DNA from: Chrysomallon squamiferum
Taxonomy: Eukaryota; Mollusca; Gastropoda; Neomphalida; Peltospiridae
Length of the DNA: 64,000 nt
Assembly: GCA_012295275.1 (NCBI GenBank)
Contig: CM022674.1
Span: forward strand, 7,673,436 to 7,737,435
Direction: 5' to 3'
Shown here: positions 1-64,000 of the stretch, in pieces
Layout of the letters: every line of letters begins with the position of its first letter
How positions within the stretch are numbered: the first letter of the stretch is position 1
The notes under the pieces: generated by a model
Database searches by the model: none
Told to the model about the DNA's origin: nothing
Seen by the model: the letters and a program-made list of their open reading frames with translations, nothing else
Program-made: the position numbers and the translations under genes

Positions 1-32
1 AGATACAGATACATCATAATAAAACAGCATGA

Positions 33-72
<40 letters not shown>

Positions 73-300
73 CATCTTAATAAAACAGCATGATGAAATG
101 AAATGATATTAAATAAAGATATAGATTTAATTTACTATGAAATAGCATGATTAAGTGATCACATATAAAGAAAGAAATTTAACTTAGTGTGAAATAATGT
201 TAAATAAATACTCATCTTACTATATAGCAGCTAAATGAAATGATATGTTGTATAAAGATTTAACTTCCTCTGAAGTGATGTTATGTAAAGTTTAACTTAC

Positions 301-3300
301 TGAGAAACAGCAAAATGAAGAGCAGTGTCTCCTTCTTCGTCAACCAGATTTGGATCAGCTTTATACGATAAGAGAATTTTCACAACTTCACTGCTACCTG
401 TGTAGCAAGCCAGTTGTAATGGACTGTTTCCATCCACAGTGTCGTTCACCTGCATATATGTATACACCTTTTCTTAATAAAACCTTTCATTATGGAATAA
501 AAATGTTTTATTTCTGATCATCCTTTCTCTTATTATATATATTTAAAATTTTGTGCATTACAAAATGCCCCAAATATGTAGTCTGAAAACAAATAAAAAG
601 AAAAATAAAGAAAAAGAAAAATCCCTCAGTAATCTTAGTTTGATGGTTAATGTCAGTTACTCTGAACTGGTTTAACTGTTGTGTTTAAAACTGTACATAG
701 TTATAGAGTCAACACACTGATTAAAACCTCCTCAATATACATGTCACAAAATTTGATTTAAACCTAATTTGAGATAACTTTGAATTTATCATGTGCAATC
801 TAGCAGAGACTGAAATATCTTTAACTGATGAAATATGAATAATAAAAAAATAAAACAAATTGTAATTTGTTACCAAGGTGGGACTGACCAGCTCATATAC
901 TTTATATTTCATATGAAAATATCTTTGAATGTGGTACAAAAATACACATTTTTGCAATAGTATTATGGAAAAAATGCTATGACATTAGAACTATGATGTT
1001 GCTTTTAGGATTATGAAAATAATCTGATCAAAAAAGGATTATTGGAAACAATATAATCAAACTAGGACAATGGAGAAAAATCCTGTCAAACTAGGAATTA
1101 GTTTACGATGTTAGCAAACAAGGATTTGGAAAAAGATGTTATCAAACAATAACTATGGAAAAGATCAAGGGTAGGGGGAAAAAATAGAATTATGGAAAAG
1201 ATCTTACCAAACCAGGATTATTGGAAAGAATTTCTTTGACAGTTTTGATGTCTTCTTGTGCTGCTGCTTCTATAAGTCGTTCAGATAAACTGATTTTATC
1301 TCCCTTCTGTATCAGTGACAAAATCATTTCACTAATGTTACTCCCTATGTCTGAAAATGCTAAAAAAAAAATATCATTCGTATGAAAACTTTTATTTTTT
1401 ATTATTTTATTTTTTTAAATTTATCTTTCCAATTCATTTTCAAAAAATGAATAGATGTTAGGTATAGTACATTTATTTATTTACAGCAATATACTTTTAT
1501 TTTGAATAAACTTATTTTAAAAATAAATAAATTTTAATTTGTTTGTGTTGTTTATCATCTAATTTATCATTCCAATTGATTGTTAAAAAAGGATGAATTT
1601 AGAGTATTGATTATTTATTTATTAGCAGCAATTTGTTGTTGTTTTTTTGTTGTTGTTGTTCATTCTGTTTGTTGTTTATCTGTTTTATTGACAACATAGA
1701 AATGAACATTATCTTAATATATAACTTTGCTATAAGTTACACAGAATAATGATCAGTACACTGAGATAGGAATTCGTCTAATTCTTTGTACATCAAAACC
1801 TACTAAGAACTTCATCTCAAGAAGTACCAGTACATCATAATTATAGAAAGTTGGTGTTTGCAGACTGATAAACTTTATTAGATGTTTTTTGTTAACAGTC
1901 TATATATGACATCCCATGATATTTTCAGCAAAACTGTTTGACATCAGATGAAATTGACTGTAATTTTAATTCATATCTCTTGAACAGCTCTGTTTTAAAG
2001 TGAATAATACAATTGAATAGTTACTTACCACCAGGAATTATTTCCATTGGTGTCTCTGATACCTGGCGTTTTGATCTATTCTCATCAGCTGACTCTACAT
2101 ACTGACAACACACAGGACTAAACATCCACTGCTGTTCTCCTACTTTGACTGTCAGGTCACCATCATCATCAACAGCTACAATGATTCCTAACTCACCAAG
2201 AGCCTGGCATCAAATCCACATTAATAATTATGTTAAGTAAGAGAAAGTAACTCATACAAACTAGCTAGGTTATACATGATCTATTTGACGTCATTTTGTG
2301 ATTGTGTTACATGATGTTTGAATTTTCAGAAACGAAATATAAACAATTTAAAAATAATTTTAATTCCATTCACTGAGAAAATTAGAAACTTTACATCGCA
2401 GAAAGAAATAAAATACTGGGATAAAAAATGAAATCAATTATACTAGTCATAATAATGAACTAATTGACTAATCAAATTTCAAATAATATCAAAATGAACT
2501 TAGTGCTGCTCACTGGAGTTTACAAAACAATCTGAAATGAAATCAAGATAAAAATAAATTTATACTTTTTCCATTTCATCATTCCAGCCACCATGTCCTT
2601 CCTGCAGCTCCTGAACAGCATTGATGTTTTCCAGAATTTGAACAGTCTCACCAACAGAAAATGAGTGAATCTGAAAAAAGTGAAAACAGTAGATGTGAAA
2701 CACATAAATATTTCTTAATTCATAGTAAAGAAAAAACAAACAAACATAAATTATATTAAAAATATATATAGAATATTTAGATACATATAGATATTTCTTT
2801 ACTTTAAAATACATAGAAAATAAATGACCCAAATAAATACTTCTGAAAAATAAACAGAACAGCATAAAATGGAATTTCGTTAAAAAATAAATAAAACAAC
2901 ATAATAAATATTACAAATATATCATTTTAAATTAAAAATAAAGAAAAGACCAATTAAAAATGAAGAAAAAACATTAAAGCAATACTTTTCAAAATTAAAT
3001 TACATAAAGACTATAGAAATATTTCTTTAATTATATCTAAAGAACCCAAGATAAAACAAATGTACAATTTAAATTAAAATTAAATAAATAACAGATTACC
3101 TTAGTTAATACTGATCTATAGAAATACCATGTCTGTGCATCTTCATACTGAACTTTTGCTATACTTGAGTTTTCTATTTCAATGATTGTTCCTAACTGTG
3201 ACAAATACTTGAAAAAAAAAAAAATAATAATAATTATAAAAACTAAAAACATTAACAATAATAATAATAATAATAATAATAATATAAGGACAATAGTGTT

Positions 3301-5566
3301 GCTCTGATATTAAGATATCCTCTAGTCACTACTGACCGCAGAAGAAAGATATTTGCATAATTTTATTTTATAAACACAAACACACGCACACACACACACA
3401 CCACATTTATTTTCATTTGGTAATTATTGTGAATAAATAAACATTTATGTTATAATTAATTAAAGTAAATAAATACAAACATCAGATATCTTTTCATGCC
3501 ACATTCCTTTAGTTTCTGAAAAAATTTTCTTCACCACTTTGGCATCTATATCCACTTGTACCTTGTCTCCAGGTTTCAGCTGATATTCTGACTGGCTTCT
3601 CACATCTAAACCAATAAACTACATTGGTTAATATTTTATCTTCATCATTATCCTCCTCATCATAATCTCATCATGTGCATCATCATTATTACTATTATTA
3701 TTTAATAATATTATCTGTGATAATTTAATCAAAGTAAAAATGGTATTAAAATAAAACTCAAAAACGTATTGAAGTTTTGGACCACGCGCCAGTTAATAAT
3801 AATTTTGGTAATACTGATATGTAGCACAGAAGTGTGATACATTACAACGAACGAGTTGAATAGCGCTATTGCGGCTTCACTATGATCCGCACACTTTGAG
3901 TACATGTGATCCGTGTGAACTCTTCGGGGATTCCCCAAGAGGATCTGGGACCTGGGGAAAAATTTAACGTGCTAAACAGAGCGTGCTATTGCGAAGCACG
4001 TGTACGACAGGCATGCTTTCTCACAGGTCATCATTATTACTATTATTATTTAATATTATTATCTGTGATAATTTAATCAAAGTAAAAAAAAAAGATATTA
4101 AAATGAAAGTCAAAAACTATTATGAGCTTCTGTGGTACATCTATAGTGCTTCTTTTAAAATTAACTAAAATTATTAAAACTTAGTATGAGTAACAGGTTT
4201 ATACAGATTAAAAAACATTGTTTTTAATTAGTTTGTTAATTTATCGTTTTGATATTATTTGTTAGTATAGTTGTTATGTATTTGCTGGTAGTTTAAGAAA
4301 CACACCTAACACAGGAAGATGCTGTGGAAAGTAATACATGCTTTGTGTTTCAGCAATCAGAATGAGATCCATACAACCTTCTCCTCCACATCTGTAGTTA
4401 TTCATTGAACCATTTTGCCACTTAACTTCAACACCACCTCTATAACTATTTCTTCCCCACTTTACTAAACGTATGACTTCACCAGCTTCTTTACTGCCAC
4501 CTAAATTTTAAGACAAAATAAAAGGAAAATTTCTTTGAAAAGATGCAAAATTCAGATTTCAAAATTTTCAAAACAGAAAAAGATATTTGTTAAAGGAATT
4601 TAAATGAAATGAGTATAATTAATTACCTTTATGATTACAAAATAGTGTGATGCTTATTGTCACAATTATTGTAGGGGAAAGTTAATCTCACTTCAACTGT
4701 TATTTTTGTTGATATCTCACCATTCAGTCTATGTCATATCATATCACCTGTCATACTACATAATAACAGGTGACAGAAAAATTAGTTGTCCATTTTGATC
4801 CATGATTATATTACTGAGTGAGCTCAATATTTATGAGGATTTTAATATCTCAGGTGAGTGGCAGCACACAGAATCTAAACCTTGTATGAATATTTTCTTT
4901 CTACAATTTCAATGAAATGTTTTCCACTTTTATTTGTAATATTTGTCAGATTATTTCTTTTTGTATTATATATTAATGAAAATATAAAATTTCAGTAGGT
5001 ATCACATTAATAAATATAGAGGAACATATCATTAATTTCATCAGGTAGTTCCTCAAATAAAACATCAAATAATTGATAAATAATAACACACAAAGATTAT
5101 AAAAATCAGTCTTATGATTAGTATAAAATTACTAAACTTCTTGGTGTTAATTCTTCTAATTGTAAAATTTTAACACAAAAAACTCCATTTTAACCATAAA
5201 TGTATTTTAACATAGTAAGAAGTACACTACTGACCTCATTATGAACTCTTTACTGCGAAAATACTTACCATCCTGATTACTCCACTTCCAGTGTAACCCT
5301 CTCTTAACACTAGCACCTGGCAAAATTCCATGCAGAGTTTCTGGTTTTAGCAAATTTCTTGAATCTATAGGCACTCTAAAAATTATATTAACAGAAATGA
5401 ATATGTCCTGTTTCAAACGTGACTATTATATATATTTTAATAAAAATATTGGAAGTAAATAATATTATTAAGCAATAATACATACCTTTTTGAAATCGTT
5501 TGAGAAGATAAATTAGTATTAAATTCAGCAAAAATAAATGTGCAAAACTCTTAATAGTAAAAGGTA

Positions 5567-5613
<47 letters not shown>

Positions 5614-8086
5614 CGGTATTTTTTTTTTTTTTTTTAATGTAATCTCAGGTTTGCTAACTTACAGTGTAGATTGCTGTGTTTGATGGAGAAGGAAAGGATG
5701 ACTAAGATCATGTTTTCCACTCATGTAACACAGAGTGCAAAGGTCGAAGTCACTGCAGGTAGCACAATTCCATCGCATACCTTCTATTGGATCCATTTTG
5801 CAAACATCACATGCAATACCGTCATGAACACAACCTAAAAGTTACATAATACTGTTTTTGTGAGTTAATGATGATGATGAGAAGGAAATAATCATTACGT
5901 TCTAAATATGGTAAAATGTTATATATTAATAACAATGGAAGACATACAAAAACTAGTTACACTAAAAAGGTCTGAAAAATGGACGCAAAATAATTCAATT
6001 TGGAAGTTTAAAAATTTCCGAGAGCTCACAGAAACTTCCGATCGAAATTAATACGGCAGCGTCGAACTCCGATCAGTGTTTATACACGTTTCGCTTACGA
6101 CGTCGCCAGACAAAAAAAAAAAAAAAAAGATAAAATAATAATAAAATAAAATAAAATAAATAATTTTCACAGACCCTGGCGCGTGAACATGAAGATGACT
6201 ATTTTTGTTATGTACCATAATGTGGACACGTTACTCTGCTAAAACTCCATACGAGACACTTCTCAGTACGAAGTTGTAAAACGATACTTGAAACCATTAT
6301 ATTCTTTTTTATATATATGTATTTCCTTTTTCAATGCAGTTGAGGTCATATTTACCTGTAAAAAGCAAACTAATCACGTTTTATCTGAATGATTGCCTTG
6401 ATACATTCATTATAACGCTTGAATCAGTCTTACAACAGAACATTTTTTTTTTTTAAATTGAAGGTCCGTCAACCGGCCTTATAAAATGTTTAGTCTTTTT
6501 CGTTAAAACAAAAAACATTCAACTTCTAAAACATGTACTATTATGTATTCAAACAATGAGTTTCCTATTTTTATTTTAAAAAAATCATTGGTCCATGCTA
6601 CTTAGATTATCATTATGGTTATTTATAACTTCAAATTAATAATTTATTAGCGAGAAAACAAAATTACTCCAAGATTGTTTACCTCTGTAGATAATAAAAT
6701 GACATTTTTGCTTTGGTTTTCTTTAATATTCCTGATTCACTTTTTATTTTTTATTTTATTTTATTTTTTTAGGGATAATTAGATTTTGGTTCGGCACGGA
6801 CGCTGGTGACAGACGACATCTGTAGAAGGGACATAACTGATGCTGTATTTCCGCATGATATTCATGCTTTAGAAGTTTATAAATAAATAAATAAAATAAC
6901 ATAATCATTATCTTGTGTTATACATATGAATTTATTACTACTACTATTTTATTTTTATTTTCAAAACATTCGAAAGATTCAAAGAAAAACCTGTAATTCT
7001 GTTTATTTTAGAAACGATTCCGTACTTAATTTTGAGATTAACACGAACGACATCTACAGAAGGGACGTAACTAATACTTTATTTTTCGCAGTATTTTAGA
7101 GGTTGAGAAATTATTATTTGTCGGAGCCCTCGTCGAATAACTACATCTTGTTATTTAAAGATTCCTGACACTACAATATAGCCTGTTCACTGAACCTGAT
7201 GCAAACAAAACAGTTGTGTTCTATTAATAGTGTGATGTAAGGGGAATAACTGTAATAAAGCGAATGATTTGTACATGTCAGAGTTTAAGAAATGAGAAAA
7301 GAGGGCTAATAAATCCATCGAAGTCTTACATGCGTTCGCGTCATCTATGCTGCTGCATAATTGTGTAGCTACATAAAAGTGCTCCAGAACAACAAGAATA
7401 TTTCCTTAAACGCTTGTATTAAGCCTTTCAGAATAAAATTATTTTCAGTTTCAGTACAGTGCACAACGTACTGACAATAAACAACTGACGTATTATGATA
7501 AAAACTAATTTATGAAAACTGTTCTTAGAAGAAAGAAATAATGAACGTATCGATATAGATATCATTTGTTAATGATTAATATTTTTCGAATCTCACCTAT
7601 TTAAAGAGAGTTTGTTTGGTTTTCGTTTATTTATTTATTTAGTTAGTGGGTTAGTTTTCATGATCTAAATGACGGAGTAATAATTACTCTGCTAGCTCTA
7701 ACGCAGTAATCCTGCAGGATTTCGAAACTGACTTTGTTCCTATTATTGCAGCTGCTGCTGCTGTTACTACTATTACTACTGCTACCATTAAAACATCTGC
7801 TGCAACAACAACACTAAATAAAATTATCAACACTATAGAGGAGGAATCTGACAGATGTTTTTATTTTTCTAAATATTTTACCTGTCGGTGCGTTATCATA
7901 TATTTTGAGTTCGTGTCGTCCATCATATCCAGCACGATAATGACCTTCGTGACCTATGTCCCATATGACCTTCACCTTGCCATTAGCGACATCCTCTTTC
8001 ACAACAGTTCCAAGACCACCTTCGCCACCATCTTTCCGTTCACCAGCCCAGTCTGGACCTCGAACTACACGTGCTCCTACCGACAT
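301..8086 (-). CDS. Paralogous MIB-like gene, copy A, exons 1-10 (3' part outside window)
   Basis: Exons in order: 7882-8086, 5663-5834, 5269-5375, 4306-4500, 3481-3605, 3100-3207, 2566-2670, 2029-2203, 1208-1359, 301-449. All ten match the exon lengths and phases of the fusion gene and encode the same Mib-Herc2, ZZ, Mib-Herc2, MIB repeats and first ankyrins. Differences from the second copy include Ala/Thr, Arg/Gly and Gly/Cys in exon 1, Met/Lys in the ZZ exon, Leu/Val in exon 3, Asn/Lys in exon 4, Arg/His in exon 8 and Asp/Glu in exon 10. No frame is broken, so this is a plausible functional paralogue. The remaining ankyrin and any PARP exons would lie left of the window and cannot be seen. 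Intron 4 carries a roughly 300-base insertion absent from copy B. Confidence 0.8.
3729..4028. repeat. Approx. 300-base element in intron 4, copy A only
   Basis: Copy B (around 42047) runs straight through where copy A has this extra block. The block is flanked by direct duplicates of the local AT-rich sequence (around 3680-3730 and 4026-4085). It is also present, inverted, at 10528-10800 and its equivalents. It includes a short hairpin, with ACGTGCT pairing to AGCACGT, near 3968-4002. I do not recognise a repeat family. Confidence 0.6.
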
Positions 8087-8924
8087 CACTCTAAGTCTCT
8101 TTCAAAAAGAATTAAATGGAATAATTTTGCAGTGAAAATATTTATCTCTGTCTGTAGGTCTGTCTATATGTCTTTCTATTTGTCTGTCTACTTGCCTGCC
8201 TGTCTGTCTATATGTCCTACTATCTATCTATCTATCTATATGTCTGTCTGTCTGTCTATATTTCTATTTATTTGTCTGTCTGTATTTCTATTTATGTATC
8301 TGTCTATATTTCTATTTATTTGTCTGTCTCTCTGTCTATCTACACAGAGTGGTACGTTTCTCTAGCAGACTCTGAGATGAGCGGTCATCTACGATGTACG
8401 GACAGTTTTCCGGGTCCCATTTCTTTTCACTGGATATGTCCCTTAGATCAGCGGTCACCTACCGAACGCGATTTTGGAAAGCATTTTTAAAATTATAATT
8501 CAACTGCTAAATGTATTTGGATTTTTTTCTCCAATATTAATAATTTTATTGTTGTACGGCAGTTTTATACTATATTTTCTGCGCTGCACAATGCATTCTG
8601 GAATTGTTGCTTCTGTCGAATACAAGAATCTGCGAAATGCAGTCGCTTCGCTGTTAAACCATTTGGTACACAACTTTGATGATGTTTAGCGGTCTTTGAG
8701 GTCGAAAAACATAAATATAATTTATGCTTATTATGACTGTTACGAACTGCAAAAGTACGATTTATTTACATTTGTCAATGAACGCGATATGTTTGTTTTA
8801 CAGTTTAGCAGAAAGCTCTGGCGCTTGATGTAATTTTCGGCCACGACTGTTTATGTTTGTTATGGGTTCTGGTGTGGTGGATGTGAACAACGATAGTAAA
8901 TAGGTCCTTACAAGACAGGTTTCA

Positions 8925-8959
<35 letters not shown>

Positions 8960-9299
8960 TGGCTCGCTCAGTTGAATAAAATTAATAGACATATTTTTAC
9001 TACTACTGATAACTGATAAAAATGATAATATTTATAAAAGGTTTAATATTCATCATTACACATTTTTTAATTTGCTAAGCGTCATCCTTATTATAAATAT
9101 TTCCAATACCTTTGCAGATTTATATATAAACGTTTACACATATACCGTAATTAATTTTGAAAACAAAACCAAAGCTAAAAACGAAGAAAAAAACGAAAAA
9201 ATAAATAAATATATATATATTTAAATAAATACGAAATATAACCGTCTAAAGGTTTTAATAATTTTTGCAAGTATTATGATGATGATGATGATAATAACG

Positions 9300-9343
<44 letters not shown>

Positions 9344-9662
9344 CGTTATTATTATTCTGTTTATATGAGTCTGGACATCAAAAAATCATTTTTAGATTTC
9401 CTTTGAATAGAAATCTTACGAAATACGCGGTTTAACGTTTCCTGAGTAGGGTCATGTATCATATATCGAGACAATAGTTGTGACAAGTTTTTACGTGTTT
9501 GTCTAAATTACATCCTGGTATGTAAAATCTTGTGGATTAAATGTCTATTATTGTTATGTTTCATTTCACCGCAAAACTGAAACTAAATATATCTTCTTTA
9601 AAGTATAAACAATTTTTTATATTACTAGGTTTACCGTATCTGGTTAAAACTGTCAAACTTAC

Positions 9663-9800
9663 CGGGTAAACAGTGTATTTGTTATCTTGTTCTGCATTGT
9701 GGTCGTTCGGCTTTACCTCAGTCTTCGTAGCAATTATCCACACTGATATCTGCATGACAAAGGCATGTCGGGAACGTTTCAAATATAGACGACCCGTCAT
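9663..9800 (-). other. Candidate upstream (5') exon of MIB-like gene, copy A
   Basis: An open stretch on the minus strand ends at a strong donor (GTAAGT) at 9658-9662. If spliced to the acceptor just before the exon 1 ATG (exon edge 8098) the frame continues into the MIB start, adding a segment that includes AEQDNKYTVYP. Equal-length counterparts end at 47998 and 55614. Copies differ at several residues and the first ATG is lost in B and C, so it may be an untranslated leader instead. Confidence 0.3.
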
Positions 9801-10371
9801 ACTACAGTGATAATTCGTTTATAGAGCATTTTTATCTGCTACAGTCGTTACCATTTTGCGCTTCGTAGCGGTCAAGTTCCATTTCCTATTCACAAGATAT
9901 TACTCTTACTATTATTATTATTGTTGTCGTTGTTGTTATGCAATGGACTGCTAGAAATTTAAATTAAACAAATGTTAAATTTAAATTAAATAAATGTATG
10001 AAATACAACCGTACGTTTTCTCCTTTTGCTTCTTCTTATCAAAAACAGCTCGTCACACAGCGTACGCACCGAAACACCACGGCCCATTTCTTTCTCAACA
10101 GCTCTACTTTACCTTGGATCGACATGGACTGGTGTTTACGTTTGACACCATGAGAGATAGTTTCACTTGTCTTAGAAGCCATAGCTAGGTGAAGTTGAAG
10201 CGAAATAAGCTAAGAATCTCACAGAATTGCGGTATCACAGAAGTGCAGTGTAAATAATGTAAATAAGCACGCCCTACACATAACGCATTCTGTGGCTGCC
10301 CAGTAAACAATTCTCTATGTAATTTTGTCCGGACTAAAGGAGGTGCCGGGAATTCGGTGGTGTACCTGCAG

Positions 10372-10379
10372 TATAAATA
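10372..10379 (+). promoter_or_regulatory. Possible TATA box
   Basis: TATAAATA lies in a comparatively GC-richer stretch about 330 bases before the first ATG of the open frame leading into the inverted exon 5. The same motif is kept at 48712 and 56325. It could drive a + strand transcript, but a TATA-like match in AT-rich DNA is weak evidence. Confidence 0.25.
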
Positions 10380-10509
10380 GGTGAAAGACTTATCCTCGTG
10401 GAGCTGGTTACGATTCGATATGCTGGACACTCTCTTGTGTCCTGCCTAATACTAATTTTAGTAATAATCCCTTTCTGTTTCCTTCCCAAAAACTATTTTT
10501 CTACGGCAG

Positions 10510-11224
10510 ACACGCCCGCTGACCTGTGAGAAAGCATGCCTGTCGTACACGTGCTTCGCAATAGCACGCTCTGTTTAGCACGTTAAATTTTTCCCCAGGT
10601 CCCAGATCCTCTTGGGGAATCCCCGAAGAGGTCACATGTACTGAAAGTGTACGGATCATAGTGAAGCCGCAATAGCGCTATTCAACTCGTTCGTTGTAAT
10701 GTATCACACTTCTATGCTACATATCAGTATTAACAAAATTATTATTAACTGGCGCGTGGTCCAAAACTTCAATACGTTTTTGAGTTTTATTTTAATACCA
10801 TTTGTACTTATTAAATTATCACAGATAATACTATTAAATAATAATAGAAATAATGATGATGCACATGATGAGATTATGATGAGGAGGATAATGATGCAGA
10901 TAAATTATAAACTAATGTATTTTGTGGGTTTAGATGTGAGAAGCCAGTCAGAATATCAGCTGAAACCTGGAGACAAGGTACGAGTGGATATAGATGCCAA
11001 AATAGTGAAGAAAATTTTGTCAGAAACTAAAGGAATGTGGCATGAAAAGATATCTGATGTTTATTTACTTTAATTAATTATAATATAAACATTTTTATAA
11101 TCACAATAATAACCAAATAAAAATAAATGTGTGCGTGTTTATAAAATAAAATTATGCAAGTACCTCTCTTCTGCAGTCAGTAGTGACTGAAGGATATCTT
11201 AATATCAGAGCAACACTATTGTCA

Positions 11225-11230
<6 letters not shown>
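10510..11230 (+). repeat. Inverted repeat arm matching 3281-4030
   Basis: Read in reverse complement, this stretch follows 4030 to 3281: the roughly 300-base element of intron 4, the AT-rich intron, exon 5, and the intron beyond it up to the stretch before exon 6. Equivalent arms are at about 48850-49570 and 56460-57185. The two arms in copy A are about 6.5 kb apart and could pair or recombine. Confidence 0.7.
10934..11058 (+). pseudogene. Inverted extra copy of MIB-like exon 5 (copy A)
   Basis: On the + strand, opposite to the host gene and about 2.8 kb upstream of its exon 1, lies a 125-base copy of exon 5 with acceptor TTTAG and donor site kept. It encodes the same MIB repeat segment with three replacements (Gln to Arg, Val to Ile, Phe to Leu) and no stop. 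An open frame from 10699 runs through it to 11073. It may be a dead duplicate, or an exon used by a separate short transcript. Confidence 0.65.
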
Positions 11231-11270
<40 letters not shown>

Positions 11271-11639
11271 CATATTTATTTATATATATTTTATTTTTTA
11301 TATGGTGTCTGAATAATAGGAAGCTTCTATCAACCAATTAATAATGCTGAGACATAGACAGTCGGTGACAGCCCGATTTTTATATCTGAAGCAGTCATTG
11401 GCTGTAATAGATTCCTTTCCCTAGTGAGAGCCAGACGTTTACAGGACTGAGAAAAATGTTCCATGTTTCTCCTAAACTTGGCAGAACATATGATTAATTC
11501 TAACAAGCTCAGTTTGAATTAGTGTCTTGAAATGAGAGACTGGTGAATGATAAAATAGAAAGAAAATTAGAAATAAATAAATAGACGAAACGATAAATAA
11601 GCTTGAAATGAACCAATTAATAAAAAAGAAGGAACAAAA

Positions 11640-11659
11640 TAATGATAATAATAATAATG

Positions 11660-11701
<42 letters not shown>

Positions 11702-11835
11702 TTAATACAAATAATAATAATAATAATTATTATTATTATTATTATTATTATAAAAATAAATAAATAAAAATAATAATAATGGTGTGTCTGTCTGTATCTA
11801 AGTATGTATGTATGTATGTATGTATGTAAATTGAA
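11640..11835. repeat. AAT/TTA trinucleotide and TGTA arrays
   Basis: (ATA)n then (TTA)n, which can form a hairpin, followed by (TATG)n. Equivalents are at 49975-50150 and 57590-57770. Confidence 0.9.
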
Positions 11836-12764
11836 GCTACCAGTGACAATGAAGCAAATGCTTTTCAGTACATAGTTTTAATTCATTTTTAAAATTGCAC
11901 AATTGATATATTTACAGGATACAGACAGAAATAATTATCTTATCTGATATTACTCTAAGATAAATTTCTGAATGTGAGTTTATATTTTTAATAGCACCAT
12001 TTAAAAGCTGATAGCTGTTTTTAAAGGAGAGATCAGTTAAATATTTTATTATGTACAATTATTTTGTTTTACTTTTAGCCTGATAGTCTACTTGTTTCTG
12101 ATTAGACAAGAATAAATCAATACATATTCAACTTCTCATAAAGAGAAAAGTTCATGCAAGGGGAAGTACTCCTTACAGCAGACTGACGAATGCTTTTATA
12201 CGGTATAATAATACAACATATAATATTATTTAGATAATTTTATCGCATAGTTAGAAAATAATTAATTATAATTATCAAGTAAAAAGAAATAAAATTTGAG
12301 AAATTCTCGTCAAACTACAGTGTCCATTGAATACTAATATTAGAATCAAAATATATACATGTTAAAAAAAGAAATAAAGAAATAACAATGCTGATTAAAG
12401 ATTGTTTATACAGATTTATTATCCAGTTTAATATGATTATTAATAAAATTATTTCATTAAAATGAAATGATGTATTAATACAAAATTTACAGCAGTAATT
12501 AAGTATCACTTGTTAAAACAAAGTTCATTAAAAATATATAAAATCTTTCGAAATATTAATTAAAAAGTGATCCTGAATTGGAGTACACATAGTTATAACA
12601 GATAGCAAAGAGTATATATATATATATATATTTGATTTCAAGTGTGTAACGTTAAAACTATGATTATATAAATTTGTTGCACACTTGTAAATCTATGGAC
12701 TGCTATTAATAATAACCTACTATAATTATGATTTATTATTGTTATTGTTCTTAAGACAACAAAC

Positions 12765-13315
12765 ATCTCTATATAATTAATGTAAGTATACACTACTGAC
12801 AATAACCATCTCTGTATAGTTAATGTTATTGCACACTACTGAAAATAACCATCTCTATATAATTAATGTTATTGCACACCACTGAAAATAACCATCTCTG
12901 TATAATTAACGTTATTTCACACTACTGATAATAACCATCTTTATATAATTAATGTTATTGTACATTACTGACAACAAAAAACTCTATATAATTAACGTTA
13001 TTGCACACTACTGACAATAACCATCTTTATATAATTAATGTAATTACACACTACTGAAAATAACCATCCCTATATAATTAATGCTACTGCACACTACTGA
13101 CAATAACCATCTGTGTATAATTAATGTTATTGCACACCACTGAAAATAACTATCTCTATATAATTAATGTAATTACAGACGACTAACAATAACCATCTCT
13201 GTATAATTAACGTTATTTCACACTACTGATAATAACCATCTTTATATAATTAATGTTATTGTACATTACTGACAACAAAAAACTGAAATCACTGAAAATA
13301 ACCATCACGGTATAA
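12765..13315. repeat. Approx. 43-base minisatellite, copy A
   Basis: About thirteen units containing AATAACCATCTCTATATAAT and TTATTGCACACTACTGA. The array in copy C (58700-59525) is about 265 bases longer. Confidence 0.88.
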
Positions 13316-13511
13316 TTATTGTTATTATCATTATTATTATTATTATTATTATTATTGTTAACAAACATCTAGGTATAACTATTATTATTATTACATGCTA
13401 TTATTAACAGACCTGTGTATAATTACTGTTATTACTTTCTGTTGAAACAAGTATCTAAAATGTTATTAGAATCAGTATTATTGTTCCATTATATACATAA
13501 ACCAAAAATAA

Positions 13512-14045
13512 TCACCATCTCAACGAACTCCTGTAATTAAAGGGAAAGATTCCTTCCGTTAGCTGTTTAATTATCTCTCTTTGTTCAAAAAGAATTTTTC
13601 TCATCCTTGCTTGTTTTTCTAACAAAGGTTCATCTAACTGACGTTTTTTGAAGGCTCCATCTAGGAAGTAAGAGACACCCAAAATAAAATATCGTTAGTA
13701 AAATGTAATATACATAACATTAGGGGACTCTGTATATTCGTCGTATGAATCGCTTTATATACCACAAAATGGACGATTTTGCAATGTGGAATAAAAGACT
13801 GCGCACACTTGTAAGCATAAACCTCCTACTTCGCTAATATATTAAACAACCATGATAACTTTAAACATGACAAGTCACACTGTTTGCACGTTAACACTTA
13901 CTGTGTATGTTATGGTATAATGGGTGTGTATAAGTATTTATGTATGTATGTTTGTATGTATGTGCATATATATATATATTGATAAATATAAACAAACACA
14001 CAACCATGCATACATTCATATAGCCATACATATAAAGATACATAC

Positions 14046-14089
<44 letters not shown>

Positions 14090-15744
14090 TACATACCTAC
14101 TTAGGTATGTACGTATAAAATAAAAAGGAATGAAAAGAAAGGACAAATTAAAAAAGAAATTAGAAATTTTATATCAGTTTATTTTTACACTTTGACTTTT
14201 GAAATTATTTTTAATTTACTTAATAATACTTTATTTTATTCTTTTTAATTTATTTAATTTTATATATACGTTATTTATTTATATTATTTATGCCTTAATT
14301 CATTACATATGCTTATTTCTACTTATCTGACGTTACCAGTAGTGTAATTTCAAAAATAAATATATTAACTTACCCTGATCATCAGAACAATGATAAAATG
14401 TTGTCCAAACCGATCCTGAAAATGTTTCATGAGGAAGGGAAAACTCCTCAGACAAATACAAATTCTTTCCCAGTAGTGAGTAAACATGGTCATAAATTTC
14501 CTAGAAGTAATCATGATATTTTAAATTAGTTTTATTACTTCAAATATACATTAAAATAAACTCTATCGTGCTCAGATACATAAACATATGTACACAGACA
14601 TCTCTGTTTAAACACGTACACACTCGAATGTATATAGCTGTCTATCTATATATAAACACGTGCATCTAGCTGTCTATCTATATATAAACACGTGCATCTA
14701 GCTGTCTATCTATATATAAACACGTGCATCTAGCTGTCTATCTATATATAAACACGTGCATCTAGCTGTCTATATATATATAAACACGTGCATCTAGCTG
14801 TCTATCTATATATAAACGTGCTCACGCACACATTCTGATGAACACTACTGTACGAGTACATGATGTGAACATACAAACATACATACAAGCATACATACAC
14901 AGGCTACCCTGGTTTAAGCCGGGGAAGAAGGGCAGAGATGAACCAGAGAGCGTTTTCAAGAATATTAACAATTGACGCTCTTGTTAATGTTTTAATCAGT
15001 TCATTGTGGTAAAACGTATCACCGACGTACCGTCACAGCAACCTCTTCACGACGTAAATTCGAAGAAAGAATGCAGTGGTATTTTGATACGATTTGTTCT
15101 TTTCACGCTAAAAGAAAACTAGTTACAACATATCACGTGTCATTTTTGGCTCGCCAGTTTTGTTTGTATATCAGCGTGTTTTCCTATGTAGCTTCCTTAA
15201 TTACATATTATATAAACTCGTTAATGCTAGCCGCTTCCATTCTGATTAAAAAACACAAAACTATCTGACTTGCAGAAGAAAAAAGAAAAAAGAGAGACTC
15301 ATTTTATAATATTTTTTAATTTTTAATTTTATTTAGTCCTTGCGTCAAAAGAACAAATCATTAAATTTTTTAGAAATGTTTCTTATTTCTACTAACACGT
15401 TACACGGGTATCTAAACATTATTTTACTAACACAAACGAACAATTTATTCTTGTTCAAACTTACAGAAATAACTATATATCTGTCCTCTCTATTTTAGTT
15501 TGATATTTGAAAATATTAACCTGAAACCAGGTTGAAATAGTTAAACAGCGAACATCAGGATACAGCTCGATTTGATGGAAAGTTTTTTCATCTTCATTAC
15601 CAAAAACGACGGCAACAAGGGCAAAGAACTCTGATTCTTTTATTCTGAGATTCTTTTCCCAGTTTAATACCAAGATAAATCTCAGAAGGTAACATTTGAA
15701 AGCCTTCTTTGTTTCATATCTGTCAAACCACGTTTTGTTAGGAT
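13512..15744 (-). CDS. Gene B, copy A: last three exons only (5' truncated)
   Basis: Exons 15521-15744, 14374-14500 and 13512-13660 match the last three exons of gene B at 59.7-61.7 kb in length, phase and nearly all sequence. The two earlier exons of the other copy (62378-62492, 63078-63401) are not found in 15.7-28 kb. Homology stops a few bases beyond the splice acceptor of the first exon here, where a pedal-peptide coding sequence begins on the opposite strand. This copy is therefore either a truncated duplicate, or its 5' exons are displaced. Reading frames are intact. Confidence 0.62.
13955..14095. repeat. TA / TATG-type microsatellite
   Basis: (TATG)n, (TA)n and (CA)n tracts in the gene B intron between its last two exons. 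The TA tract is longer in copy C (60170-60380). Confidence 0.9.
14636..14818. repeat. 32-base minisatellite, copy A
   Basis: Near-perfect tandem units of TAGCTGTCTATCTATATATA then AACACGTGCATC, about six copies. The same array is at 60916-61098. It lies in the gene B intron between its second- and third-last exons. Confidence 0.9.
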
Positions 15745-16196
15745 CTGAAAAAGACTCGTTTGATTCTATAGATGGTCACAGAGGACTTTCTGGATTCGCT
15801 AGGCGTTCATTTGATTCAATCAATGGAAACAGTGGACTCTCAGGATTTGCTAAGCGCCCATTTGATTCTATTAACGGGTACAGTGGTTTGTCCGGATTCG
15901 CTAGAAGGTCGTTCGATTCCATAAATGGCAACAGCGGTCTTTCCGGATTTGCAAAGAAGTCTTTTGACTCCATCAACGGTAATAGCGGATTATCCGGATT
16001 TGCAAAGAAGTCTTTTGACTCCATCAACGGTAATAGCGGATTATCCGGATTTGCAAAGAAGTCTTTTGACTCCATCAACGGAAATAGCGGGTTATCCGGA
16101 TTTGCAAAGAAGTCTTTTGACTCCATCAACGGTAATAGCGGATTATCCGGGTTTGTAAAACGGGAAGCTGAAGTGGTTGACGGAACCGAGTCGTAG
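15745..16196 (+). CDS. Pedal peptide precursor, 3' exon with eight peptide copies (5' end missing)
   Basis: Eight 17-residue units run from about 15756 to 16163, each a 15-residue peptide followed by a dibasic site. The core is SFDSINGNSGLSGFA, with variants SFDSIDGHRGLSGFA (first), PFDSINGYSGLSGFA (third) and a final Val in the eighth. This matches the molluscan pedal peptide family (known from Aplysia; related to arthropod orcokinin), neuropeptides that modulate ciliary and muscle activity. Cleavage sites are RR, KR, RR, KK, KK, KK, KK, KR. The precursor ends with EAEVVDGTES and TAG. There is no ATG or signal peptide in frame: upstream of about 15745 the frame is antisense to a gene B exon. 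The 5' exons either lie far upstream or were lost at the junction. Confidence 0.85.
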
Positions 16197-16714
16197 ACGA
16201 ATCAAACAAACTGAATTTTAGATACACAAAGTGGACATTGTTAACTTTTCAAACACAACATGCTTTATTTAGCTCAGAAAATTATCTTTTTATGGATGGA
16301 AATAAAGTAAAAGAAAACCTCTTGAATTCGGTTAAATTGTTCACTTAGTGGTCAGTTTAAGAGACATTTTGCAGTGAACGTGATCAGTGACAGCATTTCA
16401 ATTTATCTTTAGTTTTGTTTCACGTTAGCTCATGTCATAAGTACAAATATTAATACAGTTTAAATAAATATTGAATACGAAATGAAATACATAATACATA
16501 TTAATACTTATTAAATTATTATTAAATTCATAATGAATGTTATATACATAACAGTATTACATAGCATAAACAACTTAACTGATTCTGATGTTTGAAAATT
16601 TCATAAAATATTGCACACAAAACGTTTTACTGCGAGCGTCTTCTTTTGTTCTTTATTTACAAATGTCTGTTGGTTTTATTTTATTTAATTTTTAAAAATG
16701 TTTGCCTCTCCATG

Positions 16715-16745
<31 letters not shown>

Positions 16746-16879
16746 ATTTTTTGTATATTAATTATAAATTTAGTTTCCTAAAGGTTTTTTTTGTGTCTTG
16801 ACAATTGATTTTTTAAACCTGACTTTCTGTCTGTTTGTCAGTTGCTTTGCTTTTTTTTAACCTGTCTAAACCTATGTCT

Positions 16880-17165
16880 GCAGATCAGATGAATGTCTGT
16901 ATGTTTGTAAATATGTCTGTCTATATGTCTGTCTATATGAATGTCTGTATATGTTTGTAAATATGTCCGTCTGTATGTTTGTTTGTAAATATGTCTGTCT
17001 GTATGAATGTCTGTATATGTTTGTAAATATGTCTGTCTGTATGAATGTCTGTATATGTTTGTAAATATGTCTGTCTATGTCAATATCTGTATGTATGTTT
17101 GTAAATATGTCTGTCTGTATGTATGTCTGGAGGTCTGTATTATATATGTATATATATCTGTAAAG
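16880..17165. repeat. TGTC/TGTA-type tandem repeat
   Basis: Imperfect units of ATGTCTGTCTGTATG and TTTGTAAATATG. The Cys/Tyr/Val-rich frame is an artefact. Confidence 0.9.
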
Positions 17166-17639
17166 GTGTCTGTCTTTATGAACGCATTATTTGTGCGTAT
17201 TAATCACTACTAATTACACACTAAATAATCTATTAAAACATGACACCACAGTACTCGTGGTTTTCAGAACAATACATCGCAATACGCTTTATCATTTGTC
17301 GAGACTGGAATCTCAAACAAACGTACTGAAGTTATTTTAATAACACAGCGCTGTTGGCTAATTTTGTTATATTGTTAACCGAAGGAATAAAATTTAGAAA
17401 AAGCGTTTAACAAATTTCGTCATTGTTTGTCAAATAATTTCAATTCATAATATAAATTGCTTATTTTGTGATATAATAAATTTCACTTCTTTGGGGCCTT
17501 AGACAAATTTATAAAAGACACGTTGAATAACAAGAAATGTTTTTTTACAAATTTATGAAGAATGTTACGCCTACATTTCTTACCAAAGCTACCACCACTT
17601 CAGTAACAACAAATTGTGTCGGTCATTCCACTTAAATAA

Positions 17640-17900
17640 ACACTGGTAATGCTGCTGCAGCTGCTGCTGCTTCTACTACTAATTCTACTACATCTACTAT
17701 TACTACTACTACAACCACTGTTGCTACCACTCTTACAACTACTGCTGCTATTGCTGCTTTTACTAGTACTGCTATTGCTACTACTATTACTACTATATTA
17801 ACCTACTACAGCTACTATTATTATTACTACCACTGTAAGAAAAACGACAACAACAAATACCACTACTACTACTTCTACTAGTAATTATAGTAGCTGCAGA
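17640..17900. repeat. ACT/GCT trinucleotide-rich stretch
   Basis: Imperfect CTA, CTG and TTA triplets without a dominant exact unit. Confidence 0.75.
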
Positions 17901-18135
17901 AGCAGAAGCAGTATTACAAAACATCAACCAACGACCTAATAAAACTTCTACAACTATTACTATTACTAAACGTTAACGTAATAAAACTTAATAACTGTTA
18001 AAACTTCAATCATGGATCTAGTAAAACGTAAGCCGACAACCTAGTAAAACTTCAATCAATAACGTCGTAAAATTTCAACCACTAAAGAACAGCACTGAAA
18101 GTTAAAAGGGAACATAAAAGAAACACTAACCAAAT

Positions 18136-18287
<152 letters not shown>

Positions 18288-18356
18288 ATTTGTTACAGGA
18301 AATACGCATAATTCCTGAAAATTTCAGAAAATATGTGTAATGTCAGATTCATTCAG

Positions 18357-18553
18357 CAAACTGTTAATGTAATGGCTGCAAGTAGATCATCCTCTGACAC
18401 CAATCGATGGAGAATTTCAGGAAGAAGGTTAGATGATGACAGGCCAAAGCGAGGACCAGAACCTAACAGTGCTGCAAATGCGGAACATTTAATTTCTCTT
18501 TGAAGGCTGTAGTTCTTCTGAAACTGAACAAATTTTAGTCCAACAGTCCATTT
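18357..18553 (-). CDS. Candidate terminal exon, unrecognised
   Basis: Minus-strand open frame ending in TGA, with a possible acceptor (ACATAATAG) at its start. The composition is protein-like, including CSAFAALLGSGPRFGLSSSN and LLPEILHRLVSEDDLLAAIT. No neighbouring exons were found and no family is recognised. It sits between a GT/GA microsatellite and AT-rich sequence. Confidence 0.3.
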
Positions 18554-19339
18554 AGCTTTTGCTATTATGTCCCAACACACAAACAAACGTGTCCTTCATG
18601 TCAAAGTTTGCCCTTTATATATATAACATACACTAACTCATACCAGTAAACCCATACAGACATACAGACATGCACACAAACAAATTAAGTGATACTACTG
18701 GAAAAAAAGAATGTTTTTAATTTTTGGTAGTAATGCTATTGAAAATCTGTAATTCTTTCTGGTTGAATGGTAAAGAATAGGACACTTTTCGTGATAATAC
18801 AACACGGTCACTTTATTCGTGAAGAAGAAGAAATGTCAGAAAGAGGAAATGACTTACTCAAGATTTTTATTATTTCTGATTAGAAAATGGCGTGACATTT
18901 ATTTTATAGATTGCTGGACGAATTATTGCAGTGTACTTTTCGTAAATTTAGCAATCAGTAAAAATTAAAGGCCACTTTTAATATTATCTGATGGAATTTT
19001 AGAAACAACAGCAACAATAACAACAAACCTTTACTAAAACAAACACATTTTTGTTATTCCCAAAACAAAAACAAAAAACAAAAAAACCATGTAAAAGTAG
19101 ATTCCGAGAAACATCAGTTTATTTAAAAAGTTATTTTCTGTTATCAACATGAAGAACGGAACAAGAACAACAACGACGTCGACAACTATCACAACAACAA
19201 CAATAATAATATTGACAACAACAAGCATGAAGACAATGATGATAGCAAAATGGTTGTAACAACGACAACAACAATAATCGAACCATACCGTATCAGTTCG
19301 TCCGGTGGTTGTAACCCAGCTGATATCGATTTCGATAAA

Positions 19340-19355
19340 TATACTACTACTACTT

Positions 19356-19386
<31 letters not shown>

Positions 19387-19715
19387 TACTACTTCTACTA
19401 CTACTACTACTACTTCTTCTACTACTACTACTTCTACTACTACTACTACTTCTTCTACTACTACTACTACTACTATAACTACTACTACTACTATTACTAC
19501 TACTACTACTACTACTATTACTACTACTACTAATACTACTACTAATACTAATACTATTACTACTACTACTACTATTACTACTACTCCTAATACTAATACT
19601 AATACTACTACAACTACTATTACCACTACTACAGCTACTAATACTACTATTACTACTACTACTACTATTACTACTACTGCTACTACTACTACTACTGCTA
19701 ATAATAATAATAATA
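19340..19715. repeat. ACT trinucleotide array
   Basis: About 375 bases of (ACT)n with interruptions. A short non-repetitive lead-in (19280-19340) encodes RISSSGGCNPADIDFDKY in one frame, but I cannot support a gene. Confidence 0.9.
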
Positions 19716-19740
19716 ATATCCTTATGATCATTGCATTACT

Positions 19741-21720
19741 GTTTGCAGAAGAGTAGTGATTAATAACAGTAATACACACTAACTGATGTGTGATGATTAA
19801 TAACAGTAATACACACTAACTGGTCTGTGATGATTAATAACTCTAATACACACTAACTGATTTGTGATGATTAATAACAGTAATACACACTAACTGATGT
19901 GTCATGATTAATAACAGTAATACACAGTAACTGATGTGTCATGATTAATAACAGTAATACACAGTAACTGATGTGTGATGATTAATAACTCTAATACACA
20001 CTAACTGATTTGTGATGATTAATAACAGTAATACACACTAACTGATGTGTCATGATTAATAACAGTAATACACACTAATTGATGTGTCATGATTAATAAC
20101 AGTAATACACAGTAACTGATGTGTGATGATTAATAACAGTAATACACAGTAACTGATGTGTGATGGTTAATAAAAGTAATACACACTAACTGATGTGTGA
20201 TGATTAACAACTCTAATACACACTAACTGGTCTGTGATGATTAATAACAGTAATACACACTAACTGGTCTGTGATAATTAATAAAAGTAATACTAACTGA
20301 TTTGTGATGATTAATAACTCTAATACACACTAACTGATTTGTGATGATTAATAACAGTAATACACACTAACTGGTCCGTGATAATTAATAAAAGTAATAC
20401 TAACTGATGTGTGATGATTAATAACTCTAATACACACTAACTGATGTGTGATGATTAATAACTCTAATACACACTAACTGGTCTGTGATGATTAATAACT
20501 AATACACACTAACTGGTCTGTGATGATTAATAACAGTAATACACACTAACTGATCTGTGATGATTAATAACAGTAATACACAGTAACTGATGTGTGATGG
20601 TTAATAAAAGTAATACACACTAACTGATGTGTGATGATTAACAACTCTAATACACACTAACTGGTCTGTGATGATTAATAACAGTAATACACACTAACTG
20701 GTCTGTGATAATTAATAAAAGTAATACTAACTGATTTGTGATGATTAATAACTCTAATACACACTAACTGATTTGTGATGATTAATAACAGTAATACACA
20801 CTAACTGGTCCGTGATAATTAATAAAAGTAATACTAACTGATTTGTGATGATTAATAACTCTAATACACACTAACTGGTAGGTGATGATTAATAACAGTA
20901 ATACAACTAACTGATGTGTGATGATTACTAACTCTAATACACACTAACTGATGTGTGATGATTAATAACTCTAATACACACTAACTGGTCTGTGATGATT
21001 AATAACTAATACACACTAACTGGTCTGTGATGATTAATAACAGTAATACACACTAACTGATCTGTGATGATTAATAACAGTAATACACACTAACAGATGT
21101 GTGATGATTAATAACTCTAATACACACTAACTGGTCTGTGATAATTAATAACAGTAATACACACTAACTGATCTGTGATGATTAATAACTCTAATACACA
21201 CTAACTGGTCTGTGATGATTAATAACTCTAATACACACTAACTGATCTGTGATGATTAATAACTCTAATACACACTAACTGGTGTGTGATGATTAATAAC
21301 AGTAATACACACTAACTGGTCTGTGATGATTAATAACTCTAATACACACTAACTGGTGTGTGATAATTAATAACAGTAATACACACTAACTGGTCTGTGA
21401 TGATTAATAACTCTAATACACACTAACTGGTCTGTGATGATTAATAACAGTAATACACACTAACTGATCTGTGATGATTAATAACTCTAATACACACTAA
21501 CTGGTGTGTGATGATTAATAACAGTAATACACACTAACTGGTCTGTGATGATTAATAACAGTAATACAGACTAACTGGTCTGTGATGATTAATAACAGTA
21601 ATACACACTAACTGGTCTGTGATGATTACTAACTCTAATACACACTAACTGATCTGTGATGATTAATAACTCTAATACACACTAACTGGTCTGTGATGAT
21701 TCAAAATAGCAGTACACACT
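19741..21720. repeat. 37-base minisatellite with higher-order repeats
   Basis: About 52 units built on TAATACACACTAACTG and TGATGATTAATAAC, with variable positions between (CAG or CTC; GATGT, GGTCT or GATTT). Some units lack CACACA. Blocks of several units recur in the same order at offsets of about 434 and 507 bases (for example 20145-20405 and 20579-20840). Confidence 0.9.
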
Positions 21721-22339
21721 AACTCTGAGGCAAGAAGAATACTACGTCACGTAAAAGCTGTTTTAAGCTTAAACGAAAATAAATAATTAGCTAGAATGAA
21801 TTATAACGTTACTTGCATCGAATCAACACAGGATCATAGACGTGATTGGAGATTTTATTTCGGAAATCGATTTTGTTCTAATTAGTAGAAGAATATTACA
21901 ACCAGAAATCCTCTACACGAATATACTATATATATATATATATATCACCTTCATATATATTATAAAATAGTACTTTCATCTTCAGAAGTATTATATGTAG
22001 AACTTTTATCTTTAAATATGTCACATAGTATCTTCCTCTTCACATATACCATATCTAATGTTTAAATCTTTAAATATATTACATAATTAAATACATCATA
22101 TATAGTACCTTCATCTTTAAATATCTCATATACAGTACCTTCGCCTTAAATATACCATATCTTGTGTTTAAATCTTTAAATATATCATATCTATTGTCTA
22201 TATCTTTAAATATATCATAAGATGTGTCTATGTCCTCAAATACATCACATGTAATATAAAAACTCCACATTTATCTTTTAATATGACATACGAAGTGCGT
22301 ACATCATTCATATATATATATATATATATATTCGCACAT

Positions 22340-22940
22340 GTAATATGTTTTTAAAGGCAGGATTCTACAGATGGTTCTGTTATCTCTCTGTGATTTCTGA
22401 TATTCAGCCAGCTGAAGAGAAAGAATTGTTTGTTCACTGGTTTGGAAATAATGTCCACATTTCGCGCAGTTTTCCTAAGGCAAAACGCCTCGTGGTTCGG
22501 AACTGTTTCATATTGCGCTTCGTCAAGCAAATTCGTGAACGCTCTCGCTTCCTCTTCAAAGAGAACTTGCCAATTACGTTTGTAACCGGAGCTGTTAATG
22601 GCATGTCAACTAAGTCCGGAATCGGCAGGTCACTGCCTTAATTTGGAGTCAAATTGCGAAAGAGGACATCTATTAGTTGCGACCAAACTAATTAGTCCTG
22701 GTCGAGCTCAGATAGGCGGTATTAATTAAAGAGGGACCCTGAGCTCATCTTCTGACCTCTTTTGTTAAAGTTCAGATGGATGTTAGCACACTGTTGTCAT
22801 CGATCTCTGTGGTTTACAGAAAGCGGGGACAATATGGTCTAAGCGGCGCGAATTAATCTATGAAGTGGAGTCAATGAATAGATTGCTATCAAAACAGTCT
22901 TCTGCTCCACCTTAACCGTCTCTGTGGTGAACAGGTCATT
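22340..22940. other. Non-repetitive, GC-richer island without a recognised gene
   Basis: About 600 bases of complex sequence between repeat-rich regions. A 98-codon + strand frame (22345-22641) exists but resembles nothing I know. No splice sites or RNA structure can be assigned. Confidence 0.4.
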
Positions 22941-23388
22941 ATTTTTATTATTATTATTGTTGTTGTTGTTGTTCCTCTGCTCCTTCTTCTTCTTCTTCTT
23001 CTTGTAATATGTGTTATATTTAATTACAGTGTATTATGTGTTATATTTAATTAGTGTAATACGTGTGATATTTAATTACAGTGTGATGTGTGTGTTTTAA
23101 TTACAGTGAAATGTGCTATTTTTAATTACGTGTAATATATGTTACATTTAGTTACAGGTGTAATATGTGTTATTTTTAATTACAGTCTAATGTGTTGTTT
23201 TTAATGACAGTGTAATATATGTTATTTTTAATTACAGTGTAATGAGTTAGTTTTAATTACAGTGTAATATATATCATATTTAGTAACAATTTGATGTGTG
23301 TTATATTTGATATCAATGTTTACGTATTACTTTAAATACCATCAAAATATATACAATGTTCTATATTTTCAACAATGATTAACATAGT

Positions 23389-23524
<136 letters not shown>

Positions 23525-24308
23525 GGAGGTAGGGTGGTTAAATGAACCTCTAAAATATAACCACTACAACGAAGACATCTGTGAGACAACGACAACAGCG
23601 GCCACTTCCTACTGCACAGTGAAAACGAACAACGCCAGAGGTGACTGATAATCGATGTATTCTGAACAAGAATTGCTTCAAGCATTTCACTTACAGCGAT
23701 TTGCAATTTTGCCACCAACAATGAGTGTTCAAAAAAACCAACCAAACAACAAGAGTTAAATGACTGCGCCAAACTGTTGATGATCGACATCGTTACAACT
23801 AATAAAGAATTAACCCTTTTCAGCTTGTAACACGAACCGAAGACAAATCGACCGCTGTCTGTGCGGAATATGTCTGACACACAGACTGAGGGAGGGTTTA
23901 CAAACAATCCTGATACTTAGGTTTTCACATTCCTACAATGTGCCCACCCCACCGTATGGAAATTGATAAAAACGTGTTAGCACAAACCCTGACCGGTTCG
24001 ATACCTTTACTAAAAAAAAAATAATATTAATAAAAAGATACCTTACCACCTCGAGATGAATATCTAACGTCTTATAATTTAAAATAAATTTTTAAACAGT
24101 CACTTCAAAAAAGTCGCTTAAATGTTGGTCGTTACAGTAAAAAGACAATGCAACAGCGCTGTAGTCTTTTAATAAGTATACATTTTGTCACACTAAATTA
24201 TACAGATTTGGTTTTTTTTTTTTTTTTGATAAAAATTTTGAAGATTGGTACTGTTATTTTTTTTTTATTAAAGTGTGGAAACTTTCTTTTGGTTTTTAGT
24301 GCTGTTTT

Positions 24309-24310
<2 letters not shown>

Positions 24311-24357
<47 letters not shown>
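24311..24357. repeat. Poly(A) tract
   Basis: An A tract of about 46 bases in low-complexity AT-rich sequence. It may mark a retroposon end, but no element body is recognisable. Confidence 0.8.
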
Positions 24358-24361
<4 letters not shown>

Positions 24362-24850
24362 TTGCTCTAAATATAAAAAATTTCTCTTGATCTTTAAGAA
24401 AATAAGAAATTATTTTATTTCTTTACTGTTGCCAAAAAAGAACCCAACATACTCTAAGTGTAAAATTTCTTATTTTGCACACATTTAAGAAAATAAGATT
24501 TTTGGTATTTTTGTTTAAAAGCATTCAAAATATTAAGATTTTGTTTTGGACTCTTTTAAGAAACACAATTTTTATTTATTGCAATTAAAAAAAATATTTA
24601 AAAAATTAAAATCTTTAACTGTTGAAATTATATTTTTGTTGTATTTTTTATTCATACTAAAAACAACTCTATGTGTAGAAAATTTCACTTGCTTGTGTTT
24701 TTAATTTTTATTTATTATTACTAAGAAATATACTTTATTATTAACTTTAGAAATGTTTGCTTTTTCCCGATCAGTCCTTTTTAACAAACATTCTCTGTCT
24801 TCCATCATCAGTTTGAAATTTTTATGCGTTTTCTTATTTTTGCCTTAGAA

Positions 24851-25690
24851 TTAATTTTTTCTTTTGTTCTTCTTGCAGCTGAAGTAGAACAATATGAAGT
24901 AATATTTTGATAGTTGTTGGAGGTAGTGGTGGTTGTGGTGATGGTGTTATAATTGTTGTTATTACTTAACAGAACATTCTGTCTAGAAGCTCTATAATTT
25001 AATAAAGAAAAATTTAAAAAAAAAAGTGATAACATAAAATAAATGAATGAATGAATAATAAAAAAGTAATAAATAATAATTATAATTAAAAAATAATAAA
25101 ATAAAATAAAGTGTAATAGATGTTTCCAATGTTTTTAAAGAAACTTATATATATAGTATCACTTGTACTAGAAAGTTGGTTTTATGTTACAATTGCTTTT
25201 CATGTTACAACTCATCTATTTTTACCTGTTCTTCCTTTGTTTCTTCAAACTGTTTAATGAAAAAAAAAAAAAAAAAAAAAAAACATTCTACTTAAAAATA
25301 TGTATGTACTACAGATTATGTATGTATATTTTATGAATTTACATACACAAACACATATACGAACATATCTACATATCTATATAATACTTAAATAATTCCT
25401 ACATAATACAAATATATTTACATACATACACAGATATACCTATTATTTATAATAAATAATCTGAGGAAAGGAAATATTTTTTGAATATTCTAAGATAATA
25501 AAGATATCAGTCAGCTTACGGTGTGACAGCCAGTGACAGTTCAAGTTCAGCTTTGCTAGATTCAAATTTCTTGATATCGTCTGATGCTTGTTGAACATGA
25601 TTAATACTGTTCACTTGCTGAAGATTTAACTCAGGAGTAGATAACTGTGGACGCTTGTCTTTTTCCCCCGTACCTCTTACTGTGCTGTCT
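24851..25690 (-). CDS. Candidate 3' exons of an unrecognised gene
   Basis: Three pieces fit by phase: about 25520-25690 (donor GTAAGC, containing RPQLSTPELNLQQVNSINHV and KKFESSKAELELSLAV), a 24-base microexon 25226-25249 behind a long T tract, and 24851-24878 ending in TAA. The joined tail is Lys-rich. The first piece lacks a good acceptor, and the last two are tiny. An alternative frame through the last two pieces reads FEETKEEQ then LQEEQKKKLILRQK, also protein-like but out of phase with the first. Possibly a decayed gene. Confidence 0.3.
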
Positions 25691-26639
25691 TACAGCACAT
25701 GGTAACTTACTATGCTTTATTATTGTCAAATAAAGATGCATTTTATATGACTCGAAAGACATTCAATCCTAAATATAAAACAAAAAAAACACAAACAAGT
25801 TTGAAGATATCTAAAATATTGACAAAAATATCATATTTCAAAGTTGTCAAAAATCCACACTCCGATCGTAGACATCAATATGTTTTTTTTTTTTTTTTTT
25901 TTTTAAAGTGAACCTTAAGTCACAAAAACCTTATTTCAAGAGACATCTTTATCAAGTTTGCATGATCTATTTAGTAAAGTTTTCTCTTTATAAAGAACTT
26001 CATAGCGTTAGTCTTATTGAATTAAATACTATGTTTTTTTGGCCTGTTTCAATCAGTGTATAACGAACGCGATCATTCTTGAGTAAGAGTTGTTGGTGGT
26101 GAATAGATAATTTGCCAATTATTTTCATATTTACTTCTACAGGCGATAAATATAGAGTTGTCTTTCCTGGCGTGTTATTTTCCATGGATTAGATTTTATC
26201 GCTTCACTTCAAATGGTTCTTAAATTAGCATGGACCAACAGGAACGATAACTCGTAATGGCACAAATTGCTTCTGCTAAAAAAAAAAAAAAATAAATAAA
26301 TAAATAAAAAGTCTACAAATTTCTCCAGTTTAATGGGTACAAACTATGCCTGAATATTCTTTTCTGAGGGGTTCTGACATCGGGAACATTGCCAACTAGA
26401 AAAGTGAATTCATTAATCTTATAACAAATTATAATTTCAGTTTATTATGCACGCATTTGCACAAAAATAGTCGTTTGAAAAGTTCGATTAAGTTGAAAAA
26501 GTAGTTAGGAAAAGTATCATACATCATGGTTTGATAATATGAACAATCGTCCTTACCTTTACTAGTGTAAATAATAAATAATTCTGGAAATGAAAGTAAT
26601 TTTTTTTTTTTTTTTTCAAATATTATTACGACGTCGTAA

Positions 26640-26748
26640 TAAATAAATAAAATAAAATGAAACAAAAACAAAAACAAAAACAAAAACAAAATAATTTTCA
26701 AGAGACATGACTATTTTCATTAGGTACCATAATGTGCACAGTTCGGAG

Positions 26749-26823
<75 letters not shown>

Positions 26824-26978
26824 ATACATACACATATATATTAATAATATTATTGATTTCCATTTTTCAATGCATTAGAGGTCATAGTTACATGTAAAAA
26901 GCAAATTAATCATGTGTTATATGGATGACTGCCCTGATACATTCATTATAGAGCTTGATACCAGTTTTAGAACAGAAT

Positions 26979-27016
<38 letters not shown>

Positions 27017-27130
27017 GTCTGTCAAATTGCTTCTGCTGTACAAAACAAAAAGCATTCATCTTCTAAAACCTCTACTATTAAGTATCCAACAATCAGTTAC
27101 AATGGACAATCATTGGACCATGTTACTTAA
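26640..27130. repeat. Diverged copy of the intron 1 segment found at 6160-6610
   Basis: Shared stretches include TTCAATGCA followed by GAGGTCATA, TACATTCATTATA, GCATTCA-CTTCTAAAAC and ATCATTGG. The copies at 44345-44790 and 51960-52400 are closer to 6160. Likely a dispersed repeat family of unknown type; the hAT element sits just beyond it. Confidence 0.6.
26752..26830. repeat. CA microsatellite
   Basis: About 70 bases of (CA)n followed by ACATACA variants. Confidence 0.95.
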
Positions 27131-27181
27131 ATAAATACCGAGGTTATTTGTCAAACACCTTTTAGAATGTTCCATTTAAAT

Positions 27182-27466
27182 CATAGGTTTTCAATCTGGG
27201 GGTCGCCAGCCTTTTTTCTGGGGTTCGCGAGATCGTCCTTGAGCGAGGGGGTGTTTTAGTTTTTTTCAACTTGACTTGGAAGGAGGAACAAGTAAAAACA
27301 TATAGATTGGTTTGGGACCCGTTATGGTGAATATAGATTCATTTTGTACTGTCTTTGGTTGATGAAAATATGGTAACCCTAGATATTATTGAATCAAAAA
27401 ATTTAAAGGAGGTCATATTGAATTGCTCATAAGGGGTCGCGGTATAAAAAAGGTTGAAAACCAGTG
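27182..27466. mobile_element. hAT-type non-autonomous transposon (MITE)
   Basis: The ends are short inverted repeats: CATAGGTTTTCAATC on the left and, reversed, CACTGGTTTTCAACC on the right. A perfect 8-base target duplication (ATTTAAAT) lies at 27174-27181 and 27467-27474, as expected for hAT elements. The 285-base interior has GGGGTCGC-type motifs near both ends and no coding capacity. Confidence 0.8.
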
Positions 27467-27474
27467 ATTTAAAT

Positions 27475-29173
27475 AATCTAACAAGCCTAATGGACCGTTT
27501 TTATTTTATACTTTTTTCTAACATTCAGTTATTTTTTCTTATTTCCGTTATTCACTTTATCTTCAGATTTTCAATTACGCCTTTATAAGAAATGCCCCTA
27601 ACAAATTAAACTGACATTTGAATTCATTCTAGTTTTAAACATAGAGTAAATTATCGTTACATTTGTAGGTCGGGAATTCGCCCATTTCTGAAAAAAGTGG
27701 CAGACAGCGCCACTAACGGCCGTCAGCTTTGCTACTTCACCGCGCCGTTTAGTTTTGTACTGATGAAATCAAACACTACGAGTACTGTAGTTTTTCAGTC
27801 GCCTTTAGATTAGTTTTCTTCATAAAATACAACCTTCAAAATTAATAATAATAGTAATAAAATATTGTAAATTGTGATTTTGTTTTACAGGATTCATTAT
27901 AATTATTTCTATACTGTCTAATCAGTCACATTAGTCAAAGGATTACAGTACACTTTCAAATTTCTTTCTATTCACATAACTTGGCTGTGGTGGCTTAATT
28001 AAATAACATTAACCTATGATTTGTTGGCAGTTTTAATTTCTCAGCAGGTAAAAAATAAATAAATAAATAAATAAATAATAATAACAGTAATCACGATACC
28101 CATGAAATAACAACAAAACCACTGCAATGAACCCCACAACTTTAATTTTATTTGTATAATTATTTATTATAATTCACAAACAATTACTAGAAGTGTTACA
28201 GCTGTCACAGTTAATTCTACATATGATCTCAACTATTGTTCAACCATAAGTAATATCACTACAAGTTATTAAGATTATATAATATTCCTATTAAAAATAT
28301 ATATGTATATAAAATATAGATAAAATTCTTATTGAAAGAAAAAGTAAATTAGCAACATTTTATTCTGAATAAGATTCAAGTCTAATAGCTTGGAGTAAAA
28401 CTATACTCAAATCCTATTAAAACACTTTTATTAAAAAATAAATAAAGATCCACTTACACTGAAGCTGTTAAAGTAAATGCTTTAAATAAGATCACACAGA
28501 AAAACCACTATTAAAAGCAACACCTCATTATGAAGTCATTCCTATAAACAAATGTAGAAATATTTTATGTTGATGTGGAGATGTCCAGAACATCATCTGT
28601 TTTCTACAATATCCTTTTTTTAAATATCACCTTCATATATGTTTGTGTTCATCGACTGAATAAAGATAAATATTTTTATAGTACATGCTCAAGTGTATCA
28701 AAGAGAAAACTATGAAAATTACAAAGCGTTTGATTGTTGTGATGTTCTAACTAAAAAATATAATGTTCTGTCTTTCTACAAAGTACATGTCAGAAATTTC
28801 GTCATACAAATAATTCTGAATTACAGTGTAATTAGTTTTAGAAAATATAATTTTTGAAATATTACTTTAAGTGAAAAACTTCAATAACTGGTTGAAAGTT
28901 TCTCTTGTTCCTGTTTAAAACAACAGATTTAAAATATAAATGATTACTACTACACCAGTTGTATATTGTCTTAATAAAATTAATTTTCATCACTGTTAAC
29001 TTTAAATATCATACTGATATTGATTTTGTATCATCTTTCATCTTAGTAATCTATTTTATTAATGTCTTTAATGAAATGTAAGTTAACAACACCTTATATT
29101 TACACTATTTTCATCACATTATTATAAACAAGAGTTCAACCAGATATGTTGTGTCTATCTGTCATTTTGATTA
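27475..29173. other. 3' flank of the fusion gene, no other gene seen
   Basis: AT-rich sequence with the 28154 direct repeat. A CpG-containing stretch near 27660-27740 (GACAGCGCCACTAACGGCCG) stands out from its surroundings, without an assignable function. Confidence 0.5.
28154..28246. repeat. Approx. 95-base direct repeat, first copy
   Basis: Nearly identical to 30773-30866, containing ATTCACAAACAATTA and TCTCAACTATTGTTCAAC. One copy is downstream of the fusion gene, the other directly beside the acceptor of exon 18. Confidence 0.75.
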
Positions 29174-31780
29174 CTAGTTTTGATGATACTCTATTAAGTA
29201 TTCTGCATAGCACTGGGCATTGTCAAAAATTACAAATATCTTAGGTTGGTATGTGTTATCGACGACACAGTCATAGAGTTCATCTGGCTTTGACTCGTCA
29301 ACTGGTGGTGGTTTTTTCATTCCTCGTTCACCTTTCGTATATTTTCCAACAAGTACTCTCACATTGAACATAAACCTAGGAAAATATAATCATAGCCATT
29401 GCAGTTTTTTTTTATTTGTAAAAAAAACAACAACCCCAAAACCCAAAACAACAACAACAAGATGGTAGATAGATATATAGACAGAAATTCAGTAATTAGG
29501 GTAGGCTGAAAAGTAAATGGCTATGAAGGAGTAATGCTAGAACAGTGAAACTACTCAGAGAAACTGGGATACCTGACTGAAAAAACACCAGGTTGATCAC
29601 ACTATGAGAGAATTTGGACTGTTTTGAAACAAATCTGCAAATTTCATGGCTCACTTAGAGCCAGAGGCAAAGAAATAATCAATGCAATTATCATTCTCAC
29701 TTCCTCCAAAGAAGGCCAGGGTTGTTTCATTAGTGAGGAAGGTGATGGTGTGGTTTTTTTTTTGAAATACAAAAGTATAGTGTTTATAGACTATCTTCAA
29801 ACTGGCCAAACAGTAAATGGGAGTGTTCTTTGCTAACTTGTTGAGGCAGTTGTATGAGTCTATCAAGAACAAACGTACAGGAAAACTTTCAAGTCTGTGG
29901 TTACATGGCTAGTATGCACATTTGGCTTTGAACTGACTGATAATTTTCCAAACTCTCCTGATTTGGCAGTATCTGATTATCATCTAATTCCAAAACTGAA
30001 ACAAAAACATTTGGCTGGCAAACCATAATGGAACTGTAATGTTGAGTACTTATGTACTAAATACTGCAGCACTGCTGAAAGAAGTGTATGGTCTGTAAGC
30101 AGTCTGTGTTGAATAAAAACTATATATCATCATATTCCACAAGGGCATCGTGTTAGGCTATGAACTTTTCAACCTGTTCTGTTCTATAACGATTGCTTTT
30201 TTCAGTTTTCTTTTTTTGTTAAATTGATAAAACATTTCTATTCAAAGATGACCCTCATTTTTATTTCTACAAAACGAAAAACAAAATTTAAAATTTATCC
30301 GTTAGCTTCTTTTATCAATTCAACTTTTATAAATAATGCTTTGATGAAACTATGCCATTATTAATTATTTGAAAATAAATCAACATTCTAAATATGATAA
30401 AGTAAAATTTATTACAATTAACTTTTAAAAGTCTATTTGTAAATATAATATGATTACATGCAAACATAAATTTATTTATTTTGAGTTGGGTGTTTTTTCT
30501 TTGGTCATGTTGATTCTAATGAAACTTTAAAAATTTGTGTTACCTGTTTCCTTCTTCATTTGGTTCTGTGTAGCCATCAGATGTTTTGGATTCTGAAGCA
30601 AAGTAGGCACCATCACCATACAATGCTCGCTTTACCACTCTAAAGTCAATACCTTGATTTACAATGCGATCAACAATGTCTGCTTTGGTACCATGGAACA
30701 GTTGTTGCTCATTTGCACCATCTAGGCCATAATTTCGGTCCATGATTTGTTTTTTCCTGAAATTTGAATAATTTGTATAATTATTTATTATAATTCACAA
30801 ACAATTATTAGAAGTGTTACAACTGTCACAGTTAATTCTACATATGATCTCAACTATTGTTCAACATAACAAGAACTTCTCACTAAAATCCTTGTTACAA
30901 ATTTCTTAGGACATCAGTATGACATGGTTCATATGCAGCATGGAAATCCTGGAAGTATAATATGGAATTTCAAAATTAATTTGACAAATTCTGGTAAATT
31001 CTTTAAATTTTAGTTTTGTTACCGAATGTTCTAATTTTACTCATCCTGTGATTAAATTTTATTTTCCTCTCTAATGTTATGATAGTTAAGTTTTTATTTT
31101 AATCAGCTGCACTTTTTGATTCAACGATGCTATCAAAGCACATATCTCTGAACATGTGGTTTTCTTATTTCCCCACTTAAATTACAGACTAGTATGAATG
31201 ATGTGATGTGATAATGTGATACGGTGGATGCAGTCTGCTCATGAAGGTATATGACAGGGAGTGTAAAATGAATTTACTTTAGTATGATGATGAGATATAA
31301 CATTAGATGTGCTAAATAGAAAGCTAAATTTCCTCCAACTGCATTTAATGTGTCAAATCAGACAAAGACATTTTTACAACAAAATCTGCTGTCAGTTTTA
31401 GGAAAACATCACTGATCTGAAGTCACAGATTTTCTTTTATTAAAAGCTAAATCATTAATTACATTTTTTTTCTCAAATCTTAAAATATGTCATATTCAAA
31501 CACTTATATAAAATGTAAGAAAATTAGGTTCAGAATACTGAATACATACAAAGCAAAAGGTTCCCATCTGTCAAGATTCTGAATTCTGTGTATTGCTATG
31601 ACAGATTTTGTAGGGAGCGTCCTCTTGAAATCATTAGAAACTTTCTGATATTCTTCAGATGTCAAGGGGTCTTTATAACTCAGAGAGATTTTCTGGACCT
31701 TGACACCTTGTTGCATGGACTGCCAGTACGAGGGTGAATCAATGGCTGTTTTTGATTTAGTTCTAACATTTTGAGCAGCT
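29174..31780 (-). CDS. Fusion gene exons 17-19: PARP-type ADP-ribosyltransferase catalytic domain
   Basis: Exon 17 (31550-31780) encodes the start of a PARP10/14-like catalytic domain: EEYQKVSNDF, then IHRIQNLDRWEPF. Exon 18 (30544-30756) carries the NAD-binding histidine in LFHGTKADIVDRIVNQGIDF and the tyrosine in GDGAYFASESKTSDGY. Exon 19 (29174-29375) carries VLVGKYTKGERGMKKPPP, then QPKIFVIFDNAQCYAEYLI, and the stop. The triad is His (about 858), Tyr (about 888), Ile (about 954). Poly-ADP-ribosylating PARPs have Glu at the third place; H-Y-I is typical of mono-ADP-ribosyltransferases, so mono activity is inferred. There is no macrodomain, WWE or SAM domain between the ankyrins and this domain, unlike PARP14 or tankyrase. 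An AATAAA on the minus strand lies about 120 bases past the stop (near 29056). Confidence 0.88.
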
Positions 31781-34700
31781 CTGAAAGTAGAAGTCATTTT
31801 AGAAATATTACTTAGTTATAAACTTTTAACAATTCTGTATCTGAACATGAGTTTTAACTCATAAATTTAAATAACTCAAGTGCAGTCATCAATATAACTA
31901 AGATAATGTTTTAATATTCAGCATAGAGCAGTCTAAAGGAGGAAGTGACTGCATTTCATGTGGCTAGCTAAAGTGTTTAGTATAGAATATTGCAACTGCA
32001 TTTATTTACTGTGTTAAAAAAAAACAACTTGGAAAAGAGAAATTCATAATTCTGCTTATAAAGAAATCCTAGCATTTACCTCATCAGTACCCTGGCTAAT
32101 TCTTTGTTTTGTATCAGGTCTATGGTTGTATTGCCATCTTTGTTTTTTATTGTGAGATTTGCTCCTTGATCAGCCAGCATGTAAAGAATATCAATAGATG
32201 TATCATCTTTTTCTGTTATCTCATTCCCATCCTGGATAAAAGTGTCCTGAAATGAACAACACAACATCAGACAACAACATATAAATTTATTATTGTTTTA
32301 ATGATGTTACTGTTTCAATGTTATCATAGGTGCTACAAATACATGGTCTATTAAAATTCTTTATACATCCAAGTAATTATTTTATTATCATCATTCAAAA
32401 ATTTTGCGATAGTAAAAGTAACTAATAATATTACAAGACATTTATAATATTTACACTCACTAACTTAAGCTGATACTGTAGTTTTATGACGTTAGTAGAA
32501 ACTTTAACACAAGCAGATCCATCTCTACATGATGACATCACAAATTTTAAATAATGCATAATATACTTCAACATAAAACTTTTATCAAATTAATATTTTT
32601 CTTTCCTAAATAACTTACTAGCAATTTTAAGGAAGGTTTTTTAAGAACCAAATGTGATGGTGTATTTCCATTGATATCCTGAGTATTTACATCTGCATCT
32701 ATCAAAACATAAGAGCAAAATTATAGTACATTTTCACACCCCCTACCCCAGACACATACTAACACAGACTATGACACAGATGTGGACACTTACATATACA
32801 CATACAGATGCAAACAGACCCATCCACTGACATATTGACACACAGACACATGAACTAAACAAACACACACACTGAAAAATATCCTAAGAAATAAGCAATA
32901 GGTAAGCAGAAAAAATAATTTTAACATAATCTCACTTGTGAAAAGAAGAACGTCAACAATAGGCAAAGATTTCCTGATCATAGCCAGGTGAAGAGGTGTC
33001 TGGTGACTGTTATCCTTAACATTTACATCAGCTTTTCCCTAAAATACAATGTTAAATCCTTATGAGAAGCAGCATCAAAAGTTAAATATAGGCAGTGATA
33101 GGTCTAGAATAAGATAAAGATTTAACTTTCTGAGAAAATAAAAATGTTATATGTTTCCTAATGGAGATATGAATAATTAATGAAAAATAAATCCATCTTG
33201 ATGTTCCTACTGGAGATATGCATGAATTAAGTAATGAAAATAAATCCATCTTGATGTTCTTACTAGATATAAATAATGTAATGAAAATAAATCCATCTTG
33301 ATGTTCTTACTAGATATAAATAATGTAATGAAAATAAATCCATCTTGATGTTCTTACTAGATATAAATAATGTAATGAAAATAAATCCATCTTGATGTTC
33401 CTACTGGATATAAAAATAGTATAATAGAAGACCAATCATTCATTGTGCTCCTACTAGATATAAATAATGTAATAGCAATTCATCACTTATCTCTTAATGA
33501 AAATGAATACCTTACTAAGAAGACAGCTGACAAGAGACCTGTATCCATTGATAACTGCAATGTGCAGTGCAGTGTATCCTCCTTTCTTTGTCTTTAGGTT
33601 GACAACTGATGGCTGATTTTTAAATATCAGTTCAGCTAACCTGAAATTAAAAGAAAAATATTTTTTATCACTTACTTTATATGTGCACAAACATTTTCAA
33701 ATAATTATCAACAATATAAGGAAAAACCAAGTTTTTTTTTTTTTTTCACTATCCACACTTTCAGAAATCGATAGAGAGCATTAATTTGAAAATAATGAGA
33801 TTATAAAAAGTGTTATTTACTAGATATGAAACAATTGTTAACAATATAGTCTAGCACTGTTTGAATGTATTGACAATAAGTAGTCATTTGAGTCTACAAA
33901 TCAGTGAGTGAGTGAATGATATCCCAGGTCGTAAAACAATTTAGCTATTGTGTCAGACAGAGGTATAAAAATGATTTATATATAAAATTAAATGGTAAAA
34001 CTGTATAAAAATATACTGTCTCATGTGGTGCTTAAAATAATTACCCTTTATGTTAACATGTCTTTATTGGAAAAATAAAAAAATAAACATCTTTGTATCA
34101 CTATGCCAATTAAAGGATGTTCCAGCTTCAGGTGTTGTAAACTTGGAGGCACAAAAAAAATGTGTCAGTTAAATAAGATATTGGGATGAAGCCTTTTTTC
34201 ATTAGTTCCAGGGCTTTAAAGTCTGCCCAAACTTCAAGAGTAATAAACATACTGAATCAAGCAATCTCATGGAAATGTCAATGTCTGACTGAAAAAACAC
34301 TGCACATCACAGAATTCCCATCCAGGTGATTCATCTGAATTGATAGAAATTCAGTCACAGTATCTTCCTCAAATGTCTACTAAAAGTTGCTGATATATAG
34401 ATGCATCTGAACAATGTTTTTTTTTTTTTTTTTTTTCAAATGCCCCAAATCTAGCACAGTCTTTGGTGGTTAAAATAAATAATATAATATGTCAGAGAAA
34501 TCAGTTCTGGCAACAGATTAAATACTGCATGATAAAAAATCCAAAAATAGGTATGGCACTTGGCCTCACATCAAATATATATTTATTATCAGAAACTGCA
34601 TTTCAAGTAGGATGTTTTGGTAATGATTTTATCTTCATACTATATAGCAGAAACAGTCAGTCTGCAAACATTTGGATGAGGATGCCTTTTTTTTAAAATC

Positions 34701-34788
34701 AGTTCCAGGGCTTTAAAACTATCTACAGGTACAAGCTCTCTCCAATACAAAGTCTGAACACTCCAGAAACAAAGTCTAAGATCTTGGC

Positions 34789-34819
<31 letters not shown>

Positions 34820-37712
34820 GTAACAGTTATGGCATTTATTCAATGAATCCATAATCCAATTTAGACCTTACAAAAGATCAACAAAGTAGGAGCATATATT
34901 ACTGCCTGTAACTTTTCAGGGTCTTTAAGATATTTTTAACATATTTTTGATGGAGTACCAAGGACAACCTTTCCACCACAGGATTTGGATTTTTATCCAG
35001 AAATAGTTGTGGATTTAAATGTAGATCTCTTTTATGGCAGATATACATACAATTTCTCTGAGTCTTTGAAAACTAAAACCATTATCTGATGCCCATTGCT
35101 GAAGTTTATTCATGCAAAGCTGCAGCTGACACTGGATGATATTAATTTGGATGATCTCTTGCAAATCAGAAAGAACAATCAATACCAAGTTTTAAACCCT
35201 GAGTGATGCTGTTAATTTTCACTGAAAATATAGTTTTTGATTATCCTGAAGTACACCCATCTCTTGCAAATTTGAAAATGTAGATGTCATCCAAGATTTG
35301 TAAAAATCTTTTTTAAAAAGTTATCTATAACAATAGGAGGGTGACCTCTTAGAATGAAGCTATGGAAGTCCTTCATAATACCATTCTTCCTCATTATATC
35401 ATAAGCTTTCTCCAAATCAAAACACACTGAAACTAGGTGTTGATTGTGTATGAATATTTCCCTACAAAATATTTCAAATCCAACAAGTTGATCAATCGAG
35501 TTACATCTGGTCATGAACCCATGCTGCATTTAAGTAATAAAGAAACCAGACAAATCTGCAACTGATAATTCATTTCATTGTTTTACAGATGCAGTTTGTC
35601 AAGGAAACAGGGTAATAATTAGCAGGACTTGATGGATTCTTAACAGCCTTTGGAGCAGGAATGACTATAACTGTCCTCCAATCAGAAGGAAAGTCACCAG
35701 AAATCCAGATTTCATTAAAATATTTAGAAGAGCTGGGTAAACATGTAAGTAATTAGTAGTATGGACACTACCAGAAGGGTTGGGACTAATTTTCATGGAG
35801 AAATCAAGAAAAAGAGACAAATTACAAAGGGTCTGATCTATGAAAGTGACTGTACCATTTACAGAGTGAAAATATGTATGGCTGTTATCATTAAAAAGAA
35901 TCAAGTCTTTTTAGAGAATTAAATCTTCCAATTATTTACCTCTGTTTTTCACCTTCTTCATATTCCTACAAGGTGTGATGATGCCTGAAATCTCCCATTA
36001 GAATAAAAAGGGACAGGAGTTGGCCTACAAGATCTTGAAGGTCCTTAAGATTAAAACTGAAATGTTTCGGAGGAGGTAAATAAACTGAACACATAGTTTT
36101 ATGACTGCAGCCAATAAGTTTAGTATTTTATGCAACTTTACTCTGGGAAATATTTTCATTAACAAGAAAGAAAACTTTCTTGGAAACTCTGTTTTTGATT
36201 TCCTTGAATTTGTGACTAATAATATTAGTGTCTTTGGGGGAAGTTTTCTGAAAACATATTTAACAACTAATTCATCAAAAGTGGGTCAAATCCAGGGAGC
36301 CTGATGAGCCTCTTGAAAGATTCTTAGAATCCTGAGAGATCTGTACTGATTTAGAATAAACTGTCTTTACTTTAGCATTCCATTTCTTTGTTTTCTGAAT
36401 GTCAGAAATCTTTTTAAATTTATCCTCATCATTTGACCATGTTACGTTAGTCTAATAGCAGCAGCATATGACAAGTCCTACTAATTATGAAGATTAATCA
36501 ACATTTTTCTAGCCTCAGGGAATTACAGATAAGTAGTACCATCTTTGTTCCTAGTAAAATTAAACAAATCAATAGCTGTTAGCTGCATGAACTCTGGACC
36601 AAAGTGAAGAATTGTCAGTGGCAATGTACTTAGTTGCAGACATCAATCATGACTCAACCACCAGGATCCCATCATCCACTTCACATGTCACATCTCACAA
36701 CAAACAAGGTGCCTCATTCGAGGAGGTGGTGCAGTTACTGGTCATTTTAAGAATGTTCTCGTTTTCAATTTTATTTCTAAGAAATCATTGTACAACTTTA
36801 CATTTATGTATTTTCAGGTAGTGGTTACATCATACAAAATATAAACCTAGGATTACATGAAAGACAATGATATAATAAAAATAAAAGCAAAGAGTGTTCA
36901 CATACTCAAAATGTTCTTCAGGTACAGCCAGTATGTGATAACCAGACTATAATGGGTTTGTTTCAGGAACAATTAATATTCTAATTAGCTAAGTTGTTTA
37001 AAATTTGTTTCATGATGATACTTTATAGCGATCATCTTAATGATATGTGACTACAAAGTTTAAAATAATAATAATAATAATAATAATAAAATCTTTAAAA
37101 AATTCTGATAAAGGCAACTGACTGACTTGACAGCTGAAAGCCATACATACTTTTCTTTATTATTCATTACAGCCACATGAAAAGCAGACATCCCCTCACT
37201 GTTGAAAATGTCACATCTAATTTTCTTCACCTTCATCAACATCTCACAAATTGGGTAGTTATCCATAGCATCATGGAGTGGAGTGTCTCCATCATTGTCC
37301 TTTTGTCAGAACAAACTCAATGTTTACATAATATAAGAGATCATGTTTTCAAAAATAATTATATAAAATTATATGATTAAGAAATAATTTTATAAATCAC
37401 AATAAATTGACAATTAATAGATGCAATACAAAGTTAAAACTTTATTATAAAGCTACAAGAATAAATGTATCAATGCAAAATTTGCAAACAGGAATAATAA
37501 TTAGAAAAGGGCATTTTTTGAATTAGGTGGGTTTTTGGGTTGTTTTTTTCTATAACATAATTAGAATCAAGGCTCAAAATTAAATAAATATATATTTAAA
37601 TGTATTTTGTGAACTTCAGTTGAAAATACATGAATAAGGTACTGAGGAAAAATATACTGTGCCATTGTATTAAAAATTAATCTCTCTCTCTCTCTATATG
37701 TGTGTGTGTGCC

Positions 37713-37746
<34 letters not shown>

Positions 37747-38355
37747 TACACATGCATATACACCTTTGAATAAATAAAAAGAAAATATGTGACATGTTAA
37801 TAAAAAATGAATACATATATAACCTGTGTGTTAACATCACATCCCTTGTCAGTGAGGATTTTCACAATTTCTTTATTGTTTGCAGTCACTGCTTGGTGAC
37901 ATGGTGTCAGTCCTTTTTTATTCTTTTTGTTCATGTCAGCACCTTTATCAATTAGGATTTTCACAATTTCATCTTTGCCTCTGAAAAACATAATAATCAT
38001 GAAATGACACAATGTTTATCTGTGTTACATAAAAGTATAATTACAGCATTAAAGAGAATAGCGATGCAATAATTTAAAGATACACATTTAACTTACAGTG
38101 AAACCACATGATGAAGTGATATGTTATACAAATGTTATATATTTAACATACTGTTAAACAGCATGATGAAATGATCTGGTGTATAAAAATCTAGATATAA
38201 ATTGTAAAATAGTATGATGAAGTGATCTTATATAAAGAAAGAGATTTAACTTACTGTGAAATGTTAAAAAAAATACCAATCTAACTATGAAGCAGCCAGT
38301 TGAAATATGTTGTATAAAGATACAGATACATCATAAAAAAACAGCATGATGATAC

Positions 38356-38396
<41 letters not shown>

Positions 38397-41300
38397 CATC
38401 TTAATAAAACAGCATGATGAAATGAAATGATATTAAATAAAGATATAGATTTAATTTACTATGAAATAGCATGATTAAGTGATCACATATAAAGAAAGAA
38501 ATTTAACTTAGTGTGAAATAATGTTAAATAAATACTCATCTTACTATATAGCAGCTAAATGAAATGATATGTTGTATAAAGATTTAACTTCCTCTGAAGT
38601 GATGTTATGTAAAGTTTAACTTACTGAGAAACAGCAAAATGAAGAGCAGTGTCTCCTTCTTCGTCAACCAGATTTGGATCAGCTTTATACGATAAGAGAA
38701 TTTTCACAACTTCACTGCTACCTGTGTAGCAAGCCAGTTGTAATGGACTGTTTCCATCAACAGTCTCATTCACCTGCATATATGTATACACCTTTTCTTA
38801 ATAAAACCTTTCATTATGGAATAAAAATATTTTATTTCTGATCATCATTTCTCTTATTATATATATTTAAAATTTTGTGCATTACAAAATGCCCCAAATA
38901 TGTAGTCTGAAAACAAATAAAAAGAAAAATAAAGAAAAAGAAAAATCCCTCAGTAATCTTAGTTTGATGGTTAATGTCAGTTACTCTGAACTGGTTTAAC
39001 TGTTGTGTTTAAAACTGTACATAGTTATAGAGTCAACACACTGATTAAAACCTCTTCAATATACATGTCACAAAATTTGATTTAAACCTAATTTGAGATA
39101 ACTTTGAATTTATCATGTGCAATCTAGCAGAGACTGAAATATCTTTAACTGATGAAATATGAATAATAAAAAAATAAAAAAAATTGTAATTTGTTACCAA
39201 GGTGGAACTGACCAGCTCATATACTTTATATTTCATATGAAAATATCTTTGAATGTGGTACAAAAATACACATTTTTGCAATAGTATTATGGAAAAAATG
39301 CTATGACATTAGAACTATGATGTTGCTTTTAGGATTATGAAAATAATCTGATCAAAAAAGGATTATTGGAAACAATATAATCAAACTAGGACAATGGAGA
39401 AAAATCCTGTCAAACTAGGAATTAGTTTACGATGTTAGCAAACAAGGATTTGGAAAAAGATGTTATCAAACAATAACTATGGAAAAGATCAATGGTAGGG
39501 GGAAAAAATAGAATTATGGAAAAGATCTTACCAAACCAGGATTATTGGAAAGAATTTCTTTGACAGTTTTGATGTCTTCCTGTGCTGCTGCTTCTATAAG
39601 TCGTTCAGATAAACTGATTTTATCTCCCTTCTGTATCAGTGACAAAATCATTTCACTAATGTTACTCCCTATGTCTGAAAATGCTAAAAAAAAAATATCA
39701 TTCGTATGAAAACTTTTATTTTTTATTATTTTATTTTTTTAAATTTATCTTTCCAATTCATTTTCAAAAAATGAATAGATGTTAGGTATAGTACATTTAT
39801 TTATTTACAGCAATATACTTTTATTTTGAATAAACTTATTTTAAAATAAATAAATTTTAATTTGTTTGTGTTGTTTATCATCTAATTTATCATTCCAATT
39901 GATTGTTAAAAAAGGATGAATTTAGAGTATTGATTATTTATTTATTAGCAGCAATTTGTTGTTGTTTTTTTGTTGTTGTTGTTCATTCTGTTTGTTGTTT
40001 ATCTGTTTTATTGACAACATAGAAATGAACATTATCTTAATATATAACTTTGCTATAAGTTACAGAATAATGATCAGTACACTGAGATAGGAATTCGTCT
40101 AATTCTTTGTACATCAAAACCTACTAAGAACTTCATCTCAAGAAGTACCAGTACATCATAATTATAGAAAGTTGGTGTTTGCAGACTGATAAAAACTTTA
40201 TTAGATGTTTTTTGTTAACAGTCTATATATGACATCCCATGATATTTTCAGCAAAACTGTTTGACATCAGATGAAATTGACTGTAATTTTAATTCATATC
40301 TCTTGAACAGCTCTGTTTTAAAGTGAATAATACAATTGAATAGTTACTTACCACCAGGAATTATTTCCATTGGTGTCTCTGATACCTGGTGTTTTGATCT
40401 ATTCTCATCAGCTGACTCTACATACTGACAACACACAGGACTAAACATCCACTGCTGTTCTCCTACTTTGACTGTCAGGTCACCATCATCATCAACAGCT
40501 ACAATGATTCCTAACTCACCAAGAGCCTGGCATCAAATCCACATTAATAATTATGTTAAGTAAGAGAAAGTAACTCATACAAACTAGCTAGGTTATACAT
40601 GATCTATTTGACGTCATTTTGTGATTGTGTTACATGATGTTTGAATTTTCAGAAACGAAATATAAACAATTTAAAAATAATTTTAATTCCATTCACTGAG
40701 AAAATTAGAAACTTTACATCGCAGAAAGAAATAAAATACTGGGATAAAAAATGAAATCAATTATACTAGTCATAATAATGAACTAATTGACTAATCAAAT
40801 TTCAAATAATATCAAAATGAACTTAGTGCTGCTCACTGGAGTTTACAAAACAATCTGAAATGAAATCAAGATAAAAATAAATTTATACTTTTTCCATTTC
40901 ATCATTCCAGCCACCATGTCCTTCCTGCAGCTCCTGAACAGCATTGATGTTTTCCAGAATTTGAACAGTCTCACCAACAGAAAATGAGTGAATCTGAAAA
41001 AAGTGAAAACAGTAGATGTGAAACACATAAATATTTCTTAATTCATAGTAAAGAAAAAAAAAGAAAACATAAATTATATTAAAAATATATATAGAATATT
41101 TAGATACATATAGATATTTCTTTACTTTAAAATACATAGAAAATAAATGACCCAAATAAATACTTCTGAAAAATAAACAGAACAGCATAAAATGGAATTT
41201 CGTTAAAAAATAAATAAAACAACATAATAAATATTACAAATATATCATTTTAAATTAAAAATAAAGAAAAGACCAATTAAAAATGAAGAAAAAACATTAA

Positions 41301-41570
41301 AGCAATACTTTTCAAAATTAAATTACATAAAGACTATAGAAATATTTCTTTAATTATATCTAAAGAACCCAAGATAAAACAAATGTACAATTTAAATTAA
41401 AATTAAATAAATAACAGATTACCTTAGTTAATACTGATCTATAGAAATACCATGTTTGTGCATCTTCATACTGAACTTTTGCTATACTTGAGTTTTCTAT
41501 TTCAATGATTGTTCCTAACTGTGACAAATACTTGAAAAAAAAAAAATAATAATAATTATAAAAACTAAAA

Positions 41571-41630
<60 letters not shown>

Positions 41631-43565
41631 TAAGGACAATAGTGTTGCTCTGATATTAAGATATCCTCTAGTCACTACTGACCGCAGAAGAAAGATATTT
41701 GCATAATTTTATTTTATAAACACAAACACACACACACACACACACACCACATTTATTTTCATTTGGTAATTATTGTGAATAAATAAACATTTATGTTATA
41801 ATTAATTAAAGTAAATAAATACAAACATCAGATATCTTTTCATGCCACATTCCTTTAGTTTCTGAAAAAATTTTCTTCACCACTTTGGCATCTATATCCA
41901 CTTGTACCTTGTCTCCAGGTTTCAGCTGATATTCTGACTGGCTTCTCACATCTAAACCAATAAACTACATTGGTTAATATTTTATCTTCATCATTATCGT
42001 CCTCATCATAATCTCATCATGTGGATCATCATTATTACTATTATTATTTAATATTATTATCTGTGATAATTTAATCAAAGTAAAAAAAAAAGATATTAAA
42101 ATGAAAGTCAAAAACTATTATGAGCTTCTGTGGTACATCTATAGTGCTTCTTTTAAAATTAACTAAAATTATTAAAACTTAGTATGAGTAACAGGTTTAT
42201 ACAGATTAAAAAACATTGTTTTTAATTAGTTTGTTAATTTATCGTTTTGATATTATTTGTTAGTATAGTTGTTATGTATTTGCTGGTAGTTTAAGAAACA
42301 CACCTAACACAGGAAGATGCTGTGGAAAGTAATACATGCTTTGTGTTTCAGCAATCAGAATGAGATCCATACAACCTTCTCCTCCACATCTGTAGTTATT
42401 CATTGAACCTTTTTGCCACTTAACTTCAACACCACCTCTATAACTATTTCTTCCCCACTTTACTAAACGTATGACTTCACCAGCTTCTTTACTGCCACCT
42501 AAATTTTAAGACAAAATAAAAGGAAAATTTCTTTGAAAAGATGCAAAATTCAGATTTCATAATTTTCAAAACAGAAAAAGATATTTGTTAAAGGAATTTA
42601 AATGAAATGAGTATAATTAATTACCTTTATGATTACAAAATAGTGTGATGCTTATTGTCACAATTATTGTAGGGGAAAGTTAATCTCACTTCAACTGTTA
42701 TTTTTGTTGATATCTCACCATTCAGTCTATGTCATATCATATCACCTGTCATACTACATAATAACAGGTGACACAAAAATTAGTTGTCCATTTTGATCCA
42801 TGATTATATTACTGAGTGAGCTCAATATTTATGAGGATTTTAATATCTCAGGTGAGTGGCAGCACACAGAATCTAAACCTTGTATGAATATTTTCTTTCT
42901 ACAATTTCAATGAAATGTTTTCCACTTTTATTTGTAATATTTGTCAGATTATTTCTTTTTGTATTATATATTAATGAAAATATAAAATTTCAGTAGGTAT
43001 CACATTAATAAATATAGAGGAACATATCATTAATTTCATCAGGTAGTTCCTCAAATAAAACATCAAATAATTGATAAATAATAACACACAAAGATTATAA
43101 AAATCAGTCTTATGATTAGTATAAAATTACTAAACTTCTTGGTGTTAATTCTTCTAATTGTAAAATTTTAAAAGAAAAAACTCCATTTTTGACCATAAAT
43201 GTATTTTAACATAGTAAGAAGTACACTACTGACCTCATTATGAACTCTTTACTGCGAAAATACTTACCATCCTGATTACTCCACTTCCAGTGTAACCCTC
43301 TCTTAACACTAGCACCTGGTAAAATTCCATGCACAGTTTCTGGTTTTAGCAAATTTCTTGAATCTATAGGCACTCTAAAAATTATATTAACAGAAATGAA
43401 TATGTCCTGTTTCAAACGTGACTATTATATATATTTTAATAAAAATATTGGAAGTAAATAATATTATTAAGCAATAATACATACCTTTTTGAAATCGTTT
43501 GAGAAGATAAATTAGTATTAAATTCAGCAAAAATAAATGTGCAAAACTCTTAATAGTAAAAGGTA

Positions 43566-43612
<47 letters not shown>

Positions 43613-46156
43613 TTTTTTTTTTTTTTTTTTTTTTTTTAATGTAATCTCAGGTTTGCTAACTTACAGTGTAGATTGCTGTGTTTGATGGAGAAGGAAAGGA
43701 TGACTAAGATCATGTTTTCCACTCATGTAACACAGAGTGCAAAGGTCGAAGTCACTGCAGGTAGCACAATTCCATCGCATACCTTCTATTGGATCCTTTT
43801 TGCAAATATCACATGCAATACCGTCATGAACACAACCTAAAAGTTACATAATACTGTTTTTGTGAGTTAATGATGATGATGATGAGGAAATAATCATTAC
43901 TTTCTAAATATGGTAAAATGTTATATATCAATAACAATGGAAGACATACAAAAACTAGTTACACTAAAAAGGTCTGAAAAATGGACGCAAAATAATTTAA
44001 TTTGGAAGTTTAAAAATTTCCGAGAGCTCACAGAAAATTCAGATCGAAATTAATATGGCTGCGTCGAACGCCGATTAGTGTTTACAAGCGTTTAAATACG
44101 TATGCCTTCATAATACAATCAATTTTACATAATAATTTGGGGAAATATGTCATTTAATCAATGCCTCGCATACATAGATGTCTATTATTGAGTAGAAATT
44201 TTCTGCAAAGGTCGAAACCTTTTGTTGTTGTTGTTGTTTTTTTTGGTAACTTTGACGTGATACCATCTCATACTCGTTTCGTTTACGACGTCGCCAGCCA
44301 AAATTAAAAAAAAAAAAATAATGATAAAATAATAATAAAATAATATAAAATAAATAATTTTCACAGACCCTGGCGCGTGAATATGAAGATAACTATTCTC
44401 ATTAGGTACCATAATGTGGACACGTTACTTTGCTAAAACTCCATACCAGACACCTCTCAGTACGAAGTTGTAAAACGATACTTCAAACCATTATATTCTT
44501 TTTTATATATATTTATTTCCTTTTTCAATGCATTAGAGGTCGTATTTACCTGTAAAAAGCAAACTGATCACGTTTTATCTGAATGATTGCCTTGATACAT
44601 TCAGTATAAGGCTTGAATCAGTTTTAAAACAGAACATTTTTTTTTTAAAAATTGAAGGTCCGTCAACCGGCCTTATAAAATGTTTAGTCTTTTTCGTTAA
44701 AACAAAAAGCATTCAACTTCTAAAACATGTACTATTATGTATGCAAACAATAAGTTTCCTATTTTTATTTTTAAAAAATCATTGGTCCATGCTACTTAGA
44801 TTATCATTATGGTTATTTATGACTTCAAATTAATAATTTATTAGCGAGAAAACAAAATTACTCCAAGATTGTTTACCTCTGTAGAAAATAAAATGACATT
44901 TTTGCTTTGGTTTTCTTTAATATTCTTGATTCACTTTTTTAGAGATAATTTGATTTTGGTTCAGAACGGACGCTGGTGACAGACGACATCTATCTGTAGA
45001 AGGGACATAACTGATGTTGTATTTCCGCATGATATTCATGCTTTAGAGATTTATAAATAAATAAATAAATAAAATAAAATAATCATTATCTTGTGATATA
45101 CATATGAATTTATTACTACTACTATTTTATTTTTATTTTCAAAACATTCGAAAGATTCAAAGAAAAACCTGTAATTCTGTTTATTTTAGAAACGATTTCG
45201 TACTTAATTTTGAGATTAACACGAACGACATCTACAGAAGGGACGTAACTAATACTTTATTTTTCGTAGTATTTTAGAGGTTGAGAATTTATTATTTGTC
45301 GGAGCCCTCGTCGAATAACTAACTACATCTTGTTATTTAAAGATTTCTGAGAATAAAATTTAGCTTGTTCACTGAACTTGACGCAAACAAAACAGTGGTG
45401 TTCTATTAATAGTGTGATGTAAGGGGAATAACTGTAATAAAGCGAATGATTTGTACATGTCAGAGTATGAGAAAAGAGGGCTAATAAATCCATCGAAGTC
45501 TTACATGCGTTCGCGACATCTATGCTGCTGCATAATTGTGTAGCTACATAAAAGTGCTCCAGAACAACAAGAATATTTCCTTAAACCCTTGTATTAATTC
45601 TTTCAGAATAAAACCATTTCGAGTTTCAGTACAGTGCACAACGTACTGACAATAAACAACTGACGTATTATGATAACTAATTTATGAAAATTTTTCTTAG
45701 AAGAAAGAAATAATGAACGTATCGATATAGATATCATTTGTTAATATTTTTCGAATCTTACCTATTTAAAGAGAGTTTGTTGGGTTTTCGTTTATTTATT
45801 TATTTAGTTAGTGGGTTAGTTTTCATGATCTAAATCACGGAGTAATAATTACTCTGCTAGCTCAACAGCAACAACAACAACAACGAAAAACTAATATAAT
45901 ATTAGGTGTAAAAAATCTGATAGATTTTTTTTCTTTTTCTAAATAGTTTACCTGTCGGTGCGTTATCATATATTTTGAGTTCGTGTCGTCCATCATATCC
46001 AGCACGATAATGACCTTCGTGACCTATATCCCATATGACCTTCACCTTGCCATTAGCGACATCCTCTTTCACAACAGTGCCAAGACAACCTTCGCCACCA
46101 TCTTTCCCTTCACCAGCCCAGTCTGGACCTCGAACTACACGTGTTCCTACCGACAT
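29174..46156 (-). CDS. MIB-like / ankyrin / PARP fusion protein, complete 19-exon model
   Basis: Exons in order: 45952-46156, 43665-43836, 43268-43374, 42304-42498, 41827-41951, 41423-41530, 40889-40993, 40352-40526, 39532-39683, 38625-38773, 37824-37980, 37151-37299, 33511-33640, 32936-33038, 32619-32698, 32080-32246, 31550-31780, 30544-30756, 29174-29375. Every junction has GT/AG and phases match throughout, giving 2925 nt (974 residues plus TAG). Order by residue: Mib-Herc2 (1-68), ZZ finger (69-126), Mib-Herc2 (about 130-226), two MIB repeats (about 230-400), ankyrin repeats (about 415-760), PARP catalytic domain (about 785-974). MIB proteins ubiquitinate Notch ligands through C-terminal RINGs. 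None is seen here, and an ADP-ribosyltransferase occupies that place. Inferred role: an intracellular mono-ADP-ribosyltransferase with MIB-like target binding. No signal peptide or membrane segment is seen. The start is the first ATG after a plausible acceptor, five residues before the conserved ARVVRGPDW motif. Two adjacent genes are possible but the phase continuity argues against it. Confidence 0.82.
29499..30178 (+). mobile_element. Degenerate mariner-type transposon
   Basis: It lies in the intron between the last two PARP exons. The ends carry CTGAAAAGT and, inverted, TTGAAAAGT next to GTAGG/ACAGG. The interior encodes broken mariner transposase segments: FIDYLQTGQTVNG at about 29790 and FPNSPDLAVSDYHLIPKL at about 29945-30000, the region around the final catalytic Asp. 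Frameshifts and stops mean it is inactive. Confidence 0.75.
30773..30866. repeat. Approx. 95-base direct repeat, second copy
   Basis: Second member of the pair with 28154-28246; it lies just upstream of PARP exon 18. Confidence 0.75.
32080..39683 (-). CDS. Fusion gene exons 9-16: ankyrin repeat region
   Basis: Exon 9 (39532-39683) opens the region with LSERLIEAAAQEDIKTVKEI. Exon 10 (38625-38773) carries DGNSPLQLACYTG and GDTALHFAVSQ. Exon 11 (37824-37980) carries VKILIDKGADMN, GLTPCHQAVTANN and VKILTDKGCDVN. Exon 12 (37151-37299) carries DGDTPLHDAM and MSAFHVAVMNN. Exon 13 (33511-33640) carries GYTALHIAVINGY. Exon 14 (32936-33038) carries QTPLHLAMIRK. Exon 15 (32619-32698) carries NADVNTQDINGNTPSHLVL. 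Exon 16 (32080-32246) carries LADQGANLTIKNKDGNT. About eight repeats can be counted; the ones in exons 15-16 are degenerate. The 3.5 kb intron between exons 12 and 13 holds a LINE remnant. Ankyrins in MIB and in tankyrases are protein-binding platforms, so a substrate-recruiting role is likely. Confidence 0.82.
33165..33475. repeat. Approx. 47-base minisatellite in intron 13
   Basis: About five to six units containing AATGAAAATAAATCCATCTT and GATGTTCTTACTAGATATAA, between fusion exons 13 and 14. Confidence 0.85.
34150..36600 (-). mobile_element. Degenerate Jockey-type LINE (endonuclease and reverse transcriptase)
   Basis: In the 3.5 kb intron between exons 12 and 13. Minus-strand fragments in order: endonuclease VCSVYLPPPKHFSFNLKDLQ and LMGDFRHHH (about 36090-35950), endonuclease end FIDQTLCNLSLFLDFSM (about 35830), reverse transcriptase WISGDFPSDWRTVIVIPAPK (about 35680), LVSVCFDLEKAYD (about 35400), then C-terminal SFVRSKLDYG (about 34870) and LRLCFWSVQT (about 34770). 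Many stops and frameshifts; inactive. The outer limits are approximate. Confidence 0.8.
38060..38640. repeat. Degenerate minisatellite derived from the exon 10 splice donor
   Basis: About eleven decayed units of roughly 35-65 bases, several containing AACTTACTGTGAAA and CAGCATGATGAAATG. Read on the minus strand they resemble the last bases of exon 10 followed by GTAAGTT. The same array occupies 1-300 in copy A. Confidence 0.55.
40352..41951 (-). CDS. Fusion gene exons 5-8: two MIB-type (SH3_15) repeats
   Basis: Exon 5 (41827-41951) contains LKPGDKVQVDIDAKVVKKIF. Exon 6 (41423-41530) contains LGTIIEIENSSIAKVQYED followed by WYFYRSVLTK. Exon 7 (40889-40993) contains FSVGETVQILENINAVQELQ and GHGGWNDEMEK. 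Exon 8 (40352-40526) contains LGELGIIVAVDDDGDLTVKV and WMFSPVCC. The pattern (GD-V-VDID, a GHGGW-type turn, LG-G-I-D, then WxxxPxxL) is that of the paired repeats between the Mib-Herc2 block and the ankyrins in mind bomb proteins. Exon 8 ends with a polar linker. Exons 6 and 7 are whole-codon exons in phase 0. Confidence 0.82.
42304..46156 (-). CDS. Fusion gene exons 1-4: Mib-Herc2, ZZ finger, Mib-Herc2
   Basis: Exon 1 (45952-46156) encodes a Mib-Herc2 domain with TRVVRGPDW, a DGGEG turn and a GHYRAGYDGRHELKIYD end, very like the N-terminus of MIB1. Exon 2 (43665-43836) is a ZZ zinc finger: HDGIACDVC, then RWNCATCSDFDLCTLCY, then a paired-His tail HDLSH. All expected Cys/His ligands are present. 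Exons 3 and 4 (43268-43374, 42304-42498) form the second Mib-Herc2 domain, with WKWSNQDGG, VIRLVKWG, VEVKWQ and a YRCGGEGCMDLIL end. In MIB proteins this block binds the cytoplasmic tail of Notch ligands; whether this protein does is unknown. Exon 1 ends in phase 1, exon 2 in phase 2, exons 3 and 4 in phase 1. Confidence 0.88.
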
Positions 46157-46204
46157 CACTCTAAGTCTCTTTCAAAAAGAATTAAATGGAATAATTTTGC
46201 AGTG

Positions 46205-46343
46205 AAAATATTTATCTGTATGTCTGCCTATCTATCTATCTGTCTATTTATCTATATATATATATCTGTCTATCTATCTGTCTGTATATCTATCTGTACT
46301 ATTATCCATCTGACTGTCTGCCTGCAGGTCTGTCTATATGTCC

Positions 46344-46388
<45 letters not shown>

Positions 46389-46525
46389 GCTATCTAGCTA
46401 TATGTCTGTCAATCTATACGTCTGTCTGTCTGTCTATATTTCTATTTATTTGTCTGTCTATATTTCTATTTATGTATTGTCTATATTTCTATTTATTTGT
46501 CTGTCTCTCTGTCTATCTACACAGA
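46205..46525. repeat. TCTA/TCTG tetranucleotide array upstream of exon 1
   Basis: Imperfect (TCTA)n and (TCTG)n starting about 50 bases upstream of the MIB-like exon 1. Shorter equivalents are at 8145-8345 (copy A) and 53820-54130 (copy C). Confidence 0.92.
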
Positions 46526-47623
46526 GTTGTACGTTTCTCTAGCAGACTCTGAGATGAGCGGTCATCTACGATGTACGGACAGTTTTCCAGGGCCCATTTC
46601 TTTTCACTGGATATGTCCCTTAGATCAGCGGTCACCTACAGAACGCGATTTTGGAAAGCATTTTAAAATTATAATTCAACTGCTAAATGTATTTGGATTT
46701 TTTCTCCAATATTAATAATTTTATTGTTGTACGGCAGTTTTATACTATATTTTCTGCGCTGCACAATGCATTCTGGAATTGTCACTTCTGTCGAATACAA
46801 GAATCTGCGAAATGCAGTCGCTTGGCTGTTAAACCGCGCGAATTCACCCCATTTGGTACACAACTTTGATGATGTTTAGCGGTCTTTGGGGTCGATAAAA
46901 TGGTGCGGCTGGCACGATTTGGAGCTCTGTCTCGATTTCAAATTCAATATTTTGCTAAAACATAAATATAATTTATGCTTATTATGACTGTTATGAACTG
47001 CAAAAGTACGATTTATTTACATTTGTCAGTGAACTCGATATGTTTGTTTTAGAGTTTAGCAGAAAGCTCTGGCGCTTGATGTAATTCTCGGCCACGGTTT
47101 ATGTTTGTTATGGGTTCTGGTGTGGTGGATGTGAACAACGATAGTAAATAGGTTATTATGGAAAATAATAAAATTGCCTGTTATTTTTGTCCCTCTGATG
47201 AGGAGACACCTGCGTTGTAGGGACACTTTTGCTTGGCTCCACAGGTGTCCTTACAAGACAGGTTCCATTCTGTGTGTGTGTGTGGCTCGCTCAGCTGAAT
47301 GCAATTAATAAACATATTTTTACTACTACTGATAACTGATAAAAATGATAATATTTATAAAAGGGTTATTATTCATCATTACACATTTCTTAATTTGCTA
47401 AGCAAGTCATCCTTATTATAAATATTTCCAATACCTTTGCAGATTTATATATAAACGTTTACACATATACCGTAATTAATTTTGAAAACAAAACCAAAGC
47501 TAAAAACGAAGACAAAAACGAAAAAAAAAAAAATATATATATATTTAAATAAATACAAAATATAACCGTCTAAAGGTTTTAATAATTTTTGCAAGTATTA
47601 TGATGATGATGATGATAATAACG

Positions 47624-47676
<53 letters not shown>

Positions 47677-49273
47677 CGTTATTATTATTCTGTTTATATG
47701 AGTCTGGACATTAAAAAATCATTTTTAGATTTCCTTTGAATAGACATCTTACGAAATACGCGGTTTAACGTTTCCTGAGTAGGGATCATGTATCATATAT
47801 CGAGACAATAGTTGTGACAAGTTTTTACGTGTTTGTCTAAATTACATCCTGGTATGTAAAATGTTGTGGATTAAATGTATATTATTGTTATGTTTCATTT
47901 CACCGCAAAACTCAAACTAAATATATCTTCTTTAAAGTATAAACAATTTTTTTATATTACTAGGTTTACCGTATCTGGTTAAAACTGTCAAACTTACCGG
48001 GTAAACGGTGTAGTTGTTATCTTGTTCTGCATTCTGGTCGTTCGACGTTGCCTCAGTCTTCGTAGCAATTATCAACACAGAAATCTGCATGACAAAGGCA
48101 TGTCGGGAACGTTTCAAATATAGACGACCCGTCAGACTACAGTGATAATTAGTTTATAGAGCATTTTTATCTGCTACAGTAGTTACCATTTCGCGCTTCG
48201 TAGCGGTCAAGTTCGATTTCCTATTCACAAGATATTACTCTTACTATTATTATTATTGTTGTCGTTGTTGTTATGCAATGGACTGCTAGAAATTTAAATT
48301 AAACAAATGTTAAATTTAAATTAAATAAATGTATGAAATACAACCGTACATTTTCTCCTTTTGCTTCTTGTTATCAAAAAAACAGCTCAAGTCACACAGC
48401 GTACGCACCGAAACACCACGGTCCATTTCTTTCTCAACAGCTCTACTTTACCTTGGATCGACATGGACTGGTGTTTACGTTTTGACACCATGAGAGATAG
48501 TTTCACTTGTCTTAGAAGCCATAGCTAGGTGAAGTTGAAGCGAAATAAGCTAAGAATCTCACAGAATTGCGGTATCACAGAAGTGCAGTGTAAATAATGT
48601 AAATAAGCACGCCCTACACATAACGCCATCTGTGGCTGCCCAGTAAACAATTCTCTATGTAATTTTGTCCGGACTAAAGGAGGTGCCGGGAATTCGGTGG
48701 TGTACCTGCAGTATAAATAGGTGAAAGACTTATCCTCGTGGAGCTGGTTACGATTCGATATGCTGGACACTCTCTTGTGTCCTGCCTAATACTAATTTTA
48801 GTAATAATCCCTTTCTGTTTCCTTCCCAAAAACTATTTTTCTACGGCAGACACGCCCGCTGACCTGTGAGAAAGCATGCCTGTCGTACACGTGCTTCGCA
48901 ATAGCACGCTCTGTTTAGCACGTTAAATTTTTCCCCAGGTCCCAGATCCTCTTGGGGAATCCCCGAAGAGGTCACATGTACTGAAAGTGTACGGATCATA
49001 GTGAAGCCGCAATAGCGCTATTCAACTCGTTCGTTGTAATGTATCACACTTCTATGCTACATATCAGTATTAACAAAATTATTATTAACTGGCGCGTGGT
49101 CCAAAACTTCAATACGTTTTTGAGTTTTATTTTAATACCATTTGTACTTATTAAATTATCACAGATAATACTATTAAATAATAATAGAAATAATGATGAT
49201 GCACATGTTGAGATTATGATGAGGAGGATAATGATGCAGATAAATTATAAACTAATGTATTTTGTGGGTTTAG

Positions 49274-49398
49274 ATGTGAGAAGCCAGTCAGAATATCAGC
49301 TGAAACCTGGAGACAAGGTACGAGTGGATATAGATGCCAAAATAGTGAAGAAAATTTTGTCAGAAACTAAAGGAATGTGGCATGAAAAGATATCTGAT
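49274..49398 (+). pseudogene. Inverted extra copy of MIB-like exon 5 (copy B)
   Basis: Same as the inverted exon at 10934-11058, with the same three replacements relative to the in-place exon and the same splice sites. The replacements are shared by all inverted copies, so the inversion is older than the A versus B/C duplication. Confidence 0.65.
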
Positions 49399-49564
49399 GT
49401 TTATTTACTTTAATTAATTATAATATAAACATTTTTATAATCACAATAATAACCAAATAAAAATAAATGTGTGCGTGTTTATAAAATAAAATTATGCAAG
49501 TACCTCTCTTCTGCAGTCAGTAGTGACTGAAGGATATCTTAATATCAGAGCAACACTATTGTCA

Positions 49565-49598
<34 letters not shown>

Positions 49599-49992
49599 CA
49601 TATTTATTTATATATATTTTATTTTTTATATGGTGTCTGAATAATAGGAAGCTTCTATCAACCAATTAATAATGCTGAGACATAGACAGTCGGTGACAGC
49701 CCGATTTTTATATCTGAAGCAGTCATTGGCTGTAATAGATTCCTTTCCTAGTGAGAGCCAGACGTTTACAGGACTGAGAAAAATGTTCCATGTTTCTCCT
49801 AAACTTGGCAGAACATATGATTAATTCTAACAAGCTCAGTTTGAATTAGTGTCTTGAAATGAGAGACTGGTGAATGATAAAATAGAAAGAAAATTAGAAA
49901 TAAATAAATAGACGAAACGATAAATAAGCTTGAAATGAACCAATTAATAAAAAAGAAGGAACAAAATAATGATAATAATAATAATGATAATA

Positions 49993-50026
<34 letters not shown>

Positions 50027-50273
50027 TTAATACAAATAATAATAATAATTATTATTATTATTATTATTATTATAAAAATAAATAAATAAAAATAATAATA
50101 ATGGTGTGTCTGTCTGTATCTAAGTATGTATGTATGTATGTATGTATGTAAATTGAAGCTACCAGTGACAATGAAGCAAATGCTTTTCAGTACATAGTTT
50201 TAATTCATTTTTAAAATTGCACAATTGATATATTTACAGGATACAGACAGAAATAATTATCTTATCTTATTAC

Positions 50274-50473
50274 NNNNNNNNNNNNNNNNNNNNNNNNNNN
50301 NNNNNNNNNNNNNNNNNNNNNNNNNNNNNNNNNNNNNNNNNNNNNNNNNNNNNNNNNNNNNNNNNNNNNNNNNNNNNNNNNNNNNNNNNNNNNNNNNNNN
50401 NNNNNNNNNNNNNNNNNNNNNNNNNNNNNNNNNNNNNNNNNNNNNNNNNNNNNNNNNNNNNNNNNNNNNNNNN
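50274..50473. other. Assembly gap (200 Ns)
   Basis: Exactly 200 undetermined bases. The sequence left of it is the end of copy B and the sequence right of it starts in the middle of the same unit, so the true distance is unknown. Confidence 0.99.
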
Positions 50474-50884
50474 GGCAGCACACAGAATCTAAACCTTGTA
50501 TGAATATTTTCTTTCTACAATTTCAATGAAATGTTTTTCCACTTTTATTTGTAATATTTGTCAGATTATTTCTTTTTGTATTATATATTAATGAAAATAT
50601 AAAATTTCAGTAGGTATCACATTAATAAATATAGAGGAACATATCATTAATTTCATCAGGTAGTTCCTCAAATAAAACATCAAATAATTGATAAATAATA
50701 ACACACAAAGATTATAAAAATCAGTCTTATGATTAGTATAAAATTACTAAACTTCTTGGTGTTAATTCTTCTAATTGTAAAATTTTAAAAGAAAAAACTC
50801 CATTTTTGACCATAAATGTATTTTAACATAGTAAGAAGTACACTACTGACCTCATTATGAACTCTTTACTGCGAAAATACTTAC

Positions 50885-53765
50885 CATCCTGATTACTCCA
50901 CTTCCAGTGTAACCCTCTCTTAACACTAGCACCTGGTAAAATTCCATGCACAGTTTCTGGTTTTAGCAAATTTCTTGAATCTATAGGCACTCTAAAAATT
51001 ATATTAACAGAAATGAATATGTCCTGTTTCAAACGTGACTATTATATATATTTTAATAAAAATATTGGAAGTAAATAATATTATTAAGCAATAATACATA
51101 CCTTTTTGAAATCGTTTGAGAAGATAAATTAGTATTAAATTCAGCAAAAATAAATGTGCAAAACTCTTAATAGTAAAAGGTATTTTTATTATTATTATTA
51201 TTATTATTATACGGTATTTTTTTTTTTTTTTTTTTTTTTTAATGTAATCTCAGGTTTGCTAACTTACAGTGTAGATTGCTGTGTTTGATGGAGAAGGAAA
51301 GGATGACTAAGATCATGTTTTCCACTCATGTAACACAGAGTGCAAAGGTCGAAGTCACTGCAGGTAGCACAATTCCATCGCATACCTTCTATTGGATCCT
51401 TTTTGCAAATATCACATGCAATACCGTCATGAACACAACCTAAAAGTTACATAATACTGTTTTTGTGAGTTAATGATGATGATGATGAGGAAATAATCAT
51501 TACTTTCTAAATATGGTAAAATGTTATATATCAATAACAATGGAAGACATACAAAAACTAGTTACACTAAAAAGGTCTGAAAAATGGACGCAAAATAATT
51601 TAATTTGGAAGTTTAAAAATTTCCGAGAGCTCACAGAAAATTCAGATCGAAATTAATATGGCTGCGTCGAACGCCGATTAGTGTTTACAAGCGTTTAAAT
51701 ACGTATGCCTTCATAATACAATCAATTTTACATAATAATTTGGGGAAATATGTCATTTAATCAATGCCTCGCATACATAGATGTCTATTATTGAGTAGAA
51801 ATTTTCTGCAAAGGTCGAAACCTTTTGTTGTTGTTGTTTTTTTTTTTTGGTAACTTTGACGTGATACCATCTCATACTCGTTTCGTTTACGACGTCGCCA
51901 GCCAAAATTAAAAAAAAAAAAATAATGATAAAATAATAATAAAATAATATAAAATAAATAATTTTCACAGACCCTGGCGCGTGAATATGAAGATAACTAT
52001 TCTCATTAGGTATCCATAATGTGGACACGTTACTTTGCTAAAACTCCATACCAGACACCTCTCAGTACGAAGTTGTAAAACGATACTTCAAACCATTATA
52101 TTCTTTTTTATATATATTTATTTCCTTTTTCAATGCATTAGAGGTCGTATTTACCTGTAAAAAGCAAACTGATCACGTTTTATCTGAATGATTGCCTTGA
52201 TACATTCAGTATAAGGCTTGAATCAGTTTTACAACAGAACATTTTTTTTTAAAAATTGAAGGTCCGTCAACCGGCCTTATAAAATGTTTAGTCTTTTTCG
52301 TTAAAACAAAAAGCATTCAACTTCTAAAACATGTACTATTATGTATGCAAACAATAAGTTTCCTATTTTTATTTTTAAAAAATCATTGGTCCATGCTACT
52401 TAGATTATCATTATGGTTATTTATGACTTCAAATTAATAATTTATTAGCGAGAAAACAAAATTACTCCAAGATTGTTTACCTCTGTAGAAAATAAAATGA
52501 CATTTTTGCTTTGGTTTTCTTTAATATTCTTGATTCACTTTTTTAGAGATAATTTGATTTTGGTTCAGAACGGACGCTGGTGACAGACGACATCTATCTG
52601 TAGAAGGGACATAACTGATGTTGTATTTCCGCATGATATTCATGCTTTAGAGATTTATAAATAAATAAATAAATAAAATAAAATAATCATTATCTTGTGA
52701 TATACATATGAATTTATTACTACTACTATTTTATTTTTATTTTCAAAACATTCGAAAGATTCAAAGAAAACCTGTAATTCTGTTTATTTTAGAAACGATT
52801 TCGTACTTAATTTTGAGATTAACACGAACGACATCTACAGAAGGGACGTAACTAATACTTTATTTTTCGTAGTATTTTAGAGGTTGAGAATTTATTATTT
52901 GTCGGAGCCCTCGTCGAACCCACTAACTAACTACATCTTGTTATTTAAAGATTTCTGAGAATAAAATTTAGCTTGTTCACTGAACTTGACGCAAAACAAA
53001 ACAGTGGTGTTCTATTAATAGTGTGATGTAAGGGGAATAACTGTAATAAAGCGAATGATTTGTACATGTCAGAGTATGAGAAAAGAGGGCTAATAAATCC
53101 ATCGAAGTCTTACATGCGTTCGCGACATCTATGCTGCTGCATAATTGTGTAGCTACATAAAAGTGCTCCAGAACAACAAGAATATTTCCTTAAACCCTTG
53201 TATTAATTCTTTCAGAATAAAACCATTTCGAGTTTCAGTACAGTGCACAACGTACTGACAATAAACAACTGACGTATTATGATAACTAATTTATGAAAAT
53301 TTTTCTTAGAAGAAAGAAATAATGAACGTATCGATATAGATATCATTTGTTAATATTTTTCGAATCTTACCTATTTAAAGAGAGTTTGTTGGGTTTTCGT
53401 TTATTTATTTATTTAGTTAGTGGGTTAGTTTTCATGATCTAAATCACGGAGTAATAATTACTCTGCTAGCTCAACAGCAACAACAACAACAACGAAAAAC
53501 TAATATAATATTAGGTGTAAAAAATCTGATAGATTTTTTTTCTTTTTCTAAATAGTTTACCTGTCGGTGCGTTATCATATATTTTGAGTTCGTGTCGTCC
53601 ATCATATCCAGCACGATAATGACCTTCGTGACCTATATCCCATATGACCTTCACCTTGCCATTAGCGACATCCTCTTTCACAACAGTGCCAAGACAACCT
53701 TCGCCACCATCTTTCCCTTCACCAGCCCAGTCTGGACCTCGAACTACACGTGTTCCTACCGACAT
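50885..53765 (-). CDS. Third copy of MIB-like exons 1-3 (copy C, cut by assembly gap)
   Basis: Exon 1 (53561-53765), exon 2 (51268-51439) and exon 3 (50885-50991) are intact and read the same as exons 1-3 of copy B. Exon 4 would be about 0.9 kb further down and falls in the gap or is missing. Either this is a 5' gene fragment from a true tandem duplication, or the same locus assembled twice on both sides of the gap. The second is more likely because the two segments are nearly identical over 7.4 kb. Confidence 0.6.
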
Positions 53766-53952
53766 CACTCTAAGTCTCTTTCAAAAAGAATTAAATGGAA
53801 TAATTTTGCAGTGAAAATATTTATCTGTATGTCTGCCTATCTATCTATCTGTCTATTTATCTATATATATATATCTGTCTATCTATCTGTCTGTATATCT
53901 ATCTGTACTATTATCCATCTGACTGTCTGCCTGCAGGTCTGTCTATATGTCC

Positions 53953-53997
<45 letters not shown>

Positions 53998-55236
53998 GCT
54001 ATCTAGCTATATGTCTGTCAATCTATACGTCTGTCTGTCTGTCTATATTTCTATTTATTTGTCTGTCTATATTTCTATTTATGTATCTGTCTATATTTCT
54101 ATTTATTTGTCTGTCTCTCTGTCTATCTACACAGAGTTGTACGTTTCTCTAGCAGACTCTGAGATGAGCGGTCATCTACGATGTACGGACAGTTTTCCAG
54201 GGCCCATTTCTTTTCACTGGATATGTCCCTTAGATCAGCGGTCACCTACAGAACGCGATTTTGGAAAGCATTTTTAAAATTATAATTCAACTGCTAAATG
54301 TATTTGGATTTTTTTCTCCAATATTAATAATTTTATTGTTGTACGGCAGTTTTATACTATATTTTCTGCGCTGCACAATGCATTCTGGAATTGTCACTTC
54401 TGTCGAATACAAGAATCTGCGAAATGCAGTCGCTTGGCTGTTAAACCGCGCGAATTCACCCCATTTGGTACACAACTTTGATGATGTTTAGCGGTCTTTG
54501 GGGTCGATAAAATGGTGCGGCTGGCACGATTTGGAGCTCTGTCTCGATTTCAAATTCAATATTTTGCTAAAACATAAATATAATTTATGCTTATTATGAC
54601 TGTTATGAACTGCAAAAGTACGATTTATTTACATTTGTCAGTGAACTCGATATGTTTGTTTTAGAGTTTAGCAGAAAGCTCTGGCGCTTGATGTAATTCT
54701 CGGCCACGGTTTATGTTTGTTATGGGTTCTGGTGTGGTGGATGTGAACAACGATAGTAAATAGGTTATTATGGAAAATAATAAAATTGCCTGTTATTTTT
54801 GTCCCTCTGATGAGGAGACACCTGCGTTGTAGGGACACTTTTGCTTGGCTCCACAGGTGTCCTTACAAGACAGGTTCCATTCTGTGTGTGTGTGTGGCTC
54901 GCTCAGTTGAATGCAATTAATAAACATATTTTTACTACTACTGATAACTGATAAAAATGATAATATTTATAAAAGGGTTATTATTCATCATTACACATTT
55001 CTTAATTTGCTAAGCAAGTCATCCTTATTATAAATATTTCCAATACCTTTGCAGATTTATATATAAACGTTTACACATATACCGTAATTAATTTTGAAAA
55101 CAAAACCAAAGCTAAAAACGAAGACAAAAACGAAAAAAAAAAAAAATATATATATATTTAAATAAATACAAAATATAACCGTCTAAAGGTTTTAATAATT
55201 TTTGCAAGTATTATGATGATGATGATGATAATAACG

Positions 55237-55292
<56 letters not shown>

Positions 55293-56886
55293 CGTTATTA
55301 TTATTCTGTTTATATGAGTCTGGACATTAAAAAATCATTTTTAGATTTCCTTTGAATAGATATCTTACGAAATACGCGGTTTAACGTTTCCTGAGTAGGG
55401 ATCATGTATCATATATCGAGACAATAGTTGTGACAAGTTTTTACGTGTTTGTCTAAATTACATCCTGGTATGTAAAATGTTGTGGATTAAATGTATATTA
55501 TTGTTATGTTTCATTTCACCGCAAAACTCAAACTAAATATATCTTCTTTAAAGTATAAACAATTTTTTTATATTACTAGGTTTACCGTATCTGGTTAAAA
55601 CTGTCAAACTTACCGGGTAAACGGTGTAGTTGTTATCTTGTTCTGCATTCTGGTCGTTCGACGTTGCCTCAGTCTTCGTAGCAATTATCAACACAGAAAT
55701 CTGCATGACAAAGGCATGTCGGGAACGTTTCAAATATAGACGACCCGTCAGACTACAGTGATAATTAGTTTATAGAGCATTTTTATCTGCTACAGTAGTT
55801 ACCATTTCGCGCTTCGTAGCGGTCAAGTTCGATTTCCTATTCACAAGATATTACTCTTACTATTATTATTATTGTTGTCGTTGTTGTTATGCAATGGACT
55901 GCTAGAAATTTAAATTAAACAAATGTTAAATTTAAATTAAATAAATGTATGAAATACAACCGTACATTTTCTCCTTTTGCTTCTTGTTATCAAAAACAGC
56001 TCAAGTCACACAGCGTACGCACCGAAACACCACGGTCCATTTCTTTCTCAACAGCTCTACTTTACCTTGGATCGACATGGACTGGTGTTTACGTTTGACA
56101 CCATGAGAGATAGTTTCACTTGTCTTAGAAGCCATAGCTAGGTGAAGTTGAAGCGAAATAAGCTAAGAATCTCACAGAATTGCGGTATCACAGAAGTGCA
56201 GTGTAAATAATGTAAATAAGCACGCCCTACACATAACGCCATCTGTGGCTGCCCAGTAAACAATTCTCTATGTAATTTTGTCCGGACTAAAGGAGGTGCC
56301 GGGAATTCGGTGGTGTACCTGCAGTATAAATAGGTGAAAGACTTATCCTCGTGGAGCTGGTTACGATTCGATATGCTGGACACTCTCTTGTGTCCTGCCT
56401 AATACTAATTTTAGTAATAATCCCTTTCTGTTTCCTTCCCAAAAACTATTTTTCTACGGCAGACACGCCCGCTGACCTGTGAGAAAGCATGCCTGTCGTA
56501 CACGTGCTTCGCAATAGCACGCTCTGTTTAGCACGTTAAATTTTTCCCCAGGTCCCAGATCCTCTTGGGGAATCCCCGAAGAGGTCACATGTACTGAAAG
56601 TGTACGGATCATAGTGAAGCCGCAATAGCGCTATTCAACTCGTTCGTTGTAATGTATCACACTTCTATGCTACATATCAGTATTAACAAAATTATTATTA
56701 ACTGGCGCGTGGTCCAAAACTTCAATACGTTTTTGAGTTTTATTTTAATACCATTTGTACTTATTAAATTATCACAGATAATACTATTAAATAATAATAG
56801 AAATAATGATGATGCACATGATGAGATTATGATGAGGAGGATAATGATGCAGATAAATTATAAACTAATGTATTTTGTGGGTTTAG

Positions 56887-57011
56887 ATGTGAGAAGCCAG
56901 TCAGAATATCAGCTGAAACCTGGAGACAAGGTACGAGTGGATATAGATGCCAAAATAGTGAAGAAAATTTTGTCAGAAACTAAAGGAATGTGGCATGAAA
57001 AGATATCTGAT
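56887..57011 (+). pseudogene. Inverted extra copy of MIB-like exon 5 (copy C)
   Basis: Third instance of the inverted exon, identical in coding sequence to that in copy B. It may be the same locus assembled twice. Confidence 0.6.
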
Positions 57012-57178
57012 GTTTATTTACTTTAATTAATTATAATATAAAAACATTTTATAATCACAATAATAACCAAATAAAAATAAATGTGTGCGTGTTTATAAAA
57101 TAAAATTATGCAAGTACCTCTCTTCTGCAGTCAGTAGTGACTGAAGGATATCTTAATATCAGAGCAACACTATTGTCA

Positions 57179-57215
<37 letters not shown>

Positions 57216-57604
57216 CATATTTATTTATATATATTTTATTTTTTATATGGTGTCTGAATAATAGGAAGCTTCTATCAACCAATTAATAATGCTGAGACAT
57301 AGACAGTCGGTGACAGCCCGATTTTTATATCTGAAGCAGTCATTGGCTGTAATAGATTCCTTTCCCTAGTGAGAGCCAGACGTTTACAGGACTGAGAAAA
57401 ATGTTCCATGTTTCTCCTAAACTTGGCAGAACATATGATTAATTCTAACAAGCTCAGTTTGAATTAGTGTCTTGAAATGAGAGACTGGTGAATGATAAAA
57501 TAGAAAGAAAATTAGAAATAAATAAATAGACGAAACGATAAATAAGCTTGAAATGAACCAATTAATAAAAAAGAAGGAACAAAATAATGATAATAATAAT
57601 AATG

Positions 57605-57643
<39 letters not shown>

Positions 57644-58699
57644 TTAATACAAATAATAATAATAATAATTATTATTATTATTATTATTATTATAAAAATA
57701 AATAAATAAAAATAATAATAATGGTGTGTCTGTCTGTATCTAAGTATGTATGTATGTATGTATGTATGTAAATTGAAGCTACCAGTGACAATGAAGCAAA
57801 TGCTTTTCAGTACATAGTTTTAATTCATTTTTAAAATTGCACAATTGATATATTTACAGGATACAGACAGAAATAATTATCTTATCTGATATTACTCTAA
57901 GATAAATTTCTGAATGTGAGTTTATATTTTTAATAGCACCATTTAAAAGCTGATAGCTGTTTTTAAAGGAGAGATCAGTTAAATATTTTATTATGTACAA
58001 TTATTTTGTTTTACTTTTAGCCTGATAGTCTACTTGTTTCTGATTAGACAAGAATAAATCAATACATATTCAACTTCTCATAAAGAGAAAAGTTCATGCA
58101 AGGGGAAGTACTCCTTACAGCAGACTGACGAATGCTTTTATACGGTATAATAATACAACATATAATATTATTTAGATAATTTTATCGCATAGTTAGAAAA
58201 TAATTAATTATAATTATCAAGTAAAAAGAAATAAAATTTGAGAAATTCTCGTCAAACTACAGTGTCCATTGAATACTAATATTAGAATCAAAATATATAC
58301 ATGTTAAAAAAAGAAATAAAGAAATAACAATGCTGATTAAAGATTGTTTATACAGATTTATTATCCAGTTTAATATGATTATTAATAAAATTATTTCATT
58401 AAAATTAAATGATGTATTAATACAAAATTTACAGCAGTAATTAAGTATCACTTGTTAAAACAAAGTTCATTAAAAATATATAAAATCTTTCGAAATATTA
58501 ATTAAAAAGTGATCCTGAATTGGAGTACACATAGTTATAACAGATAGCAAAGAGTATATATATATATATATATTTGATTTCAAGTGTGTAACGTTAAAAC
58601 TATGATTATATAAATTTGTTGCACACTTGTAAATCTATGGACTGCTATTAATAATAACCTACTATAATTATGATTTATTATTGTTATTGTTCTTAAGAC

Positions 58700-59525
58700 A
58701 ACAAACATCTCTATATAATTAATGTAAGTATACACTACTGACAATAACCATCTCTGTATAGTTAATGTTATTGCACACTACTGAAAATAACCATCTCTAT
58801 ATAATTAATGTTATTGCACACCACTGAAAATAACCATCTCTGTATAATTAACGTTATTTCACACTACTGATAATAACCATCTTTATATAATTAATGTTAT
58901 TGTACATTACTGACAACAAAAAACTCTATATAATTAACGTTATTGCACACTACTGACAATAACCATCTTTATATAATTAATGTAATTACACACTACTGAA
59001 AATAACCATCCCTATATAATTAATGCTACTGCACACTACTGACAATAACCATCTGTGTATAATTAATGTTATTGCACACCACTGAAAATAACTATCTCTA
59101 TATAATTAATGTAATTACAGACGACTAACAATAACCATCTCTGTATAATTAACGTTATTTCACACTACTGATAATAACCATCTTTATATAATTAATGTTA
59201 TTGTACATTACTGACAACAAAAAACTCTATATAATTAACGTTATTGCACATTACTGAAAATAACCATCTCTATATAATTAATGTAACCTCGAACAATAAC
59301 CATCTCTGTATAATTAATGCTACTACACACTACTGACAATAACCATCTCTGTATAATTGATGCTACTGCACACTACTGAAAATAACCATCTCTATATAAT
59401 TAATGTAATTACAGACTACGAACAATAACCATCTGTGTATAATTAATGCTACTACACACTACTGACAATAACCATCTCTATATAATTAATGTAATTAGAG
59501 ATCACTGAAAATAACCATCACGGTA
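58700..59525. repeat. Approx. 43-base minisatellite, copy C
   Basis: About nineteen units of the same family as 12765-13315, with extra internal units. Confidence 0.88.
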
Positions 59526-59724
59526 TAATTATTGTTATTATCATTATTATTATTATTATTATTATTATTGTTAACAAACATCTAGGTATAACTATTATTA
59601 TTATTACATGCTATTATTAACAGACCTGTGTATAATTACTGTTATTACTTTCTGTTGAAACAAGTATCTAAAATGTTATTAGAATCAGTATTATTGTTCC
59701 ATTATATACATAAACCAAAAATAA

Positions 59725-63401
<3,677 letters not shown>

Positions 63402-63926
63402 CTACAAACAAAAATATTTCTAAGTATGTATGCATAATATATATATATATACAAAACCGAAGAAAATATTTAAGAAACCACCGATATTCAGAATAGAAAA
63501 CCCGCATAATTCTGATGTTCATTTATGAAACATTTTCGTGTGTGTGTCATGATGAAAAATATAAAATTAGTTTGAATAATAAATTCATAATAATTATTTC
63601 AAAGCATCATTTCTTTGATATTCAATTACTAAAATATATTTTATATGTCTGTAATAGTCTTTATTTAAATCATAATGTCTGTATAATTCGTTATTTCACA
63701 TGCTTGTAATATATGTTATTTGAATAAATCCTATCTGTTTTTAATATTTGTGATTTAAATACATCTTACCGAACTACAGTGTTCGTAATTTAACTTTATG
63801 TTACCTGTATATTCATAATATTCGTTAATTAAATACATTCACTTACTGAAAAATTTCCTACACGTTAGTAATATTTGTTATTTAAATACATCTCACATGT
63901 ATATATATTAGTTAAATAAACCAGCA

Positions 63927-63929
<3 letters not shown>

Positions 63930-64000
<71 letters not shown>
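63930..64000. repeat. GA microsatellite at window end
   Basis: (GA)n running off the right edge. Confidence 0.95.

Follow-up and report, generated by a model that had tools for sequence, protein, structure and literature searches.

MIB2 has been linked to TBK1-type signalling. The reference list of PMC4650145 includes a study of MIB2 in BCL10-dependent NF-kB activation, and excerpts of PMC11887331 describe the MZM and REP domains of Mib1 as its ligand-binding domains. Among PARP proteins, the accessible portion of PMC2964712 defines tankyrases by a SAM domain placed between the ankyrins and the PARP domain, and describes Clade 3E, including PARP12 and PARP7, in which isoleucine, or valine in two members, stands in for the motif glutamate; such glutamate-less proteins are regarded as likely mono-transferases or inactive. 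According to the same portion, Clade 3 also includes inactive members such as PARP9, which lacks the motif histidine as well. In oysters, proteins with PARP14-like domains are expanded (PMC8195603, in part).

Here, we describe a gene of Chrysomallon squamiferum that joins a Mind bomb front half to a PARP catalytic domain, and the mollusc family to which its product belongs. The original prediction knew of no protein that links the MIB half to an ADP-ribosyltransferase, and we likewise find no published description of one among the open-licence literature matches listed; the text of PMC8195603 available to us does not contain the words ‘mind bomb’.

Results

Gene structure and domain order

The window, by which we mean the whole 64-kb stretch of DNA analysed (C10:7673436-7737435 of a 404.6-Mb assembly in 22 contigs), contains a MIB-PARP gene, called copy A below, whose 19 exons run on the minus strand from 46156 to 29174. 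Stop-to-stop frames and splice sites yield a single frame without a stop at the predicted place, in which 18 of 18 introns are GT..AG and phases are, as predicted, compatible throughout. Its exons, in window positions, are:

Exon 1, 45952..46156, minus strand: start codon and first Mib-Herc2 (splice model and Pfam; homologue P0001 begins alike)
Exon 2, 43665..43836, minus strand: ZZ zinc finger (splice model and Pfam)
Exon 3, 43268..43374, minus strand: start of second Mib-Herc2 (splice model and Pfam)
Exon 4, 42304..42498, minus strand: second Mib-Herc2 (splice model and Pfam)
Exon 5, 41827..41951, minus strand: MIB repeat region (splice model; weak donor, gtttgt)
Exon 6, 41423..41530, minus strand: MIB repeat region (acceptor from homologue comparison)
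Exon 7, 40889..40993, minus strand: MIB SH3 repeat (splice model and Pfam)
Exon 8, 40352..40526, minus strand: MIB SH3 repeat and linker (splice model and Pfam)
Exon 9, 39532..39674, minus strand: linker and first ankyrin helices (splice model; alternative acceptor 39683)
Exon 10, 38625..38773, minus strand: ankyrin repeats (splice model and Pfam)
Exon 11, 37824..37980, minus strand: ankyrin repeats (splice model and Pfam)
Exon 12, 37151..37299, minus strand: ankyrin repeats (splice model and Pfam)
Exon 13, 33511..33640, minus strand: ankyrin repeats (splice model and Pfam)
Exon 14, 32936..33038, minus strand: ankyrin repeats (splice model and Pfam)
Exon 15, 32619..32698, minus strand: ankyrin repeats (splice model and Pfam)
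Exon 16, 32080..32246, minus strand: last ankyrin repeat (splice model and Pfam)
Exon 17, 31550..31780, minus strand: linker and start of PARP catalytic domain (splice model and Pfam)
Exon 18, 30544..30756, minus strand: PARP core with catalytic His and Tyr (H851 and Y881 in the 967-residue version)
Exon 19, 29174..29375, minus strand: end of PARP domain, third motif position (I962 in the 967-residue version) and stop codon

We prefer acceptor 41530 over 41518 for exon 6 because the four residues that it adds, YLSQ, are also present in P0001. The resulting protein has 971 residues, from 2.9 kb of open coding sequence. The predicted length of 974 residues is attainable by also beginning exon 9 at 39683, whereas our preferred model stays at 971; homologues do not decide between acceptors 39674 and 39683 because the region is variable. 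Domain and motif positions are numbered on a 967-residue version.

From N to C terminus, the protein consists of Mib-Herc2, ZZ, Mib-Herc2, MIB repeats, ankyrins and a PARP catalytic domain. A Pfam search bears out this predicted order, with PARP in place of RINGs: MIB_HERC2 in two stretches (E 5.6e-34), ZZ, SH3_15 (the Mind bomb SH3), several Ank families and PARP (E 1e-23, residues 794-965) all score over their curated cut-offs. SH3_15 is seen in one stretch only, the other MIB repeat going unreported, and the MIB half can be aligned over its whole length with the MZM-REP domains of MIB1 (E 1.8e-80). Pfam reports no RING in the copy A protein, and no SAM, WWE, CCCH or macro domain. A six-frame scan of the whole window, which detected the RING at the genome’s MIB2 locus, returned no RING motif, and we therefore reject RING exons inside the window that could be spliced to the MIB part; a simpler motif pattern recovers 28 of 28 RING-type MIB proteins.

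Copies of the gene in the genome

Copy A sits in a cluster of related sequences on C10:

Copy C, 301..8086 of the window, minus strand: exons 1-10, differing from A at 16 of 1472 exon bases
Copy B, 50885..53765 of the window, minus strand: exons 1-3 only, identical to A at 484 of 484 exon bases
Copy D, C10:7743130-7760920: all 19 exons in order
Copy F, C10:7777543-7794491: all 19 exons in order
Copy E, near the window: a remnant
Lone exon 16, near the window: inverted
G, C10:10310169-10298843: pieces of a more divergent MIB-PARP

Copies B and C do not figure in the original prediction; copy B is part of a 7.4-kb direct repeat. Exons 11-12 of copy C lie beyond the window edge, and the ~29 kb after exon 12, a stretch that holds some N, yielded none of its exons 13-19. 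Relative to A, frame-shifting indels occur in exons 5, 8 and 9 of D and in exons 9, 11 and possibly 6 of F, leaving A as the one copy seen in the cluster that is both complete and open. The frameshifts in D and F may be assembly errors; if they are not, some members of the family may be in decay. Between copies, nearly identical and divergent exons alternate, a pattern suggestive of gene conversion.

A RING-bearing MIB2 orthologue (C10:6981955-6994070) lies ~0.7 Mb from the window, and the fusion thus coexists with a conventional MIB2. PARP matches number at least 60 in the genome. Four are at MIB loci (A, D, F and G), and another 25 form a distinct PARP expansion further along the chromosome, at C10:15.27-17.43 Mb. 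Chromosome C8 has at least 21 MIB_HERC2 matches, and of two C8 stretches inspected, one contains a RING motif; these clusters are unsupported as MIB-PARP genes, with no listed PARP match within ~1 Mb. A MIB locus at C10:14.40-14.41 Mb is not counted as MIB-PARP because it holds a RING motif.

A conserved mollusc family

Searching ~5.8 billion proteins uncovered at least 31 different database entries with the whole domain set. A first search gave 15, and a query of residues 1-400 raised the total (27 among the 120 matches listed, with 27 more hits outside the list); a number of the 31 could be isoforms or alleles. Species named among them are eight gastropods (Gigantopelta, two Patella, four Haliotis and Nucella) and eleven bivalves (Ylistrum, Ostrea, Mizuhopecten, Saccostrea, Potamilus, Mercenaria, Mactra, Pinctada, Argopecten, Mytilus and Mya). 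The copy A protein is a member of a conserved mollusc family and not an oddity of one genome. None of the 31 entries (0/31) has a RING-like motif behind residue 400. Outside molluscs, MIB_HERC2 and PARP do not occur together in any named species in the matches listed, and the brachiopod, annelid, bryozoan, rotifer, arthropod, echinoderm and vertebrate rows placed in our tree all carry RING. Among the matches listed, rows named as heterobranch gastropods have RING and no cephalopod-named rows were seen.

Seven of the 31 entries, from a source labelled lgn, come from single contigs of 3320-4368 bases in which the reading frame fills 68-90% of the length. In copy A, that frame extends across 17 kb, and these short contigs are therefore almost certainly spliced transcripts. 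NCBI names 16 of the 24 NCBI-named entries E3 ubiquitin-protein ligases (MIB2-like, mind-bomb-like or mib1-like), and UniRef names six entries ‘Poly [ADP-ribose] polymerase’.

Origin of the fusion

Both halves of the protein place the family in a single clade. Our careful MIB-half tree retains 53 of 61 rows, 26 of them MIB-PARP, after removal of eight long or redundant rows (P0015, P0170, P0214, P0149, P0008, P0012, P0146 and P0171); it recovers one MIB-PARP clade (100/100), within which the bivalves group together (100/98) and, with less support, so do the gastropods (93/57). A midpoint-rooted tree of the PARP domain, built from the copy A model, 13 of the 31 MIB-PARP entries and 13 other PARPs, again yields one MIB-PARP clade (96/93) containing gastropod (97/93) and bivalve (97/96) groups. 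Pairwise distances correlate between the MIB and PARP halves (r 0.86) and between ankyrins and PARP (r 0.93) over 30 rows, P0001 and P0149 being excluded from the half-to-half comparison. Because each half forms a single clade and their distances are correlated, we infer that a single fusion predates the gastropod-bivalve split and that the two halves have since been passed on together. A quick tree of all 61 rows also recovers one MIB-PARP clade (99), but two of its features count against the simplest single-fusion picture: the gastropods are not one resolved clade, and P0214, a long-branched RING protein of Pinctada, adjoins the MIB-PARP clade (SH-aLRT 90).

These results bear on whether the gene model wrongly joins a MIB gene to an unrelated PARP gene that follows it. 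Copy C, with MIB and ankyrin exons and no later exons found, is what such an artefact might look like. At least 31 database entries with the same domains, 19 named species among them, exclude chance and indicate that the fusion is no gene-model accident; moreover, the seven cDNA-like contigs hold the whole frame, the two halves give matching clades, and copies D and F keep all 19 exons in order. We reject the two-gene explanation, which is scarcely credible in the face of this evidence.

The MIB part most likely comes from MIB2 rather than MIB1, an assignment of which we are less sure. The careful tree puts MIB-PARP beside sponge MIB2 (92/67) in a sampling with only one MIB1 row; a topology that unites MIB-PARP and mollusc MIB2 is not rejected (p 0.49), yet is not the one recovered. 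None of the RING rows among the matches listed for residues 1-400 is named MIB1. MIB-PARP and RING MIB2 share one chromosome here and lie on contigs of equal size in Gigantopelta, Patella vulgata, Mactra and Mercenaria, giving a shared location in five of seven comparable species (not in Haliotis cracherodii or Pinctada). This pattern fits an intrachromosomal duplication, equal contig size being indirect evidence of shared location.

A PARP12-like catalytic domain

The catalytic domain scores best against PARP12 (125 bits), PARP15 (122) and PARP14 (114), and far lower against tankyrase 2 (32) and PARP3 (24). By its sequence, it is PARP12/14/15-like and of the PARP10-15, Clade 3 type, a filing made by catalytic domain and not by subclade, with WWE, macro and CCCH domains being typical, not universal, in animal members. 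Its motif is an intact H-Y-I and not the H-Y-E of tankyrases. Across the family, His and Tyr are each present in 31 of 31 entries; at the third position, 24 entries have I, six have V and one has a gap. The gap is in P0001, a partial record, and one V is in P0149, which has an aberrant C terminus. The link to tankyrases raised by the original prediction does not hold up: with no SAM found by Pfam, isoleucine at the motif glutamate and a weak catalytic match, we reject a tankyrase relative.

We modelled P0002 of Patella caerulea as a stand-in for the family (25-sequence alignment, mean pLDDT 79, pTM 0.53). Structural comparison pairs the model with the MIB1 ankyrin domain 8v0e (TMt 0.81, rmsd 3.6) and with PARP15 (TMt 0.90-0.95 across the rows shown, rmsd 1.5 for the best). 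MIB1 MZM-REP 4xi7 is top by E-value, with a poor superposition as a whole (TMt 0.56, rmsd 19). The pTM is low, and the arrangement of the domains is therefore not predicted.

Would such a domain be active? An inactive PARP fold kept as a binding module, with the protein serving as a scaffold or decoy, has a precedent in the inactive Clade 3 member PARP9, and the H-Y-I group may include inactive members. PARP9, however, also lacks the motif histidine (PMC2964712), whereas the MIB-PARP family keeps His and Tyr throughout and has I or V at the third position, as Clade 3E does. Distances in the PARP half are also no larger than those in the MIB half (median 0.51 versus 0.54). We consider loss of catalysis unlikely; transferase activity, and the transfer of single rather than multiple ADP-ribose units, would be in keeping with the motif.

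Rapid change and selection

The MIB half evolves quickly in this family. Identity between species is 35.8-69.6% in MIB-PARP versus 70.5-91.2% in RING MIB2, and is lower in MIB-PARP in 15 of 15 pairs from six taxa, the Mytilus rows being of two species. Of 111 positions in this half common to human MIB1 and MIB2, MIB-PARP keeps 77 and has lost 16, in a count that leaves out P0170, P0214 and P0015; K19 and W20 of the first Mib-Herc2 (human MIB1 numbering) are lost in most of the family.

These numbers bear on a possible role in Notch signalling, in which the protein would retain MIB binding of Delta/Jagged tails and either ADP-ribosylate them or block MIB as a RING-less competitor. The whole-length alignment with MZM-REP, the ligand-binding domains of Mib1, together with the 77 positions kept, leaves Notch-ligand binding possible. 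Identity so far below that of RING MIB2 is, however, unlike a partner of conserved ligand tails, the first Mib-Herc2 has lost K19 and W20 in most members, and copies vary and decay. A Notch role is thus doubtful; from the divergence and the 16 lost positions, the targets of MIB-PARP may have moved away from Notch ligands.

Positive or diversifying selection is not shown by comparisons between copies, in which dN/dS is below 1 in every region (0.11-0.70). For MZM-REP, ankyrin and PARP, respectively, values are 0.67, 0.58 and 0.70 for A versus D, and 0.67, 0.11 and 0.57 for A versus F. They derive from equal-length exons (for MZM-REP, exons 1, 2, 3 and 7 with D, and 1-5 and 7 with F), with exon 11 omitted with F and exon 6 omitted from the region sums. 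Taken singly, exons have values of up to about 1, based on few changes (exon 6 in A/D, 1.03; exon 5 in A/F, 1.00). Because of this pattern, with all three regions below 1 alike, and because of the alternating exons, we dropped the idea of a variable sensor joined to a constant effector.

A relict under relaxed selection, with no present function, would account for the partial copies B, C and E, the frameshifts in D and F and the fast evolution. Set against this reading, copy A is open over its full coding length, and the architecture, with its H and Y, persists in gastropods and bivalves. The comparison of A with C over exons 1-10 (pS 0.022, pN 0.0078) points the same way, weakly, on few changes. 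We regard a functionless relict as quite unlikely.

Discussion

We propose that MIB-PARP is a MIB-guided mono-ADP-ribosyltransferase, derived from a duplicated Mind bomb gene, with a role in immunity more probable than one in core Notch signalling, and we give this reading a probability of roughly 60%. In an early mollusc, a Mind bomb gene, most likely MIB2, would have been duplicated, and the part of one copy encoding the C-terminal RINGs would have been swapped for exons of a PARP12/14/15-type catalytic domain. In the resulting protein, the MZM, REP and ankyrin parts would still bind proteins, selecting and holding a target, while the C-terminal domain would move a single ADP-ribose from NAD onto it. 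The setting could be innate immunity, either through MIB2-linked signalling of the NF-kB/TBK1 type or through antiviral ADP-ribosylation of the kind carried out by the PARP12/14 group. Rapid change, changes in copy number, decaying copies and a PARP12/14-type enzyme would all fit an immune role, the most speculative part of the proposal; fast evolution and duplication fit immunity, but fit relaxed constraint as well.

More broadly, MIB-PARP unites two chemistries that are usually separate, the target choice of a ubiquitin ligase and the transfer of ADP-ribose. A family that extends from limpets to oysters raises the question of what MIB targets gain from ADP-ribose, and offers a natural way to gauge how far MIB specificity depends on parts other than the RINGs. 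We tentatively suggest, at somewhat less than even odds, that MIB-PARP provides a second write-out for Mind bomb targets, with ADP-ribose in place of ubiquitin, kept since before the gastropod-bivalve split, and that rapid divergence of the MIB half together with copy gains and losses turned it into an innate-immune enzyme. If so, the same class of targets could receive either modification. There is also a practical consequence. E3-ligase names are attached to entries in which no RING was found, and mollusc studies that list ‘MIB2’ may therefore point at a different enzyme; the ‘MIB2’ listed in a study of oyster mortality resistance (PMC10491289, in part), for example, may be either gene.

Like MIB2 and MIB1, MIB-PARP has Mib-Herc2, ZZ, Mib-Herc2, the MIB SH3 repeat and ankyrins, and the nearest folds of its front and middle are those of MIB1 (4xi7 and 8v0e); unlike them, it has a PARP domain instead of RINGs and a faster-changing MIB half, and it exists alongside a RING-bearing MIB2. 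With PARP12, and with PARP14 and PARP15, it shares the catalytic domain and the H-Y-I/V motif, whereas WWE, CCCH and macro domains are absent by Pfam and the target-binding part is that of MIB. Tankyrases, which are Clade 4 PARPs, likewise have ankyrin repeats followed by a PARP domain, but MIB-PARP differs from them in the absence of SAM, the isoleucine at the motif glutamate, ankyrins nearest to those of MIB1 and a weak catalytic match; judged by its sequence, its enzymatic type is PARP12-like, not tankyrase-like. Finally, the oyster proteins that combine DED-TRADD-N, macro and ART domains, as described in the available part of PMC8195603, are also lineage-specific mollusc fusions with PARP14-like domains, and differ from MIB-PARP in their front domains.

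Duplication and repeats around the MIB-PARP genes

Comparison of the window with itself reveals a large segmental duplication, 1-15752 versus 38318-61673, in blocks of 87-99.7% identity, with more than 97% identity over about two thirds of the block length. The first duplicate carries copy C (exons 1-10 within the window) and the second carries copy A (the 19-exon MIB-PARP gene), each with its upstream region. This duplication may be a false haplotype duplication of the assembly. A 43-base minisatellite is common to both duplicates but differs in length, with 12.1 copies in the first versus 19.8 in the second.

A direct tandem duplication of 7.4 kb (42858-50273 versus 50474-57895, 99.2% identity) produced copy B, which comprises exons 1-3 and lies upstream of copy A. 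Transcription of copy A could alternatively start from a promoter in copy B and use the first exons there. Inverted copies of the exon 5 region, of 0.8 kb each and ~90% identity, are also present, one 5′ of every exon 1 and on the strand opposite to the genes. A weak reverse transcriptase match in intron 12 is perhaps a decayed retroelement.

Repeats and possible retroelement trace in the window
10520-11299, 48860-49627 and 56473-57244, + strand: inverted copies of the exon 5 region
12755-13275 and 58697-59539: 43-base minisatellite
19757-21724: 37-base unit repeated 53.8 times in tandem, within the spacer separating copies A and C
35287-35529, − strand: RVT_1 match, E 0.007, under the cut-off

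Related loci and proteins

Searches of the snail's own genome found at least 25 PARP matches within 2.2 Mb at C10:15.27-17.43 Mb, which, on these matches, is a large PARP expansion; it shares its chromosome with MIB2 and MIB-PARP. At least 21 MIB_HERC2 matches cluster on C8 at 0.75-0.78, 7.75-7.78 and 8.55-8.64 Mb, with a RING motif in one stretch (L028) and no PARP nearby among the own-genome PARP matches found. These clusters perhaps represent a second expanded MIB-like family. Chromosome C10 carries a further MIB-like locus:

C10:14.40-14.41 Mb (L025-L026): Mib-Herc2, ZZ and ankyrin matches, with a RING motif in L025

In the quick tree of the MIB half, a RING-bearing Mind bomb protein of Pinctada imbricata (P0214) adjoins the MIB-PARP clade on a long branch. 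Long-branch attraction perhaps explains this placement; alternatively, P0214 is perhaps a RING-type sister of the MIB-PARP family.
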